A stretch of DNA of 64,000 nucleotides from an uncultured Draconibacterium sp. (GTDB taxonomy: Bacteria > Bacteroidota > Bacteroidia > Bacteroidales > Prolixibacteraceae), in assembly GCF_913060805.1 (NCBI RefSeq), contig NZ_CAJXTC010000006.1, forward strand, positions 1 to 64,000, read 5' to 3'. The notes beneath the pieces were generated by a model that was not told where the DNA came from, searched no databases, and worked only from the letters and a program-made list of their open reading frames with translations. The position numbers and the translations under genes are program-made. Position 1 is the stretch's first letter. Each line of letters starts with the position of its first letter. Shown piece after piece: positions 1 through 64,000 of this stretch.

Positions 1-294
1 AAATTCAGTTATAAACTGATAATGGTCGTAATTACGGAAACGACTAAAAACCACTCTTAAAATTTTCATAATGAATTGGTGAGTTGTTTTGAAATGTTTG
101 TTGATTTTTAAAATATGTAGTTGAATTTGTGGATTTTGTATGCTTTTGGTATTATTTGTTGAATAAAATTAAACGATATGTTAAGCCAAGTCAAGAGCAG
201 ATAACATGTTTTACAACAAACTTTTGTTTAAAATGTGCGATGCTAAGTGTTTCAGAATCTGTTTTATTGCGTAGTTGCCAGTGTAATGATGCTC
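1..294. other. AT-rich flank without a supported gene
   Basis: I see no credible coding region, RNA gene or mobile-element end here. A short open frame at 129-434 has no recognisable domain, low-complexity start and runs into the tandem repeats that follow, so I regard it as chance. Confidence 0.5.
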
Positions 295-665
295 CAAAAC
301 GCAACGGTTTAGTTGCCCAGGTGACCAATTCCTGTACAAAATGCGTTTTGTACCACCAGTCGTGTGCTGTGCACAAGATAAAATACGTTTTGTACCCACT
401 TCGTTTACCTGGCCGCGTGCCAAAATGCGTTTGAAACCCACTTCCGGCACCTGGCGGCGCAAAAAAACGTGTTTGGAACCAATTTCTGTTACCTGGGGAC
501 GAAAAAAAATGCGTTTGAAAGCTTCCCCAGCTGCTGAGGACGGAAAAAAACACGTTTGAAAGCTTCCCCAGCTGCTGGAGACGAAAAAAAACGCGTTTGA
601 AACCACTTTCTGTTAGCTGGGGGCGTAAAAAAACGCGTTTGAAACCAACTTTTGTCACCTGTGGG
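295..665. repeat. Degenerate tandem repeat, about 42-bp unit, eight or more copies
   Basis: A core resembling AAATGCGTTTGAAACC recurs at about 342, 384, 426, 468, 510, 551, 592 and 634, a spacing of 42 or 41 bp. Several cores contain the palindrome AAACGCGTTT, and each is followed by a CACCTGG/CAGCTGG-like block and a run of A. Because 42 is a multiple of three, the minus strand stays open over most of the array and would give a repetitive 14-residue pattern rich in F, T and H. I read that as a by-product of the repeat period, not as a gene. Units vary in sequence but hardly in length. There are no unique spacers, so it is not a CRISPR array. Confidence 0.85.
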
Positions 666-720
666 AGCTTTAAAATCAGTAGGTTACATGTATTTGTGTT
701 TCGGGCAATTATCTGAAAGC

Positions 721-840
721 CGCGTGTTGTGAGGCACTGGGGCTAAAGCCCCGTTTCAAAGGTGTTGTGCTTATCCCCGGTATTAATGCCGGGCTTAGTC
801 ATCTTTCTTATAATGCCGGGCTTTAGCCCCAACACATCTC
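721..840. repeat. Palindromic intergenic repeat (GGGGCTAAAGCCCC type)
   Basis: The interval holds the perfect palindrome GGGGCTAAAGCCCC at 739-752 and, after two GCCGGGCTT-type arms near 788 and 815, an inverted copy GGGCTTTAGCCCC ending near 830. The outer TGTTG and CAACA words are also in inverted arrangement. This looks like a dispersed foldback repeat between the tandem array and the methyltransferase gene. It has no coding content. Confidence 0.6.
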
Positions 841-924
841 ATTAACAATAAAAATATTTCCCCATTTTTTACTACATTGGGCATTCGTACAAAACACCAA
901 ATTAGCAAACAACCAAAATAGTAA

Positions 925-2016
925 ATGGCAAACAAAAACCTCACTGCTGCAAAACGGGCCAAAAACGACGAGTTTTATACCCAATACCACGATATTGAAA
1001 AAGAAATAAATGCCTACATCGAATACAATCCTGATGTATTTAGAGGCAAGACCATTTTATTGCCTTGCGACGACCCCGAATGGAGCAACTTTACCAAGTT
1101 TTTTGCACAAAACTTCGAGCGCTTTGGCCTTAAGAAGCTAATTAGCACTAGCTACGCCGCCAACAGTAAAAAATACAAAAGCGGTTACCAGCCAACTCTG
1201 TTCGAAGTAAACGATCCTCAATATGACGAATACAAAACCAAACAGAACGGCAAAATATTTACACTCGACCACGATAAAAGTGGCGACGGACGTATTGATG
1301 TTGACGATTTGGAATGGCATTACCTCGATGGCGATGGCGATTTTAAAAGCGATGAGATTAAAAAACTACGCAACGAAGCCGACGTAATTATCACCAATCC
1401 GCCTTTTTCGCTGTTCCGGGACTTTTTGGCTTGGGTACTTGAAGATCCGAAGCAATTCATAATAATCAGTAATATGAATGCAATAACATACAAGGAAGTA
1501 TTTCCACTTATTAAAGAAAATAGAATTTGGCTAGGAGCAGGAAAAAATGATGGCAGAAATGTCTGGTATCAAGTACCCGATAATTACAACAATTTTCACA
1601 AGGAGGAAGATGGTAAGAAATTCGCTTTCGTAGCTGGAACTATTTGGTTGGCCAATATAGACCATGGAAGACGTCACCAACCTTTACAACTAATGCCAGA
1701 GCGAGATGTAATAAAATATGGAACAAAAGAGCCATTTCGTAAATATGAAAACTATGATGCGATCGAAGTTCCACAAGTAAAATATATCCCAAGTGATTAT
1801 GATGGATTAATGGGGGTTCCGATAAGCTTTTTAAGTAAATATTGTCCAGAACAGTTTGAAATCATTGGTTCAAGTCGAACACTTGGTATACCTATGTCTA
1901 AAATAGCTAAAAAAGGAACTTTCGTACAGGGAGGACCACGTTTTTATTTGTCAAACGGTGATGGAACCTATCGAAGAATGTACGATCGATTGGTTATTAA
2001 AAAAAGAACCTTATGA
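925..2016 (+). CDS. EcoRI-family adenine-specific DNA methyltransferase
   Basis: This 363-residue protein should transfer a methyl group from S-adenosylmethionine to N6 of adenine in a specific DNA site. It resembles M.EcoRI along its length: an N-terminal stretch with DEFYTQY near residue 15, a CDDPEWSNF segment, and the catalytic motif IV NPPF at residues 158-161 followed by [19 protein letters not shown] follows, as in M.EcoRI. Length fits the family. The ATG at 925 is chosen because the conserved N-terminus starts there. The stop overlaps the start of the next gene by 4 bp (ATGA), so methylase and nuclease are translationally coupled. The target sequence cannot be told from the protein alone. 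The last 180 or so codons look more AT-rich than the first half. Confidence 0.92.
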
Positions 2017-3176
2017 AAACAACCCTAAGAACCGACATTACCGTTGCAGCCATTTGCGATGGTTTTATTTACAACGAGCTGGAGGGCAAAGGCCTGTTTG
2101 GACTAAGCGGTACACTTACTATACAACCCGAGTACCAGCGCAATTACATTTATGCCGATGGTAAAAAAGATGTAGCCGTAATTGAATCTATCCTTAAAGG
2201 CTACCCGCTGGGACTTATTTATTTTGTAAAAGTAGCCGACGATAAGTTCGAGGTGCTCGACGGGCAACAACGAATTACCAGCCTGGGGCGCTATGTAAAA
2301 AACAAGTTTGCCATACACGACGAGGATGGTAAACCACAATACTTCGACGGTATTGCAAGCGAAAAAAGGGAAAAAATTAACCAAACCAAACTGCTGATAT
2401 ACGAATGCGAAGGAACTGAGCCAGAAATAAAGCAGTGGTTCAAAACCATTAATATTGCCGGTATTGAACTTAATAATCAGGAAGAAAATAATGCGATATA
2501 TTCAGGACCATTTGTTACGCTGGGGAAAGAGGAGTTTAGCAATAGCCGGAATGCGAATATTCAAAAATGGAGTGCCTACATTAAGGGAAGTGCTGATCGC
2601 CAACAGTTTTTAGAACGTGCTTTGCACTGGGTAAGCAAAGGCAATATTGAGGAATATATGAGCCAACACCGTTACGATACTAATATCAACGAACTAAAAA
2701 CCTATTTCAATAGTGTTATCGATTGGGTAAGCGGGGTATTTATCGATGTAGAAAAAGAGATGTGTGGTTTGGAATGGGGGCGTTTGTACGAAACATATCA
2801 TAAAAAAGCGTATGATCCGAAAAAAGTTTCGGACGAAGTGCAGGAGCTCATCAGCGATTCGTATGTAACAAACCGGAAGGGGATTTTCGAATACATACTT
2901 GGCGGTTCGGTCGATACCAAATTGCTTAACGTACGGGTATTTAGCGAGCCAATAAAAAAAGCAAGCTATAAAAAACAAACTTCAGAGGCTGAGAAGAAAG
3001 GCATTTCCAATTGTCCGCATTGCGCATTAGGCCACGATGCCAATAAACAAAAAATCTGGAAGCTAAACGAAATGGATGCCGACCATGTAACCGCATGGAG
3101 TAAAGGCGGTGCCACCGACGCCAAAAACTGCCAGATGCTGTGTAAAACACATAACCGGGCTAAGGGGAATCGGTAG
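2013..3176 (+). CDS. DUF262 protein with C-terminal HNH nuclease, probable restriction partner
   Basis: The 387-residue protein begins with a DUF262 (ParB/GmrS-like) domain whose signature DGQQR lies at residues 83-87. It ends with a compact canonical HNH nuclease: CPHC from residue 334, DADH at 355-358, then W..GG and NCQ..C..HN at the very C-terminus. DUF262 domains are known as nucleotide-dependent parts of type IV enzymes such as GmrSD, and HNH domains cut DNA. Its start lies inside the stop of the EcoRI-type methylase gene, so it most likely is the cleaving half of a restriction-modification pair (inference). The HNH metal-site residues all appear present. Alternatively it could be a modification-dependent nuclease whose neighbour marks self. 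Confidence 0.88.
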
Positions 3177-3215
3177 GGAGATATATAAAACTGCCAAATA
3201 ATAGTAAAAAACGAT

Positions 3216-4097
3216 ATGGGAAACATTGCCACCGATACAGCCAGACAAATAGCCCTTTTGCAGGAGCGCGGAATGATTCTGGATTTGCCAGAAGAGAAAA
3301 TAAAAGAACACTTGTTGGATATTGGTTATTATCGTTTAGGATTCTATTGGTATCCGTTTCAAAAGAATTCACACCACGAATTCAAAGAAGGCACAAAATT
3401 TTCCGATGTTATTAAGTTGTATTATCTGGATAGCGACCTGCGCATTTTACTTATCAAATACACCAACAGAATTGAAATAAATTTTAGGACAAAAGTAATT
3501 TACTATGTCTCTAACCACTACAAAGACTCACCTACCTGGTTTGCTGATCCGGCGATTGTCAATAAAGAAATTATTGACTTCTTAGACCGGAATTATAATC
3601 ACCAGTTTATTAAAAATAACAAGCCGATTAAACAGCATCACATAAAACACATCAACGATAAGTACGCACCCGCCTGGAAAACCTTGGAGTTCCTGACGTT
3701 TGGCAGCGTTTTCAATATCTTTAAAAACGTAAGGAACAAATCATTAAAAGAAAAAATTGCCAATGAGTTTGGCATTGTGAGCCTCGATAAATTTTACAAT
3801 TTGTTTAAAGTAATAATTGATATTAGAAACAGTTGTGCACATGGTGATGTTCTTTATGATTATAGGAGGCCAACGGGAATCTCTGTAATTCCATCAATTC
3901 CCTTTAACAACAAAGACAGAAGTTCGCTTGACTCGTGCATAAGAGTTGTATCATATTTTCTGGGAAATATTTCAAAAAACAGACAAACAGACCTAAAAGA
4001 TTCTATCAATGAATTATTTGTCAGCTATACTGATAATGCTGCACTTCAAGCCATTATCGAAAACAAGATAAACTACAATTTCAAAGTCGGTATTTGA
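3216..4097 (+). CDS. Abi_2 (AbiD/AbiF) family abortive-infection HEPN protein
   Basis: At 293 residues it matches the Abi_2 family in length and N-terminal pattern (LLQERGM, then DIGYYRLGFYWYPF near residue 40). Near the C-terminus it has RNSCAH, where R204 and H209 form the Rx4H motif of HEPN ribonucleases. Members stop growth of phage-infected cells, and AbiF proteins have been linked to small structured RNAs encoded beside them. It follows the restriction genes after a 39-bp gap and is followed by a hairpin-rich stretch ending in a strong terminator. That stretch may be such a partner RNA. It probably cleaves RNA when released from control (inference). There is no signal peptide or membrane segment. 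Confidence 0.9.
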   Translation: MGNIATDTARQIALLQERGMILDLPEEKIKEHLLDIGYYRLGFYWYPFQKNSHHEFKEGTKFSDVIKLYYLDSDLRILLIKYTNRIEINFRTKVIYYVSNHYKDSPTWFADPAIVNKEIIDFLDRNYNHQFIKNNKPIKQHHIKHINDKYAPAWKTLEFLTFGSVFNIFKNVRNKSLKEKIANEFGIVSLDKFYNLFKVIIDIRNSCAHGDVLYDYRRPTGISVIPSIPFNNKDRSSLDSCIRVVSYFLGNISKNRQTDLKDSINELFVSYTDNAALQAIIENKINYNFKVGI

Positions 4098-4184
4098 ATT
4101 TATCAACAAAGTTTTTAACTTTGTACCCGCAGTGCACTACTATTCGATTATCGCTTTAGTTTCTGCACTTAAAAATATTCTAAT
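4098..4184 (+). ncRNA. Candidate AbiF-associated structured RNA
   Basis: Directly after the Abi_2 stop lies a perfect hairpin, ACAAAGT (4106-4112) pairing with ACTTTGT (4118-4124). It is followed by a second helix, AGTGCA (4131-4136) with TGCACT (4164-4169), enclosing a 27-nt loop, and then by the terminator at 4185. An RNA ending at this terminator would carry two helices and sit exactly where AbiF-linked RNAs have been described. I cannot run a covariance model, so membership in that RNA family is inference. It could also simply be the structured 3' end of the Abi mRNA. Confidence 0.45.
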
Positions 4185-4215
4185 AAACCCGGGTTCGCCC
4201 CGGGTTTTTTGTTTT
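4185..4215 (+). terminator. Intrinsic terminator after the defence operon
   Basis: AAACCCGGG (4185-4193) and CCCGGGTTT (4199-4207) form a perfect 9-bp stem with a TTCGC loop. It is followed by an unbroken T run to 4210 and further T-rich sequence. Confidence 0.9.
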
Positions 4216-4586
4216 CTATACCTCATTATTTCTGTTGATGCACGATTTATTGCACTGTATCTAAGCATAAGGAGCCGCAGATACTACAAAGGATAAACCT
4301 CCTGAAGGCAGGGAGCGGATCAACAGACCGCTTTACACTAACACAAGAGGTTTATTGCTGAATAAAGGTATGTTTTTCGATTGAAATAGATGGGAACCAT
4401 CTACGAATCATACTCCCTAATTGTTGTTGATTGGTCGTAAAAAAGCAGCGGTGCCATCATCGCCGGAAACAGTCCGGGACTGAACGCCGCCGCCAGCCCC
4501 GAAGGGCTAAAAAGCTTTGAATGGCCTATGCCTGGAGTAGCCAGGCCTACACTGACAACAAAGCTTTTGATATTGGTAATAACGAA
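4216..4586. other. Gene-free stretch with stacked inverted repeats
   Basis: No gene is visible. ATAAACCTC (4293-4301) pairs with GAGGTTTAT (4347-4355). Inside lie two smaller hairpins, around 4298-4314 and AGCGG (4314-4318) with CCGCT (4328-4332), so the whole folds as a multi-branched unit. Further on there are foldback pieces near 4494-4575, including AAAGCTTT words in inverted arrangement and TGGCCTATGCCTGGAGTAGCCAGGCCT-like arms. It may hold an unannotated structured RNA or eroded repeats. Confidence 0.4.
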
Positions 4587-5036
4587 TTAAAAGTCAACTT
4601 TTCCGGTATAAAGGTCGGTCAATAAATGTCGTTGTTTGTCGAGATGGCAAAGTATAAATTCAAGACGCAAGATATCAGTACCTATCCATGTTCGTGTTTT
4701 CAACATAAAAACCGAGCCGTTACGTTCGAACAGCTCAATAAATGTTTTACCCGGATTTGTTTTTGACGTAAAGGCCTTGGGGTGGATAAAGTCCCATAGT
4801 TTCAGGCGTTCCGCAAACTTTGGCTTAAGTTTTAAGTCGCAATTAATGCGTTTCCACGTCCAGTAGTGGCGGTCTTTTTGTTTTGCCAGTTCTGTTTTTA
4901 AAAGCTGGTACTGATCTTTATCGGGGTATGTTTTAACAGCTTCGTCAAGCATTGCCCAGGCTGCTGTGCAGATGTCGTCGCCTTTAAACAGGTATTTCCC
5001 TTCGTTGGCGGTACTAAAAAGTAGTTCGATTCGCAT
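4587..5036 (-). CDS. Tandem paralogue 3 of an unrecognised 150-residue family
   Basis: This soluble-looking protein of 149 residues has no signal peptide or membrane segment, and I do not recognise the family. It shares with the next two genes the N-terminal IELLFSTAN, a TAAWAMLDEA block, LLKTEL.KQKD, W.W.RIN, FIELFE and the signature RTWIGTD.LRLEFI.CHLD, ending in GKVDF. The pattern is uniform along the whole length, which speaks for intact paralogues rather than debris. The genes lie head to tail on the minus strand with their own spacers. The spacers before this gene and the middle one are also alike, so whole gene-plus-promoter units were duplicated. Confidence 0.8.
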   Translation of the reverse strand: MRIELLFSTANEGKYLFKGDDICTAAWAMLDEAVKTYPDKDQYQLLKTELAKQKDRHYWTWKRINCDLKLKPKFAERLKLWDFIHPKAFTSKTNPGKTFIELFERNGSVFMLKTRTWIGTDILRLEFILCHLDKQRHLLTDLYTGKVDF

Positions 5037-5191
5037 ATGCGTTTGTTTTAGTTCTTAATAAAAACATAGCCTCACCGTAAAGCAATTATCGGGCCATTCA
5101 GTTTTACAAAACAATATATAAGTAAGGCTTAATACGATTTGTTACAGCCATAGTGGAATGAGGCTATATGCTTGTATAATATGTTCTGAGT

Positions 5192-5641
5192 TTAAAAGTC
5201 AACCATTCCGGCATAAAAATCAGCCAGTAGTTTTCGTCTTGTGTCGAGATTGCAAGGTATAAATTCAAGCTGTAGTTTATCGGTACCTATCCACGTTCGG
5301 GCATGCATCAAAAATATCGAGTCGGCCAACTCAAATATCTCAATAAAAGCTTCGCCTACTTTAGTTTTGGCCGTAAAGGTTCTGGGGTAAACAAAATCCA
5401 ACGGTTTCAGGCGTTCTGCAAATTCGGTGCTAATATCCCAGTCGAAATTTATACGCTCCCACGTCCATTCGTGCGGGTCTTTTTGTTTTTCAAGTTCGGT
5501 TTTTAAAAGTATGCAATGCTCATCGTTGGGGTAAATTTGAGCTGCCTCTTCAAGCATTGCCCAGGCTGCAGTGCTAAGGTCTTCGCCTTTAAACATGTAT
5601 TTCCCCTTGTTGGCGGTACTAAAAAGTAGTTCGATTTTCAT
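5192..5641 (-). CDS. Tandem paralogue 2 of an unrecognised 150-residue family
   Basis: It has 149 residues and is the closest relative of the gene at 4587. It carries IELLFSTANKGKYMFKGED at the start, TAAWAMLEEA, WTWERIN, a YPRTFTAKTK stretch, then ARTWIGTDKLQLEFI and a final GMVDF. The upstream spacer contains GTAAAGCAATTATC and TTTTACAAAACAATAT words that recur before the 4587 gene, consistent with a recent duplication that included the promoter region. Function is unknown. The conserved Trp, Arg and Asp positions hint at a shared fold or ligand, but this is only inference. Confidence 0.8.
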   Translation of the reverse strand: MKIELLFSTANKGKYMFKGEDLSTAAWAMLEEAAQIYPNDEHCILLKTELEKQKDPHEWTWERINFDWDISTEFAERLKPLDFVYPRTFTAKTKVGEAFIEIFELADSIFLMHARTWIGTDKLQLEFIPCNLDTRRKLLADFYAGMVDF

Positions 5642-5798
5642 TGTGTTTGTTTTTGTGTTATAAATGTAAACATAACACCATCGTAAAGCAATTATCAGGC
5701 CAATCAGTTTTACAAAACAATATTTTAAATGAGGCTAAATCCGATGAGTAATAAGGAAGAAGTATAATATTATTCTCTTGTCAGTTTTGTATCTGAGT

Positions 5799-6248
5799 TT
5801 AAAAGTTAAGCTTTCCGGCATTATAGTCGGCCAGCAATTTTTCTTTTTTGTCGATATGGCAGAGAATAAATTCGAGCCGCAAGAGATCGGTGCCTATCCA
5901 GGTTTGGGCATTCATCATAAATACTGAGTCATCGTGTTCAAAAAGCATAATAAGAGCTTTGCCTGTTTTTGTTTTTGGCGTGAAGGTTCTGGGGTAAACA
6001 AAATCAAGTGGTTTGTAGGATTTTGCAATATCAGGGGTAATGGCCCAGTCAGTATTAATACGCTTCCACACCCAGGAGTAAAGGTCTTTTTGTTTTGGTA
6101 GCTTGGTTTTTAAACGTTTATAATAATCATTATCGGGCTCAGCAACAACAGAGTCTTCAAGCAAGGCCCAGGCGGCCACGCTAAAATCGTGGCGTTGGTT
6201 CAGGTATAACTCTTTGTTCGCTGTTCTAAATAGAAGTTCGATTTGCAT
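5799..6248 (-). CDS. Tandem paralogue 1 of an unrecognised 150-residue family
   Basis: This is the most divergent member of the trio. I start it at the ATG at 6248 because the paralogues begin there (MQIELLF). An in-frame codon at 6287 would add 13 unmatched residues. The protein keeps the VAAWALLEDS block, LKTKLPKQKD, WVWKRIN, YPRTFTPKTKTGK, and AQTWIGTDLLRLEFILCHIDK, ending in GKLNF. Gene order and divergence suggest that this copy is older and the other two arose later. It lies back to back with the ceramidase-like gene at 6305, so the 56-bp gap must hold divergent start signals. Confidence 0.78.
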   Translation of the reverse strand: MQIELLFRTANKELYLNQRHDFSVAAWALLEDSVVAEPDNDYYKRLKTKLPKQKDLYSWVWKRINTDWAITPDIAKSYKPLDFVYPRTFTPKTKTGKALIMLFEHDDSVFMMNAQTWIGTDLLRLEFILCHIDKKEKLLADYNAGKLNF

Positions 6249-6304
6249 GCGCGTATGTTTTCGATGTATTAAATTTAGCAATAACACTTCTGGAAAACAA
6301 TTAC

Positions 6305-7675
6305 ATGAAACATGTCTGTTTATTGACCGATGAAATTCTTTGGAGCCTGATACTATTTATGGCTTGTCCGGCATTTGCCCAAACCGGTTTAAAAGTAGGG
6401 GCAGCTAAAGTCGATATCACACCAAAACAAAGTGAGCTGAAGAGTTCAACAGATATTATTCGTGGGAAACTTTATGTTCGTTCAATTTATATCGATAACG
6501 GTACAAATTCAGCTGTTTTAGTGTCTATCGATGCCGGCGGTATTCATGAAATTGATGATGTATTGGCGAAATCATCAGCATCAACAGGATGTCCGGCACA
6601 AAACTATGTGGTTACCGGAACGCATACGCACAGTGGTAACACCGGAGGTCTTTTTAACGGAGCTCCAACTCCGGAAACAATTGCCGATGCCATTGTTGCT
6701 TCTGTTGATCAGGCGAAGGCAAATATGGCGCCTGCACGTGTTGGTTACGGAACGACAGAAGTTGATTTGAACGTAAACCGCGATAATTTCGATGAGAATT
6801 TAGAGTGGCACCAAACTGCAAACTGGGATGGTCCTTCAGATAAAACCTTGGCAGTAATAACTTTCCTTGGCGAAGACGATGTGCCAATTGCTGTGTACAT
6901 GAATTACGCCATGCACCCGGTTAATTTCTTTATGAGTGGTGTTGTTAGTGCAGATTTCCCGGGCGATGCAACGAAATATGTTGAAGATATGTTCGACGGT
7001 AAAACTGTGGCTTTATTTAGCCAGGGAGCTTCCGGCGACCAAAATCCTAAAATGGCCTACACTTCTATCTTCCAGGAAGGCCAGATTCTAGGTGTTTTGC
7101 CTCCACCTGCTGCTCCATCAACAGGTCGCCAACCATCATTTGACGGACCGGGTGAAATTCCTGCCGATCAATTGGAGGCCCATAAAAAAGTTGTTGATCG
7201 CAAGAGCGACTATGTACACATGTTAGGAACTACTTTGGGTAACAACGCCGTTCAGGTTATGCTTTATCATACGCAATACGAAAAGAGTTCGAAAATCTGG
7301 TGTAAAAAAGAGGATGTAGTTTGTCCTGGCCGTGTTCGTATCGATACAAAAGGTCGCGAAAATTACGATCCGGGATACAAAGATGGTCCGGATGTACACA
7401 TCGGTTTGGGTTTGGTTCAGATTGGCGATATCAATCTGGTAACCGTTAGTGGCGAGGTTTATTCTGAGATTGGAATGCGCCTGAAAGCCGAGTCTCCTGC
7501 ATCTAAAACAATGATGGTTACATTGACCAACGGAACGCGTACCGGATATATTTATTCTACTCAGGCAAGTACTCACCTAACTTTCCAGGTGATTGGTTCA
7601 AACCTAAAACCCGGATATGCTGAACCGGCAATTGTGAATACCGCAATTGAAATGATGGAAGAATCAAAACTTTAA
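6305..7675 (+). CDS. Exported neutral/alkaline ceramidase-like hydrolase
   Basis: The 456-residue protein has a short N-terminal hydrophobic segment ending in AFAQ, which fits signal-peptide cleavage near residue 25, followed by KVGAAKVDITP. That opening and the histidine motif THTHSG (near residue 103) are typical of the N-terminal domain of neutral/alkaline ceramidases, zinc amidases. Other members act on unrelated esters or amides, so ceramide is not assured. It is shorter than full ceramidases (about 650 residues or more) and seems to lack the C-terminal domain. It heads a plus-strand run of exported hydrolases, which suggests a role in taking apart an acylated substrate outside the cytoplasm. 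Confidence 0.8.
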   Translation: MKHVCLLTDEILWSLILFMACPAFAQTGLKVGAAKVDITPKQSELKSSTDIIRGKLYVRSIYIDNGTNSAVLVSIDAGGIHEIDDVLAKSSASTGCPAQNYVVTGTHTHSGNTGGLFNGAPTPETIADAIVASVDQAKANMAPARVGYGTTEVDLNVNRDNFDENLEWHQTANWDGPSDKTLAVITFLGEDDVPIAVYMNYAMHPVNFFMSGVVSADFPGDATKYVEDMFDGKTVALFSQGASGDQNPKMAYTSIFQEGQILGVLPPPAAPSTGRQPSFDGPGEIPADQLEAHKKVVDRKSDYVHMLGTTLGNNAVQVMLYHTQYEKSSKIWCKKEDVVCPGRVRIDTKGRENYDPGYKDGPDVHIGLGLVQIGDINLVTVSGEVYSEIGMRLKAESPASKTMMVTLTNGTRTGYIYSTQASTHLTFQVIGSNLKPGYAEPAIVNTAIEMMEESKL

Positions 7676-7733
7676 AAGCGAATTTTTAACTTGCAGAACA
7701 GCTTTAGAATTAAAACCTTATAAAATAATCAAG

Positions 7734-8564
7734 ATGAAGAAATCGATCGCTCTAATTTTTATGCTGGCCCTGTGTCAGCTAACGATAATGGCGCAAATGC
7801 CGGCTGCCAACTTCGAGGGAGAAGAAGTTTTTAAAAACGACGATGTTGTTTTCCATAAAATCGACGACCACACCTGGGTGGGTACCGGGCACATGTCGGC
7901 GAACGAAAGTATTTATCTGATTGAAGGAAATGATAAAGCTGTTTTGCTTGATGCCGGAACAAAAATTACCGATCTGGATAAAATTGTGGCGTCAATTACC
8001 GACAAACCGGTTACACTGATGTTGACACACGTACATCCTGACCATGTTGGTGCTGCCGATTATTTTCCGGTGGTTTATATGAATCCCGGCGACAAAGAAT
8101 CTGCTGCTCAGATGATGCCAAATTATAAAGGTGAGTTTAAGTACCTTGAAGACGGACAGGTTATCGATCTTGGTGGCCGAAAACTGGAAGTGGTTTTCAC
8201 GCCTGCGCATACCTGGGGATCTACAACTTACATTGATAAAGAAGCCGGTTACGGTTTTAGCGGCGATTCATTTGGCTCAGGAAACTTATTAATGTTTGCC
8301 GGAACTTTCTCTGACCTGATTGCCACTTGCGAGAAAATGAGTGCAGTTATGGAGAAAGACGGTATCGAAAAATTGTATCCCGGGCACTTCCGTGGCGACA
8401 ATCCTGAAACAAAACAACGCGTGGAAGATCTGATAACCTTGAGTAAAGATATTCTTTCGGGTAAAGAAAAGGGCGAGGAAACGGAAGGTAACCGTTTTGG
8501 TTTTAACCACATTGCTACTAAGTACGGTGTGCGCGTAAATTACGGTGACAAAACTATGAAATAA
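7734..8564 (+). CDS. Exported metallo-beta-lactamase-fold hydrolase, copy 1
   Basis: It has 276 residues with a signal peptide ending near MAQ (residues 1-21). The zinc motif THVHPDH (HxHxDH) follows near residue 100, a further His in TPAHTWGSTTY and Asp in GFSGDSFGSGN, and PGHF near the end. This is the full ligand set of a binuclear MBL hydrolase. The family includes lactonases, esterases and lactamases, so the substrate is open. It is a close paralogue of the gene at 13143, which lies in the same run. The gap to the ceramidase-like gene is 58 bp and to the following esterase 37 bp, so they are likely co-transcribed. Confidence 0.85.
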   Translation: MKKSIALIFMLALCQLTIMAQMPAANFEGEEVFKNDDVVFHKIDDHTWVGTGHMSANESIYLIEGNDKAVLLDAGTKITDLDKIVASITDKPVTLMLTHVHPDHVGAADYFPVVYMNPGDKESAAQMMPNYKGEFKYLEDGQVIDLGGRKLEVVFTPAHTWGSTTYIDKEAGYGFSGDSFGSGNLLMFAGTFSDLIATCEKMSAVMEKDGIEKLYPGHFRGDNPETKQRVEDLITLSKDILSGKEKGEETEGNRFGFNHIATKYGVRVNYGDKTMK

Positions 8565-8601
8565 TCAACATTGCAAATACAGAACCTAAAAACGGAATAA
8601 A

Positions 8602-10269
8602 ATGAATCCAATAAACAGAAGACAATTCGTTAACCGATTATCATTAACAGCTGCCGGAACCATTGCTTTTTCAGGCCTTGCCTATTCATCAGGTAAGTTC
8701 ATGTCGGGTTTTGGTGCCGAAGAGTTTGTAACTGCCGAAAGCGCCACAGGAAAATTGCGAGGCGTAAGGCAAGACGGTGTAAATATCTTCAAAGGAATTC
8801 CGTACGGAGGTTCTGTTTCGGGCGAAAACCGGTTCCGTCGTCCGCCAAAAGTTGATCCGTGGACAGGTGTTCGCGATGCATTGGAATTGGGCGCTCCATC
8901 CTTGCAAACTTCCGGATGGGGACCAAAACCTGCAGAGGATTGTCTGTTCCTGAATGTGTGGACACCGGCCAACGATAATAAAAAACGTCCGGTAATGTTC
9001 TACAATCACGGTGGCGGTTATGTTACCGGATCGGGTGGTTCGGGCGGACAAGACGGTGCCAACCTGGCGCGTTATTTCGATGTGGTAGTGGTACAAACAA
9101 ACCACCGGTTAGGTTTATTGGGTTTTCTGTATTTAGATGAAATTGCAGGAGCGGATTACGCCGGATCAGGAAATATGGGCGTGTTGGATATTACTGCCGG
9201 ATTAAAATGGGTGAATGAGAATATTGACCGTTTTGGCGGCGATCCGAATAATGTAATGGTATTTGGTGAGTCGGGTGGTGGCGGAAAAACGTCGTGTATT
9301 TATGCCATGCCGGAAGCTTCGCCATACTTTAATAAAGCGTCGATTGAAAGTGGCCCGGGCGTTCGGATGCTCACAAAAGACCTGGCTGCCGAAACCACCG
9401 AAATGGTGCTAAAAGAAATGAATATCGCCAAAAATGACTGGCGAAAACTGTTGGAAGTTTCACCGGAGCAACTGTTGGAGATTCAGAATAAATTCATGTT
9501 TATTCCACCGTTCCAGGCAGAAATTGGAATGCCAGAGATGCACGGATTTGGTCCTGTTGTAGATGGTTCGGTGTTGCCAAATCATCCTTTTGATCCAACA
9601 GCGCCAAAAATCTCAAAAGACAAACCTTTGCTTACCGGATGGAACGAAGATGAATACGCATTTTTTGCGATGCAAAACAGGAATACCGAATTTACCAAAT
9701 TCACTTTTGATGATCTTCCTTCAAAGCTGGAAGCACAGTTCGGTGATGATGCTGCGACAATAGTGAATGCATACCGCAAAGCTTCGCCAAATGCAACGGC
9801 TCCTCAAATATTTATGGCTGTTTCGTCGATTAATATGATGGGACTGGGTTCCATTGAAATTGCCGAGCGCAAAACCAAAGAAGAGGGCGCGCCTGTTTAC
9901 CTGTACAATTTCGGGTATAAATCAGACATGAAAATTCCGGGATCGGATTTCCCAATGGGAACGCCACATGCCATGGACATTTCCTATAAATTCAACAATG
10001 TGCAGCCGCCAAAAGAAGGCGAGGAGCAACGACGTATGTTTGGCGACAGTTCGCCTGCAAGCTGCAAGGCATCGCACAATTTTGCCGAGTTGTGGACAAA
10101 TTTTGCACGAACCGGCGTGCCTTCAGCAGAAGGCGCACCGGAGTGGCCGGCCTATAATTTTAATGACCGCCCAACCATGCGAATCGATACCGAGTGCACA
10201 ATTATAAACGATCGGTACAATGTGGAGCTGGATATGTGGAGGAAAATTGGAAAATTACATACTGTTTGA
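8602..10269 (+). CDS. Tat-exported type B carboxylesterase
   Basis: This 555-residue alpha/beta hydrolase starts with the twin-arginine leader NRRQFVNRLSL followed by a hydrophobic stretch, so it should be exported folded. The oxyanion-hole motif HGGGYVTGSGG lies near residue 135, and the nucleophile elbow FGESGGGGK near residue 225. The catalytic His is probably in TPHAMDISYKF near 455. This is the classic layout of type B carboxylesterases (para-nitrobenzyl and feruloyl-type esters). With two further esterases nearby it suggests de-acylation of a decorated glycoside. The substrate is not determined by the sequence. Confidence 0.88.
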   Translation: MNPINRRQFVNRLSLTAAGTIAFSGLAYSSGKFMSGFGAEEFVTAESATGKLRGVRQDGVNIFKGIPYGGSVSGENRFRRPPKVDPWTGVRDALELGAPSLQTSGWGPKPAEDCLFLNVWTPANDNKKRPVMFYNHGGGYVTGSGGSGGQDGANLARYFDVVVVQTNHRLGLLGFLYLDEIAGADYAGSGNMGVLDITAGLKWVNENIDRFGGDPNNVMVFGESGGGGKTSCIYAMPEASPYFNKASIESGPGVRMLTKDLAAETTEMVLKEMNIAKNDWRKLLEVSPEQLLEIQNKFMFIPPFQAEIGMPEMHGFGPVVDGSVLPNHPFDPTAPKISKDKPLLTGWNEDEYAFFAMQNRNTEFTKFTFDDLPSKLEAQFGDDAATIVNAYRKASPNATAPQIFMAVSSINMMGLGSIEIAERKTKEEGAPVYLYNFGYKSDMKIPGSDFPMGTPHAMDISYKFNNVQPPKEGEEQRRMFGDSSPASCKASHNFAELWTNFARTGVPSAEGAPEWPAYNFNDRPTMRIDTECTIINDRYNVELDMWRKIGKLHTV

Positions 10270-10387
10270 ATAAACGAACTTAGTCCTTATTAGTCAAAGA
10301 CTTAATTTGCAAGACTGATCCTGATTTCGAAGATCGTTTTGCCTTAAAAAACTCAACCTTGAATTAACCGATATTAAATTGAAAACA

Positions 10388-11410
10388 ATGAAAAAATTTA
10401 CGCTACTAAGTTTAGCTCTTTTTGTGCTTAGCATTGCAACTTACGCGCAGGGAGGTTCAAATGGTTTGTTGATGCCCAAATTCATAAAACCCACTGATAA
10501 CAGCACAAGTACCCTGTTGACAGACCTTACAAAAGAACGGCATTTTTTCAGGGAACTACCTGCCGACAGTGAAATGAGTCTGCAAAAAGACGTTGTTTTT
10601 CACGAGACAAAAAGTATTGATGGCGATCCGATGTCGCTAAAAATGGACATCATAACTTACAAGGATGACAAGGTGCGTCCGTGTGTGGTTTATGTTATTG
10701 GCGGAGGTTTTTCTTTTGCTGCAAAAGAGCGGAATCTTTACGATCGGTACGAAATTGCAAAAGCCGGTTATGTGGTGGCAAGTGTGCAGTACCACGTTAT
10801 AAGCACCGGAATTTACAGCGACGCTGTTAAAGATGTAAAAGCTGCAATTCGTTTTATGCGGGCCAATGCCGATAAATACGGGGTTGATCCTGAAAACATT
10901 GGTATCTGGGGCGAATCTGCCGGAGGTTATTTAACCGCTATGGTGGCCACAACAAATGGCGAAAAACAGTTTGAAGAAGGTGAAAACCTGGATCAAAGCA
11001 GCGATGTAAAAGCAGCGGTTGATGCATATGGTTTGTCTGATCTTACAAAAATCGGAGCCGATTATGACGAAGATGCAGCAAACGCACACTTTACAGTAAT
11101 CTCTCCCGACGGACAGTTTATTCACGGAAAAAACAGCGGATTAACAAGTCTCGACAAACCGGAAGTTGTTGCCAAAGCAAATCCGATAACTTATGTGGAC
11201 AAAAACGATCCGCCATTTTTGCTTTTCCATGGAACAAACGATATGGCCGTTTCACCAAGTCAGACATTGTTATTGCACAACGCATTGCGCGAAAAAGGTG
11301 TTTCATCAACACGTTATGTGCTCGACGGAGCCGGACACGCCAGTGCCGAATTTTCTGATCCGCAGGTGATAAATATTATTATCGATTTTCTGGATGAGCA
11401 TTTGAAATAG
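10388..11410 (+). CDS. Exported alpha/beta hydrolase, acetyl/feruloyl esterase-like
   Basis: I take the ATG at 10388 (MKKFTLL) rather than the in-frame TTG nine bases upstream, giving 340 residues. A signal peptide ends near TYAQG. The core shows VIGGGFSF as oxyanion loop, GIWGESAGG as nucleophile elbow, FHGTNDMAV holding the acid Asp, and GAGHAS holding the catalytic His. The pattern is like that of small carbohydrate esterases of the BD-FAE or hormone-sensitive-lipase type, which remove acetyl or feruloyl groups. It is separated from the preceding esterase by 118 bp, where I see no clear terminator. Confidence 0.82.
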   Translation: MKKFTLLSLALFVLSIATYAQGGSNGLLMPKFIKPTDNSTSTLLTDLTKERHFFRELPADSEMSLQKDVVFHETKSIDGDPMSLKMDIITYKDDKVRPCVVYVIGGGFSFAAKERNLYDRYEIAKAGYVVASVQYHVISTGIYSDAVKDVKAAIRFMRANADKYGVDPENIGIWGESAGGYLTAMVATTNGEKQFEEGENLDQSSDVKAAVDAYGLSDLTKIGADYDEDAANAHFTVISPDGQFIHGKNSGLTSLDKPEVVAKANPITYVDKNDPPFLLFHGTNDMAVSPSQTLLLHNALREKGVSSTRYVLDGAGHASAEFSDPQVINIIIDFLDEHLK

Positions 11411-11480
11411 TAGGAGTATAGTGGGGCAGTTTTCTGGATGAAAACTTAAACCAATATCATATTAATCAAAAACTTAACTT

Positions 11481-13133
11481 ATGAGATCATTAAAATTTAT
11501 TCTTGCAGCATTCCTTTTCATAGGATTGTTTGCATGTCAAACTTCAACCACAAATGCACCTCCAACTGGTTCGCAACCGGGATCGCATCCGATGATCGCC
11601 AACAGCGAAACAGCGCAAACAAGCACCGAAAGTGGCGATGTAATCGGGTATGTGCACGACGGAGTTTTCAATTACAAAGGGATTCCGTATGCAAAAGCCG
11701 AGCGTTTTATGCCGCCACAAAAGCCTGATAAATGGGACGGTGTGCGTAGCTGTCGTTCGTATGGTCCGGTTTGCCCAATCGATGTTTCATCGATGATTTT
11801 GGCTGACGAAATGGAATTTGCGCAGCAGCACAATTTCTGGTTCATGAAAGAGGAAGATTGTAACAATCTGAATGTTTGGTCGCCGGGAATTAACGATGGT
11901 AAAAAACGTCCGGTAATGGTTTGGCTGCATGGTGGCGGTTACACTGCCGGTTCATCGTGCGAATTGCCAAGTTACGATGGCGAGAATTTAAGTCGCACCG
12001 GCGATGTGGTGGTAGTTTCCATCAATCATCGTTTAAATGTGCTTGGTTTCCTCGACCTGTCGGCTGTTGATGAAAAATATGCTCAATCGGCCAACGTGGG
12101 AATGATGGATGTTGTTGCCGCGTTGGAATGGGTGCATAACAACATTGCCAACTTTGGTGGCGATCCTGCTAACGTAACTATTTTCGGTCAGTCCGGTGGT
12201 GGTGGCAAAGTGGCTACCATGCTTTACACGCCTTCTGCAAAAGGCTTGTTCCACAAAGCAATTATGCAAAGTGGTGTTGCCGGAAGTTACAGCACCAAAG
12301 AAGCTACTCAGAAACTGGGTTTGGCCGTTATGGAAGAATTGGGTTTGAAAAATAGTGAAGTTGAGAAATTAAAAGATATTCCGCACGATGAATTGTTAGC
12401 TGCCGGAAACCGTGCAATTGCCAAAAGCAGCGGTGCAGGAATGGGACGTTTAGGATGGGCGCCATCGTGCGACGGTGTGTTTATTCCTTTGCAACCGGGA
12501 GCTCCCGGCGCCGAAGATCTGGCTAAAGATATTCCTGTAATCATGGGATCTAACCAGGTAGAATTTGGTTCGTTTGGCGGTGGTGCCGATTTGTTGCACG
12601 CCGATGAGGCAACTATCATCGAAAACCTGAAAGAGCGTTATGGCGACAAAACCGATGCTTATGTGGCAGCTTTTAAAAAGGCATATCCAAATACAAAATT
12701 ACCTTCTGATATGAAGGACGTTGATTTAATGTTCCGTCCGATGTTGTTGAACTTTGCCAACTTGAAATCAGCAGTTCCGGGTGGAGCGCCGGTTTACAAT
12801 TACGTGTTTAAATGGAATGCACCTCATTTGGATGGGATGTTAAAATCGAGCCACTGTATGGAGATCGCGTTTGTTTTCAACAACATTGCACGCACCGAAG
12901 AGTACAACAGCGGATCGCCGGAAGCATATGCGCTTGCCGAGAAGTTGAGTAAAACATGGGCAACTTTCGCGCACACCGGAAATCCGAACAACGTGGATAT
13001 GCCCGAGTGGGAACCATTTACTCCCGATGGCGGTGCTACTATGTTATTCGATAATCAATCGGAACTGGTTCATAATCACGATAAAGAAATGATCGAGATT
13101 GCCACTTCAGTTCCTCAACCAAGTATCTTTTAA
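11481..13133 (+). CDS. Lipoprotein type B carboxylesterase
   Basis: The 550-residue protein has a lipoprotein leader with lipobox LFAC (Cys near residue 19), so it is probably anchored in a membrane facing the periplasm or surface. It has the type B carboxylesterase elements: EDCNNLNVW, HGGGYTAGS for the oxyanion hole, FGQSGGGGK with the nucleophilic Ser, and SHCMEIAFVF containing the likely catalytic His. It is related to the esterase at 8602 but has GQSGG in place of GESGG. Only 9 bp separate it from the following MBL-fold gene, a strong hint of an operon. Confidence 0.88.
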   Translation: MRSLKFILAAFLFIGLFACQTSTTNAPPTGSQPGSHPMIANSETAQTSTESGDVIGYVHDGVFNYKGIPYAKAERFMPPQKPDKWDGVRSCRSYGPVCPIDVSSMILADEMEFAQQHNFWFMKEEDCNNLNVWSPGINDGKKRPVMVWLHGGGYTAGSSCELPSYDGENLSRTGDVVVVSINHRLNVLGFLDLSAVDEKYAQSANVGMMDVVAALEWVHNNIANFGGDPANVTIFGQSGGGGKVATMLYTPSAKGLFHKAIMQSGVAGSYSTKEATQKLGLAVMEELGLKNSEVEKLKDIPHDELLAAGNRAIAKSSGAGMGRLGWAPSCDGVFIPLQPGAPGAEDLAKDIPVIMGSNQVEFGSFGGGADLLHADEATIIENLKERYGDKTDAYVAAFKKAYPNTKLPSDMKDVDLMFRPMLLNFANLKSAVPGGAPVYNYVFKWNAPHLDGMLKSSHCMEIAFVFNNIARTEEYNSGSPEAYALAEKLSKTWATFAHTGNPNNVDMPEWEPFTPDGGATMLFDNQSELVHNHDKEMIEIATSVPQPSIF

Positions 13134-13142
13134 TCATTGAAA

Positions 13143-13970
13143 ATGAAGAAAATAGTTTTATTACTTAACGCGATATTGATTGCTACAATCGGTTTGTATG
13201 CGCAACCACAATTTAAAATTGATGGCGAAGAAGTGTACACAGGCGACGATGTGGTTTTTCACCAAATTGATGATCATACCTGGGTAGGAACCGGTAAAGC
13301 CATGTCGAACGAGAGTTTGTACCTGGTAGAAGGAAATGAGAAAGCTTTGCTGATTGATGCCGGAACAAACATTAAAGGGCTGGATAAAATTGTGGAGTCG
13401 ATCACTTCAAAACCTTATACAGTGGTGGCTACACACGTTCATCCCGATCATACCGGACCATCGATCGATGTGTTTTCTGAGATTTATATCAATGAGGCCG
13501 ATACAGTTGGAATTCCTCAGTTTATGCCCGATTATAAAGGCGAAGTGAAATTTCTGAAAGACGGTGAAGTCTTTGATCTTGGCGGAAGAAAGATCGAGGT
13601 TGTTTTCACTCCCGGTCATACTCCCGGATCAACAACTTTTATCGATAAAGCTGCCAAATACGGTTTCAGTGGCGACTCGTTCGGATCAGGTAATTTATTG
13701 CTGACTACCAACTTCTCGACGCTGAAAAATACTTGTGAGAAAATGAGCAAAGTAATGGTCGATAACGGTATCACAGAACTTTATCCCGGTCACTTTTTTG
13801 GTGGAAATAAAGAAACCAAAAAGCGGGTCGACGATCTTGAAAAGATCAGTGAAGAAGCATTGTCAGGAGACTTAAAAGGAGATGAGAACCCACAAGGATT
13901 TATGGGGCTTAACCTTTTAATTAATCGCGATGGCGTTCGCGTAAATTACAGCGCCCAAGCATTAAAATAA
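13143..13970 (+). CDS. Exported metallo-beta-lactamase-fold hydrolase, copy 2
   Basis: The start is placed at the ATG at 13143. The in-frame TTG at 13137 adds two residues. A signal peptide ends near LYAQ. The zinc motif THVHPDH, TPGHTPGSTTF, GFSGDSFGSGN and YPGHF match copy 1 at 7734 nearly position for position, and both share the unusual stretch HQIDDHTWVGTG. Two such enzymes in one hydrolase locus suggest related but different substrates, for example two lactones or esters. It is followed after 39 bp by the GH78 gene. Confidence 0.85.
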   Translation: MKKIVLLLNAILIATIGLYAQPQFKIDGEEVYTGDDVVFHQIDDHTWVGTGKAMSNESLYLVEGNEKALLIDAGTNIKGLDKIVESITSKPYTVVATHVHPDHTGPSIDVFSEIYINEADTVGIPQFMPDYKGEVKFLKDGEVFDLGGRKIEVVFTPGHTPGSTTFIDKAAKYGFSGDSFGSGNLLLTTNFSTLKNTCEKMSKVMVDNGITELYPGHFFGGNKETKKRVDDLEKISEEALSGDLKGDENPQGFMGLNLLINRDGVRVNYSAQALK

Positions 13971-14009
13971 GTACATATTTAGTTGAATAAAATCTATAAA
14001 ACCAATACA

Positions 14010-16361
14010 ATGAAAAAGTTAATTACATTAATTCTTATTATCTCGGCATTTGCAAGTTCGGCGCAAATGTTTGGACCACCACGAAATAACGAATGGGATG
14101 CAAGCTGGATTTGCGTGCCTGAAGCCGGAGCAACCGACGCAGGTCTTTACCTGTTCCGTAAAACAATAAATTTTGATGCTGTTCCCGCTAAATTTGAAAT
14201 GCGCGTAACGGCTGATAATCGCTATAAACTTTATATCAACGAAAAACTGGTTTCAATGGGACCTGCATTGGGCGATTTGAAACACTGGAATTACGAAACT
14301 GTTGACATTGCTCCATTCCTGAAACAAGGCGAAAATATTATTGCCGCCGAGGTTTGGAACGAAGGTGATATGAAACCCGTTTCTCAATTCTCATGGAAGA
14401 CCGGATTTTTATTCCAGGGAACCGACGATGCAACCAAAGTGTTGAACACCAACGATTCGTGGAAATGTATCGAAGATAAAAGTTACACACCTATACGTCA
14501 GCAGGTTCGTGGTTATTATGCAGCCGGTGCCGGTGAAAAAATCGACATGAATTACGCTGTAAAAGGATGGAAAGCTTTAAGTTTTGACGATACCAGTTGG
14601 AAATCGGCCAAAGCAGTTTTCGAACGTTCAACAAGAGGAATGGGCTTTAACACCCGCGGCGGATGGACCTTGCAGCCATCGATTATTCCGCAAATGGAAA
14701 TGACTTACCAACGTTTGGTGTCCACGCGAAAAGCGGAAGGTGTTACTGTGCCTACCAACTTCCCTGAAGAAAAAGTGGCCATTGAAGTGCCTGCAAATAC
14801 AACTGCAACAATCCTGCTCGATCAGGAAGTTTATACCAACGCTTATCCAACGCTTGTATTCAGCGGCGGCGATGAAGGTACAATTGTAATTACCTATTCT
14901 GAAGGTTTGTACAATGCCGAAGGCGCGAAAAACAACCGTAACGAGATTGAAGGAAAAACGATTTCCGGACGTATGGATACCATTATTTCGGACGGTTCGC
15001 AAAACCAGACTTTCACAACCTTGAACTGGAGAACTTACCGTTATTTGGAAATAAAAGTGGAAACAAAAGACAGTCCGCTTACCATCGAAGATTTCTACGG
15101 AACATTTACCGGTTATCCGTTTGAAATGAACGCCAAGATTAACGCCAACGATGCTGAGTTGGATAAAATTCTGGATATTGGCTGGCGTACGGCTCGTTCT
15201 TGTGCGGTTGAAACTTACATGGACTGCCCGTATTACGAACGTCTGCAATACATTGGTGATGCGCGTATTCAGTTGTTTGTTTCGTATTTCAACAGTGGCG
15301 ACGACCGTTTGGCAAAAAATGCATTGAACCTGATGAACAACTCTCGCCAGGTGGATGGATATACTTTAAGTCGTTATCCGGATACTCAAAACCAGGTAAT
15401 TGCAACCTACTCGATGTGGTTTGTTTGCATGTTGCACGACTACCTGATGTACGGAAGTGATCCTGAATTTTTGGATGACAAATTGCTGGGATCTCGCCAG
15501 ATTCTGAACTACTTCATCAGTTTTGTTGACGACGATGGTTCACTGAAAAACCTGCCGGGATGGAACTTTACCGACTGGGCAAGCAACTGGCGCATGGGAA
15601 CAGCTCCTGCTGCTGAGGATGGAAGTACTGCTTTGCTCGATCTGCAGTTGTTACTGGCTTTACAGGCGGGAATGGAACTGGAGCAAGTTCAAGGTAGCGA
15701 AGAGTATGCGGACATGTATGCAAGCCTGGCGAAAAAAATGTCGGAAACTATTAAAAGCAAATACTGGGATGCTTCGCGCAACTTATTTGCCGACACTCCT
15801 GATAAAAAGGATTTCTCGCAACATACCAATTCAATGGCGATTCTTGCAGGACTTACCACTCCGGAGCAAAACGTTAAAATTGCTGAGCAGATGTTGGAAG
15901 ATGAGTCGCTGACTCAGGCTACTATCTACTTTAAATACTACTTGCACCTGGCATTGGCGAAAGCCGGTATGGGCGACGATTTCCTGGAATGGCTAGACAT
16001 CTGGCGTAAGAATATCGATCTTGGTTTAACTACCTGGGGCGAAACTTCGGAAGTGGAAACTACCCGCTCTGATTGCCATGCATGGGGTGCCAGTCCGAAC
16101 ATTGAAGCTTACCGCATTATTCTTGGAATTGAGAGTGCTGCTCCGTATTTCAAAAAAGTAAAAATTGAGCCAAATATTGGTGCATTCGAAACCATTAGCG
16201 GCGAGATGCCTCACCCGGCTGGAACAATTGCTGTTGATTACGATAATTCAGCAAGCGGTTTAAAAGCTGAAATCAGCTTGCCCGAAGGAATTACCGGAAC
16301 ATTTGTTTGGGAAGGTAAAAGCCACACATTGAAAAGCGGAAAGAACAATCTTGAATTATAG
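14010..16361 (+). CDS. Exported alpha-L-rhamnosidase, GH78 family
   Basis: Starting at the ATG at 14010, the protein has 783 residues and a signal peptide ending in SSAQ. An N-terminal beta-sandwich (WIC..E..L.RK, YKLYINE) leads into the (alpha/alpha)6 catalytic domain. There, ETYMDCPYYERLQYIGDARI carries the residue pattern of the GH78 acid site, and WGETSEVETTRSDCHAWGA lies near the end, followed by the usual C-terminal beta domain. It should release terminal L-rhamnose from glycosides. It ends the first unit of the locus: a strong hairpin terminator follows at 16403. Confidence 0.87.
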   Translation: MKKLITLILIISAFASSAQMFGPPRNNEWDASWICVPEAGATDAGLYLFRKTINFDAVPAKFEMRVTADNRYKLYINEKLVSMGPALGDLKHWNYETVDIAPFLKQGENIIAAEVWNEGDMKPVSQFSWKTGFLFQGTDDATKVLNTNDSWKCIEDKSYTPIRQQVRGYYAAGAGEKIDMNYAVKGWKALSFDDTSWKSAKAVFERSTRGMGFNTRGGWTLQPSIIPQMEMTYQRLVSTRKAEGVTVPTNFPEEKVAIEVPANTTATILLDQEVYTNAYPTLVFSGGDEGTIVITYSEGLYNAEGAKNNRNEIEGKTISGRMDTIISDGSQNQTFTTLNWRTYRYLEIKVETKDSPLTIEDFYGTFTGYPFEMNAKINANDAELDKILDIGWRTARSCAVETYMDCPYYERLQYIGDARIQLFVSYFNSGDDRLAKNALNLMNNSRQVDGYTLSRYPDTQNQVIATYSMWFVCMLHDYLMYGSDPEFLDDKLLGSRQILNYFISFVDDDGSLKNLPGWNFTDWASNWRMGTAPAAEDGSTALLDLQLLLALQAGMELEQVQGSEEYADMYASLAKKMSETIKSKYWDASRNLFADTPDKKDFSQHTNSMAILAGLTTPEQNVKIAEQMLEDESLTQATIYFKYYLHLALAKAGMGDDFLEWLDIWRKNIDLGLTTWGETSEVETTRSDCHAWGASPNIEAYRIILGIESAAPYFKKVKIEPNIGAFETISGEMPHPAGTIAVDYDNSASGLKAEISLPEGITGTFVWEGKSHTLKSGKNNLEL

Positions 16362-16402
16362 ATTCATTGGTTGAATAGTTATACTTAAGTTAAGCATTTA
16401 CA

Positions 16403-16440
16403 GGTCATTCAGGGAATTAATTTCCCTGGATGACCATTTT
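16403..16440 (+). terminator. Intrinsic terminator after the GH78 gene
   Basis: GGTCATTCAGGGAA (16403-16416) pairs with TTCCCTGGATGACC (16422-16435) over 14 bp with one G-T pair and a 5-nt loop, followed by a T-rich tail. It separates the hydrolase unit from the reductase-cytochrome unit. Confidence 0.85.
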
Positions 16441-16609
16441 CTATTAAATGTAAAAAGCACCTCCTAACGAAAGAAATATATTGAGTTGTGAGTTTAAAAT
16501 GCTGCGTTTAAGCAGCTGTCAACTTAAATGTATTTCCCAAAAACATTGATTTTGTAGAAGTGGCAAACAGGTGTTCCGGAGAACAATGTTGCCTGAATTT
16601 AATATTGAT

Positions 16610-18281
16610 ATGGAAAAGTACATAAAACATACTATCGAAAATGGTATTTCGCGACGTAGTTTTTTGTCGCGCGCTGCTGTGGCTTCGTGTGCCGCCGGTT
16701 TGGTTGGGTTTGCCAGCTGTAAGCCGGAGAGTCCCAGCCAGGAAGCATTTCAGGAGGGAGTGGCCTACGGAAAAAGTATAGACGATGCAGCAAAACTATC
16801 GTTTCTTCCAAAACCGGAGGAAATACCGGAGAGCGAGATAAGTAAAACAGAATCATTTGATGTGGTAATTGTTGGGGCAGGTGCTTCGGGAGTTCCGGCA
16901 GCGCTGTCGGCACTCGAAAACGGCGCTTCTGTTGCTGTTCTTCAAAAGGAAAATATAGCTATTTCTCAGGGTAATTCCGGTGCCGGAATTGATCTCAGCA
17001 CAAGTGATAAAGCCGGTGTGGAAGCGCTGGTTTCAAGATTAATGGGAGACAATGCACATCGTTGTAATCCAAAATTGCTCCGCGAGTGGGCATATAATTC
17101 AGGCGAGGCAGTTTCGTGGGTAATCGACCGTGCACAAAAAGCCGGTGCAAAAGTGATTAACCAGGGGAATTTACAGCAGGTAAATATCCTAAAAATGAAT
17201 GGTTATAAGCTGGGTTTTCATACCGCATATTTTGGCTCAAAACCGTATACCAATGGCGATGGAATGCGCGATTTGGCGGCTTATGCCGAGAAACAAGGTG
17301 TGAAGTTTTTCTATAGTACGCCTGCAGTTCAGCTGGTTCAGGAAGATAGCGGTGAAATTACCGGCGTTATCGGGAAAAAGCAGGATGGCGCCTACACCAA
17401 ATTTCTGGCTAAAAAAGGTGTTATTCTTGCAACTGGCGATTACCAAAATAACAAAGCTATGTGCGATTATTTTGTTCCTGATGCCAAAAATTTCGGACGC
17501 AAACAATCGCGCAAAACCGGCGATGGTTTCGTTTTAAGGATACTGGGCAGGTGGTGTTATCGAGCCAATTGGCCATACAAAAATGTTGCACGATTTTGAT
17601 GCCGGGCCGGCTACCATGTGCGATATGCCATTCCTGACTGTCGATCACTCGGGAAAAAGGTTTGTAAACGAAAGCGTGGAAATGTCGTTGCTGTGTAATT
17701 ATTTACGCGGACCCGAGAAAACCGGGCAGTATTCGCAGATATTCGATGCGAATTACATGACACAGGCCAAAAACTGGCCGGGTGTTTTGGTGTCGCCCGA
17801 AGATATGAAAAATTACATGCCTGATGAGGATGTTCCGCATCGTCATGGCGTGTATGAAGCTTTTATAAATACGCATAAAGCCGATACTCTTGAGGAGCTT
17901 GCGCTTAAAATTGAAGCCGATCCGGAGACCTTGAAAGCGACAGTAAAAAGGTATAATGAGCTGGTAGCGTCGAAACAAGATTCTGATTTCGGAAAAGCCG
18001 CCGAGTTCATGAAACCGATTGATACTCCTCCGTTTTATGGTATTCACCGCACATTGCGACTTTCAGCCGTTTGTTCAGGATTGCTTGTTGATGAAAATCA
18101 TCAGTGTTTGAATGCCGAGGGAGACAAAATAAAAGGCTTGTATGCCATCGGTAATCTTGGTGGTGGTTTTTATGGCGGAGTGGATTATCCGCTAACGGTT
18201 TACGGTTTGTCGCTGGGGCGCTGTTACACTTTCGGTTACCTGGCCGGACGACATGTTGCCAATTTGCAACCTACCGCTTAA
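16610..18281 (+). pseudogene. Tat-exported FAD-dependent fumarate-reductase-like flavoprotein, frameshifted
   Basis: The reading frame from 16610 carries a twin-arginine leader SRRSFLSR with Cys in FASCK, and the FAD-binding motif VGAGASG near residue 89. It shifts near 17536. The next frame continues GYWAGGVIEPIGHTKMLHDF and runs to 18281, with HRTLRLSAVCSG and a terminal GNLGGGFYGGVDYPLTVYG typical of the flavocytochrome c / fumarate-reductase family. Removing one A at 17536-17537 restores a single frame of about 557 residues (DGFVLGYW). An upstream in-frame GTG at 16571 exists. I prefer the ATG because the Tat leader follows it. The shift may be a real mutation, a sequencing error or, less likely, programmed. 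Such reductases accept electrons from a membrane cytochrome, and one is encoded next. Confidence 0.82.
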
Positions 18282-18320
18282 AGCTTTTTTACTACTTACA
18301 AACTTTAAAAAGATTTTGAA

Positions 18321-18914
18321 ATGAACGATAAAACCAAGTCAGCCGGAAAGAGATCAATGCTTCGGATGCCAAGAGTTCTGATTCTTGCGGCTGTAATAGT
18401 TGTTGTCCTCTCAGGACTTGTAACCGGCGGGGTGCACTGGCACAATCAGCCCGGCTTTTGTACCAACTGTCACACCCCAATGAACGAATATGTAGAAAAT
18501 TATTATGGCGGCGATACAACGCTGATGATTACGCGTCATGCAATGGCAGACACCGTTTCGCTTCGATGCCTGGATTGCCACAGCCAGAAATTGAATGAGC
18601 AGCTTACAGAAGGAGCGCACTGGCTGACCGGGAACTATACTTTTCCGCTGGAAAAGCGTGAAATCGGTACCCGTAGTTTTTGTATGACTGCAGGATGCCA
18701 TGTGGAAGAGGAGATTATAAAAGCAACAACTAATACGCAGGAAATGTCGTTTGCTTTTAGCCAGCACGATCCGCGCCACGGAAAGCAGGAATGTTACACC
18801 TGCCATTCCATGCACGGGCAGTCGGTTTATTCCTGTAACCAGTGTCATCATTTTGAATTGCCGGAAGGCTGGATTTCGCCGCAGCCAAATGGCGTGATTG
18901 CCAGTTTAGATTAG
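18321..18914 (+). CDS. Membrane-anchored multihaem cytochrome c, NapC/NrfH-like quinol donor
   Basis: This 197-residue protein has one N-terminal transmembrane helix (about residues 16-36) followed by haem motifs CTNCH (47), CLDCH (83), CYTCH (158) and CNQCH (172), plus CMTAGCH (121), a CX4CH site that could bind a fifth haem as in some cytochromes c3. Proteins of this shape take electrons from menaquinol and hand them to periplasmic reductases. It begins 39 bp after the flavoprotein gene, so the two form a probable respiratory pair in which the flavoprotein reduces an organic acceptor. The acceptor cannot be read from the sequence. Confidence 0.87.
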   Translation: MNDKTKSAGKRSMLRMPRVLILAAVIVVVLSGLVTGGVHWHNQPGFCTNCHTPMNEYVENYYGGDTTLMITRHAMADTVSLRCLDCHSQKLNEQLTEGAHWLTGNYTFPLEKREIGTRSFCMTAGCHVEEEIIKATTNTQEMSFAFSQHDPRHGKQECYTCHSMHGQSVYSCNQCHHFELPEGWISPQPNGVIASLD

Positions 18915-18934
18915 AATAACTAAAACTAAATAAG

Positions 18935-20968
18935 ATGAAAACGAAACCTGTATTTTTTAAGCATTTAAAACGTTATTTATTTTTCTCTGGTAGTTTGTTG
19001 CTACTGTTTTCGTGCAATAAAAATGCAGGTATTTCACAACCCGAGCTGGGGGTGAAAAGTGTTGAACTGATTAGCGCAGATGGTTTTCAGTTTAAAGATT
19101 TGAATAAAAACGGTGAGCTGGATAAGTATGAAGACTGGCGTTTGACGACCGATGAACGTGTTGCCGATTTGCTGCAGCAAATGACGCTGGAAGAAAAGGC
19201 CGGATTTATGCTGATCAGTACCATAAACATGGGTGGAGCATCCGGTGGTGGTTTTGGTGGAAACCGGAATGTAACCAGCGATCTGTCGGAAGAAGATAAT
19301 ATTAATGAAACCAATTTTTTTACACGCCAGCCACTGCCGGTACCAACACTAAGTGTTTCGGGAACTACTAAGGGAATATTGGAAAGAAATCTTCGCCACT
19401 TTATTTTGCGCGCTAATACCAAGGCTTCAACCATTGCGCAGTGGGCCAATAATGTGCAGGAAGTTGCGGAATCGTCGCGTTTGGGGATTCCGGTTCTGAT
19501 TACGTCAAATCCGCGAAACCATATTACAATCGATAACTCGCCGGGATTAAGTTTGGGGGAAACCGGTTTCTCAAAATGGCCGGGAGAACTGGGATTGGCA
19601 GCCATGCGAGATTTTGAATTGACCCGCGAATTTGCTGAAACGGCAGCCAAAGAATGGTGTGCAGTTGGAATACGTAAAGGTTACATGTATATGGCCGATT
19701 TGGCTACCGAGCCGCGTTGGGGACGAACAGAAGGAACTTTTGGCGAGGATGCCGATCTGGCTGCCAATATGATTCGTGAAGTGGTTTTGGGATTTCAGGG
19801 TGATGAATTAGGACCACATTCGGTAGCGCTGACCACAAAACACTTTCCGGGAGGCGGACCACAGAAAGATGGTCAGGATGCGCATTTCGACTGGGGAAAA
19901 GGGCAGGAGTATCCCGGAAATATGCTGGATTACCACCTGAAACCTTTTAAAGCGGCTATCGATGCAGGAACTTCTGCAATTATGCCGTATTACGCTGTGC
20001 CGGTTGGTACTGAATACGACGAAGTTGGATTTGCGTTCAACAAAGGGGTAATCACCGATCTGCTTCGTGGAGAACTGGGTTTTCAGGGAATTATAAATTC
20101 CGATACAGGCCCTATTTTTATGATGCCGTGGGGTGTTGAAAGCCTATCTGTTTCTGAGCGTTATCAAAAAGCATTGGAAGCCGGTGTCGACTTATTTTCA
20201 GGCGTGGCTGATCCCACATTTCTTTTGGAAACGATAAAAGAAGGATTGGTGTCTGAAGACCGGATTGATGAATCTATAACTCGGTTGCTAAAAGAAAAAT
20301 TTGAGTTGGGAATTTTTGAAAATCCTTATGTAGATGTTGAAGCGGCCGACGCATTTGTTGGAAATGCTCAGTTTCAGGAAAAAGCAAATCTGGCGTTGCG
20401 AAAGTCGATTGTTTTGCTCAGAAATGAGGCTGATTTGCTGCCGGCAAAAGCTAAAACCAAAGTCTATTTCGAGAAGTATGTGGTTTCGCGAGGTAGCGAT
20501 GATCCGCATGTTGTAATTGTGCCCGAGGAGAACAATTGGGAAGTGGAATTTGTGGATTCACCCGAAAAAGCAGATTTGGTTGTGTTGTGGTTGATTCCCG
20601 GATCTGGTGGCTTATTTGGATCTGGCGGAGGTGAAATCCATAATGAACTGTCGAAAAATAACATCGACGTTAACTACGTCAATCACATTCAAGCCCAAAA
20701 GCCAACGGTAGTGGCCATAAACTTTAGCAATCCGTGGGTAATCAGCGAAATTGACAATGGAAATCTAAATACAGTTCTGGCAACTTTTGGAACTACAACC
20801 AACGCTGTGCTTGATGTAATTTCGGGACAGTTTAATCCGACGGGAAAAATGCCGTTTTCAATACCGGCTTCTACCGAGGCTGTAATTAATAATCTGCCGG
20901 ATGTACCGGGAGCACAGGAAAATGAGGGATATGCCGTTTTTAATTTTAACGACGGAATAAGTTACTAA
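18935..20968 (+). CDS. Lipoprotein beta-glucosidase-like glycoside hydrolase, GH3 family
   Basis: The 677-residue protein has a lipoprotein leader (LLFSCNK, Cys near residue 27). EPRWGRTEGTFGEDADL and TKHFPGGG are hallmark GH3 segments, and GIINSDTGP holds the expected nucleophile Asp. A C-terminal Rossmann-like domain follows and the protein ends in NDGISY. GH3 enzymes release glucose, xylose or related sugars from beta-linked ends. It starts 21 bp after the cytochrome gene, so a sugar-releasing enzyme is co-transcribed with a respiratory reductase pair, which is unusual. Confidence 0.88.
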   Translation: MKTKPVFFKHLKRYLFFSGSLLLLFSCNKNAGISQPELGVKSVELISADGFQFKDLNKNGELDKYEDWRLTTDERVADLLQQMTLEEKAGFMLISTINMGGASGGGFGGNRNVTSDLSEEDNINETNFFTRQPLPVPTLSVSGTTKGILERNLRHFILRANTKASTIAQWANNVQEVAESSRLGIPVLITSNPRNHITIDNSPGLSLGETGFSKWPGELGLAAMRDFELTREFAETAAKEWCAVGIRKGYMYMADLATEPRWGRTEGTFGEDADLAANMIREVVLGFQGDELGPHSVALTTKHFPGGGPQKDGQDAHFDWGKGQEYPGNMLDYHLKPFKAAIDAGTSAIMPYYAVPVGTEYDEVGFAFNKGVITDLLRGELGFQGIINSDTGPIFMMPWGVESLSVSERYQKALEAGVDLFSGVADPTFLLETIKEGLVSEDRIDESITRLLKEKFELGIFENPYVDVEAADAFVGNAQFQEKANLALRKSIVLLRNEADLLPAKAKTKVYFEKYVVSRGSDDPHVVIVPEENNWEVEFVDSPEKADLVVLWLIPGSGGLFGSGGGEIHNELSKNNIDVNYVNHIQAQKPTVVAINFSNPWVISEIDNGNLNTVLATFGTTTNAVLDVISGQFNPTGKMPFSIPASTEAVINNLPDVPGAQENEGYAVFNFNDGISY

Positions 20969-21013
20969 AGAAAAGAAGAAGTAAAATATGTGCTTGTAAG
21001 ATTGTGCAAACAA

Positions 21014-21044
21014 AAATGCCGATGATACAGTTTCATCGGCATTT
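21014..21044. terminator. Bidirectional terminator between GH3 and GH43
   Basis: AAATGCCGATGA and TCATCGGCATTT form a perfect 12-bp stem with a 7-nt loop, A-rich to the left and T-rich to the right. It serves both converging genes. Confidence 0.85.
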
Positions 21045-21068
21045 CTTATTGTATTTTATTTTCTGATT

Positions 21069-22589
21069 TTATTCTTCGTCGATGGCTTGATAGTTAAAGT
21101 TCTTGAAAGTTACCTTTCCATCTCCAATCGAGCAAAGCCCGATACGCAAACTCAGAAAGCCACTCAAAACATTGTGGTTTAATCCGGTTGTTTCAAACGA
21201 ATTTTCGGTTTTGATCCAGTTTTTACCGTCGAGGCTGTAATACATATCAACCGTGTTATTTACGCTTTTCAAACGTAAGAAAGCGTGTCGATTAATTACA
21301 TTTTGCTCGGTGGCAAACTGCCATCCGCGTAGGTTGGAAAGAATGTTTGTATCGTCAGCTAAAATACCGGAAGAAGCCTGTTGGTTGTAAAACAGTACCA
21401 AACCACCAATCGCGTCGCCTTCAATTTCTAATTCCACATCGGCAGTATAAGCATGATCGGCCGGGATGGTCAACATTGGCGAACAATCAGCAATTCCGTG
21501 TCCCTTGCCGTTGATAACAATGCTGTTGTCTTTTATTTCAAAGCGGTCTTCCTCAAAACCGCCAAAGAATTTCCACTGCGGATCTAACTCATCTCCTGAG
21601 AAATCGTCGCTTAATTTCATAGGCTGCTGAGCCACATTTGCTTTTCCGGGAAGTACCATTGGTTTAGCAATATCAATGTCGTCCGGAATTTTGTACCAGC
21701 CGTCCTCTGTCCATTCAACGGGAGTGAGCATCGTTTGGCGGCCCATGTTATAGAAGCCATTTTCGTAACCATGAAAGATCATAAACCAGTTGCCATCCAC
21801 ATCGTCGAAAACGGTACCGTGAGCTACCGACCACCACTGATCTTTATTCGACTCAGCCCTTAAAATCGGATTATAAGGTGAATTTTCCCAAGGGCCAAGC
21901 GGCGATTTCGAGCGGGCAGAAATTACCATGTGCCCGGTTGCCGGTCCGGCAGTTCCGCCTTCAGCAACGGTTAAATAGTAATATTCGCCACGTTTGAAAA
22001 GTTTCGGGCCTTCCATACAAAAACATTCGATCGACCACTCGCGCGGGATTTCCCAACCGTCGTAACTGTGCACCGGATCGCCGGCAACTGCCAGTCCGTC
22101 GTCGGTTAGCGGTACATAACTTCCGCTGCTGAAATACAGGTAGCGGTTTCCTTTTTCATCCACTACATGTCCGGGATCGATCATGCTGATGTCGATTAAA
22201 ACCGGTTCTGTCCACGGACCTTCAATATTCTCGGCCGTAATTACATAATTCTTGTTGTCGGCCGGAAAATAGATGTAGTATTTGTCGTCGTATTTTGTGA
22301 TCTCCGGTGCCCAAACCGAACCAACGTTAGTATGCAGCGCATTGGCAACCGGCTCCCAGTTAATGAGGTCGGTAGAGTGCCAGATTAAAAGACCCGGGTA
22401 ATAATAAAACGACGAATGAACGAGGTAGTAGTCTTCTCCATCGCGCAAAATGCTGGGGTCGGGGTAGTCTCCATGAAACAGGGGATTAGTAAAAGAGCTG
22501 TTTGTATTTGGTTGCGATTTGTCTTGCCCGTTGGTAAAAAGGCAGAGACTAAAAAACAACAATCCGAAAAAAATTGTCTTGTAGTTCAT
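21069..22589 (-). CDS. Exported glycoside hydrolase, GH43 family
   Basis: It has 506 residues with a signal peptide ending near TNGQ. The five-bladed propeller domain begins NPLFHGDYPDPSILR, with the catalytic base Asp in the DYPDPS motif. SVWAPEITKYDDKYYIYF and IDPGHVVDEKGNRYLYF follow, and the acid Glu is probably in FCMEGPKLFKR. A C-terminal beta-sandwich of about 190 residues follows, as in beta-xylosidase/arabinofuranosidase forms. It resembles the GH43 gene at 54418 in domain order. It stands alone between terminators, pointing toward the GH3 gene. Confidence 0.88.
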   Translation of the reverse strand: MNYKTIFFGLLFFSLCLFTNGQDKSQPNTNSSFTNPLFHGDYPDPSILRDGEDYYLVHSSFYYYPGLLIWHSTDLINWEPVANALHTNVGSVWAPEITKYDDKYYIYFPADNKNYVITAENIEGPWTEPVLIDISMIDPGHVVDEKGNRYLYFSSGSYVPLTDDGLAVAGDPVHSYDGWEIPREWSIECFCMEGPKLFKRGEYYYLTVAEGGTAGPATGHMVISARSKSPLGPWENSPYNPILRAESNKDQWWSVAHGTVFDDVDGNWFMIFHGYENGFYNMGRQTMLTPVEWTEDGWYKIPDDIDIAKPMVLPGKANVAQQPMKLSDDFSGDELDPQWKFFGGFEEDRFEIKDNSIVINGKGHGIADCSPMLTIPADHAYTADVELEIEGDAIGGLVLFYNQQASSGILADDTNILSNLRGWQFATEQNVINRHAFLRLKSVNNTVDMYYSLDGKNWIKTENSFETTGLNHNVLSGFLSLRIGLCSIGDGKVTFKNFNYQAIDEE

Positions 22590-22749
22590 TGTATATTTTT
22601 GAATATGCTTTTATTGGTTTTAATATCTGTACAAAGCTAATGCACATCGGCATTTGCGGGAAATTTTCAGGTGATTAAAATGTTTCGGATTGATGTTTGA
22701 TTTGTTTCAGAAAAGTGGTTTCTGGAGTAATTCACTTGGTGAATCAACG

Positions 22750-22784
22750 AAAAAAGGCCGCTCTCCATTGCGGAGAACGACCTT
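22750..22784 (-). terminator. Intrinsic terminator of the iron alcohol dehydrogenase gene
   Basis: Arms 22754-22766 and 22772-22784 pair over 13 bp (with G-T pairs) around a 5-nt loop, and the minus-strand transcript then ends in a run of U from 22755 to 22750. Confidence 0.85.
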
Positions 22785-22808
22785 GTAATCTGTGCCTTAT
22801 ATAAAAAA

Positions 22809-23969
22809 CTAAACCAGCGCAGCAGTTACAGGCACTCCTTCGAAGCAGGCTTCGTAGATTGCTTTGATATCTGCAGCATCAGGCTTAATAGGGTTGAACA
22901 ATGTGCATGGGTCATTCAATGCATTTTCAACCATTGTATCTAATTTTTCGTTCCAGGTTTTCTCGTCAACACCAGCCTCGCGGAAAGATGCAGGGTTACC
23001 AACGCTGCTTCTCAATGTTTCAATTTCAACTGCGAAATCTTCGGCAGTGGTTTTGCCAAACAAAGCAGCCAAATCTTCGTATTTATCGGTTCCTTTCGAG
23101 TTAAAACGAACTACGTTAGGCATCAGAATTGCGTTCGCACAACCGTGAGCTACGCCAAAAGTACCACCTACCTGGTGCGACATAGCGTGAACAATTCCCA
23201 ACCACACGTTGGTGAATGCCATTCCGCCCATACATGATGCGTCGTGCATTGCCTGACGAACATCTGCGTTTTCCGGCTCTTTAACTGCTGTTTCAAGGTT
23301 TTTGAATACCAGCGCGATTGCATCTTTTGCCAGTGCATCGTTGTAGCGGTCGGCAATATTCGATACGTAAGCTTCAACACCATGGCTTAACGCGTCGAGG
23401 CCTGTATTTGCGGTTACGTTAACCGGCATCGATTTACATAGTTCACCATCGATAATGGCCACATCAGGAGTTAATTCATGAGATACGATTGGGTATTTTG
23501 TTCCTTTTTCGCGATCGGTGATCACTGAAAGTCCGGTAACCTCTGTTCCTGTTCCACTTGTTGAAGGCACGGCCACAAAAATTGCTTTGTTGCGCAATGG
23601 TTTCACTGCAAAAGGTTTTGCAATTTCTTCCAGAGTTGCATCCGGATACTCATAAAATACCCACATTGCTTTGGCTGCATCAATTGCCGAACATCCACCC
23701 AATCCGATAACCACATCAGGTTGTTCCTGCTTGAAGAATTCAGCTCCGCGAAGCACTGTTTCAATCGATGGATCTGCTTCAACACCCTCGAAAACTGCCG
23801 ATTCGATATTAACTTCTGAAAGGTAAGCCTGAGTTTTTTCCAGCGAGCCATTCTTTTTAACTGAACTTCCGCCGATAACGATAACTGCTTTTTTACCTTT
23901 TACTTCCTTTAGGTTTTCTAAACTACCAAGGCCGTGAAAGATCTCTTTTGGTACAATAAATTTTGCCAT
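22809..23969 (-). CDS. Iron-containing alcohol dehydrogenase
   Basis: I choose the ATG at 23969 (MAKFIVPKEIF) because the family begins there. The frame is open 14 codons further upstream but without similarity. The protein has 386 residues. It carries GGCSAIDAAKA and PSTSGTGTEVT for nucleotide binding, and metal-binding His residues in DALSHGVEAY, GIVHAMSHQVGG and VAHGCANAILMP. It reduces aldehydes or oxidises alcohols with NAD(P) and Fe2+. Lactaldehyde reduction after rhamnose or fucose catabolism is one possibility, butanol or propanediol oxidation another. The sequence does not decide. Confidence 0.88.
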   Translation of the reverse strand: MAKFIVPKEIFHGLGSLENLKEVKGKKAVIVIGGSSVKKNGSLEKTQAYLSEVNIESAVFEGVEADPSIETVLRGAEFFKQEQPDVVIGLGGCSAIDAAKAMWVFYEYPDATLEEIAKPFAVKPLRNKAIFVAVPSTSGTGTEVTGLSVITDREKGTKYPIVSHELTPDVAIIDGELCKSMPVNVTANTGLDALSHGVEAYVSNIADRYNDALAKDAIALVFKNLETAVKEPENADVRQAMHDASCMGGMAFTNVWLGIVHAMSHQVGGTFGVAHGCANAILMPNVVRFNSKGTDKYEDLAALFGKTTAEDFAVEIETLRSSVGNPASFREAGVDEKTWNEKLDTMVENALNDPCTLFNPIKPDAADIKAIYEACFEGVPVTAALV

Positions 23970-24049
23970 TTTCCTATTCTTTAATTGTTGATTTTTTACT
24001 TCAAATCTCACTCCTCAATCCCGAAACGAGCATTGATTAATGATGGGGA

Positions 24050-24121
24050 CAAAAGTATAGGAAGCCGAAATGGCGGGAGTTACTAAAATAGGTCAAACGT
24101 TTATGAAAAAAGATCAACTTG
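24050..24121 (-). promoter_or_regulatory. Promoter and AraC-type direct repeat before the iron alcohol dehydrogenase
   Basis: On the minus strand a -7 element TACTTTTG lies at 24057-24050. Upstream of it, ACTAAAATAGGTCAA at 24082 recurs as ATGAAAAAAGATCAA at 24103, a 21-bp direct repeat with most positions shared. This spacing is typical of AraC-family operators. The AraC gene at 24249 lies just behind it. The motif differs from the TTACC-type operators further on. Confidence 0.5.
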
Positions 24122-24248
24122 AAATGGCAGCCGTTCAAAAGGGGATGGAAAGTGCCTAAAAATGCAGAAAATAAGACTATTTGATCTGATTTAAATGGTC
24201 GACACAAGAATGTGGACTGATTTCATCGGGGTGTTGAAATTCAGATTT

Positions 24249-25094
24249 TTAACTGTTTCGGTGTAAATCGCTTGGGTTTATTCCAAATTTGGTTTTAAAA
24301 GCGGCGCTAAAATTCGAGAGGTTGCCGTAGCCAAAATCAAGGTAAATATCAGATGCTGTTCGTTCGCCTTGCAGCAACAAATCGTAGGCTTTTTGCAAAC
24401 GTTTATCTTGCAGCCATTTCCCGGGCGATTCGCCAAATTCACTAATAAATTTTCGTTTAAACGAAGAAAGGCTCATGTTGCATAAAAAGGCAAATTCTTC
24501 GAGTTTTAAATTGGAACAGGCATTGCCCTCAACGGTTTTCCGGAATGGAGATGATTCTTTTGATATCAGGGAGTACAGGTAACGTTCGAACTGTTCGCCG
24601 TATTTGGCCAGCAAATAGGTCATGATTTCTTCGAACTTAATGGTTAGCATTTGGGTTGAATAACTTTCGGGCATAGCTGCCATTTGCGATAGCGTACCCA
24701 GGAAGGAAGCAATGTAAGCGTCGTTTTCGATGATAAAAAAGGATTGCTCGTTGCCTTGGTTGTATTCCAAAGAAGAATGTTTTTCGAGGAAAGCTTTTAA
24801 GCGGCTTTCAGAAAAGAAAAACAGCTTGCAATAATAAATGTCGTCATTATCCAAAAGTTCGGTCCACAGCCAGTTTCCCTGCCTGATCAGCAACGACTGT
24901 TCTTTGTTGACCATAACCGAAGCATCGGCAAAATGAACCTGTTTTTTACCCACCTGCAAAAAACTAAACATGTTCATGCTCAGTTGCACCTTGCTTTTTA
25001 CGACATCCTCCGTCATTTTGTAGTCGTAAATAAAAAGATCGTCGGCTTGACGATCTTCCTGCTGGTATATTTGTGGTATGTTTTCTACCTGCAT
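24249..25094 (-). CDS. AraC-family transcriptional regulator
   Basis: This 281-residue regulator has an N-terminal sensor region of about 170 residues and a C-terminal double helix-turn-helix: LEEFAFLCNMSLSSFKRKF, then ASDIYLDFGYGNLSNFSAAFK and a final GINPSDL. It lies upstream of and in the same direction as the iron alcohol dehydrogenase gene, whose promoter holds a 21-bp direct repeat, so that gene is its likely target (inference). The sensor part is not a recognisable sugar-binding cupin by eye. No signal peptide or membrane segment is present. Confidence 0.87.
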   Translation of the reverse strand: MQVENIPQIYQQEDRQADDLFIYDYKMTEDVVKSKVQLSMNMFSFLQVGKKQVHFADASVMVNKEQSLLIRQGNWLWTELLDNDDIYYCKLFFFSESRLKAFLEKHSSLEYNQGNEQSFFIIENDAYIASFLGTLSQMAAMPESYSTQMLTIKFEEIMTYLLAKYGEQFERYLYSLISKESSPFRKTVEGNACSNLKLEEFAFLCNMSLSSFKRKFISEFGESPGKWLQDKRLQKAYDLLLQGERTASDIYLDFGYGNLSNFSAAFKTKFGINPSDLHRNS

Positions 25095-25139
25095 CGTTCT
25101 TTCTTTAAGCCGGACAAATATACTTTTTACATCTTAAAT

Positions 25140-25640
25140 CTATTCCTCAGGCAACGATAAGGTAACCGTTACATCGCCTTTGCCAAGCACTTGCATCAGC
25201 TCTTCTTTGCTAATGTCGTCGATCTTGCCGAGGCGCGTAAAATTCCAGGTATTTGGTGCGTAATAAATCACCAGAGCACTTCCCTGGTACAAAATAATAT
25301 CTCCCGGTTCGGTGGTGATGGATTCGTTGTTAGTAGGGAAATCGCGGCCAAGCGAACCTACTTTTTCCATATTTCCGTAGTCGCGCATTTCAATGGTTAT
25401 CGGTCCTTCAGAAAGTGCCTGTGCAAGCGCTTCTGCCGACGAATTATCGGCAAGTGTAGCCGTGAGTGTGGTATCTCCAATTTGTAAAATCATTTTATTC
25501 GAATTTGTTTTGTTATTTGTCTCATCATCAACAATCTTTTCATTTATCCGATTATCGGAACTCAGGTCATGACTTTCGCCCGAACAGGCTAAAAGCATAA
25601 TAAAAAGAATGGTGCTGAAAAATAGAATCGTTTTTTTCAT
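25140..25640 (-). CDS. Lipoprotein with cyclophilin-like fold
   Basis: Starting at the ATG at 25640 (MKKTILFF), it has 166 residues and a lipobox LLACSGE with Cys near residue 19. The C-terminal 120 residues match the cyclophilin-like fold family: RDYGNMEKVG, TTEPGDIILYQG, ALVIYY and NWTRLGKI-like segments. The paralogue at 38962 shares these almost word for word. Biochemical role is unknown for the family, which often sits in redox gene clusters. It is the last gene of a minus-strand row starting at 28993, but a terminator at 26550 and a close hydrolase gene lie between. Confidence 0.85.
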   Translation of the reverse strand: MKKTILFFSTILFIMLLACSGESHDLSSDNRINEKIVDDETNNKTNSNKMILQIGDTTLTATLADNSSAEALAQALSEGPITIEMRDYGNMEKVGSLGRDFPTNNESITTEPGDIILYQGSALVIYYAPNTWNFTRLGKIDDISKEELMQVLGKGDVTVTLSLPEE

Positions 25641-25674
25641 GGTGTTATCTGTTAAGTTTAAGGTGTATGGCAAA

Positions 25675-26526
25675 TTACTGTTCAACTAAAAAGTCGACAG
25701 CAATTTTAGCAGCCAGACTCTGATTTTGATTAAATAGGTGGTTCTCACCATCCAATAAATGCAGGGTGCTGTTGCTGTAAATCTCATCGTATTTTTCAGC
25801 GTATTTATAAGGCACAACCTGGTCGGCTTTTCCCTGAATGATGCAAACCGGTCCTTTGTATTCAGCAGCGCGTGGATAAATATTCAGAGTGAGAATGGTC
25901 GACAAATATTCGCGTCCAACCTGATGGTTGAAAACGTTAATGAATTCCGGAATATTTTCAGGATCAAATGTTACGCCCATCATCATGCCGGCACTAACCT
26001 GATCTTCCATAACTGCTGCGGGTGCTAAAAGTACTACGCTTTTAACGGCATCTTTCAGTTCTCCGGCAGTTAGGGATGTTACCACGCCGCCTTGTGAGTG
26101 CCCCAACAAACTTATGTCAGATACGAAATCAAGCGATTTGCAGTATTCGAAAACCGCTTTTGCATCCTCCACTTCCGATGGAACGGTCATGTCGACAAAT
26201 TCACCATCGCTTTCGCCGTGTCCGTTAAAATCAAAACGGATGGAGGCGATTCCTTTCGATTGAAGTGAATCGGCAATTTCAGTAAGAACAGGAAATTCCC
26301 TGTTTGAAAAAACACCGTGCATAATAACCACCAACGGGCATTTTTCATTGGATTTTAATGCCGGTATCTGCAGTTCGGCTACTAAGTTTCCAACAGCTCC
26401 CTGTATTTGTACTGCTTTTGTAACAGGCGCTGCAGCCGGTTCGTTTTCTGCTTTGTTCTTCTGATTTGAACATCCCATTACTACTACCATAGAGCATATA
26501 AATGCTAAAAATATTACTCGTTTCAT
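25675..26526 (-). CDS. Lipoprotein alpha/beta hydrolase (serine esterase)
   Basis: It has 283 residues with lipobox VVMGCSN (Cys near residue 19). The hydrolase core shows MHGVFSNRE for the oxyanion hole, GHSQGG as nucleophile elbow, GKADQVVP with the acid Asp and GENHLF with the catalytic His. GHSQGG is also found in bacterial cinnamoyl/feruloyl esterases of similar size, so that is one possible activity. The gap to the cyclophilin-like gene downstream is only 34 bp, so they are co-transcribed. Confidence 0.85.
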   Translation of the reverse strand: MKRVIFLAFICSMVVVMGCSNQKNKAENEPAAAPVTKAVQIQGAVGNLVAELQIPALKSNEKCPLVVIMHGVFSNREFPVLTEIADSLQSKGIASIRFDFNGHGESDGEFVDMTVPSEVEDAKAVFEYCKSLDFVSDISLLGHSQGGVVTSLTAGELKDAVKSVVLLAPAAVMEDQVSAGMMMGVTFDPENIPEFINVFNHQVGREYLSTILTLNIYPRAAEYKGPVCIIQGKADQVVPYKYAEKYDEIYSNSTLHLLDGENHLFNQNQSLAAKIAVDFLVEQ

Positions 26527-26549
26527 TTTGTTGATTTTTTATAAATATA

Positions 26550-26576
26550 CAAAAACGCCCCGCATGTGCGAGGCGT
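26550..26576 (-). terminator. Hairpin terminator between two hydrolase genes
   Basis: ACGCCTCGC and GCGGGGCGT (26576-26555 on the minus strand) form a 9-bp stem with a 4-nt loop, followed by TTTTT. It may end or attenuate the unit started at 28993 before the last two genes. Confidence 0.75.
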
Positions 26577-26611
26577 CCTGCTTTCTATGTTCATTTACCC
26601 TTCATAAATCT

Positions 26612-27670
26612 TTACTTCAGATTTTCTTTGAAGAATGATTCTAATTTGTCGAATGGAATAACATCGGTTTTGTCGTACAAGTCGGTATGCACGGCACCCG
26701 GAATAATCATCAGTTCTTTTGGCTCGTTTGCTGCTTTGTAAGCATCTTCGCTAAAGTAACGCGAGTGTGCATTTTCGCCGGCGATAATCAACACCGGGCG
26801 AGGTGAAATCTCGTTGATGTAAGTAAGCAACGGCATATTCATAAATGATAATGCGTTGGTTGCTGTCCACGATCCGTTTGAGTTGATCGAACGTGGGTGA
26901 AAACCGCGCTCAGTTTTGTAGTAGTTAACGTAACCTTGCACAAATTCCGGTTCTTCTCCGGTTAGCTGATCAGCTTCAGGTAGTCCTGCAGGACCATAAG
27001 CAGGTGTTCCGTTTTCTGCATCTTTCCAGCGTTGCTCACCCAATTGCTCCAATAGTTGCGAACGTTGTTCCGGAGTCATGCTATCGAAATAACCACGTGC
27101 TGTAACGCGCGACATGTCGTACATACTGGCAACTGCCACAGCTTTTACGCGTTTGTCGACAGCGGTAGCGTTTAAGCCCATACCGCCGAAACCACAAATT
27201 CCCATAATTCCAACTTTCTCACGGTCAACAAAGGATTGAATTCCGAGAAAGTCGATAGCTGCGCTAAAGTCTTCGGTATTAATATCTGGTGATGCTACAT
27301 TGCGAGGTTCGCCGCCACTTTCGCCTGTAAAAGAAGGATCGAAGGCTACAACCGCAAAACCGCGCTGTGCAAATTGGTTGGCGTATAAACCTGATGATTG
27401 TTCTTTAACGGCTCCGTAGGGACCATTGATTGCCAATGCTGGAAGAGGTTCCGAACTTCTGTCTTTTGGTAAATACAGGTCACCGGTCAGGGTGATTCCG
27501 TAACGGTTTTTGAAAGTTACTTTTTCACGGGTAACTTTATCACTTAATTCAAATGTGTAATTTTCTTCTGTTTGTTTCATCTCTGTTTTGTTGTTTGTTT
27601 GCTTGTTTTCTGAACGTGCCTGTCCCACTATAGCGACTGACAACAGTGCCATAAATACTAGTTTTCTCAT
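26612..27670 (-). CDS. Exported alpha/beta hydrolase with Cys nucleophile elbow
   Basis: I start at the ATG at 27670 (MRKLVFMALL). Codons further upstream overlap the cupin gene and carry no signal. A hydrophobic leader ends near VGQARS. The 352-residue protein has NGPYGAVKEQ, DPSFTGESGG and the elbow GICGFGGMG, where Cys stands at the nucleophile position as in dienelactone hydrolases, then IAGENAHSR with the acid region and GAVHTDLYD with the His. Substrate unknown. It lies 41 bp after the cupin gene in the unit headed by the TTACC-type operator at 29136. Confidence 0.8.
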   Translation of the reverse strand: MRKLVFMALLSVAIVGQARSENKQTNNKTEMKQTEENYTFELSDKVTREKVTFKNRYGITLTGDLYLPKDRSSEPLPALAINGPYGAVKEQSSGLYANQFAQRGFAVVAFDPSFTGESGGEPRNVASPDINTEDFSAAIDFLGIQSFVDREKVGIMGICGFGGMGLNATAVDKRVKAVAVASMYDMSRVTARGYFDSMTPEQRSQLLEQLGEQRWKDAENGTPAYGPAGLPEADQLTGEEPEFVQGYVNYYKTERGFHPRSINSNGSWTATNALSFMNMPLLTYINEISPRPVLIIAGENAHSRYFSEDAYKAANEPKELMIIPGAVHTDLYDKTDVIPFDKLESFFKENLK

Positions 27671-27711
27671 TATATAATTGTTTCTGCTTTTGTAATTGTT
27701 TTCTGTTTGTT

Positions 27712-28110
27712 TTAGCCCAGCGCGTTGTATTCTTCGTCGGTAACCGGGCCGTTCCATTGTGTAGTCGATCCTTCAACCGGAACAGACAATGCGATGTGTG
27801 CGAACCAGCTGTCTTTTGCTGCTCCGTGCCAGTGATTTACTCCGGCAGGAATATTTACGGTGTCGCCCGGATTCAATTTTTGGGCTGGTTTGCCTTCTTC
27901 CTGGTACCATCCTGTTCCAGCTGTGCAAAACAAAATTTGTCCGCCACCATTATGAACGTGCCAGTTGTTGCGGCATCCCGGTTCAAAAGTTACATTGAAT
28001 GAAGGAACGCCTTCCAATGTTAATACTGCCAGGTAACTTTGTCCTGTAAAATATTCTGCGTAAGCATCGTTTTTTTGTCCTAGTGGAAATGGTTGTTTAA
28101 ATTCACTCAT
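27712..28110 (-). CDS. Cupin protein of the carboxymuconolactone-decarboxylase-linked type
   Basis: This is a 132-residue single-domain cupin. It has the metal motif NNWHVHNGGGQILF near residue 47, where two His and a Gln would bind metal, and a second half with PAGVNHWHGA. Start is the ATG at 28110. A GGAGGA Shine-Dalgarno sits 7 bases upstream (28123-28118), which is unusual in this window and confirms the start. Such cupins commonly lie next to carboxymuconolactone-decarboxylase-like genes, as here. The enzymatic role is not known. Confidence 0.88.
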   Translation of the reverse strand: MSEFKQPFPLGQKNDAYAEYFTGQSYLAVLTLEGVPSFNVTFEPGCRNNWHVHNGGGQILFCTAGTGWYQEEGKPAQKLNPGDTVNIPAGVNHWHGAAKDSWFAHIALSVPVEGSTTQWNGPVTDEEYNALG

Positions 28111-28159
28111 TTTAAAATCCTCCAATTATTTAATGTTTTTATTTAATCATTGCTTTTGT

Positions 28160-28232
28160 TTTACCCCGGCCCGCAAAGGGAAGTTGGTCAAGTCCCCTTT
28201 AGGGGATTCCAGCCAGCCGGCTGACAGGTAGG
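28160..28232. repeat. Foldback repeat between two genes of one operon
   Basis: TACCCC near 28162 and GGGGTA near 28223 are inverted, with TCCCCTTTAGGGGA (28193-28206) and CAGCCGGCTG inside. This 70-bp insertion fills most of the 127-bp gap between the cupin and the carboxymuconolactone-decarboxylase-like gene. It resembles the CCCCTTTnAGGGG hairpins at 29397-29493. Confidence 0.5.
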
Positions 28233-28237
28233 GGTAA

Positions 28238-28993
28238 TTAGTTTTCCGGTATTACTTCATTTATGCAAGCCAGCGCATTCAATGTTCTTGGAAAACCCAT
28301 GTAGGGCAAACATTGTGTAACTGCAGTGAGCAGGGTGTTTTTATCGTTTCCAACACTCAGGTTCCCGTTTACGTGTGATTTCACCTGGTTTTCGCAACCG
28401 CCCAGTGCACTTAAAATACACAGGGTAAGTAGCTCGCGGATTTTAAGATCCAGCGTTCCTCGCGTATAAATGTCGCCGAAACAGAATGCCGATAAGTAGT
28501 TCTGGATATGCTTCTGATTTTCGGGAGCCGTCTCGTGCATTTTATCGATGATCTCGCCGAAGATGCTTTTTTGAACTTTCAAGCCATCATCGAAACGGGT
28601 TTCTTCGGTCACTGTTTTCTGGCTTTCAACCGGAAGCGAAATGTTAGCCGCTTTAAAAACCTCGTTGGCTTTATTAATGGCATTTAGTGTTTTTGGAAAT
28701 CCAAGATAGGGCGCACATTGGTAAATGGCTTCCTTTATTTCAACCGGCGACACGCCAATATTTAAAGCTGCAAAAACATGTGCCTGCAATTGCTCAAGCG
28801 TTTGATTGGTGGTTAATACAACGATTGTAATTAACTCGCGTAATTTGTCGCTTAAATCGCCCTGATAGAAGACTTCGCCGAAAATGAAACGGTTTAGCAT
28901 TTCCTGTAAATCCGGATCAGTTTCTGCCAGCGGACCTGTGTGTTGTCCGAATAATTCTTCAAACTTTTTCTTACTTAATTCTATCCTGTCCAT
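28238..28993 (-). CDS. Tandem carboxymuconolactone-decarboxylase-like (AhpD-fold) protein
   Basis: The 251 residues hold two repeats of the AhpD-like helical fold. The first, around residues 25-105, has LRELITIVVLT and AHVFAALNIGVSPVEIKEAI. The second, around 155-245, has IRELLTLCILSALGG and VKSHVNGNLSVGNDK. Each ends with LGFPKTLNA or MGFPRTLNA. True decarboxylases and peroxide-linked AhpD proteins share the fold. I see no CxxC pair, so a disulphide-reductase role is unlikely. It is the first gene after the operator-promoter at 29136 and probably begins a unit that includes the cupin and the hydrolase. Confidence 0.88.
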   Translation of the reverse strand: MDRIELSKKKFEELFGQHTGPLAETDPDLQEMLNRFIFGEVFYQGDLSDKLRELITIVVLTTNQTLEQLQAHVFAALNIGVSPVEIKEAIYQCAPYLGFPKTLNAINKANEVFKAANISLPVESQKTVTEETRFDDGLKVQKSIFGEIIDKMHETAPENQKHIQNYLSAFCFGDIYTRGTLDLKIRELLTLCILSALGGCENQVKSHVNGNLSVGNDKNTLLTAVTQCLPYMGFPRTLNALACINEVIPEN

Positions 28994-29135
28994 TTGTTTG
29001 TTTTTTAGAATTGTTCAATCTCAAACGTTTATGAGATTTTCATATGATTCAAATAGTTGACTTTATAAGGTATCATATGTAACTCGCATTTTGAACGTTT
29101 TCTAAAGCTTTCATTTCGAAGCTCGTTTCACAATG

Positions 29136-29204
29136 CAAATATCATTATTAGCTATCTTATAAAATTACCAAAATAACGGATAGAGTTACCTCTATTACGG
29201 AATG
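29136..29204 (-). promoter_or_regulatory. Regulon promoter A: 21-bp direct repeat plus -7 element
   Basis: Plus-strand half-sites TTACCAAAATAACGGA (29165) and TTACCTCTATTACGGA (29186) are exactly 21 bp apart. On the minus strand the -7 element GATATTTG lies at 29143-29136, 22 bp from the start of the repeat. The same geometry occurs at four other promoters in the window. The leader to the 28993 start is long, about 130 nt. Confidence 0.85.
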
Positions 29205-29545
29205 TTATGCAAAAGCAAGGAATTGGGGTATGTAAAATTGAAAATGGCGATAAGTTACTGGAATTTAGCTTGCTATTTTGTTGAGGAAAGTGCAGAGTTG
29301 TGCTTGATGATATTTTTATTTGGCGAAATCATCTCAATTAAAATGGTTGGAAGAATGAATTGGGCGTTAGTCTTTTTACCCCTTTGGCTGTCGCCATTTC
29401 CCCTCAGGAGGGGAAACATCTGCAATGCTAAGTATAAAGCCTTGTTGTAATGCGGAAAGAATATTCAACGCTTGCTCCCCTTTTGAGGGGAGCTCCCGAT
29501 AGGGTGAGGGGTAGATATAAAATCTATCAAGAATTAGTTTATGGA
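29205..29545. other. Gene-free stretch with two CCCCT/AGGGG hairpins
   Basis: I find no gene. TTTCCCCT/AGGGGAAA (29397-29416, loop CAGG) and GCTCCCCT/AGGGGAGC (29474-29493, loop TTTG) are perfect 8-bp hairpins about 75 bp apart. GTGAGGGGTAG follows. They look like a dispersed intergenic repeat of this genome. An open frame at 29202-29450 has no domain and crosses the repeat, so I do not accept it. Confidence 0.5.
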
Positions 29546-30121
29546 TTACACAACCGGGACTAAACTTTCTCTAACCTCAACCTTTCGGCTGGTAGCCAGA
29601 TTTACCAAAAGATTCAGTTTTTCTTTATTGGCAGCTGTAATTTCGGTAGGGTTTTCACTCTCAAAAAGCGTACTTCTAACCAATGGTGCGCTAAACGGAA
29701 CCGGCCATGCCCGGAGTGCTTTTGCAATCGCATCCATGGTATTTATGCCTTGCATGGCCTGAATACCATCGGCCCAGCAGATCATACCAATATTTTTATT
29801 CGTGAGGTAGGGTTGTGGTGCTTTTGAACTAACTTCCAGCCAGTCGAGGCAGTTTTTCATCGCACCAGGAATACTTCCATGATACAAGGGAGCCAGCCAT
29901 AAATGTACGTCAGCTTCTAAAAACTGCTGGTTCATGATTTCTACCGAATGTGGAATTTCAGTCATTGCTGTGTCAAAAAGTGGAATTCCGGCATCGGCTA
30001 AATTGAAGATGTTTGTTTCAATACCCATCTCATTCAGTTGTTCCGATAGGTAGTTGGAAAGTAATGCCGGAGTTGATTGCGACTTTCTTTCCATGGCTCC
30101 GTTAAATATTAGGACTTTCAT
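29546..30121 (-). CDS. NADPH-dependent FMN reductase-like flavoprotein
   Basis: This 191-residue protein has a flavodoxin-like fold. It opens with VLIFNGAMERKSQSTPALL, the FMN phosphate loop position, followed by LAPLYHGSIPGAMKNCLDWL, which is the isoalloxazine loop seen in NAD(P)H-dependent FMN and quinone or azo reductases. It should reduce flavin, quinones or similar small acceptors in the cytoplasm. It stands downstream of sod in the same direction but behind a strong terminator, so it likely has its own promoter. I see no TTACC-type operator in front of it. Confidence 0.85.
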   Translation of the reverse strand: MKVLIFNGAMERKSQSTPALLSNYLSEQLNEMGIETNIFNLADAGIPLFDTAMTEIPHSVEIMNQQFLEADVHLWLAPLYHGSIPGAMKNCLDWLEVSSKAPQPYLTNKNIGMICWADGIQAMQGINTMDAIAKALRAWPVPFSAPLVRSTLFESENPTEITAANKEKLNLLVNLATSRKVEVRESLVPVV

Positions 30122-30194
30122 GTTTTCTGAATCTAAATTTGGTTAATGTTTAGGATCTGCTTGGTGCGTATAGTTTTCTGTTTGTCAGTAACCG

Positions 30195-30236
30195 GAAAAA
30201 ATCAGGCCCTGCCAAATTATGCAGGGCCGACTTTTT
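30195..30236 (-). terminator. Intrinsic terminator after sod
   Basis: GGCCCTGC (30205-30212) and GCAGGGCC (30221-30228) pair perfectly around an 8-nt loop. A run of A on the left and T on the right let it act in either direction. Here it ends the minus-strand sod transcript. Confidence 0.87.
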
Positions 30237-30287
30237 GTATCTAATTGTTGTACTATGATGTTATTGGTTTTTCCAATAATTCAGTCA

Positions 30288-30911
30288 TTATAGTTTTGAC
30301 AAAGCTTCTTCGTATTTCTTTTCTACTGAAGCCCAGTCCAAAACCGACCAAAATGCATCAAGGTAATCAGCTCTTTTGTTTTGGTATTTCAGGTAGTAGG
30401 CGTGCTCCCACACATCAACTCCTAAAATTGGAAATCCTTTGTCTCCCGATTCCAGATCCATCAGCGGGTTGTCCTGGTTTGGAGTTGCAGTAACTGCTAC
30501 CGAACCGTCAGCTTTTACGTAAAGCCAAGCCCAGCCCGAACCAAATTGTGTTAAACCTGCTTTTTTAATTTCTGCTTTCAAGGTATCAATATCGCCAAAA
30601 GCTGCAGCAACTTGTTCTGCCAGTTTGCCTGTTGGAGCCGCCTGTGGAGTTGGCGACAAAATTTCCCAGAACAGCGAGTGATTGTAGTGACCGCCACCAT
30701 TGTTGCGAACGGCTTTGCTGTATTTACTTACTTCACGTATAATTTCTTCAAGACTTTTGTTTTCTGCTTCTGTTCCTTCAACGGCGTTATTCAGGTTAGT
30801 TACATAGGCCTGATGGTGACGTTGATGGTGAATTGTCATTGTTTCATTGTCGAAATGTGGCTCCAATGCATCTGTTGCATATGGAAGAGCCGGTAAATTG
30901 AATTTGCTCAT
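30288..30911 (-). CDS. sodA: Superoxide dismutase, Mn/Fe type
   Basis: At 207 residues it is a full-length Fe/Mn superoxide dismutase that turns superoxide into hydrogen peroxide and oxygen. Metal ligands are visible: the His of MTIHHQRHHQAYV near residue 27, the His of NHSLFW near 78, and Asp and His in DVWEHAYYLKYQ near 166-170. GGHYNHSLFW and TPNQDNPLM are the arrangement seen in Mn or cambialistic forms, hence the symbol, though metal use cannot be proven from sequence. There is no signal peptide. Its promoter carries a CAAC-N6-GTTG palindrome, the likely operator of the divergent SufR-like gene at 31114. Confidence 0.93.
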   Translation of the reverse strand: MSKFNLPALPYATDALEPHFDNETMTIHHQRHHQAYVTNLNNAVEGTEAENKSLEEIIREVSKYSKAVRNNGGGHYNHSLFWEILSPTPQAAPTGKLAEQVAAAFGDIDTLKAEIKKAGLTQFGSGWAWLYVKADGSVAVTATPNQDNPLMDLESGDKGFPILGVDVWEHAYYLKYQNKRADYLDAFWSVLDWASVEKKYEEALSKL

Positions 30912-30943
30912 TATGTTGTTTTTTAATTGTTATTAACTGAGAG

Positions 30944-30983
30944 CAAATTTACAACATTGAATAATAAAACAACTAAAAAGTTG
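30944..30983 (-). promoter_or_regulatory. sod promoter with SufR-type operator
   Basis: The minus-strand -7 element TAAATTTG is at 30951-30944. The palindrome CAAC-TAAAAA-GTTG at 30970-30983 lies 18 bp upstream, over the -33 region, where a bound repressor would block polymerase. CAAC-N6-GTTG is the inverted repeat known for cyanobacterial SufR. Confidence 0.75.
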
Positions 30984-31066
30984 CTAAAAATTAAATTGGT
31001 TTTGTCTATGTCTCATTGATAAACTCTTTATATGTTTGGTATATTGTGATTTGTGAACTATTTTTC

Positions 31067-31103
31067 TATTTTTGTCTTATATTAATAAAACAACTAAATG
31101 TTG
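31067..31103 (+). promoter_or_regulatory. Promoter and autoregulatory operator of the SufR-like gene
   Basis: A plus-strand -7 element TATTTTTG at 31067-31074 is followed by CAAC-TAAAT-GTTG at 31091-31103. The flanks AATAAAACAACTAAA match those of the sod operator. The site lies just downstream of the probable transcript start, where binding would repress the regulator gene itself. Confidence 0.7.
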
Positions 31104-31113
31104 TAAAAATAAT

Positions 31114-31740
31114 ATGAAGAAGAATTCGTCGGAACAAATATTGATGCAGCTTAAAATGAGAGGGGAGGCCACAGCGCTTTTAATTTCAGAGGAGCTTGCC
31201 ATTACGAAGGAGGGAGCACGTAAACATTTGCTAAATCTTTCGGAAGCCGGTCTTGTGCAGGCAACGGTTAAAAGTGAGGGCGTGGGACGTCCTTCAACTT
31301 ATTATTCGCTTACCGATAAAGGATTATCAAGATTTCCCAATACACATGCGGATATTACGGTTCAGTTGTTGCAATCGGTAAAAAAATTGTTGGGCGAAAA
31401 TGCGCTTGATCTGCTGATTAGCGATAGAGAGAAAGCTATATACGAGCGTTACGCAAAGCAAATGGAAGGCTCGGAAACCATTGAGCAAAAGCTGGATGTA
31501 CTGAGCAAAAGGCGTTCGGAAGAAGGATACATTGCCGAGTGGAAAAAAGAAGACGATGCCTATTATTTAATCGAAAACCATTGTCCGATTTGTGCGGCAG
31601 CCACCGAATGCCAGGGATTTTGCCGATCGGAACTGCACAATTTTAAACAGTTAATTGGTGAAGATTACGATTTGGAACGCACAGAATATATTATCGAGAA
31701 CGGCAATCGTTGTGTGTACCGAATCAAAAAATCAAGCTAG
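31114..31740 (+). CDS. SufR-like Fe-S winged-helix transcriptional regulator
   Basis: Starting at the ATG at 31114, it has 208 residues. The N-terminal winged helix-turn-helix runs from about 8 to 75 (SEELAITKEGARKHLLNLSEAGLV, then GRPSTYYSLTDKG). The C-terminal part has Cys at 157, 160, 166 and 170 in CPICAAATECQGFC, with C200 near the end, a likely Fe-S cluster site. SufR-type repressors sense Fe-S or redox state. It is divergent from sod, and both promoters hold CAAC/GTTG inverted repeats, so it most likely represses sod and itself until its cluster is damaged (inference). Other targets may lie outside the window. Confidence 0.85.
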   Translation: MKKNSSEQILMQLKMRGEATALLISEELAITKEGARKHLLNLSEAGLVQATVKSEGVGRPSTYYSLTDKGLSRFPNTHADITVQLLQSVKKLLGENALDLLISDREKAIYERYAKQMEGSETIEQKLDVLSKRRSEEGYIAEWKKEDDAYYLIENHCPICAAATECQGFCRSELHNFKQLIGEDYDLERTEYIIENGNRCVYRIKKSS

Positions 31741-31854
31741 ATGTTTTCACTTCCCTTTACAGCCAAATTTTAACATTTGTAAAAAGAATCAAGAGCTAAA
31801 TCCATTAATTTAGTACAATATTTTAAGCTTAATTTATTTTAGGAGGATACAATT

Positions 31855-32253
31855 ATGTCACAGTTAACACCGGAAATGAAAGAGATGGTAATGAGCCAGC
31901 AATGCTTTCATGCAACCGTCAGCAAAGACGGAATCCCAAACAACGCACCAAAACGATCGACACGTGTTTTTAACGATGAAACATTGATTTTTAACGAAGG
32001 AGTGGGAGGTATTACTTACCAGAATATTCTGGATGGTTCGAAAGTCGCGACTTCAGTTGTTAACCGCGATGTGATGGAAGGTTTCCGTTTTATCAGTACA
32101 CCGGAAGTTGTTACTGAAGGTGAGCTTTACGAAAAATCAGCTGAAATGTCGCAGAAAGCAGGAATGCCAAAACCAAAAGCGGTGATCCTGTTGCATATTG
32201 AAGAAATTCACAGCTTGAAACCCGGACCAATGGCGGGTAAAAAAATTGGCTAA
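31855..32253 (+). CDS. Pyridoxamine 5'-phosphate oxidase-fold flavin-binding protein
   Basis: The 132-residue protein has the split-barrel fold of small PNPOx-like FMN proteins: an opening helix LTPEMKEMVMSQQ, CFHATVSKDGIPNNAPK, a central LIFNEGVGGITYQNIL and VATSVVNRD. Family members bind FMN, F420 or haem, and the role is unknown here. An AGGAGG Shine-Dalgarno at 31841-31846, 8 bases before the ATG, is rare in this genome and suggests strong translation. It stands alone after the SufR-like gene and before a hairpin terminator. Confidence 0.83.
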   Translation: MSQLTPEMKEMVMSQQCFHATVSKDGIPNNAPKRSTRVFNDETLIFNEGVGGITYQNILDGSKVATSVVNRDVMEGFRFISTPEVVTEGELYEKSAEMSQKAGMPKPKAVILLHIEEIHSLKPGPMAGKKIG

Positions 32254-32276
32254 GATGTTAGGTAATTGAGATTATA

Positions 32277-32320
32277 AATGCCGGAATTGATTTTTGTAAA
32301 TTGGTTTCGGCATTCTTTTT
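32277..32320 (+). terminator. Terminator after the PNPOx-like gene
   Basis: AATGCCG (32277-32283) pairs with CGGCATT (32308-32314), followed by CTTTTT. The loop is long (about 24 nt) but partly self-pairing. Confidence 0.6.
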
Positions 32321-32357
32321 GGCTTTAAATAGTGCGTTCGGCCACTCAGCATTCAGC

Positions 32358-33344
32358 CTAAATCTGTTTTCTAATACGCAGACCAGCTTTTCCGGAGAAA
32401 AGTTGGATTTTCTTTTTATCTGCTTTTTCTGCAGGTTTTGTTTGTTTCGTTACCAGGTAAACTCCTGATAACACCAGAATAACCGCCACCGGTTTATCCC
32501 ACGTTAAAGTATCCTGTCCAACAATAATTGCCAGCACGGAAGCAACGATAGGTTGCCAGTTCATAAAAATACTTACCGTGCTTGCTTCCAGTCGTTTTAG
32601 CGCATAAGGCATCAGGAAAAATGCCAGAACGGATGAAAACAGCAAAGCAAAAACAAGCAAAGAAATGGCCATTCCGGTTGCTTCGTTTGTAAATATTGTC
32701 TGGCTGTTAAACTCGGAAATTCCAAAGGGCATTGATATTGCTGCCGAAATAAGGAACATCCATTTTGCCACAGTAACGGGCTTATATTTTAATGATATTG
32801 TTCGGGTAATAACCAGGTAAACAGAGTAAGCCAGAACACATAAAAGTGCAAAAACGAGACCCAACAAACTGTTTGCTCCACCGGCACCGCCTTTTGTACC
32901 GAGTAAAATAACTAAGGCTGCTCCCGAAACACTCATTCCAATTCCAATCACTTTTCGAAAGGGGATGACTTCCTTTAAAAAGATGGCCGCGATAATTAAT
33001 ACAAGCACCGGAGTTAAGGCCATTATAAGTGCAAAAACTACCGGAGAGGTATATTTGAGCGATTGAGAAAAGAAGAATTGTGTGCCCATGTATCCAATCA
33101 GGCCTCCGAGTAACATAACCAGTATATCTTTTCCTCTGACCTTTTCTTGCCGCAAAAAGGCTCCGATGCTCCAAAATACAATGGCTCCGAAAATCATTCG
33201 GGTGGCTGTGTATCCCATGGGTGTCATCCAGCCGGCCATTAATGCTTTTGTGACCGGAATGTTTAGGCCAAACATGGTGTTGGCGCATAAAATGGCTATC
33301 AGGCCTTGTCGTTTTTCCTTCTCCACCTTTTCCTCATTTTGCAC
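32358..33344 (-). CDS. EamA-family drug/metabolite transporter
   Basis: It has 328 residues and about ten hydrophobic helices arranged as two EamA repeats of five, with the first repeat opening at GLIAILCANTMFGLNIPVTKAL and the second near the middle at LLGLVFALLCVLAYSVYLVITR. It should export or take up a small metabolite across the inner membrane. No ATG precedes the first helix in frame, so the likely start is the GTG at 33344, which lies inside the inverted-repeat element described at 33337-33490. The element may therefore supply the start codon and leader. Confidence 0.85.
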   Translation of the reverse strand: MQNEEKVEKEKRQGLIAILCANTMFGLNIPVTKALMAGWMTPMGYTATRMIFGAIVFWSIGAFLRQEKVRGKDILVMLLGGLIGYMGTQFFFSQSLKYTSPVVFALIMALTPVLVLIIAAIFLKEVIPFRKVIGIGMSVSGAALVILLGTKGGAGGANSLLGLVFALLCVLAYSVYLVITRTISLKYKPVTVAKWMFLISAAISMPFGISEFNSQTIFTNEATGMAISLLVFALLFSSVLAFFLMPYALKRLEASTVSIFMNWQPIVASVLAIIVGQDTLTWDKPVAVILVLSGVYLVTKQTKPAEKADKKKIQLFSGKAGLRIRKQI

Positions 33345-33490
33345 CGTCTTTTAAGGCGGTGATGTGTAATTATCCTGTCAAGCTGATTTTTTAGGATTTT
33401 TGTAAATTCTATTTTACAAAAATCCTAAAAAATCGTTGATACAATCGCTATTTCCTGACACCGCTCTAAAGAACGGTGCAAAAAATAGTT
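33337..33490. mobile_element. MITE-like foldback element
   Basis: GCACCGTCTTTTAAGGCGGTG at the left end (from 33341) and the inverse complement of a near-copy at the right end (to about 33480) form imperfect terminal inverted repeats of 21 bp, each itself a small hairpin. In the centre 33385-33406 and 33413-33434 make a perfect 22-bp inverted repeat with a 6-nt loop. There is no coding content. The structure suits a non-autonomous miniature transposable element or a dispersed structured repeat. I see no target-site duplication. Confidence 0.5.
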
Positions 33491-33514
33491 CTCAATACTT
33501 GACTTAAATTCATG

Positions 33515-33895
33515 TTAAAATACCCGAACGGTAGCCGCTTTTGCCCGCTCGCTAATCATTGAATTCAAATAGGCACTGTCGCTGTATTTCGCGCGGTAAG
33601 CATTGTCAATTTTTTCGTTGAGGCAACTGTCGGTGATGGTTTCAAACTGCACCTTTTTTATCAAACCGGCAGCTTCTATTTTGCCGGCTTTTTGTTTTAC
33701 GGCCGACTGGTACCACCTTGAACGGATTCCGTTGTAGGCTCTCACATAAAGTTTGCCTTCAACTTCTACGGACCAGATCCAGGTTGGCGTTCCGTAAGTC
33801 ACACCGTCTTCACGAAATGGTGCAATATGAAAATCGTCTTTTTTTGCTATCTGAGCTATTTCTTGTGTTGTTAATGTTTCTGTGTTTGCTGTCAT
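33515..33895 (-). CDS. DUF2255 family protein
   Basis: I start at the ATG at 33895 (MTANTETLTTQEIAQI), giving 126 residues. The frame open further upstream overlaps the tautomerase gene. The pattern DDFHIAPFREDG, TPTWIWSVEVEGKLYVRAYNG and SRWYQSA matches the DUF2255 family, small single-domain proteins that look like the flavin/nitroreductase split barrel. Function unknown. It is the last of four genes starting at 36346, only 11 bp after the tautomerase gene. Confidence 0.82.
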   Translation of the reverse strand: MTANTETLTTQEIAQIAKKDDFHIAPFREDGVTYGTPTWIWSVEVEGKLYVRAYNGIRSRWYQSAVKQKAGKIEAAGLIKKVQFETITDSCLNEKIDNAYRAKYSDSAYLNSMISERAKAATVRVF

Positions 33896-33906
33896 GACTT
33901 TGTGTT

Positions 33907-34134
33907 TTACATGGTATAACCGGGCTTTTTGTAAAGCTTGTCCTCGTTCCCCATAATATCGTCGGGGTAAACTTTGTTTTTCCAATCGTCCAGTGAATAT
34001 TCTTCGATGGCAACCGAAAAGGATTCGTTACCATTTCCAAGAATTTTTTGAGCTACTTTAACCACTTCGTCGGTTAATTCTTGTTTCTGTTCTTCTGTTT
34101 TGCCTTCCAGCAATTTTATTTGAAAATGTGGCAT
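33907..34134 (-). CDS. 4-oxalocrotonate tautomerase family protein
   Basis: With the start at 34134 the protein begins MPHFQIKLLEGKT, so Pro2 becomes the catalytic N-terminal proline after Met removal. This decides the start against an upstream in-frame codon at 34161. The 75-residue length, EEQKQELTDEVVKVAQ helix and FSVAIEEYSLDDW strand fit the family, which interconverts enol and keto acids or carries out related dehalogenase or isomerase reactions. It may act on aromatic breakdown or aldehyde products. It lies between the aldo-keto reductase and DUF2255 genes. Confidence 0.85.
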   Translation of the reverse strand: MPHFQIKLLEGKTEEQKQELTDEVVKVAQKILGNGNESFSVAIEEYSLDDWKNKVYPDDIMGNEDKLYKKPGYTM

Positions 34135-34166
34135 TGTTGTTATTGTTTTTTTGATCAACACTAAAA

Positions 34167-34197
34167 GCTCTTCGGAAAATGTTTTCTCCGAAAGAGC
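34167..34197 (-). terminator. Hairpin between aldo-keto reductase and tautomerase genes
   Basis: GCTCTTTCGGA and TCCGAAGAGC arms (34197-34187 and 34176-34167, with one bulge) pair around a 10-nt loop, followed on the minus strand by TTTTAG. The short T run suggests an attenuator or partial terminator, leaving the last two genes of the unit less expressed. Confidence 0.5.
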
Positions 34198-34224
34198 AAA
34201 TTAGTGTTTCTCCCCCCATTAAAA

Positions 34225-35091
34225 TTATTTCATTTTTCCACCGTAAACCGGGAAAACGCTGGCATCGCCATAATCCTGGATTTGCTCCAGATTTTGTAAA
34301 GTTTCCATATCGGCTGCAGAAATCTCAAAATCAACATCTGCATTGTTTTTCATATGAGCCGGATTTGCCGTTTTGGGTATTGGCAGCAGACCCAACTGCA
34401 GGGTGTAACGAATAGCCAGTTGTGGTACCGAAACATCATATTTCTCTGCCAGTTTTTTAACTTCCTCGTTTTTCATCAATTCGCCATGGCCAATTGGAGA
34501 ATATGCTTCAACAAGAATGTTATTTGCCTCGCAGTACTCAATCAATTCTTTTGGAGTATTACTGATGTGCGCCAAAATCTGGTTCACCATTGGTTTTACG
34601 GTGCACGATTCGAGGATGTTCTCGATATCCGCTTTTTGGAAATTTGAAACGCCGATCGCTTTCAGTTTACCTGCTTTATAAGCCTCTTCCAAAGCTTTCC
34701 AGGCTTCGCGGTTTCCATCTTCATGCCCATCTTCTTCGTGAAATTCCATCCAGGGTTTCGGACTGTGAATGATCATCATATCGATGTAATCGAGTCCCAT
34801 TGTTTCCAGTGACTGATCGATTGATTTTACTGCTTCATCATACGATTTTACTTCGGCAGCCAGTTTTGTGGTAACGAACAAGTCTTCTCTTTTTACACCA
34901 CTGGTTCTAATTCCTTCGCCAACTCCGCGCTCGTTTTGGTAAGCCTGAGCTGTATCGATGTGGCGATAGCCCAATTCAACAGCATCTTTGACGGCTTGTA
35001 CCGAATCGTCGTCGCTAATAAACCATGTTCCGAGTCCCAGTTTTGGGATTTCAACGCCGTTTGACAGCGTATAATTTTCTTTTAATATCAT
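34225..35091 (-). CDS. Aldo/keto reductase
   Basis: This 288-residue NADPH-dependent TIM-barrel reductase shows the full catalytic tetrad: Asp and Tyr in IDTAQAYQNE (near 47-53), Lys in TTKLAAE (near 78) and His in MIIHSPKPW (near 110), with GVSNFQKADI and the C-terminal IPKTANPAHMKNN cofactor loop. It should reduce aldehydes such as methylglyoxal or other carbonyls, like DkgA-type 2,5-diketogluconate reductases. It follows the Tat-exported zinc alcohol dehydrogenase gene by 49 bp in the unit headed by the operator at 36480. Confidence 0.9.
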   Translation of the reverse strand: MILKENYTLSNGVEIPKLGLGTWFISDDDSVQAVKDAVELGYRHIDTAQAYQNERGVGEGIRTSGVKREDLFVTTKLAAEVKSYDEAVKSIDQSLETMGLDYIDMMIIHSPKPWMEFHEEDGHEDGNREAWKALEEAYKAGKLKAIGVSNFQKADIENILESCTVKPMVNQILAHISNTPKELIEYCEANNILVEAYSPIGHGELMKNEEVKKLAEKYDVSVPQLAIRYTLQLGLLPIPKTANPAHMKNNADVDFEISAADMETLQNLEQIQDYGDASVFPVYGGKMK

Positions 35092-35140
35092 AATGTGTCT
35101 CTTTTAAAATTAATAATTGTCTGTTTATACTGTATATTGA

Positions 35141-36346
35141 TTAAAGTGTTGCGGCATCAATTACATAGCGGTAACGAGCCTCTTTGTTCACCACTTTTTC
35201 CCAGGCATCGTTGATCTGGTCGGCACTGATTACCTCAATTTTTGGATGAACGTTGTTGTCGGCACAGTAATGAACAACTTCCTGAGTTTCAGGAATTCCG
35301 CCAATAAGCGATGCGTTAAAATTAACCCGTGCAAATGCCAGCATCAGGTTGTTGATGGTAATCTCCGATTTTACCGGCATTCCAACAAAAGTGAACGTGC
35401 CTCCGGGTTTTACACACATAATGTAAGGCGCCGCATTAAATTCGTATGGAATGGTACAAATCATATAATCAAGGGTTTTGCTGTACGCATTCAAATTGCT
35501 TAAATCTTCGTTTACCACAATAACTTCTTTTGCTCCGAAAGATTTTATGTCGTCAACCTTATCAGCCGAAGTAGTGAAAGCATACACTTCTGCACCTTTC
35601 GACACTGCAAGTTTAACAGCCATGTGGCCAAGACCTCCAATACCTGCAACACCAACTTTGTCGCCAATTTTAAAATCAGCTTTCATTAACGGAGAGTAAG
35701 TTGTAATACCCGCACACAATAGGGGAGCGGCTTCCTGCAGACTGATATGCTCAGGAATATGAACGGCAAAATGGTCTCTAACCACGATATTTGATGTGTA
35801 TCCGCCCTGGCTGATTCCTGTAGGTGAAGATTCTTGTGGATAACCGTAGGTAAATACTGTTTTACCGTTTTCGCAGAACTGCTCTTCGCCGTGTTCGCAG
35901 CTGTCGCATTCCATACAGCTGTCTACCATACATCCAACGCCGGCACGGTCGCCAACTTTAAATTTGCTTACGTTTATACCAACTGCCGAAACAATACCTG
36001 CAATCTCGTGCCCCGGAACCTGTGGATATTGCTGTTGTCCCCAGTGTCCTTTCATTTGGTGAATATCGGAGTGACAAATACTGGCATATTTTACATCGAT
36101 TAAAATGTCGTTGTCGCCAACCGGACGGCGTTCGAATTCCCATGGACTGAGTTTGCCTGATTCGTCGGTGGCTGCGTAACCTTTTGATTTAATATTTTGA
36201 CTCATAACACTTGATTTTAAATTACTGTTTTCTGCAAAAACCTGCATCGGATTGGAAAGCAAGAAACTTGCTCCGGCACCTGCCATTGCCGACTTCTGAA
36301 TAAAGTCTCTTCTCGACTGTTTTTTGTTTGATTGCTTTTCATTCAT
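35141..36346 (-). CDS. Tat-exported zinc-dependent alcohol dehydrogenase
   Basis: At 401 residues it is about 50 longer than its cytosolic paralogue at 39913 because of an N-terminal Tat leader, SRRDFIQKSAMAGAGASFLLS, cleaved after VFAEN-like sequence. The body has the catalytic zinc site CHSDIH and GHEIAGIV, four Cys in CMECDSCEHGEEQFC for the structural zinc, and GIGGLGHMAVK for NAD(P). It belongs to the YahK/cinnamyl-alcohol-dehydrogenase type that reduces aldehydes. A nicotinamide-dependent enzyme in the periplasm is odd because the cofactor is scarce there. It might carry its cofactor along in folded form. First gene after operator B. Confidence 0.87.
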   Translation of the reverse strand: MNEKQSNKKQSRRDFIQKSAMAGAGASFLLSNPMQVFAENSNLKSSVMSQNIKSKGYAATDESGKLSPWEFERRPVGDNDILIDVKYASICHSDIHQMKGHWGQQQYPQVPGHEIAGIVSAVGINVSKFKVGDRAGVGCMVDSCMECDSCEHGEEQFCENGKTVFTYGYPQESSPTGISQGGYTSNIVVRDHFAVHIPEHISLQEAAPLLCAGITTYSPLMKADFKIGDKVGVAGIGGLGHMAVKLAVSKGAEVYAFTTSADKVDDIKSFGAKEVIVVNEDLSNLNAYSKTLDYMICTIPYEFNAAPYIMCVKPGGTFTFVGMPVKSEITINNLMLAFARVNFNASLIGGIPETQEVVHYCADNNVHPKIEVISADQINDAWEKVVNKEARYRYVIDAATL

Positions 36347-36479
36347 AATTCAACTTTTTATATTGTTATTATTTAAAACGATTCAACATCAGGTGCCTTC
36401 CATCGCTGATTTTACCATCTCAGCCGTAATATTTTTCTAAAAAAATATAGCGGTGAAATTAGATTCTAATTCTACAATA

Positions 36480-36548
36480 CAAATATCAGAAGAACGATTG
36501 TCAGAAAATTACCAGAATAACAGATTTATTTACCCGTATTACGGTTTG
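36480..36548 (-). promoter_or_regulatory. Regulon promoter B: 21-bp direct repeat plus -7 element
   Basis: Half-sites TTACCAGAATAACAGA (36509) and TTACCCGTATTACGGT (36530) are 21 bp apart. The minus-strand -7 element GATATTTG is at 36487-36480, again 22 bp from the repeat. The leader to the start at 36346 is about 125 nt. Confidence 0.85.
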
Positions 36549-36594
36549 TCGTTTTTTTAGCCACGCCAGGCGAATGTGCCTTTTTAAAAAACGG

Positions 36595-37356
36595 CTAGAG
36601 AGAAACCTGTGATAGCTCTTCGCAAATGGCTAAAAGCTTTTCCTGTATCGCTTGATTTGCTGCCTGTTTATTAAAATCTACCTCTTTCTTGTGAAATAAT
36701 AAGCGGCCACTTTTTAAGGCATCGGCATCCTGCGAAGTTGCCAGCCAAACCTGTGTTTCGTATCCTTTTTCCAGACTGTCGGGAGCACTGCTACCTCCCA
36801 TTTTTGTAGGAACCCATCCCGGATCAACGGCATTTGAAATCACATCCGGCCATTTCCGAGTAACGGCAAGTGCCAGAATTAAATCGTGCAATTTGGTGTC
36901 TGAGTAGCTCGGATTCTTTTTGCCTTCGAGAATGGCAGTTAGTTGATTTTCGCTTGCGTCGCCTCCCCGGTGCATACTTGAACTGAGGTAGACTAATCTC
37001 TTTGGGCGATTGATCATGGTCGTTAAAATATATGGTGCCAGCGTATTAACCGCAAACAACAATGGCAAATCGTCTTTGCTTTTCGCGTTGGACGGAACAT
37101 TTAAAATGCCAGCATTGTGGATTATCGTATCGAAAGATCCCAATTCATTAACCTGCGCTGCAAGGTTTTTGGTTTCTTCAATACCCGATAAATCTGCTAT
37201 TAGAACCGTTTCTGCGCCGGGAACTTTACTAATTGCATGTCTTGCCCGCTCCTCATTTCGGGCATGAAGAACTACCCGGTGACCTTCTGCAACCAGTTTT
37301 TTGGCTGCAAGTTGACCCAATCCGTCAGCTGATCCGGTAATAAATATTCGTGCCAT
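36595..37356 (-). CDS. Short-chain dehydrogenase/reductase
   Basis: The 253-residue SDR has the cofactor motif GSADGLG at residues 8-14, NAG near 88, a catalytic Ser in LVYLSSSMHRG and the YxxxK motif as YSDTK near 150. It reduces or oxidises an unknown alcohol or carbonyl with NAD(P)H. Only 4 bp separate it from the preceding acetyltransferase gene, so it is the end of the five-gene unit that begins at 39639. The stretch HARNEERARHAI after the first strand suggests NADP preference because of the Arg residues. Confidence 0.87.
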   Translation of the reverse strand: MARIFITGSADGLGQLAAKKLVAEGHRVVLHARNEERARHAISKVPGAETVLIADLSGIEETKNLAAQVNELGSFDTIIHNAGILNVPSNAKSKDDLPLLFAVNTLAPYILTTMINRPKRLVYLSSSMHRGGDASENQLTAILEGKKNPSYSDTKLHDLILALAVTRKWPDVISNAVDPGWVPTKMGGSSAPDSLEKGYETQVWLATSQDADALKSGRLLFHKKEVDFNKQAANQAIQEKLLAICEELSQVSL

Positions 37357-37360
37357 GCTG

Positions 37361-37918
37361 CTATATCTTTTTTAAAACTTTTGCCGGAATTCCACCTACA
37401 ACAGTATTATCGGGAACATCTTTGTTTACCACCGCTCCGGCTGCCACAATTGAATTTTCGCCAACAGTAACTCCCGGCAGAATTGTTGCTCCGGCACCGA
37501 TCCATGCACCGTTTTTAATTACAACCGGACGAACCATGAGCGCTTTTCGTTCAGTAGGATCAACGGGATGTTCTTCGCTTAAAATGTTCACTTTTGGACC
37601 GATCAACACATCGTCGCCAATGGTAATTGTTCCCATGTCGAGCATCGAGCAAAGATGATTGATATACACATTTTTTCCGATGCGGGTAAACTGCCCGATG
37701 TTCACATAAACGGGTATCTGGATCATACTGCTCGGGTCGAGTGCTTCGCCTGAAATTTCACCCCACAATTTGCGATTTTTTTCTACATCTGCAGTGGAGT
37801 TGAATTCCAACAACAGCTTTGTGGTTCGTTCTGCTGCTTCGCCAATTTGGCTGTGCGACGGATCGGAATACGATACTGCTTCACCGGCTTGTAATCGTTC
37901 AAAAATACTCTTGCTCAT
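37361..37918 (-). CDS. Hexapeptide-repeat sugar O-acetyltransferase, copy 2
   Basis: It has 185 residues with an N-terminal Mac domain (MSKSIFERLQAGEAVSYSD) and a left-handed beta-helix. The helix contains NVYINHLCSMLDMGTITIGDDVLIGPKVN, LSEEHPVD with the catalytic His, and GAWIGAGATILPGVTVGENS. It transfers acetyl groups from acetyl-CoA to sugars or related hydroxyl compounds (maltose/galactoside acetyltransferase type). It lies 40 bp after a very similar gene, a tandem duplicate. Why acetyltransferases sit in a redox gene cluster is not clear. Removal of toxic thio- or sugar analogues is one idea. Confidence 0.88.
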   Translation of the reverse strand: MSKSIFERLQAGEAVSYSDPSHSQIGEAAERTTKLLLEFNSTADVEKNRKLWGEISGEALDPSSMIQIPVYVNIGQFTRIGKNVYINHLCSMLDMGTITIGDDVLIGPKVNILSEEHPVDPTERKALMVRPVVIKNGAWIGAGATILPGVTVGENSIVAAGAVVNKDVPDNTVVGGIPAKVLKKI

Positions 37919-37958
37919 TTTCGTTTTGTAGTTAGATCGTTTTATAGATGTCTTTTGG

Positions 37959-38516
37959 TTAAATTTCTTTAATCACTTTGGCCGGAATTCCACCAACCAC
38001 TGTGTTTGCCGGAACGTCTTTATTCACCATAGCTCCGGCTGCCACAACCGCATTTTCGCCAACGGTAACACCGGGAAGTATTGTTGCTCCGGCACCAATC
38101 CATGCATTGCGCTTGATCACTATGGGTTTAACAATCATCGCTTTTCTATTGTTTGGATCGAGCGGATGACCTTCCGACAATAAATTGGCTTTCGGGCCAA
38201 TCAGTACATCGTCTTCAATAGTGATTTTTCCCAAAGCCAGCATCGAACACGCATGATTGATGTACACATTTTTACCAACCGTCACAAATTCGGCATGGTT
38301 TACAAACACCGGAATCTGAACGTAACTGGTCGGATCAAGTGTTTTACCTGTCAGATCGCCCCAGATTTTTCGCAATTCATCAGGATTGGATGTTGCATTG
38401 TATTTTATCAGCAATTGGTTGGTGCGAAGGTTTGATTCGCCGACCTCTGTAAACTGTGGATCACTGAACTGAACCAACTCGCCCGCTTGCATTCTTTCAA
38501 AAATGTTTTTACTCAT
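37959..38516 (-). CDS. Hexapeptide-repeat sugar O-acetyltransferase, copy 1
   Basis: This is the tandem partner of the gene at 37361: same length of 185 residues and the same order of Mac domain (MSKNIFERMQAGELVQFSD) and beta-helix, with NVYINHACSMLALGKITIEDDVLIGPKAN, LSEGHPLD and the closing GGIPAKVIKEI. Its start overlaps the end of the cyclophilin-like gene at 38509 by 8 bp, so it is translationally coupled. The two copies differ clearly in sequence, so the duplication is not recent and substrates may differ. Confidence 0.88.
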   Translation of the reverse strand: MSKNIFERMQAGELVQFSDPQFTEVGESNLRTNQLLIKYNATSNPDELRKIWGDLTGKTLDPTSYVQIPVFVNHAEFVTVGKNVYINHACSMLALGKITIEDDVLIGPKANLLSEGHPLDPNNRKAMIVKPIVIKRNAWIGAGATILPGVTVGENAVVAAGAMVNKDVPANTVVGGIPAKVIKEI

Positions 38517-38916
38517 CTTCCTGTAGTTCTTTATTTTTCAATTTGGAGAGTAAGCTGTTGGGAGCTTGTTCTGCCAATTCAATTCTGGCTTTAATTCTTT
38601 CAACGTCTCTTAATGCTTTTACATCTCCATCAATTTCACCCAGTTTTATAAGACTGTCTGAAAATTCAGAATTTTTGTAAAAAAAAGCGATGTTGCCCAA
38701 CGGTGCAAAGTAGACAATGTCGCCGGCTTTGGGCGCAAAACCATCGATTGAATCATTTTCATCAAGTCTTTCTTCTAATTTACTGATTTTGCTGGTCTGC
38801 CCGTAATCGTCGAGATTGATATTAATGGGCAACATCGAGGCGAAGCTTTTGGCAGTTTCACTCTCGTTTAAATTTGCTGTTATAAATGTGTCGTTGTTGT
38901 TTATTCTTATTTTCAT
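38509..38916 (-). CDS. Small cyclophilin-like fold protein, cytosolic
   Basis: This 135-residue protein without signal peptide has the outline of the cyclophilin-like fold family: a short hydrophobic opening strand, FASMLPININLDDYG, a region FAPKAGDIVYFAPLGNIAFFYKN, and LGEIDGD. It is more divergent than the two exported members at 25140 and 38962 and has an extra charged C-terminal helix. Function unknown. Position 45 bp after the exported homologue and overlapping the acetyltransferase suggests a shared task. Confidence 0.75.
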   Translation of the reverse strand: MKIRINNNDTFITANLNESETAKSFASMLPININLDDYGQTSKISKLEERLDENDSIDGFAPKAGDIVYFAPLGNIAFFYKNSEFSDSLIKLGEIDGDVKALRDVERIKARIELAEQAPNSLLSKLKNKELQEDE

Positions 38917-38961
38917 TTTGTAATTTTTTTTTTTATCTCTGAACGTGTGTTTGGTCTTTCC

Positions 38962-39639
38962 TTAGCTATCTTTCTTTAGCACCTTTTTGATCGCAACGAC
39001 CTTATCCGCTGCTTCAATCTTTAAAAAGTATATTCCCGGTTTTACCTGGCTAACATCAATACTGTTATCATTGGTTTTTAAGATGCTTCGTCCCTGAATG
39101 TCCATCAATGTTAATATTTCAAATTGCCCTGAAACATTCAAAATGTCGAGAACAGGATTTGGATAGATCTGAAAATCATTTTCAGTTGCTATCTCTGCAA
39201 CATCTGTGGTAACATCGGCGAGCCTTAATGTAACAGTTACATCAAAAGCGCCCAACACCGCTTTCAACTCATCCTGCGAAAGGCTGTCAATTTTTCCAAG
39301 ACGTGTAAAGTTCCACGAGTTGGCCGCATAATAAATTACCAGTGCGTTACCCTGATACAAAATAATATCTCCGGGTTCGGTGGTAATTTGTTCGTCGTTT
39401 CGTGGTAAGGTTGTTCCAATCGGCCCAACTTTTTCCATGTTTCCGTAATCGCGCATTTCAACTGTCAGCGGACTTTCATTCAACAAATCTATCAGTGCGG
39501 CAGTGGATGAATTATCGACTAAAGTTGCAGAAAGCTCTGTTTGTCCGTTAACCGTAATTGTAATTGGTGTTTGCTGCGCCGAAACCCGGAGTGTTATAAA
39601 ACTTAACGCGAGTAGAAATATCCAGATCTTTATTCTCAT
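38962..39639 (-). CDS. Secreted cyclophilin-like protein with T9SS sorting domain
   Basis: With the start at 39639 (MRIKIWIFLLALSF) it has 225 residues: a signal peptide ending near VSAQ, a cyclophilin-like domain of about 120 residues almost the same as in the lipoprotein at 25140 (RDYGNMEKVG, TTEPGDIILYQGNALVIYY), and a C-terminal domain of 75 residues with IYPNPVLDILNV and PGIYFLKIEA. The last is the type A sorting signal of the type IX secretion system, so this copy should reach the cell surface or medium. It heads the five-gene unit behind operator C. Confidence 0.88.
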   Translation of the reverse strand: MRIKIWIFLLALSFITLRVSAQQTPITITVNGQTELSATLVDNSSTAALIDLLNESPLTVEMRDYGNMEKVGPIGTTLPRNDEQITTEPGDIILYQGNALVIYYAANSWNFTRLGKIDSLSQDELKAVLGAFDVTVTLRLADVTTDVAEIATENDFQIYPNPVLDILNVSGQFEILTLMDIQGRSILKTNDNSIDVSQVKPGIYFLKIEAADKVVAIKKVLKKDS

Positions 39640-39673
39640 AACTTCTCTTTTTAGTGGGTATAAAATCACTTTA

Positions 39674-39742
39674 CAAATATCGAAAGAAGAAGCCAAAGAA
39701 AATGACCAGAATTACGGAGATGCTTACCACTTTTACGGAATC
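39674..39742 (-). promoter_or_regulatory. Regulon promoter C: 21-bp direct repeat plus -7 element
   Basis: Half-sites TGACCAGAATTACGGA (39703) and TTACCACTTTTACGGA (39724) are 21 bp apart. The -7 element GATATTTG on the minus strand is at 39681-39674, 22 bp from the repeat, about 35 nt before the start codon at 39639. Confidence 0.85.
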
Positions 39743-39912
39743 GTCGGAAAATATAACTGACTATTTAACAGGGAGCTACCCTTTAAAATATTCTCCCTGC
39801 CGGACTGAAAAAAAGTAACTTTTTGCAATCCAAAAGCAGGGAGGTGAATTAAAATTTCGCACCGTAAAATGAATACGGGAACTATCAGTTATCTTGTAAA
39901 ATATGGCTTGTA

Positions 39913-40965
39913 TTAATTTGACAATGATGCCATATCAATTACAAAACGATATTTTACATCGCCTTTTTCCAACCGGTCAAGTGCTTCATTTACATCCTGC
40001 ATTTTTATGATCTCGCTATCGGCAGTAATGTTGTGCTTGTAACAGAAATCAATAACCTCCTGAGTTTCGGCAATGCCGCCAATAATTGAGCCAGATAAAC
40101 TTTTTCGTCCGCTTACAATATTGAATGCACCAACATCCAGAGGTTCGTTTGGCAGACCCACCAAAACGAGGCTACCGTCAACCGTCAGACAGTTTAAATA
40201 AGCATTTACATCGTGTTTTGCCGAAACGGTATCAAGGATCATGTCGTATCCTTTTTGCGCTGCCATTTGTTCCTGATCTTTTGAAAGGACAGCTTCGTCG
40301 GCACCCAGTCTTTTTGCATCTTCAACTTTATCGGGCGAAGTGGTAAAAACAGTTACATGAGCACCCATGGCTTTGGCAATTTTTACCGCCATGTGGCCAA
40401 GACCGCCAATACCAATAATTCCTATTTTTTTGCCCGGACCTGCTCCCCAGTGTTTTAATGGCGAATAGGTAGTAATACCGGCACAAAGCAAAGGAGCTGC
40501 TGCACCCAGATTCTCGAATTCCGGTATTTTCAGTATGTAGTTCGCATCGCAAACAATGTGTTTTGAAAAGCCTCCGTAGGTAACACCACCCAAATGTTTA
40601 TCGGGTGCGTTGAATACCAGTGTCCATCCTTCTTCACAAAATTGTTCTTCGCCGTCGTTGCACTGGTGACAGTGTCCGCAGCTATCAACAATACAACCAA
40701 TACCTGCCAAATCGCCTTCTTTAAATTTGGAAACCTTGCTACCAATTTTGGTTACTTTACCAATTATTTCGTGCCCGGGAACAATGGGATAAGCTGTGCC
40801 TCCCCAATCGTTTTTTATGGCATGAAGATCTGAATGACAGATACCACAATAAAGTATCTCCAGTTCTACATCATTCTCCATCAGTGCTCTCCGCTGCACA
40901 TCCATGGAATGCAAAGGTTTGTCTTGTGCTTCTGTTCCAAATGCTTTAACAGTAATTGTACTCAT
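39913..40965 (-). CDS. Zinc-dependent NAD(P) alcohol dehydrogenase, YahK/CAD type
   Basis: It has 350 residues, cytosolic. The catalytic zinc site is CGICHSDLH near residue 38 with GHEIIGKV, and the structural zinc Cys lie in CGHCHQCNDGEEQFC. The NAD(P) motif GIGGLGHMAVK is followed by TTSPDKVEDAKRLGADE. It closely resembles E. coli YahK-like broad aldehyde reductases and the Tat-exported copy at 35141, but lacks the leader. It probably reduces toxic aldehydes. It follows the NmrA-like gene by 92 bp in the unit headed by operator D. Confidence 0.9.
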   Translation of the reverse strand: MSTITVKAFGTEAQDKPLHSMDVQRRALMENDVELEILYCGICHSDLHAIKNDWGGTAYPIVPGHEIIGKVTKIGSKVSKFKEGDLAGIGCIVDSCGHCHQCNDGEEQFCEEGWTLVFNAPDKHLGGVTYGGFSKHIVCDANYILKIPEFENLGAAAPLLCAGITTYSPLKHWGAGPGKKIGIIGIGGLGHMAVKIAKAMGAHVTVFTTSPDKVEDAKRLGADEAVLSKDQEQMAAQKGYDMILDTVSAKHDVNAYLNCLTVDGSLVLVGLPNEPLDVGAFNIVSGRKSLSGSIIGGIAETQEVIDFCYKHNITADSEIIKMQDVNEALDRLEKGDVKYRFVIDMASLSN

Positions 40966-41057
40966 AACTTTTTGTTTTTAATGGTGTAACTGTTTATTAA
41001 ACGGCACGTTAATGGGGTTTGTTCAGGAATTAGCCTTTGGCCAATTTTATGAAGCAT

Positions 41058-41711
41058 TTACAGGGCTAAAACTGCATCTGATATTGGGCTTGCTCCTGAA
41101 CTCATTACCAAAATTTTACCAATACTTTTATCGTGATTTAATACTTCCAGAATCGTTGTTGCAACGTCTGCCCGTGGAATTGTTGGGCTGATGCCTTCAG
41201 CTACTGTATTCAGTGTTACTTTACCAGTTCCTTCTTCATCGGTTAGCCCAACCGGTCGCAGAATAGTATAGTCAAGAGATGATTGTTTCAACTCCTTATC
41301 GGCAAAGTGTTTGGCAATGTAATAGGGTTTAATGCCCGATGCATCCCATTTGTTGCGTTCATCTGCTAAATATGCACTCACCATAACATATCGTTTAACT
41401 CCTGTTTTTTCAGCTGCAATTATACTCTTTACGGCACCATCCAAATCAATCTCCAGGGTTTTGTCATAGCCTGTTTTGCCGCCAGATCCGGCTGTAAACA
41501 CGATTGCGTCAAAACCTTTCACGGCTTTGGCTAATTCGTCAATACTGCTTTCAAGGCTACCAACAATTACGGGAACCCCGATGGCATCAAAAAAGCTTTT
41601 CTGTTCTTCTTTACGAATAAATGCAGTGGGATTAAACCGGTCGGATGCTCCCATTTTTTCAGCAACAATCCGTCCGATCTTTCCGTTTGCACCTATAATT
41701 AAAACATTCAT
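41058..41711 (-). CDS. NAD(P)H-binding atypical SDR (NmrA/YwnB-like)
   Basis: The 217 residues form a single Rossmann domain with GANGKIGRIV at residues 8-17, followed by a variable substrate region and LDYTILRPVGLTDEEGTG. The usual YxxxK pair is replaced by Y in YYIAKHFAD, as in atypical SDRs. Such proteins sense or use NADPH in redox stress. It lies 31 bp after the Gfo/Idh/MocA-like gene and is probably co-transcribed from operator D. Confidence 0.83.
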   Translation of the reverse strand: MNVLIIGANGKIGRIVAEKMGASDRFNPTAFIRKEEQKSFFDAIGVPVIVGSLESSIDELAKAVKGFDAIVFTAGSGGKTGYDKTLEIDLDGAVKSIIAAEKTGVKRYVMVSAYLADERNKWDASGIKPYYIAKHFADKELKQSSLDYTILRPVGLTDEEGTGKVTLNTVAEGISPTIPRADVATTILEVLNHDKSIGKILVMSSGASPISDAVLAL

Positions 41712-41742
41712 AATTTTCCGGATTTATTTGATTTGCTTCTGT

Positions 41743-42825
41743 TTACTTTTTTGCCGATTTTTCAATGGTGTCATACAATTCGGCTAAAGCCACGGCACGC
41801 TGAAAAGTTGGTGCATTACGGGTGTTATTACGGATATCGCCTGCTAAAAGTTTATAAATCTGAGCCACATTTCTTGCCACCGAATTATCGGGTAATCCTT
41901 TGTACATTTCCAGAGGTATAGTGATTGCTTTCATTTCTTCATCGCTGCCTTTTGCTCCTTTTATCGAAAGCTGAATCATCTGGCCGTGCCCGTTATCACC
42001 GGTAACCTGAATATCACCTTCGGTTCCGTTGATTTCCCACAGCAGGTTTGTTCCTTTTGAGAGACCACCGCGGTAGTGTACCGATGCAGCAGCGCCACTC
42101 TCCAATTGTCCGATAACTAAAATCTGGTCTTCGGCGTCTTTGGGTTTTACTTCGCCGGTATCGGCAACATTTACGGTTTTGTAAAAATTGAACATGTCGG
42201 CTTTAAGTGATGTAAAATCTCCCAAAACGCTTGTTAATCCGGCCAAAGTGTGTCCTAGTGGAATGGTAAGCATGTTGGCGCCGTTGGCATTATCGAACAG
42301 GTAATACCGGTCGTCAACGGTTTCGTTGGCCCAGTTCCAGCCCGAACCAATTAATGTGGTTGATTTCACCTCTCCAACATAACCTTCTTCGATCAGTTTT
42401 TTCAGGTATAAAATTTCAGGAGCATTAACCATTTGTGTACCAACCACGGCTACCACACCTTGCTTTTCAGCAATATCTGCCAGTGTTTTTGTTTCTTCCA
42501 AACCATTGCCCAGCGGGTGTTCGCAGGAAACATGTTTACCGGCTTCCAGTGCGGCTTTTACGTACTCGAAGTGATAAGGAACTTTCACGGTAACCACAAC
42601 GAGATCAACCTCGGGAGACTGAATCAGTACCTGTGGATTTTCGAACGCAAACTTTAGATTCAATGCTTTGGCAGTGGCTTGTGCACTTTCCAACGAACGG
42701 TTGGCAACTCCAACTACTTCGAAATCCTCGGTTAACGATTTTAGTGCAGGAATGTGGGCTGTTGCTGCCCAGTGACTATCGGGATTTAATCCAATAAATC
42801 CGACTCTTATTTTCTTGTTTTCCAT
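41743..42825 (-). CDS. Gfo/Idh/MocA-fold protein, Gal80-like, without the EKP lysine
   Basis: The start is placed at the ATG at 42825 (MENKKIRVGFIGL), giving 360 residues. The N-terminal Rossmann fold with GFIGLNPDSHWAATAHIPAL and a C-terminal alpha/beta domain with ANGANMLTIPLGHTL place it in the Gfo/Idh/MocA superfamily. At the position of the catalytic EKP motif it reads CEHPLGNG, so the usual Lys is His. The same segment is altered in Gal80-like members, which bind NAD(P) but may sense rather than catalyse. It is the first gene behind operator D. Confidence 0.85.
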   Translation of the reverse strand: MENKKIRVGFIGLNPDSHWAATAHIPALKSLTEDFEVVGVANRSLESAQATAKALNLKFAFENPQVLIQSPEVDLVVVTVKVPYHFEYVKAALEAGKHVSCEHPLGNGLEETKTLADIAEKQGVVAVVGTQMVNAPEILYLKKLIEEGYVGEVKSTTLIGSGWNWANETVDDRYYLFDNANGANMLTIPLGHTLAGLTSVLGDFTSLKADMFNFYKTVNVADTGEVKPKDAEDQILVIGQLESGAAASVHYRGGLSKGTNLLWEINGTEGDIQVTGDNGHGQMIQLSIKGAKGSDEEMKAITIPLEMYKGLPDNSVARNVAQIYKLLAGDIRNNTRNAPTFQRAVALAELYDTIEKSAKK

Positions 42826-42867
42826 GTGCTTATAATTTTTTGTTTTCAACGTTTTTTCTGATTTCTA

Positions 42868-42936
42868 CAAAATTAAATAGAATACCGCGAAGTGTTTTAC
42901 CCAAATTACTGTTAGGATTACCCGAATTACAGAATA
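42868..42936 (-). promoter_or_regulatory. Regulon promoter D: 21-bp direct repeat plus -7 element
   Basis: Half-sites TTACCCAAATTACTGT (42897) and TTACCCGAATTACAGA (42918) are 21 bp apart. The minus-strand -7 element TAATTTTG at 42875-42868 matches the Bacteroidota TAnnTTTG form and lies 22 bp from the repeat, about 43 nt before the start codon. Confidence 0.85.
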
Positions 42937-42971
42937 TGATTTTTTCGGGGGAGTTGATGCAGGATTAATTT

Positions 42972-44336
42972 TTAGATAGAGTGGTTCAGCCACTTACCTT
43001 TAAAGAGTCGGTATAGAAAAATCGCACCGCGGAAACACAGTTCGATACACATGGCAATCCAAACGCCTTTTAAACCCATAATCGGAGCTAAGATTGCTGC
43101 CAGGGTAAGACGAACGGCCCACATGCTGCCAAAGTTCATAATGCTGGGAACAAAAGTATCGCCGGCACCAACAAAAACACCATAAGCCACAATTGATGCG
43201 GCAAACATCGGTTCGGCAAAAGCTTCAATACGCAAGGCCATAACTCCAAGCGAAAGGATTTCCGGATCGGGAGTCATAAAACCAATAATTTGAGGGGCTG
43301 TAAAATACATGACTGCACCCAGAATGGTCATTACCGCCATGCCCATAAAAACGGTGATGTAGGCAAAACGTTTGGCCAGGTCTTTACGGTTAGCGCCAAA
43401 ACTTTGCCCCACAAGTGTAGTGGCTGCTTCGGCAATTCCGTAGCCCGGCATGTAACACAAACTTTCGGCAGTAATGGCAAACGAGTTGGCCGCTATGGAT
43501 GCAACTCCCAAAGGAGCCACAATTACGGTGGACAGAATTTGTGCGCCCATAATTACGGTGTGCTCCAAACTCATGGGCATGCTAATTTTGAATGCTCTGC
43601 GCAGGGTACTTTCTTCGGGCCTGAAACTTCCTTTTTCTTTGGTTAGGCGCAGGTTTCCGTCTTTCGTAAACAGGTACCAGAAAAGCATTACTGCAGTTAT
43701 CAGGTAAGCTGAACCTGTTCCGATTGCAGCTCCCGCTACACCAAGGTCAGCTCCCGGAATGAAAATGTCGTATCCTAAAAACTGCAGCTCGCGCGATGGG
43801 AAGATCAACAGAAAGTTGAAGACCACATCCATAACGCACATCACCACATTTAATACGCTCGGAACGTGCATATTTCCACTACTTCGTAACATGCCACTGG
43901 CAAGAAAATTTAACTGCAACGCGGGGAGTGACAAGATGAATATGAGAAAGTATTTCGATGCGTCTTCGGCAATCGCGGCGTCGCCCCCCAGCCAGTAGGG
44001 GAGTTTTTGGCTTACCGAAACCCCGATGGCCACCATAACAAAACTAAATAGCAAGGTAGATAAAATAGCCTGTCGTAAAACAGATCGTGCTCCTCTGCGG
44101 TCGCCGGCGCCGATGAGGTGAGCTACCTGAACCGAAAATCCGGCGGCAACCGTGGTGCAAATTCCCCAAAAAAGCCAGGTAGAAGTAATTACCAGGCCAA
44201 TGGAGGCCGATGCATTTGCGCCCAAACGTCCAACCATCGATGCATCGATATATTGCATGATGATGGATGAAAACTGCGCAATAATAGCCGGAATACTCAA
44301 CAGCGCAGCCAAATGCAGTTGCTGCATAAACGTCAT
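42972..44336 (-). CDS. MATE-family efflux transporter
   Basis: About 454 residues with twelve predicted membrane helices in two halves, typical of MATE antiporters that export drugs or toxic metabolites against Na+ or H+. The opening MTFMQQLHLAALLSIPAIIAQ and the loops ASMVGRLGANASA and GYGIAEAATTLVGQSFGANR fit the family. I use the ATG at 44336. An in-frame TTG at 44384 would add 16 residues and could be the true start. It comes after the DUF3737 and aminotransferase-like genes with a gap of 57 bp or more and probably belongs to the unit of operator E. Confidence 0.9.
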   Translation of the reverse strand: MTFMQQLHLAALLSIPAIIAQFSSIIMQYIDASMVGRLGANASASIGLVITSTWLFWGICTTVAAGFSVQVAHLIGAGDRRGARSVLRQAILSTLLFSFVMVAIGVSVSQKLPYWLGGDAAIAEDASKYFLIFILSLPALQLNFLASGMLRSSGNMHVPSVLNVVMCVMDVVFNFLLIFPSRELQFLGYDIFIPGADLGVAGAAIGTGSAYLITAVMLFWYLFTKDGNLRLTKEKGSFRPEESTLRRAFKISMPMSLEHTVIMGAQILSTVIVAPLGVASIAANSFAITAESLCYMPGYGIAEAATTLVGQSFGANRKDLAKRFAYITVFMGMAVMTILGAVMYFTAPQIIGFMTPDPEILSLGVMALRIEAFAEPMFAASIVAYGVFVGAGDTFVPSIMNFGSMWAVRLTLAAILAPIMGLKGVWIAMCIELCFRGAIFLYRLFKGKWLNHSI

Positions 44337-44441
44337 TGCCTGCTTATTCTGGACAAGCGACAATAAATAAGCACTCTTTTTCAATTGATATCTCTAAGCA
44401 AAAATTTTATCAGACGAAGCGAAAACCGCAGAATACTCCTT

Positions 44442-45623
44442 TTAGCTTTGTGCGGTAATCAGGTCGATAGCTTTTTTCATTCTGTTCAGGCCTTCCTGCA
44501 AAGTAGCTCTCGGACAGGCAATATTCAGGCGCATAAAACCTTCTCCGGCATCGCCGTAAACCGTCCCTTCGTTGAGCCAAACATTTCCTTTTTCTATCAT
44601 CAATTCGGTAAGTTTCTCCGACTCAATGTTTAAAACAGAAGTGTCGATCCAAACCAAATAAGTGGCTTCCAGCGGCAAAATCGGGAATTGTGGAAAGTTC
44701 TCAGCAAAGAAATCTTTTACTAACAGGTAATTGTCCCACAAATACGCTCGCAAATCGTCGAGCCATTTCTCAGAATCTTCGTGTGTGTAAGCGGCAATCA
44801 ATCCTTCAACGGCAAACGGACTCACATCGCAAACTTCGTTAATGTTGATCGCCTTATCAATTTTCTTGCGGATATCAGCATCGTAAGTTAAAATATTGGC
44901 AATCTGTAATCCTGCCAGGTTAAAGGTTTTACTGGGTGCAACGCAGGTTACCGAGTTCTCTAAAAACTGCTGTCCCAGCGATGCAAACGGAATGTGTGTA
45001 TGTCCCGGGTGCACCAAGTCGCAATGGATTTCATCCGAAACAACGATTACATTATTCCGGAAACAAATTTCTCCAATTTTCTCCAGTTCTTCCTTTGTCC
45101 AAACGCGGCCGGCCGGATTATGCGGGTTGCATAAAAGCATCACTTTGGCTTTCGGATCGGCCGCCTTTTTTTCCAGGTCTTCAAAATCGATGGTGTATTT
45201 TCCGTCTTTATAAATCAGGTCGTTGGAGAAACTCTCGCATTGGTTATTTCGAATCGACGAGAAAAAACAGTTGTAAACAGGCTCCTGTACAATTACTTTA
45301 TCACCCGGTTCTGTTAATGCTAAAATGGCTGCAGAAATAGCAGGAACCACACCAATAGTGTAGATCATCCATTCTTTTTCAACCGTAAAATTGTGCCGGC
45401 GTCCAAACCAACTGATAACTGCATTATAATAGGCATCGGGCACTTTTGTGTAACCGAAAATGCCGTGTTGTACACGATTAGTAAGTGCATCAATAATCGG
45501 TTGAGCGGTTTTAAAATCCATGTCGGCCACCCACAACGGAATAATATCGTCGTTGGTTTTCGAATCCCACTTGTATGAATTAGTGCCTCTGCGTACTACT
45601 TTTTCGTCGAAATTGTGTTGCAT
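44442..45623 (-). CDS. MalY/PatB-type PLP-dependent C-S lyase
   Basis: This 393-residue fold-type I PLP enzyme has [11 protein letters not shown] at the start, [19 protein letters not shown] with the PLP-pairing Asp, and the PLP lysine in [12 protein letters not shown] near residue 236. MalY/PatB proteins split cystathionine and other cysteine S-conjugates into thiol, pyruvate and ammonia. In this setting it may process cysteine or glutathione-like conjugates of electrophiles (inference). It starts 5 bp after the DUF3737 gene. Confidence 0.9.
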
Positions 45624-45628
45624 GGTGA

Positions 45629-46486
45629 TTAAACGTTTACTTCGCTTTGAACAGTTACTTTGCAGCCTCCGGGATTTTTGCAGTTTTCGTCGAAAATAAG
45701 CTCGCCAACACTTTGAGCTACGATTTCGCCGGAGCTTGGATTTTTAATGCTTGTTACGGGGCTGTTGATTTCTGCTTTTAAGGTGCTGTACTCGAAGGCA
45801 AGATCTGCATCCTCTTTCATTATGCAGTTTTCCATTACCAAATCTTTGGCATAACACAATGGCTGTGTTCCGCTGATAACACAGTTTACCAAACGCAAAT
45901 TTTTCGAGTGCCAGCCCAGGTATTCACCTGTAATAACTGAATCGTAAACGGTAACATTTTCGGTATTCCAGAAAGCGTCTTTTGATGCCAGATGAGAATC
46001 GCGAATTTCAATGTTACGGGCATACTGAAAACCGTAGTTTCCCTGCAAGGTCAGGTTGTCGATTTTGATGTTTTTGCTGTCTTTAAAAATGTAATCGCCA
46101 TTTGTCACTTTTACATCTCTAAGCTTGATATTCTTACACCACCACAAACATTCTTCGGCATCGGTAAGCTCAACGTTTTCAAGTTCTAAACCATCAATTT
46201 CGCGAAACATTTTTGGCGCATCAACACGCGTATTTACCATACGAAGATCTTTGCAATACCAAATGGCAGCACGTCCGCCGGGGGTAAATAATGAGTCTTC
46301 GATAATGCTGTTTGTATTGTGCCAAAACGGATATTTACCGCCAAAAGTGCAGCCGGTAGCTTTTATATTGCTGGCTTCTTTTAATGCCGATTCGCCTAAA
46401 CCAATCTCAACATTTTTAATATGTAAATCCTTCTCCGCAAATAATGGTCGTTCTCCTTCAAAAAATTTGTTCTCTATAGTTTTCAT
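45629..46486 (-). CDS. DUF3737 family right-handed beta-helix protein
   Basis: The start is the ATG at 46486 ([16 protein letters not shown]), giving 285 residues. The protein is a run of about ten short repeats of the form hhNhxIxDSxF, with many Trp, His, Tyr and Asn: [51 protein letters not shown]. This is the DUF3737 pattern, a pectate-lyase-like helix. It has no signal peptide, so it acts in the cytoplasm. Its function is unknown. It is the first gene behind operator E. Confidence 0.87.
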
Positions 46487-46519
46487 TATTGTAAAATTGT
46501 TCTCATTAAAATTATGAGA

Positions 46520-46588
46520 CAAATATCAGGCAAATAAGTTTAAGGAAAATACCCAGATTCCTGTATTATTTACCAAAATTACGGAATT
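46520..46588 (-). promoter_or_regulatory. Regulon promoter E: 21-bp direct repeat plus -7 element
   Basis: Half-sites ATACCCAGATTCCTGT (46549) and TTACCAAAATTACGGA (46570) are 21 bp apart. The minus-strand -7 element GATATTTG is at 46527-46520, 22 bp from the repeat and about 34 nt before the start at 46486. The first half-site is the weakest of the whole set. Confidence 0.83.
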
Positions 46589-46743
46589 GGTGGTAAGAAT
46601 GCTTAAATCCGTGTTAATGAGATGTTAACGAGTTCGTTGAAGTTCACTATTATAAGATTGAGGGGCATTCAGTTTTTGGAATAAAGTGCTGGAATACAAT
46701 TCGTAAATTGGGATTGGAATGTTACCCAAAAAGCAGGAGAGAA

Positions 46744-46785
46744 TTACCAAGATTACCGAATTACTTACCCATATTACGGAATGTG
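46744..46785. promoter_or_regulatory. Regulon operator F before the AraC gene
   Basis: Half-sites TTACCAAGATTACCGA (46744) and TTACCCATATTACGGA (46765) are 21 bp apart. A weaker third word, TTACCCAAAAAGCAGG, lies at 46722. Unlike sites A-E, the motif reads toward the gene it precedes (46852, plus strand), so its role may differ, for example autoregulation, or it may be a remote site for the divergent gene at 46486. The 365-bp spacer 46487-46851 otherwise holds only promoter E and the palindrome at 46804. Confidence 0.8.
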
Positions 46786-46803
46786 ATTCCGGAGGATAAC
46801 ACC

Positions 46804-46827
46804 TTAAACAATAGTTGTTTAAATTTG
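46804..46827 (+). promoter_or_regulatory. AraC-gene promoter overlapped by a perfect palindrome
   Basis: TTAAACAA-TAG-TTGTTTAA (46804-46822) is a perfect 8-bp inverted repeat. It overlaps the plus-strand -7 element TAAATTTG at 46820-46827, 25 nt before the start codon. A second, dimeric repressor may bind here, or the transcript may start with a small hairpin. Confidence 0.55.
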
Positions 46828-46851
46828 TACTGTTTTTAAAAGCGAAAGATT

Positions 46852-47748
46852 ATGAGCGACGTAAAAAAGATAGGTTCAGTAACCGAATATAATAACCTGG
46901 TTGGGCAGGAAACATTGCACCCACTGGTAAGTGTTATCGATTTTTCTAAAACAGAACCGTTCCACTATTTTAAAGGGCAGATGGATGTGTATGCCATCTT
47001 TCTGAAAGATATTAAGTGTGGAAATATAACCTACGGAATTAACGATTACGACTACGAAGAAGGTACGTTGTTGTTTATTTCTCCCGGACAGGTGTATGGT
47101 GTTGAAGGAACCGGGGAGAAACAGCAGGCGTCGGGTACTGCCATAATTTTTCACCCCGATTTAATACATGGCACATCGCTTGGAAAATCGATCGACGAAT
47201 ACACTTTCTTTTCGTACGAAGTAAATGAAGCTTTGCACCTGTCGGCGCGCGAAAGAGTGCTGATAAACCAGTGTATTGAAAATATCAATTTCGAATTGCA
47301 ACATGCCATCGATACACACAGTAAGGAATTAATTGTGTCGTACCTGGAACTCTTTTTGAAGTATAGCAAACGTTTTTACGAGCGACAGTTTGTAACGCGT
47401 AACCACGTAAATAAAGATGTATTGGCTCGTTTTGAGCATATTCTGAAAGATTATTTCGCTTCGGAGCAGCCACTGATTTCGGGTTTACCTTCAGTTCGTT
47501 ATTGTGCCGATAAACTGTTCATTTCGCCAAACTATTTGGGTGATCTGCTGAAAAAAGAAACCGGTAAATCAGCTCAGGAGCACATTCAGCTTAAGATGAT
47601 TGATGTAGCTAAAGAAAAGATTTACGATAACGAAAAATCGATTAGCGAGATTGCTTACGAGCTGGGTTTTAAACATCCGCAACACTTTACCCGCATGTTT
47701 AAAAAGCAGGTGGGAGTATCGCCCAACGAGTATCGGAGTTTGAACTAG
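46852..47748 (+). CDS. AraC-family regulator, probable master of the TTACC regulon
   Basis: It has 298 residues: an N-terminal cupin-like sensor domain (about 20-170, with EGTLLFISPGQVYGVEG) and a C-terminal double helix-turn-helix (SVRYCADKLFISPNYLGDLLKKETG, then SISEIAYELGFKHPQHFTRMFKKQVGVSPNEYR). AraC proteins bind two direct repeats about two helical turns apart. That is exactly the 21-bp arrangement found before it and at five promoters over the preceding 18 kb, all of them for redox or detoxification genes. I infer that it activates them in response to an electrophile or redox signal, much as YqhC does for yqhD and dkgA in E. coli. Confidence 0.9.
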   Translation: MSDVKKIGSVTEYNNLVGQETLHPLVSVIDFSKTEPFHYFKGQMDVYAIFLKDIKCGNITYGINDYDYEEGTLLFISPGQVYGVEGTGEKQQASGTAIIFHPDLIHGTSLGKSIDEYTFFSYEVNEALHLSARERVLINQCIENINFELQHAIDTHSKELIVSYLELFLKYSKRFYERQFVTRNHVNKDVLARFEHILKDYFASEQPLISGLPSVRYCADKLFISPNYLGDLLKKETGKSAQEHIQLKMIDVAKEKIYDNEKSISEIAYELGFKHPQHFTRMFKKQVGVSPNEYRSLN

Positions 47749-47904
47749 AACAAAGAAATTCAGAGCTGCTAACTTTTTCAATTTGTTTACATTTGCTTGC
47801 TTTGTGTCGAAGTAACACGAAACTCTGTTTTTTTGGCTATCTTTCGGCATTGATTTGGTTGGGATAGCCAAAAAATTTAGAACTAACGAACTTAAACTTA
47901 GCAA

Positions 47905-48645
47905 ATGAAACGAATACTTCTTTTCGTTGTATTTATGGCTGCGGTGCAGTTTATAGGTGCACAAGAAGCTGAAAAGACCACTTCCCTTAAACATTTTTCC
48001 GGCTCAGTAATGGTTACGAATAATGGTATCTCGAATGTACCATCGTTTTCACTTGGAAAATCCGCAGTAATTTTCGATTTGTCGATGGGTGGCGATAAAT
48101 TGCGTTTCGAGCCACAGTTTCGTTTTGCCATGGAAGGAAAACCCTGGTCGTTTATTTTTTGGTTTAGGAATAAAACAGTTACTACTGAAAAATTTAGCCT
48201 GTCGATTGGAGCCCATCCTGCAATTATGTTTCACGAAGTTACTTTCGAAGAAGAAGGATCGAATAAAGAAGGTTTGGAAGGCCGAAGATTTTTAGCCGGA
48301 GAGATTGAGCCGTCGATTAAAATTTCCGAACACGTCGATCTTGAACCTTATTATTTGTATGGGCACGGATTTGATCGGGGATTGCAAAATACACACTATT
48401 TAAGCATGCGTTTAGGGGTTTCAGATCTTGAGATCTCAAAACAATTGCTGTTTTCTTTTACGCCCGAAATCTATTACCTGAGTACCGATGGAATCACCGG
48501 TTCGTATTGCGGCTCATCATTTTCTCTGGAACACCGGGAGTTACCGTTTACACTTGGTGCTAAAATCAATCAGAAAATTGACAGCGATATTGTTAGTGAT
48601 GATTTTTTATGGAATGTGAGCCTCACTTATTCGTTTGGAGATTAA
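47905..48645 (+). CDS. Exported protein, probable outer-membrane beta-barrel
   Basis: The 246-residue protein has a signal peptide ending near FIGAQ. The rest is a series of amphipathic strands with aromatic girdle residues (FEPQFRFAMEG, PWSFIFWFRNKT, LSIGAHPAIMFHEV, IEPSIKISEHVDLEPYYLYG) and it ends in LTYSFGD, close to the aromatic C-terminus of outer-membrane barrels. I do not recognise a specific family. It stands alone, 156 bp after the AraC gene, converging on the GH2 gene. Whether it belongs to the regulon is unclear, as no TTACC-type repeat precedes it. Confidence 0.7.
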   Translation: MKRILLFVVFMAAVQFIGAQEAEKTTSLKHFSGSVMVTNNGISNVPSFSLGKSAVIFDLSMGGDKLRFEPQFRFAMEGKPWSFIFWFRNKTVTTEKFSLSIGAHPAIMFHEVTFEEEGSNKEGLEGRRFLAGEIEPSIKISEHVDLEPYYLYGHGFDRGLQNTHYLSMRLGVSDLEISKQLLFSFTPEIYYLSTDGITGSYCGSSFSLEHRELPFTLGAKINQKIDSDIVSDDFLWNVSLTYSFGD

Positions 48646-48663
48646 GGATTTAAACGCGCAGCA

Positions 48664-51444
48664 TTAAAGCAACTCGTTTAAATCTGTCTCACTTATCGAA
48701 AATTCCGGGTCAAACGCTTCCGATTCCATATAATTCAACATCGATTTGTAAAGCTGTGCAGCTTCCGGTTTGTCTAAAATCTCATTCAGTTGCGACATGC
48801 AAACCAGTAGTTTTCCATCGCCAACTTTCAGTTCAAAAATCAACCCCATTTTATGATTGCGCTCCAGGTTATCTACCACCTGAACAATTGGGAAGTAATC
48901 CGTTGGAAGTACATCCAAAATCAGCGAGTTGCTGGCTTTTATAATGGAGAACCATTGCCAGTTGGTGTGAAAATTGGTTGGGAAAGCATTGAACAGCGGG
49001 TGCGTTGGATCGGTTAGCAAGCCCAGCGTACCGGGCGAAACCTCTGTTCCGTTATTCTCGCAGATGGATTTAAACATGCCGTAATTCCAGAAATCCGGCG
49101 GGAATAATCCGGGCTCGCTTTTTCTTTTGACATCTGCTGTTTGCGGGAAGAGCAGAACTTTACCACCGTTCTTCAATTCCCTTGAAACCTTTTGGTCAAC
49201 TTTGTTTGCAACCAGAATGTCTTTCGGAATATTGATCTCGTTTTTGGCCGGATAAACCCATATTGGATAGTCGTTCGAATAATCACTTTCGGCAACCGAA
49301 ATATGCAGGTTGAGCTTAGCAGCTTTCTTCACAGACGATAGATCGGCCGTTACATTGCCAAGTTCAGTAAGTCCTCCAAATGGTATTTCAGAGCCGGAAA
49401 ATGTGCCTTCTCCAACAACAGTTCCGTCTTCCTGTTTTAGCGTCCATGAATTGGCGCTTGATATAGCATTGTTGGAGTAGTTGGCTACAACTGCTTTGGC
49501 ATTAAATGCTTCGTTGTTGGTGTAGCAGTATTTTGGAAATTCGAGCAGTAAAACCACATCGTTACATGATTGTTTCCAGGCTTCGGGAGTAATTACGTTT
49601 TTGCTGTCCATAAAAGCATCCAGAATGCCCACAAGAGCTGTTCCCTGTCCGGGGAAATCCTGCAAGTCGAGCAACTGAAATCCTGCAAAACCTTGCGTGC
49701 GAATGGCAGCTTCCATCTCGGCTTTGTAACACAGGGCCGACCAAGCACCAGTCGCCTGCTGATAAATGCTGTCTTTATCCAGCATTCCAGCTTCTTCAAG
49801 GCGGCTTTTGAATATTTCCAGGTTGGTAGCTTTTAAAACGCCGGTATATTTTTCAATTTCATCGTAATCAGGAAAAATCTGGTACTGGCCAATTTCGTGA
49901 CTGATTATGGGCATATTCATGTGATCAACCGCATAACTAAAATCAAAATCGGTAGAAGGAGCTACGGAGTTTAACCGGGCGCCGTCCTTCGAGTCGGCAA
50001 ATGCATGCGTCAACCGCGTGTGCGTAAGAATGGTGTCGTGGGCATATGAGGTACGTGCACCAACAAAGAATTCCGAAGTTGGAGTTGGCGGAATATAACC
50101 GATGCCGTTGTTACAACCCATGGTGTATAGCGGGCGGTCGTCGTAGGCTTTTAAAGCTGAAATGTTAGCTTCAACGTTGTCAAGTCCTCCCCAGATTTCA
50201 TTTCCGTGCGAGAACAGTACAAACGACGGGTGATTGGCATAAGCATCCAACATGGCAAAACCTTCGTTGCGTAGTTGCATGGCAATGTTTGCCGAGTCTA
50301 AACCTCCCCAAAAAGGGAGTTCGGGCTGCAAATAAATACCTTCCTGATCGGCAGCAATAAAAGCAGCTTCGGGCGGACAGTACGAGTGAAAACGGTAATG
50401 GTTGATACCGTAGTTTTTGGCAATTTTAAAGACCCGTACCCAGCCTTCAACATCCATGGGCGGATGTCCGGTTAACGGAAAAACGCAGGCATCGTGTTTG
50501 CCGCGTAGGAAAGTTGTGCGGCCGTTAATCGAAAATTGTGTTCCGTCAACAGCAAATTCGCGCATCCCAAAGGTTTCAGCTTTTGTGTCCTGAATACCTT
50601 TTCCGGTAACAACTGCGGTAAGTTTATAAAGCGGCTGCTTGTATTCGTCCCACAGTTGGCAATCGTCTCCAAAGTTGTATTCCAGCTGAATTTTTTCCTG
50701 TGCGTTTACAGTTGATTTTAACGTTTTTAAGTGCGTAGTTTTTCCAGCCACCGTTTTTTCAACATGAAGTTCAATGGCCAATTCTCCCGCCCGCTGATTC
50801 TCAATGTTTAGATCTACGAGCGCTTTTTTGTTCTGAACATCCGGGGTGACACGTAATTTGGAGATGTATGTTTTTGAAGTTGCCTCAATTTGTATTTTCC
50901 CTATAATCCCGTTCCAGTTGGTTTGCGTTTCGTCGGTATAAATGTGCACATTCCCGTAAGGCGTTAATTTCAAATCGTTGTTTACCAGGATGGTGATGTA
51001 GTGATCGCCGGGAGTTAGTGCCTCGGTTAAATCATATTTTTGAGTTGACTGCAATAACATCGATGATCCTACAAACTGGTCATCAACCCACACTTTTGAT
51101 GGTTTTGTCCTTTCCAACTGAAGTTCAAGCCGTTTATCCTTGAAATTTTCAGGAATTGTAACTTTTTTCCGGTACCAGGCAACTCCCTCGTAAGTGTAAA
51201 TCCGGTTGAGATGCATCGTGGTGGGACTTTGATTCAGAAAGCCTTTTTTATTAGAATCGGTTGTTCCGGGCAACACTACCGAATCATCAAAATCAGAGAG
51301 GTACCATTGCTGTTCTTCACCAATTTGTGCGGTGTCGAGCGCAAATTGCCAGTCGCCTTGCAAATCAATTGTAGTTCGGTAATTGGGAGTTTGAGTTGTG
51401 CACGAAATTACGGCCAATAACAGAATCAAATACAAGTTTTTCAT
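48664..51444 (-). CDS. Lipoprotein glycoside hydrolase, GH2 family
   Basis: It has 926 residues with a lipobox AVISCTT (Cys near residue 15). The N-terminal sugar-binding sandwich contains LQGDWQFALD and VAWYRKKVTIPE, and an immunoglobulin-like domain follows. The TIM barrel has YGINHYRFHSYCPPEAAF, the acid/base Glu in FSHGNEIWGG near residue 415 and the likely nucleophile Glu in IISHEIGQYQ. A C-terminal region of about 300 residues follows. GH2 enzymes remove beta-galactose, beta-glucuronate, beta-mannose or alpha-arabinose. It is the distal gene of the polysaccharide locus, 202 bp after the isomerase-like gene and behind a terminator, so it likely has its own promoter. Confidence 0.88.
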   Translation of the reverse strand: MKNLYLILLLAVISCTTQTPNYRTTIDLQGDWQFALDTAQIGEEQQWYLSDFDDSVVLPGTTDSNKKGFLNQSPTTMHLNRIYTYEGVAWYRKKVTIPENFKDKRLELQLERTKPSKVWVDDQFVGSSMLLQSTQKYDLTEALTPGDHYITILVNNDLKLTPYGNVHIYTDETQTNWNGIIGKIQIEATSKTYISKLRVTPDVQNKKALVDLNIENQRAGELAIELHVEKTVAGKTTHLKTLKSTVNAQEKIQLEYNFGDDCQLWDEYKQPLYKLTAVVTGKGIQDTKAETFGMREFAVDGTQFSINGRTTFLRGKHDACVFPLTGHPPMDVEGWVRVFKIAKNYGINHYRFHSYCPPEAAFIAADQEGIYLQPELPFWGGLDSANIAMQLRNEGFAMLDAYANHPSFVLFSHGNEIWGGLDNVEANISALKAYDDRPLYTMGCNNGIGYIPPTPTSEFFVGARTSYAHDTILTHTRLTHAFADSKDGARLNSVAPSTDFDFSYAVDHMNMPIISHEIGQYQIFPDYDEIEKYTGVLKATNLEIFKSRLEEAGMLDKDSIYQQATGAWSALCYKAEMEAAIRTQGFAGFQLLDLQDFPGQGTALVGILDAFMDSKNVITPEAWKQSCNDVVLLLEFPKYCYTNNEAFNAKAVVANYSNNAISSANSWTLKQEDGTVVGEGTFSGSEIPFGGLTELGNVTADLSSVKKAAKLNLHISVAESDYSNDYPIWVYPAKNEINIPKDILVANKVDQKVSRELKNGGKVLLFPQTADVKRKSEPGLFPPDFWNYGMFKSICENNGTEVSPGTLGLLTDPTHPLFNAFPTNFHTNWQWFSIIKASNSLILDVLPTDYFPIVQVVDNLERNHKMGLIFELKVGDGKLLVCMSQLNEILDKPEAAQLYKSMLNYMESEAFDPEFSISETDLNELL

Positions 51445-51593
51445 TCAAAAAAATTTAGGACATGCAGCCCGGTTTTTACTTAGCTTATTGTAAAAATAAC
51501 AAAATAAAATTCAGATTAATCTCCGTCAAACGACAGGTAAAATTATAAATTGATTTAAAAGTCTTTCATTCAGTTGGATATGGTTTGCAAAAA

Positions 51594-51625
51594 AATACCC
51601 GCCTCAATAATAAGACGGGTAGTTT
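51594..51625 (-). terminator. Terminator after the isomerase-like gene
   Basis: ACCCGTC and GGCGGGT (51620-51614 and 51603-51597 on the minus strand) pair around a 10-nt loop. A seven-T run (51595-51589) follows after one A. Confidence 0.8.
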
Positions 51626-51646
51626 TGTGAATATAACTATTCGATT

Positions 51647-52711
51647 TTACATCAAAATCTGGCGGGCATAGTTAACGCAGGTTTTTACTTCTTTAACGGC
51701 GTTCGACCATGGTTTTACATCGTATTCCAACTCGATGTCGCAATAAATCGGCCACTTTTCTTTTTTGATCAGAAGCAGCACCTCTTCCAATGGCATTTGT
51801 CCCTGTCCCCAAACCTGGTTTTGGTTAGGCGGATCAGTTTCCGGTCCGGTTTTGTCTTTGATGTGTATGCTGAAAATCCGGTCGTGGTATTTCCGGAGAA
51901 TATCGCAAGGATTTTTACCGGTTGAACCAAAATAGTGACCCGAATCGAAATTGAACATTACTGCTGGCGATATTCCAACGAAATTATCGTAAGTAAAACC
52001 TTCTACGTCGGCAAACTGCATGTGCTGGTGGAAAACAGCGTACATTCCATGTTTCTCGGCAATCGGTCCCAATTTTTTCGCGGCATCTTCGCTGATTTCT
52101 TCGCTAACACCTTTTGCTCCCAAAGCTTTGGCCACTTTAAAAGCGTAATCAATTTCTTCGTCCGACCATTGCGATGGCGAGAACTTAACAATGTGTGGTT
52201 TTATTCCGGCGTCATCCAGCAGTTTTTTGGCAGATTCCACCTTTTTCATATCAACATTCAATCGGAATTTACGAACTTCTTCGTTGTATTTATCCATTCT
52301 GGCTTGCTGTTCAGCATTTAATTGCGGACGACCCCTGCGGCGTGGTTGTGGAGCCTCTCCGCTTGCTTCCTGTTCGGCTTGCTGCTGCCTACGTATTTCC
52401 ATAAAAATCTCCATCATCGGACTCTCGGGCGCACCCAAATACGTTTCCAGATCGCCGCTCATTAATTCAATTGAGCTGATGTTGCACTCTTTGCAATATT
52501 TTACAATGTTCTCCAAACCGCCCGGCATGGTACGCCAGCTGTAGGTGATGGCGCCAATGTGTACGCCCCCAAAGTTAGAGTTAGGATTGTCATTTTTCGG
52601 GGCTGGATTTGCAGCGGCAAAATTTACCGGAACCATTGAAGCTGCAGCTAAAGCTGCCGAGCTACCTAAAAATTTCCTGCGCGACAGCCCGTTATTTTTG
52701 TTTTTACTCAT
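51647..52711 (-). CDS. Tat-exported sugar phosphate isomerase/epimerase-like protein
   Basis: It has 354 residues with the twin-arginine leader SRRKFLGSSAALAAASMVP. The body is an AP-endonuclease-2-like TIM barrel: IGAITYSWRTMPGGLENIVKYCKE, metal ligands in HQHMQF, NFDSGHYF and FSIHIKDK, and Glu in IYCDIELEYD. An unusual insert of some 50 charged residues (RRQQAEQEASGEAPQPRRRGRPQ region) lies near residues 108-155. Such exported proteins act on free sugars or glycosides, for example as 3-keto-sugar hydrolases or epimerases. They often sit beside Gfo/Idh/MocA oxidoreductases, as here with an 18-bp gap. Confidence 0.85.
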   Translation of the reverse strand: MSKNKNNGLSRRKFLGSSAALAAASMVPVNFAAANPAPKNDNPNSNFGGVHIGAITYSWRTMPGGLENIVKYCKECNISSIELMSGDLETYLGAPESPMMEIFMEIRRQQQAEQEASGEAPQPRRRGRPQLNAEQQARMDKYNEEVRKFRLNVDMKKVESAKKLLDDAGIKPHIVKFSPSQWSDEEIDYAFKVAKALGAKGVSEEISEDAAKKLGPIAEKHGMYAVFHQHMQFADVEGFTYDNFVGISPAVMFNFDSGHYFGSTGKNPCDILRKYHDRIFSIHIKDKTGPETDPPNQNQVWGQGQMPLEEVLLLIKKEKWPIYCDIELEYDVKPWSNAVKEVKTCVNYARQILM

Positions 52712-52729
52712 TACAATTTGTTTTAAATT

Positions 52730-54226
52730 TTACAATTTCCATCCGTTACGATATTCGTAATGGAAGTAGTTATTTGCTTCTTCGCAGTTGGTAATTTTCA
52801 TGTTTTCAGCATCGTATTCCAATGTTTTATTCAGCTGTTGCGAAACCACTGCAATGTTTGTAAGAAGCATTATTTCAGTAAGTTTTGATGAAACTTCGAA
52901 ATCGTTGGCAGCTTTGCGGCCTTCTTTAATGGCTTCAATAAAATCAACATAAACGCTGCTTGGGCGTTTCAGCCACTTTTCAGGTTCCACAAATCCCGGA
53001 TCATTCGGAATCAATTCAGGTGCAGCTCCGTGAGTTCCGTGCATCAACATACCTTTGTCGCCAATGTACAGCGCTTCGCGCAACTGACGGTTGGCTTCCA
53101 ATTCTGCAGGACGGGCAGGTTTAATACCGCCGTCGCTCCATGTTACTTTTACCGGAGGCATGTTTCCACGTGCAGGGAATTCATAGGTTACGCTTTCGGC
53201 CTGTGGCAGATAAATACCATTGAAAGGCGTAGTAGTTGCCTGAATTTTTGTTGGCATTCCAAGATCCAACGCCCAGATAGGAGCGTCGAAAGTGTGCGCT
53301 CCCATGTCGCCCATTGCACCGGTTCCGTAGTCCCACAATCCGCGCCAGGCAAAGTGTGTGGTTTCAGGACTGTAAGGTGCATCGGGTGCAGGTCCTAACC
53401 AGAGGTCGTATTTCAGATTGTCAGGAACAGCAACGCCTGCCGGACGATCGAGATAACCTTGACGCCAAACCGGGCGGTTCGACCACATGTGCACTTCCTT
53501 CACATTTCCGATGGCTCCCGAGCGGATCCATTCAACGGTTTGCATTGTTCCTTCGATGTTGTGTCCCTGGTTACCCATTTGACTAACCACACCGGTTTCT
53601 TTTGCCAGATCGCGGAGGAAACGAACTTCGTGGATGGTTTTTGCCATTGGTTTCTCTACAAACACGTGTTTGCCTGCGCGCATGGCGTAAGCTGCAATCA
53701 CAGCGTGTGTATGGTCGGGTGTTCCAATCAATACTGCATCGATTTCTTTCTCATTGTCGATCATTTCGCGGAAATCGTGGTATTTTTTGGCTTTGGGGTA
53801 GCCCGCCATAATATGGCCGGCATAATCGTGATCAACATCGCAAAGGGCATAAATATTGGCATGTTTAAACGATTTGTCTTCGGCAGCATCTCCCATTTGT
53901 ATCGGAGCATCGGAGTTTGCTACACCTCCTCTTTGCCCAAATCCACGTCTTTCAGGCTTTATACCTGAATAAGGCTGCATTAAAAAGCCACCCATACTAA
54001 ATGCTCTTTCGATGGGAACATCAGGTGTGGCAATGTTCTGAATGTCGCCACCGCCCTGGCTACCGACTCCAATACCGGCAATGTTTACCATATCACTTGG
54101 AGACATGTAACCCGTGCCGCCTAAAACATGTCTTGGGACGATTGTAAAACCTGCAGCTGCAGCTGCGGTAGTACCAATAAAAGATCTCCTCGAAAAACTT
54201 CCGGAGTTTTGATTTTTTAATTTCAT
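52730..54226 (-). CDS. Tat-exported Gfo/Idh/MocA oxidoreductase
   Basis: This 498-residue protein opens with the Tat leader SRRSFIGTTAAAAAGFTIVP. The Rossmann domain has IAGIGVGSQGGGDI, and the catalytic EKP is intact in GKHVFVEKPMAK. An inserted stretch near residues 70-115 (FGQRGGVANSDAPIQMGD) precedes the second strand. The C-terminal domain shows WDYGTGAMGDMGAHTFDAP. Exported members carry tightly bound NAD and act on sugars in the periplasm, for example oxidising C3 hydroxyls before cleavage by a partner. It is followed by the isomerase-like gene and probably works with it on products of the hydrolases. Confidence 0.87.
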   Translation of the reverse strand: MKLKNQNSGSFSRRSFIGTTAAAAAGFTIVPRHVLGGTGYMSPSDMVNIAGIGVGSQGGGDIQNIATPDVPIERAFSMGGFLMQPYSGIKPERRGFGQRGGVANSDAPIQMGDAAEDKSFKHANIYALCDVDHDYAGHIMAGYPKAKKYHDFREMIDNEKEIDAVLIGTPDHTHAVIAAYAMRAGKHVFVEKPMAKTIHEVRFLRDLAKETGVVSQMGNQGHNIEGTMQTVEWIRSGAIGNVKEVHMWSNRPVWRQGYLDRPAGVAVPDNLKYDLWLGPAPDAPYSPETTHFAWRGLWDYGTGAMGDMGAHTFDAPIWALDLGMPTKIQATTTPFNGIYLPQAESVTYEFPARGNMPPVKVTWSDGGIKPARPAELEANRQLREALYIGDKGMLMHGTHGAAPELIPNDPGFVEPEKWLKRPSSVYVDFIEAIKEGRKAANDFEVSSKLTEIMLLTNIAVVSQQLNKTLEYDAENMKITNCEEANNYFHYEYRNGWKL

Positions 54227-54360
54227 TATTTATGGTTTAGTTAAAAAATGTTTTGCTCTGATTTTTAGTAAGATTAATCCAATCGAAATAGGTTTAATCG
54301 TAGACATATGTTATTGAGCATCATATGTAAACGATGATGTGTGGGGCTATTTGAATAACG

Positions 54361-54395
54361 AAAAAGGGCTGCCCGGTAATTACTGAGCAGCCCTT
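54361..54395 (-). terminator. Terminator after the GH43 gene
   Basis: AAGGGCTGC (54364-54372) and GCAGCCCTT (54387-54395) form a perfect 9-bp stem around a 14-nt loop. The minus-strand transcript then reads TTT, with more T close by. Confidence 0.8.
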
Positions 54396-54417
54396 GTATT
54401 ATGAAAATTTATTTCGG

Positions 54418-56034
54418 TTAATTCTTCAGGTATTCTATCCAGTCGAAATCGGCGTTGGCTTCAGCTGTTTTGCCATTTCCGGTGGCATACAAACCAACAT
54501 AAATACCGGTGAAGAAACCAACAGTTTCGGTAGCCAGGAATTTGGCATCGGCAGTTTCAACCGCGGTAAATTCGTCGTTGCCTTGTGCAAACGAAAAGGT
54601 GAATGTGGTTTTATTGCCACTCACGCGTAGTTCTACAGGACCGGGTTTTAAAGTGTATTCTTTTGATTTGTAGATGGTTTGACCAAACTGCAATTTTACT
54701 GTCAGAATTCGGTCGTCTCCTTTTTTGCTTACCATTATATCGAAGTGCGATCCGTTGTTGAGCAAGATTAGCCCGGCCTCTTCATTCTCATTTTTCGGGT
54801 CGAATTCAATTTGTGTTGTAGCTGTAAAATAATGGTCTTTTAATCGGCGTCCCACAAATGTTGACGGTTTGTTGGTACTGATTGTTTCGGCAGCTCCTTT
54901 TAAGCGCAAGAATCCTTTTCTTTCCGTTAGTGAAAAGTTACTTTCTACCGGCGCCTGAATGTAGTTCCAGTCTAAACCAAGTTTGTCGTTATCAAAATCA
55001 ACTTTCGATGGCTTCTCGGCAACCGGCTTCAAAGGTAGGGTCGGACAGGTCATATCAACATCAACAGTTCCGTTGCCGTTTACCACAGGCCAACCGTTTT
55101 TCGGCCAGGTTACAGGAGCAAGACAAGTCTCGCGTCCTAAAATGTGGTGCGTTTTATCAGAGATGTTGCGGTAGCCGTGGAAAACAATCCACCACGAATT
55201 GTCGTGCGCCTGGATAATATCAGCATGGCCGATTCCCTGAATCGGTTTCCCCTGACCGGCGGCGTTACATTGTGTTAAAATCGGGTTGGCCGGATTATCA
55301 ATGTACGGACCCCAAATGCTGTTGCTGCGGGCGATAGTTTCGGAGTGTGCTTCCTCGGTTCCGCCTTCAGCAGCCATCAGGTAATACCAGCCATCTTTTT
55401 TGTAAATATGTGGTCCTTCAGCGTATCGGCCTCCTGTGCCGTTCCATACTTTTTTACCTTCCGAAAGTTCGCCGGTTTTTAAGTCAACTTCATACAAAAT
55501 AAATGGTGAACTGATGATGTAAGCTTTTCCATCTTCGTCCCAAAACAGGTCGGGATCGATACCCGGAACGTTCACCCAAATTGGATCAGACCACGGACCG
55601 GCAGGATTTGTTGCGGTTACAAAAAAGTTTCCACCGCCGGTAATGTTGGTGGTGATCATATAAAATGTTCCGTCGTGGTAACGCAGTGTGGCCGCAAATA
55701 TGTTCAGCCCGTTTGGAATTTGTTCTTTCCGGTGGATACAATGACCGATCTGTTCCCAGTTAACAAGGTCTTTACTGTGAAAAATGGGAACTCCCGGGAA
55801 ATATTCGAATGTACTGGTGATGAGGTAATAATCGTCGCCTACGCGGCAAACACTCGGGTCGGAATAAAAGCCCGGAAGTATGGGATTATTGTAGGTTACT
55901 GTTGCATTTGGCTCGGGTGCTTTTGCAAACGGATTTGGTGCGACTTGCGCAAACAGGTTAAGACTCAGAGAAAGTGCGATTAGCAGAACAAAACTCTTTA
56001 ATCCTGCAGCTGAGCGCGATTCATTTTTATTCAT
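54418..56034 (-). CDS. Exported glycoside hydrolase, GH43 family, with C-terminal beta-sandwich
   Basis: I start at the ATG at 56034 (MNKNESRSAAGLKSF), giving 538 residues with a signal peptide ending in LFAQ. The propeller begins NPILPGFYSDPSVCR with the catalytic base Asp. GIDPDLFWDEDGKAYI follows, and the acid Glu lies in RYAEGPHIYKKDG. The C-terminal 200 residues form the beta-sandwich typical of GH43 xylosidase/arabinofuranosidase proteins. It stands in the polysaccharide locus between the GH78 gene and the Gfo/Idh gene, separated by 170 bp or more on each side. Confidence 0.9.
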   Translation of the reverse strand: MNKNESRSAAGLKSFVLLIALSLSLNLFAQVAPNPFAKAPEPNATVTYNNPILPGFYSDPSVCRVGDDYYLITSTFEYFPGVPIFHSKDLVNWEQIGHCIHRKEQIPNGLNIFAATLRYHDGTFYMITTNITGGGNFFVTATNPAGPWSDPIWVNVPGIDPDLFWDEDGKAYIISSPFILYEVDLKTGELSEGKKVWNGTGGRYAEGPHIYKKDGWYYLMAAEGGTEEAHSETIARSNSIWGPYIDNPANPILTQCNAAGQGKPIQGIGHADIIQAHDNSWWIVFHGYRNISDKTHHILGRETCLAPVTWPKNGWPVVNGNGTVDVDMTCPTLPLKPVAEKPSKVDFDNDKLGLDWNYIQAPVESNFSLTERKGFLRLKGAAETISTNKPSTFVGRRLKDHYFTATTQIEFDPKNENEEAGLILLNNGSHFDIMVSKKGDDRILTVKLQFGQTIYKSKEYTLKPGPVELRVSGNKTTFTFSFAQGNDEFTAVETADAKFLATETVGFFTGIYVGLYATGNGKTAEANADFDWIEYLKN

Positions 56035-56205
56035 GGTTGTAATTAATTTTAGCTGGTTGTACAATTTTGTTAGATCAATATGAGCCTAATTTACTAAAGT
56101 TAAGCTGATGTGCGAAACTAATTCTTATTGTACAAAGTACAAAATAAAATTTCAAAATTCGAATCCTCCAAGAGAGCAGTCAATGAGAGAATTACCGTAT
56201 CCTGT

Positions 56206-59200
56206 TTACAGTTGGCTAATGAATTTGTAAGTCCCGGATTTTACCGTGTAAACAGCTTTTCCGTTTTCAAACTTCAGCAATTCACAACCGTCTGAATCAA
56301 TAACATCGTTTTCAGAAGCTGCAGGCAAATACAAAGTGGCCGAAGTGTTTGCCGGAACAGTTGTAGTGTAAGTCAGCTTATCACCTTCAACCTCCCATTT
56401 GCTGTAAATTTTTCCGTACATCGAATCATAATAACCTTCTGCCCATGTCATTTCGCCACTCGGGTCGGGTGTTGGTTGCAGGATGAACTTTTGGAAGCCC
56501 GGCTCATCACGTTGAATACCCAACGAGTAAGCGATCATCCACTGACCAACCGCACCAAACGAATAGTGGTTAAACGAATTCATGCCGTTATTGCCGCCAA
56601 ATCCGTTTTCAACGGTGTAACCATTCAGGCGTTCCCAAATTGATGTTGCACCCTGATCGATGGAATATAACCACGATGGATACTGGTCGTTCTGCAACAA
56701 TTTATATGCCTGCTCATTGTAACCGTTATCGGAAAGGGCTTTGCTTATCCACGCCGTTCCGATAAAACCGGTCATCAACGAATATTCAGGACGAAGAACG
56801 CCGCCGTCGTCTATGTTTTGGCGTTCGATGGCTTCTGCCAGATTAGCTGCCATTTGCGCAACAACTTCGTTATCGAATGCACCAAGTGCCAATCCAACGG
56901 CGTAAGAAGTTTGTGTATCTGCCAGACGGTATTCCGGTTCCGCTGGTCCTTCGGGGCTCCCAAAACCACGTGCTCCGCCAATTAAACCTAAGGTTTTTCC
57001 ATCCTCATTAATGAATGACTTATTGAAGAATGCTTTTCGCTCTTCGTACATTTTTTCAAAGCGTTGGGCATCATCAGTTTTGCCAAGAATTTGTGCAACA
57101 TTTTTAATGATCCATAAATCGAAAACATGGTAAGCTGTGGTCAAATATGGTGTTCCAAGCTTGTTGTTTTGCGGACCGAGCCAGTCGCCCAGTTGTCCGT
57201 CGCTGGTAATTCCTGTCTCCGGATTTAAAGTCGTTGCCAGGTAATCGATATAAGCAGCCATTGCATCGTAATGTTCTTCGAGCAAGGCAACATCGTTAAA
57301 CTGTTGGTACACTTCCCACGGAACAGTAATTCCGGCACTTCCCCAAAGCACACCGCCAAAACCACCGCCAATTGGGGCTACATCGGTGAATTTACCGTTT
57401 GCTTTTTGCACATCGCGCATGGCAAACATATGCCGGCGCAGGAATTGATCGGAATTGGAAACAAAAGTTGCAGTGCGCGAAAATACGGAGATATCGCCCG
57501 ACCAACCCATTCGTTCGTTTCGCTGCGGACAATCGGTGGGCAGGGTAAGGAAATTATCGACATTCGACCAGCAAAGGTTCGACCATAACTGATTTACTTT
57601 TGGATTCGATGTATTGTAGTCGGCCGTCAGATCCAGTACCGAACTGATTGCAACTCCTTCAACTGCCTCCAGCGGAAGCGGTTCATCAATTCCTGTAATC
57701 TCGATATACTGGTAGCCGCGCGAAGTGAATTTTGGTTGAAAAACCTGCGGGCCATCCTTCATGATGTATTTATCGAGACAGAGTGCTGCGCGATAGTTTT
57801 CGGTCATAATCATGCCAACATTGTCTCCTGATTCTTCCAGGTCGGGATACAGAATTTCTGCAAAACGTAAGATCATCGTATCGCCGGCAGTCCCATTTGC
57901 CAGGGTGATTTTTGGAACACCAACAAAGTTTTGTCCCATGTCGTAAACGTACACTCCCGGGCGTACTTCTTCCATGCTTTGGGCAACCAGTTTTTTGTAC
58001 TCTCCGGCGTTGTTGCCAATTTGCCCAATGAGTTTCAGTTCATCGTAATCAAAAGTTGTGATCTCACCTGTAAAGTCGCGTTCTTCGCCCGAATACGTGG
58101 TTCCTTCAAGCGGAACTTCGGTAGCTTGTTGCCAAGCCGAATCATCAAAACCGGTGGTTGACCAGCCAGCTATGTCTGATTCGCGGGTAGCATCGTAAAT
58201 TTCTCCCTGATCGAGGCTGCTGTAAATGATCGGACCTTGGTTGTAAAATTTCCAGTCTTTATCGTTCGAAGTGATCACTTCTTTTGTTCCGTCGGCGTAG
58301 CTGATTTCGAGTTTAGCCAGTAAAGACTGGCGGTCGCCAAAGTGATTCCAGATGGAGCCGAAACTTAGTAACCCACTCCACCAACCTTCAGAAAGCATCG
58401 CGCCTATGGCATTTTCACCACTTTGAATCATTTCTGTTACATCATAAGTTTGGTAAAAATGCGATTTGTTGTATTGCGTTTGGCCCGGATTGTAGTAGTC
58501 GTTTCCTACGTTTTCTCCATTTATTTGAATCTCGTAAATACCACGTGCTGTAACGTATAAACGAGCAGATTTAACCATTTTTTCTGCTGTAAATTCGGTG
58601 CGCAACATCGGTGCTGAATTGCGGCTTGGATCGGCAACAATAAATGTTCCTTCAGTTCCGCCATCAACAAAATATGCATTGTCTATAACTTCTAACTTTC
58701 CCGAATAAATACCATTATAATTTCCGGAAAGATCTTCTTTGAAAAGCGTATTGTTGGGTTTCCGATCGTTGAAAACTTCAACATCAGAAAAGCTTGCTTT
58801 TTGATCGGCATCCATTGAAAAGCCCATGTCGCAAACGAGACCAAAAGGCAGGTAATCGCCACCCGAACCAGCTGGATTTAGGTTAAAAGACGCTCCCTAA
58901 AACGCATTTTGCAGCCACGGACGGTCTTCAAAACTGTCATCTTTTCTTTTTACAAAAAAGTCCGGATTTTGATCCAGTGTAATGGTAATATTTCCAAAGG
59001 CGCTTCTTAATTCAAATAGGTGTTTGTCGTTTTTGTTGGCGGCATTTATTACCGATGATTTGATCGAGAATGTTTTTAGCGGAACAGCAGGATTATCTGT
59101 TTTGGTGTAACCTGCGCGGTAAATATTCAGTTTCGCGAGGCCATTTGAAGAACCGTCGACGGCCGACACATCCAATTCCAGTTTTATGTAGCTTTCGTTG

Positions 59201-59823
59201 CGTTCATTTTCAAGCTGATAAATATTTTTGTATCTATCCATTAACCGCATGTCGTTGGCACCGAAAACAAAGCCGGCTTTGCTACTTCCTTCGGCAATGG
59301 CAACAGCATATTTCATTTTGAAGATCATTTCATACTGCGAATAAAAAACCAGATCGTCATCGCCACCGCCGATCCATTGAGCGCCGTCCCATGCCGAATT
59401 ATCCGGGTTCATCAGGCCGGTTTCAAACCACGATGTTGCTGAATGTTCTTCATTGTTGTTGTCCCAAACTTTTACGGTCCATTCGTAACGGGTTTTAGGC
59501 TGCAGTTTTTCTCCTTCGTACGGAATGGCCAGAGCGGTATTGCTGTTTACTTTCTCTGAGTTCCAAACAACTTCTCCTTCTGCTGATTTAACCTCAATTT
59601 GATAAGCAGTTTGTGCCAGATCGCGCACGCCTTCCGGTGCCTGCATTTGCCATGCAAAACGGGGTTGCTCCACATCAATTCCGAGTGGAGTTGTTGTGTA
59701 TTCTGTTGTTAAGTTTGTAATTGCAGACTTGTTTTGTGTGCAAGCAGAAAGTAGGATTATTAATGCATAAAAGGTTAGGCTAAGCAGCGGTAATTGCTTT
59801 TTCAGGATATTAGTTTTGATCAT
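56206..59823 (-). pseudogene. Alpha-L-rhamnosidase GH78, interrupted by an in-frame amber codon
   Basis: Two pieces lie in one reading frame. The upstream piece, 59823-58897, has a lipoprotein leader (LLSACTQ) and the N-terminal fibronectin-like domain (PLGIDVEQPRFAWQM, AYQIEVKSA). It ends in PWLQNAF and TAG at 58899-58897. The frame then continues without a shift through SFNLNPAGSGGDYLPFG to the piece from 58827, which holds the rest of GH78: RLYVTARGIYEIQING, DCPQRNERMGWSGDISVF with catalytic residues, and NHYSFGAVGQW. Whole length would be about 1,206 codons. TAG is a normal stop elsewhere in the window, so I read this as a nonsense mutation, most simply from a Trp codon, or a sequence error. 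The start at 59823 gives the lipoprotein leader. Confidence 0.85.
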
Positions 59824-59943
59824 AGTTTTTTGATGTAAGATTGGTTTTATCAGACAGATTTCGGTTTCGTTTCTTTCAAATATAAGAATACTCCTGTTCA
59901 ATCTTGAATTGGAACAATAAATTTCGGTTTGAGGAGAGGGGAC

Positions 59944-59980
59944 AAAAAAATATCCCGGCGGGAAATCCCTGCCGGAATAT
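59944..59980 (-). terminator. Terminator after the GH106 gene
   Basis: The arms 59950-59963 and 59967-59980 pair over about 14 bp with two mismatches, and the minus-strand transcript continues in seven T at 59950-59944. It separates the GH106 and GH78 genes. Confidence 0.82.
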
Positions 59981-60018
59981 TAAAACTAACTAGATCAACT
60001 AAACTTGTGTTGATGGTT

Positions 60019-63000
60019 TTATTTTGTATTTACCACTACTACCGGTCCGAGTAATCCGGAAGTTTTTAATGGTGAATTTGCCTGGTAAAATGGCATTGTT
60101 GTGTACGTTAATTTCTCTGTAACATCGGGTTGAGCATCGCCAATGAGGCGGTTTACCCAAAGGTTAACCACTTTAATTTGTATTTCGTTGGAACCTTCCT
60201 GCAATGTTGAGCCAATTTCCAAACGGAATGGTTTTTTCCAAACTATACCAAGCGGTTTGCCGTTAACACTCACTTCGGCGAGGTTTTCCACTTCACCCAA
60301 ATCGAGGCAAATATTTCCGCCATCGTTGATCCATTCGGCAGGAACGTCAATGGTTTTGGTATAAGTGCCGGCTCCGGAAAAGTATTTGATGTTGTTGTCG
60401 GCGTTTTCATTCCAAGGCGAAAGCGTCTCGAAAGTGGCGTTGAAAGGCTCACCAACTTTTGATTCGAAATTGACTTGCCACGGACCTGTAAGATCAGCAA
60501 GTGTTGTTTCACTGACCTCAGGAACAGCATACGAATCGGATTGTGCTTTATTACGGAAAACCACAAAAACAGCATCGTTAGGTGCCAGATGCAGCGGAAC
60601 TGTGGTGCTGCCATCGGCAATAGAATAGGAAGCTTTTTTTATCATCCCGGTTTCCGGTTGCCATATTTCGGCTTCTTTTCCTTCAACTCTGAATGTTGCA
60701 TTTACTGCTTCTTCCCGGGCGGAGCGATTATTTACCCAGTAAAAATCAATGTCGCCCAACTGGCGGTGTACATATAACAACTCGGCGTTTTCATCCGGTT
60801 TGGTGTAAGAAAAGTCTGTAGCTATCTGTTCTTTTTCCAACACCTCGTTAATTGGATATCCGTTGTAAATTTTGCCTTTTCCAATGGTATTCACCCCGTT
60901 TTCGATGGGCCAGAGTTCGTCGGCCAGTGCACTGAATTGGTCAGCATCGTCGGTTAAACTTGGAGTACCGATTGGTTTTGGTCCGCAAACTACTGCACCG
61001 GCAGTTGCCATGTCTTTAATGCGCTGTAAAACCGGGAGTGTCATTTGTGCCGTACTTTTGTCGAGTACCAGCAATTTGTAAGCTGCGCCGCCGGGCGAAG
61101 TAATCTTTCCATCTTCAACCTTTAAGGTGTGCAACAATGCGTCGGCATTTATAAAGTCGTATTCGTAACCTTCAGGAACCTGTGGCAATTGTCCGCCAAA
61201 CAATTCGGTAATGTTGTGGCTTTCGCCATACATATAAGCCACATCGGCAACAAAATTACCCTGCTGCAACATGTACGAGCTTCGTGCCAGGTAAGTAGTC
61301 CAGGCAATGGCTTGTTCGGCCCATGTCTCGTGGCGGGTAAACCATTGTCCGAATGGCCCCAATCCCAAACCGGGTATTCTGTCGTCAACCGGTTGATGAA
61401 CCGATGTGTGAATAACAAATCGGTTCAGACCGCTGGCCAGCTCGGCATCGGCCACGGGTTTTAACAAACGCGGCGACCAGGCCCATGCTGTTCCAATTGC
61501 GGTTAACGATTCGGCAGCTACATATTTCTGTCCGTAAATATGCGAAACTGATGCCGATTCGCGAACGTCGGCTTTATGCCGAATTGCAACGTCGGGTCCG
61601 GGTCCTCCAAAACCGCCCGGTGTCCAGGTGGCGCTCATTGGAACTGCTGCTGTACGTTTTACTTCCATACCGTCGGCAATTAATGCGCGGCCTCCTTCGT
61701 GCGATTCGGAGTAGCGGCCCATTCCGCGTTCGGCAAGTATTTCTGTTGATTGATCGTAATGATATTCAGCTACCAGTTCTTCCAGAGTCCGTCTGTAATC
61801 CCACAGGAATTTGTCAGTGGCCTGAGCACTTTCAATTACTTTTCCGGTGAGAGCAGGCAACCATGGAAAAAGATCGTAACCGCGGCGGGCTTTAAACTCT
61901 GCCAACATATTGTCCGTCCAGTTTTGTGTGCCGGCTTCCCAACTGTCAGTAATGATGTATTGTAGACCATTTTCTCCCATCAGTCCACCGGTGGCATCTT
62001 TATACTGATCGAGATAGTTGGTGAAATAATTCCGTACATACTGTTTATTCAATTTGTCCACCTCAAAACCTGTAGCTTCGGGCGAAGCCGGGTGGTTCTC
62101 GCGGCCGGTCAACGAAAATCCCATGCGGATGATGTTCCATTTTCCTTCGGGAACATCCCAGTTCAATGAGCCGTCTTCAGCCAATTGAGCGGTAAGGTCG
62201 ATAATATCTTCTGTAGCGATAGCATTTGAAGTTTCCGGCGTTGGAACTTGTTCCAGGTCGGTAGCAGTGGCAAATCCTGCCTTGTCTTCGAAACGGTTAA
62301 CACGTGCACCTGTATTCAATAACAATTCCATGACTTCGGTGCCGGTTGGAGCCGGTTGATTTCCACCGCCCAATCCCATCATGGCCATCATGCCTCCGCC
62401 TCTTGATGGTTGGGGAGTGATAATGTTTACACGGAAATATTTTCCGGTAACAGGAGCAAAAGCCAGCGTTTTTTGTGCGGCTCTTCCGCCTCTGATATCA
62501 ATAACTTTTTCGAAGTTGGTTCCGTCATTGCTCACCTCCAGGTTTTGGCTGGCAGGTCCGCCTCCAAAATTAAACTGTCCTCTACCGCCTCCGGTAACAA
62601 TGCTTACTGATTGTATTGTTGTTGGTTCTTTAAATTCAAACTGAATCCACGAGAATTCTCCCGGTTTTTTGTAGGGGAGTTCGTTGGATGTTACCAGGTC
62701 GCCATCAGTTAATTGTGCAATACTGAAACTGCCTCCGCTGGAAGTAATTTTGGGTTGTAGTTCCTGCATCGTGAAGTCATCTTCCGGAATACGATAAGCT
62801 ATCACAGAAATGTCCTGATAGTATTCCGGCAAATGGTGTTCGCTATCCATTGCTCCCAGTGCACCTTCGGCTCCAACGTTTTGAAATGTTCCTGACGTTG
62901 TTGGAGGATGCGGCAATTCGCCGCTGAACGATTGTCCGCCTTCAACACGCAATTCGCTCCATACTACTTTTTTCATGGCCTCTTCGGGTTTTACCCAGGG

Positions 63001-63396
63001 GCCGCCACTTTCGCTCCAACCGGGTGAACCGGCAATGGCCATTTCAAGCCCCAGCGAATCGGCCAGTTCGGTAGTAAAACGGAAAGCGTCTTTCCAGTCA
63101 GGAGTCATGTAAACAAGGCGTTCGTCTACAATTTTTGGCGTTGTCATTCCTGCATCAAAGTTCTGGAAACCACCAATGCCGTTTCGGTGCATCCATTCCA
63201 AATCTTTTTGTATTCCGTCTTTGGTAACATTGCCATTCATCCAATGCCACCAAACACGGGGTTGAGCTTCGTTCGGAGGGTTTATAAATTCTTCTTCAAG
63301 GTTTACATTTTGGTTTTGCAGGCCTGAATCTTGTTCGCACTGAACAAATAGTAAAGACGCAATTGTCAGAAATCCTGCCAAAGTTTTTTTAAGCAT
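60019..63396 (-). CDS. Lipoprotein alpha-L-rhamnosidase, GH106 family
   Basis: At 1,125 residues it has a lipobox LFVQCEQ (Cys near residue 20). The opening RVWWHWMNGNVTKDGI, DLEWMHRNGIGGFQNFD and GSPGWSESGGPWV are typical of the GH106 barrel. An inserted carbohydrate-binding sandwich follows, then more barrel (GRENHPASPEATGFEVDKL, SWEAGTQNWTDNM) and a C-terminal galactose-binding-like domain (LGEVENLAEVSVNGKPLGIVWKKPF). GH106 enzymes release alpha-L-rhamnose, for instance from rhamnogalacturonans. It lies between the SusD gene and the GH78 gene on the minus strand, so it is an early gene of the polysaccharide locus. Confidence 0.9.
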   Translation of the reverse strand: MLKKTLAGFLTIASLLFVQCEQDSGLQNQNVNLEEEFINPPNEAQPRVWWHWMNGNVTKDGIQKDLEWMHRNGIGGFQNFDAGMTTPKIVDERLVYMTPDWKDAFRFTTELADSLGLEMAIAGSPGWSESGGPWVKPEEAMKKVVWSELRVEGGQSFSGELPHPPTTSGTFQNVGAEGALGAMDSEHHLPEYYQDISVIAYRIPEDDFTMQELQPKITSSGGSFSIAQLTDGDLVTSNELPYKKPGEFSWIQFEFKEPTTIQSVSIVTGGGRGQFNFGGGPASQNLEVSNDGTNFEKVIDIRGGRAAQKTLAFAPVTGKYFRVNIITPQPSRGGGMMAMMGLGGGNQPAPTGTEVMELLLNTGARVNRFEDKAGFATATDLEQVPTPETSNAIATEDIIDLTAQLAEDGSLNWDVPEGKWNIIRMGFSLTGRENHPASPEATGFEVDKLNKQYVRNYFTNYLDQYKDATGGLMGENGLQYIITDSWEAGTQNWTDNMLAEFKARRGYDLFPWLPALTGKVIESAQATDKFLWDYRRTLEELVAEYHYDQSTEILAERGMGRYSESHEGGRALIADGMEVKRTAAVPMSATWTPGGFGGPGPDVAIRHKADVRESASVSHIYGQKYVAAESLTAIGTAWAWSPRLLKPVADAELASGLNRFVIHTSVHQPVDDRIPGLGLGPFGQWFTRHETWAEQAIAWTTYLARSSYMLQQGNFVADVAYMYGESHNITELFGGQLPQVPEGYEYDFINADALLHTLKVEDGKITSPGGAAYKLLVLDKSTAQMTLPVLQRIKDMATAGAVVCGPKPIGTPSLTDDADQFSALADELWPIENGVNTIGKGKIYNGYPINEVLEKEQIATDFSYTKPDENAELLYVHRQLGDIDFYWVNNRSAREEAVNATFRVEGKEAEIWQPETGMIKKASYSIADGSTTVPLHLAPNDAVFVVFRNKAQSDSYAVPEVSETTLADLTGPWQVNFESKVGEPFNATFETLSPWNENADNNIKYFSGAGTYTKTIDVPAEWINDGGNICLDLGEVENLAEVSVNGKPLGIVWKKPFRLEIGSTLQEGSNEIQIKVVNLWVNRLIGDAQPDVTEKLTYTTMPFYQANSPLKTSGLLGPVVVVNTK

Positions 63397-63517
63397 GAGG
63401 TATCGATTTTCAGTTTACTAATGGTCCTAATCGTAATGAAATTATGGGGATTGAACATACGTCTTCCAGGGGCTGGATTTTAATTGGGTACCTGCTGATT
63501 TTGAAAGAAATTGAAGA

Positions 63518-63547
63518 AAAGGATGGTATAAAATATACCATCCTTTT
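63518..63547 (-). terminator. Terminator after the SusD gene
   Basis: GGATGGTATA (63521-63530) and TATACCATCC (63534-63543) pair perfectly around a 3-nt loop, with T tails on both sides. It ends the SusD transcript before GH106. Confidence 0.85.
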
Positions 63548-63567
63548 ACCTTTTTTACTTTATATTA

Positions 63568-64000
63568 TTACCATCCTGGGTTCTGATCAAGTCCTCCTTC
63601 TGTATTCGCATTGATAACAGTTTGAGGAATTGGGAACAGTGTCCAATCGATAGATCCGGTGTAATAAGGCACATCGCCCATAAACCGTGAATGATTGGTA
63701 AGTTGAGTTACCAAAACTTCGTTTGAACCTGAGCTGCTACCCATACGAAGCAAGGTTGGGAAACGGTGTTCTTCGTAACACAACTCGCGAGCACGTTCAT
63801 CAAGAATCAGATAAATATCCACTTCGCCTGCAGAAACCATCTTAGTAGCCTCTGCACGGGTACGAATTTGATTGATATCGTCAGCTGCCATACCAGCGCT
63901 TCCTTTTCTGAAATAAGCCTCAGCACGTAGTAACAAAGTCTCAGCAGAACGAACTGCATACCAATCTCTACCATACTGGTTAATGTGCATTGGAATTTCT
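63568..64000 (-). CDS. SusD/RagB-family outer-membrane glycan-binding lipoprotein, C-terminal part
   Basis: The frame is open to the window edge, so only the C-terminal 143 or so residues are seen. They have the typical end of SusD proteins: VRSAETLLLRAEAYFRKG in a TPR-like helix pair, INQIRTRAEAT, ILDERARELCYEEHRFPTLLRMG, then DWTLFPIPQTVINANTEGGLDQNPGW. SusD binds oligosaccharides at the cell surface and feeds the SusC porin. The SusC gene is expected just beyond the right edge of the window. It places the genes to its left in a polysaccharide utilisation locus. Confidence 0.92.
   Translation of the reverse strand, partial: EIPMHINQYGRDWYAVRSAETLLLRAEAYFRKGSAGMAADDINQIRTRAEATKMVSAGEVDIYLILDERARELCYEEHRFPTLLRMGSSSGSNEVLVTQLTNHSRFMGDVPYYTGSIDWTLFPIPQTVINANTEGGLDQNPGW

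Follow-up and report, generated by a model that had tools for sequence, protein, structure and literature searches.

A Bacteroidota rhamnosidase and esterase locus that may end in a quinol-fed reductase of phenylpropanoids

Can a single bacterial locus strip sugars and acyl groups from a plant-type glycoside and also respire the aglycone? This question is raised by positions 6305-20968 of the window (the whole stretch of DNA that was analysed, 64,000 nt), where an ORF list and Pfam matches place esterase, hydrolase, glycosidase, flavoprotein, and cytochrome genes all on the + strand of a Draconibacterium-type Bacteroidota. Loci of this kind occur in some Bacteroidota of marine type; members of the phylum are usually treated as sugar fermenters. 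We lean slightly towards the reading that this is an acylated rhamnoside-utilisation locus with, at its end, a quinol-fed respiratory reductase of the phenylpropanoid C=C bond. The target would be an acylated, rhamnose-bearing compound of plant type, and the end of the locus would form an anaerobic respiratory module. Secreted esterases and a GH78 enzyme, joined in certain genomes by GH106 or GH3, would release sugars and a phenylpropanoid, and an exported FAD reductase would saturate the C=C bond of the latter, for which a hydroxycinnamate (ferulate or caffeate, for example) is the likeliest candidate. Electrons would pass from menaquinol to a NapC/Cgr1-type multihaem cytochrome and on to the reductase; the sugar would be fermented or oxidised and the aglycone would serve as electron acceptor. 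In this scheme we infer what the substrate is, which way the electrons flow, that quinol donates them, and whether energy is gained. If true, plant-polymer deacylation would be tied to anaerobic respiration within one Bacteroidota locus.

Gene content of the locus

The first gene encodes a secreted ceramidase-like hydrolase (6305-7675; PF04734 Ceramidase_alk, N-terminal part only, 59.5 bits), which is kept in seven of the eight Bacteroidota loci compared and is 36-97% identical to the copies of the relatives. It is followed by a secreted MBL-fold hydrolase (7734-8564; PF00753 Lactamase_B, 66 bits), the Tat-exported carboxylesterase COE1 (8602-10269; PF00135 COesterase, 312 bits; in 7/8 loci), a secreted BD-FAE family esterase (10379-11410; PF20434, 168 bits; in 6/8), the lipoprotein carboxylesterase COE2 (11481-13133; PF00135, 316 bits; in 5/8), and a second secreted MBL-fold hydrolase (13137-13970; Lactamase_B). 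The latter is a paralog of the first, which shares 58-62% identity with the copies of the second in Draconibacterium relatives. The GH78-type alpha-L-rhamnosidase (13983-16361) was matched by three Bac_rhamnosid models, has Rhamnosidase B as its closest solved chain (174 bits), and is present in all eight loci. Beyond the flavoprotein come the membrane-anchored NapC/Cgr1-like multihaem cytochrome c (18321-18914) and a GH3 glycosidase (18935-20968; PF00933, 143 bits), all again on the + strand. The Tat motif (SRRSFL), signal peptides, and lipoprotein cysteine were read by eye from the sequence. This inventory agrees with the original prediction, and the GH3 gene indeed adjoins the cytochrome gene, with a gap of 20 bases (18915-18934) rather than the 21 given there. 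A GH106 alpha-L-rhamnosidase gene lies about 40 kb away on the - strand (60019-63396), and GH106 genes are found at the locus itself in three genomes (G712, G009, and G732). Rfam and tRNA scans of the 64,000 nt gave no match, and neither SusC nor SusD was recognised by eye among the listed ORFs of the window.

The flavoprotein (FAD_binding_2, 119 bits) had been described as one gene, and in this genome it is not. An N-terminal piece (16571-17599, + strand), with a Tat signal and a probable lipoprotein cysteine, both recognised by eye, loses its frame through a single change between about 17527 and 17541, and a C-terminal piece follows in the next frame (17583-18281, + strand), with 84-99% identity to five congeners whose genes are intact (556-569 aa). 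Activity in this genome is therefore unsupported. We give even weight for and against the reading that, in the source genome only, the gene is a recent pseudogene, the respiratory half being dead while uptake of sugars and esters remains; such a loss would be compatible with the other readings considered below. It is favoured by the one frame change within the gene and by the finding of no second family member in this genome, where 17 PF00890 matches include two from the broken gene, and the two strongest of the other 15, which were inspected, resemble, by eye, the L-aspartate oxidase NadB and the A subunit of succinate dehydrogenase/fumarate reductase. However, no relaxed selection is seen on either side of the break, as Ka/Ks against the intact congeners was 0.03-0.14 upstream and 0.01-0.09 downstream. 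Because these ratios are low on both sides, the break is, judged from them, either a recent event or an assembly error. The window holds another GH78 gene that is likewise split, which makes draft errors possible in this assembly of 79 contigs.

The cytochrome downstream matches Cytochrom_c3_2 and, exactly at the cut-off (24.1 bits), NapC/NirT, and it carries four CXXCH motifs and one CX4CH motif. Such a cytochrome gene lies directly downstream of the flavoprotein in 8/8 Bacteroidota loci. When Actinomycetota and Bacillota are set aside, all 51 remaining orthologous loci have a multihaem-type cytochrome that starts within 300 bases downstream. The genome itself has two Cytochrom_C_asm genes. 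The export signal on the flavoprotein and the multihaem cytochrome beside it are as expected of a quinol-fed extracytoplasmic respiratory reductase.

Candidate substrate of the flavoprotein

The neighbours of the flavoprotein in other genomes bear on its substrate. In three of the eight Bacteroidota loci, all from Draconibacterium (G013, G034, and G008), a CBM48-CE1 esterase gene occupies a place between the GH78 and flavoprotein genes. The G013 protein scores 405 bits against the solved ferulic acid esterase 6rzn, its G034 and G008 counterparts are 90% and 67% identical to it, and in G013 a tannase/feruloyl esterase gene of the PF07519 family (260 bits) is present as well. No CE1 gene was found at that place in the remaining five loci, including the source genome, which in this respect has only the BD-FAE family esterase; no PF07519 gene was found in D. 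mangrovi or Mangrovibacterium. Among 117 Shewanella genomes, the flavoprotein occurs in 33 and PF07519 in 19, all of them within the 33, while 84 have neither (Fisher p 2.4e-13, a value that overstates independence, as the genomes are related). The two genes are at most 2.3 kb apart in 14 of these 19 and far apart or on different contigs in the other five, and 14 of the 33 flavoprotein-bearing genomes have no PF07519 gene. As to regulators, a divergent neighbour with the XylR_N domain, 'activator of aromatic catabolism', is found in two Deltaproteobacteria-type loci, one of Geomonas (L048, 84 bits) and one of a Desulfuromonadaceae MAG (L090, 97 bits), and homologs of this XylR-type regulator adjoin the flavoprotein in two further loci (L051 and L086). 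The esterase and regulator neighbours point to plant phenolics.

Weighing against this, the PF07519 family also includes MHET hydrolase and tannases, and tannase products have no C=C bond. For both PF07519 proteins tested, the closest solved chain was MHET hydrolase.

The flavoprotein itself appears to depart from the reductases of simple acids. In FccA, we take R402 to be the catalytic arginine, R544 the carboxylate arginine, and a histidine to belong to the active site. The roles of the two arginines of this type are also given in PMC4427408. In an ungapped alignment, all 28 family rows place M358 at the R402 position and S485 with A/T486 at the histidine pair, and none of the 28 has an arginine at the place of R544, where a D525-Y526 loop sits instead. 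R366, close by, is found in 26/28 rows, and one alignment sets it opposite R402 across a gap. Counterparts of the residues that grip and protonate the acid in fumarate and urocanate reductases thus appear to be absent, as far as these alignments tell, and the proposal that the freed acid is reduced in the manner of those enzymes gains no support from them. Of the 43 NCBIfam models matching the intact flavoprotein, the 25 listed, flavocytochrome c and ketosteroid models included, all score below their own cut-offs; the best among them is vinyl phenol reductase (NF053717, 167 bits against 600), and scores were also obtained with several ketosteroid dehydrogenase models. That none of the listed models reaches its cut-off counts for the original prediction.

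An AlphaFold model was set aside as a guide to the substrate. Its mean pLDDT is 77, and the substrate-side loops 353-360 and 525-527 fall below 50; UrdA, FccA, and ketosteroid and cyclohexanone dehydrogenases are close together in the fold comparison (Z 31-35; UrdA and FccA 33-35). Because these loops are unsure and the candidate folds are too close, the model picks no substrate.

It is less probable, though a serious alternative, that the same exported, quinol-fed reductase acts on something other than a free hydroxycinnamate, such as a vinylphenol or stilbene, an esterified cinnamate, an enone or lactone, or a steroid-like saponin or cardenolide aglycone from a rhamnoside. The seeming loss of carboxylate-anchoring residues would fit this, as PMC5953540 reports the same for the lactone-reducing Cgr2, and so would the D525-Y526 loop and the vinyl phenol reductase and ketosteroid dehydrogenase models just named. 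In contrast, two unrelated groups have neighbours of the feruloyl-esterase and tannase families, which suggest small phenolic acids, and no phenolic-acid decarboxylase is named among the Pfam-scanned proteins, which are a minority of the neighbours in the family's 72 loci.

Neighbourhood and spread of the reductase

That the gene neighbourhood is conserved, as the original idea presupposed, was borne out: GH78, an MBL gene, the flavoprotein, and the cytochrome form one cluster in all eight Bacteroidota genomes compared, and a Plebeiobacterium locus (L038) has the same core. As the arrangement recurs in other genera, it is not due to chance. In G712, one strand carries, in order, SusC-like, SusD, GH106, GH3, ceramidase-like, COE1, COE2, MBL, GH78, flavoprotein, and cytochrome genes; SusD was named by Pfam, whereas the SusC-like gene, in a stretch that is cut, was recognised by eye. 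In G013, TonB-receptor plug and STN domains lie downstream of the cytochrome. We no longer count the GH3 gene, which the original prediction included, as a member of the unit; GH3 of the source-genome type follows the cytochrome only in the source genome and in G034 (2/8 loci), and the GH3 gene of G712 is of a different type and sits elsewhere in the cluster.

Outside this core the flavoprotein family, with 72 loci, spans several phyla; among its bearers are Shewanella, Geothrix and Geomonas species, sulfate reducers, Eggerthellaceae, and Bacteroidota, and intact genes are present in D. mangrovi, Mangrovibacterium lignilyticum, and many Shewanella strains. GH78 of the locus kind was found in only 4/72 of these loci, all from Bacteroidota, and Shewanella is among the groups in which no such rhamnosidase adjoins the reductase. 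That its substrate comes from a rhamnoside in general is therefore not supported, and the reductase looks like a module added to the locus. Carriers are 6/37 congeners and 5/80 genomes of a family sample in which nearly all candidates were scored. Phylum-wide searches, a single draw run at two limits, found the family in 1/395 genomes, the source genome itself, with the first three candidates per genome scored; a further search gave 1/247 genomes, with at most five candidates each scored.

This patchy spread allows the rather improbable alternative that reductase and cytochrome are a mobile respiratory module that landed by chance beside rhamnosidases, its acceptor being unrelated to the glycoside or its role being detoxification or redox balance. 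The restriction of adjacent GH78 to four loci would agree with it, as would the mixing of Bacteroidota copies with those of other phyla in a quick tree whose outgroup is very remote and whose root was disregarded. However, GH78 and MBL stay clustered with the pair in 8/8 Bacteroidota loci despite different genera and altered gene order. Within the genus, GH78 orthologs of at least 88% identity are present in all six genomes with the flavoprotein and in a single one that lacks it (G010, a partial match). The original interpretation is partly supported: both of its halves gain independent backing, with phenolic-ester hydrolase families next to the flavoprotein gene in Shewanella as well as in Draconibacterium relatives, the aromatic-sensing type of regulator in Geomonas and the Desulfuromonadaceae MAG, and the constant cytochrome.

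Comparison with known systems

A classical fumarate/urocanate-type acid reductase is very improbable, since the fold shared with UrdA and FccA is set against a catalytic arginine and a substrate-binding histidine and arginine that were not found in place in the 28 rows checked, and against a TIGR01813 score of 132 bits versus a cut-off of 285.

Closer likeness is found in Cgr1/Cgr2, with which Eggerthella lenta reduces cardiac glycosides (PMC5953540). Both systems pair a Tat-exported FAD_binding_2 flavoprotein with a NapC/NrfH-like membrane protein of the cytochrome c3 family, and both have an active site diverged from fumarate reductases, Cgr2 lacking six of seven of their residues; a path from a membrane donor through the cytochrome to the flavin is proposed there. 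However, our cytochrome scores 115 bits with the Cgr1 model NF051471, far under its cut-off of 340. The 16 cysteines and essential [4Fe-4S] cluster reported for Cgr2 contrast with 4-10 cysteines in the 28 family rows, a few of them N-terminally incomplete, among which only C337 is kept in at least 90%; the SRR motif is kept in almost every row whose N-terminus is covered. The gene context is also one of phenolic esters and rhamnosides rather than cardenolides.

In Geobacter sulfurreducens AM-1, the methacrylate reductase Mrd/Mcc likewise combines, within one operon, an exported flavoprotein and a multihaem cytochrome as separate proteins, and the two have moved jointly between phyla, although equivalents of the R353, H461, and R501 conserved in Mrd, according to PMC4427408, seem to be missing here. 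VprA vinyl phenol reductase is the best curated match among those listed over the whole protein, yet remains far below its cut-off, and unlike VprA the flavoprotein has an export signal and a cytochrome partner. Little et al. 2024 reportedly describe respiratory cinnamate, resveratrol, and itaconate reductases of gut bacteria as extracytoplasmic flavin enzymes that respire dietary phenolics. The families concerned are said to be Burkholderiaceae, Eggerthellaceae, and Erysipelotrichaceae, with cinnamate reductases having reportedly arisen several times; that work is not known to make a link to a Bacteroidota PUL. Among the papers listed in literature searches, judged by title and start of abstract and with most subscription papers out of reach, none was seen to describe the reductase family or to connect it with feruloyl esterases or a PUL, and our reading would give the family, from Shewanella to Bacteroidota, a substrate hypothesis.

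More tentatively, and with some doubt, we suggest that one acylated plant glycoside might supply both an electron donor, the sugar, and an acceptor, the phenylpropanoid after deacylation, in a PUL-type locus with its own anaerobic respiratory chain end. The reductase might then represent a family of phenolic C=C reductases that is new, has been transferred widely, and works without the carboxylate clamp of fumarate reductases. The one-strand cluster of G712, with SusD, GH106, GH3, and GH78, resembles SusC/SusD polysaccharide utilisation loci, and unlike them it includes a terminal reductase and a quinol-side cytochrome.

The rhamnosidase-flavoprotein locus and its relatives in Bacteroidota

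Ten genes lie on the + strand of the window between 6305 and 20968, and they contain the domains named in the original prediction, which saw here a possible locus that strips acylated phenolic rhamnosides and respires the aglycone. As an observation the locus stands, but its key gene, which encodes an exported FAD_binding_2 flavoprotein, is broken in this genome (5.48 Mb, 79 contigs). An N-terminal piece (16571-17599, +) and a C-terminal piece in another frame (17583-18281, +) both match FAD_binding_2. Five congeners carry an intact gene of 556-569 aa, and Ka/Ks is 0.014-0.135 across both sides of the break. A larger second GH78 rhamnosidase gene (56206-59901, -) is likewise split into two open frames, with the Rha78A N-terminal Ig domain in 58897-59901 and the remainder in 56206-58827, and is apparently another broken gene within the same 64 kb. 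Near the contig start, an EcoRI-type adenine methylase, a GmrSD-N/HNH nuclease, and an Abi_2 protein are encoded consecutively (925-4097, +) and form a possible defence cassette. Three diverged tandem copies of a protein of about 150 aa, their likeness judged by eye, occupy 4587-6287 (-); the one copy tested has no Pfam match.

Searches with the C-terminal piece found the flavoprotein in 6 of 37 same-genus genomes, its own included, and in none of 24 other genomes of the order; it is also present in 5 of 80 genomes of a family-level sample, two other genera (G712 and G732) among them. GH78 orthologs at 88% or above occur in the six flavoprotein carriers and in the congener G010, where the match is partial and the flavoprotein was not found. 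Window proteins were compared by BLAST with 34 kb around the flavoprotein in the five congeners, with 38 kb of G712, and with a G732 contig of 21.5 kb. Among the resulting eight loci, window included, GH78, the multihaem cytochrome directly downstream of the flavoprotein, and at least one MBL-fold hydrolase gene are present in all eight, followed by the carboxylesterase COE1 and the ceramidase-like hydrolase (7/8 each), the esterase BD-FAE (6/8), the carboxylesterase COE2 (5/8), and the window-type GH3 (2/8). Within the stretches compared, COE2 is missing from G034, G008, and G009, the last also being without COE1 and the ceramidase-like gene, and BD-FAE is missing from G008 and G712. A single strand of G712 carries SusC-like, SusD, GH106, GH3, ceramidase-like, COE1, COE2, MBL, GH78, flavoprotein, and cytochrome genes; SusD, GH106, and GH3 were named by Pfam, and SusC was called by eye because its cut stretch had no Pfam match.

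Phenolic-ester context in Bacteroidota and Shewanella

Two esterase genes lie between GH78 and the flavoprotein in the congener G013, one a PF07519 tannase/feruloyl esterase (260 bits) and the other a CBM48-CE1 esterase that scores 405 bits to a solved ferulic acid esterase. The CE1 gene also occurs in G034 and G008 (90% and 67% identical to the G013 copy), and in G034 a sulfatase sits between it and the flavoprotein. Against a phenolic substrate, the sole feruloyl-esterase-like name in the window is that of BD-FAE, and its protein is nearest to solved chains called Lip_vut4 and acetyl xylan esterase. MHET hydrolase is the solved chain nearest to each of the two PF07519 proteins tested, which also argues against a phenolic substrate.

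A scan of named genomes yielded 72 flavoprotein loci, distributed among Shewanella (23), Holophagaceae and other Acidobacteriota, Geobacteraceae, sulfate reducers, Bacteroidota, Actinomycetota, and others. All 23 Shewanella loci have a small four-haem-type cytochrome 3' of the flavoprotein, and 21 have nearby genes for a GntR regulator and for a porin-like protein, the latter upstream in 10 loci and downstream in 11 (one example of each neighbour was identified by Pfam, as Cytochrom_c3_2, GntR, and OprD). The PF07519 protein of locus L072 scores 402 bits, and a relative is found near the flavoprotein in 11 of the 23 Shewanella loci, after the porin in six, just upstream on the same strand in three, and upstream on the other strand in two. 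Among 117 sampled Shewanella genomes, 33 have the flavoprotein (G816 as a partial match only) and 19 have PF07519, all of them within the 33 (Fisher p 2.4e-13, relatedness ignored). The two genes are at most 2.3 kb apart in 14 of these 19 genomes and far apart or on different contigs in five, while the 14 genomes with the flavoprotein and no PF07519 gene argue against a phenolic substrate. The PF07519 gene is split or contains a stop in four of the 19 carriers (G748, G749, G752, and G810), each with a flavoprotein frame of at least 562 aa beside the broken gene, as if the esterase went before the flavoprotein. The original interpretation gains partial support, in that conservation and a phenolic-ester setting are shown in two unrelated bacterial groups; its substrate, chemistry, and coupling are inferred.

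At a Geomonas locus (L048) and a Desulfuromonadaceae locus (L090), a sigma-54 activator with XylR_N (84 and 97 bits) is divergently encoded, and its homologs hold the equivalent position in L051 and L086. The same Geomonas locus and Desulfuromonadaceae MAG encode similar FG-GAP repeat proteins after a porin-like gene (L048, 13572-15287; L090, 13463-15133).

Electron supply

With two query cytochromes, a cytochrome relative was found to start no more than 300 bases downstream of the flavoprotein in all 51 loci outside Actinomycetota and Bacillota, with the small four-haem type in 42 and the longer membrane type in nine. The longer type is common to Bacteroidota and to Syntrophaceae, Myxococcota, Planctomycetota, and Acidobacteriota MAGs, which are neighbours in the tree. 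Twenty of the 21 Actinomycetota and Bacillota loci have a LuxR-type membrane regulator that is encoded divergently (one example by Pfam). One of the 21, a Gram-positive locus from an uncultured Eggerthellaceae (L098), encodes a cytochrome related to the longer, Bacteroidota type about 208 bases past the flavoprotein; the other 20 gave no match there to either query, and some of their contigs end soon after the flavoprotein. The NapC Pfam model only just reaches its cut-off with the window cytochrome and falls below it with that of L041, and the label "NapC-like" is used on the basis of this match at cut-off, a Cgr1 match, and the gene layout. Since the NapC family draws on quinol, quinol would be the electron donor of the flavoprotein/cytochrome pair. 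Two cytochrome c assembly proteins are encoded in the window genome.

Reductase family and active-site residues

The intact flavoprotein best matches vinyl phenol reductase, at 167 bits against a cut-off of 600, and reaches 132 bits with the flavocytochrome c model, for which the cut-off is 285. In alignment with S. frigidimarina flavocytochrome c3, M358 occupies the ungapped R402 position and S485 and A/T486 stand opposite the histidine pair in 28 of 28 rows; arginine is absent at the R544 position from all 28. The numbering of these positions is that of FccA, and R402 and H365 also appear in PDB titles. MAFFT aligns R402 across a gap with R366, a residue found in 26 of the 28 rows, and therefore the case from the alignments that an R402 counterpart is missing is strong but not final. 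Nine other polar residues (H322, K324, H327, D328, D330, C337, R480, D525, and Y526) stand out, being invariant in these rows and conserved at 97-100% in a 79-row set, of which three rows are duplicates. Given the scores and the apparent lack of FccA-type residues, we read the flavoprotein as working like an exported flavin reductase and do not assign it to the FccA kind of acid reductase. Methacrylate reductase is reported to keep one histidine and two arginines (PMC4427408), the equivalents of which seem to be missing from the flavoprotein studied here. Cgr2, by contrast, resembles the flavoprotein in this respect, with six of seven fumarate reductase residues reported to be absent (PMC5953540).
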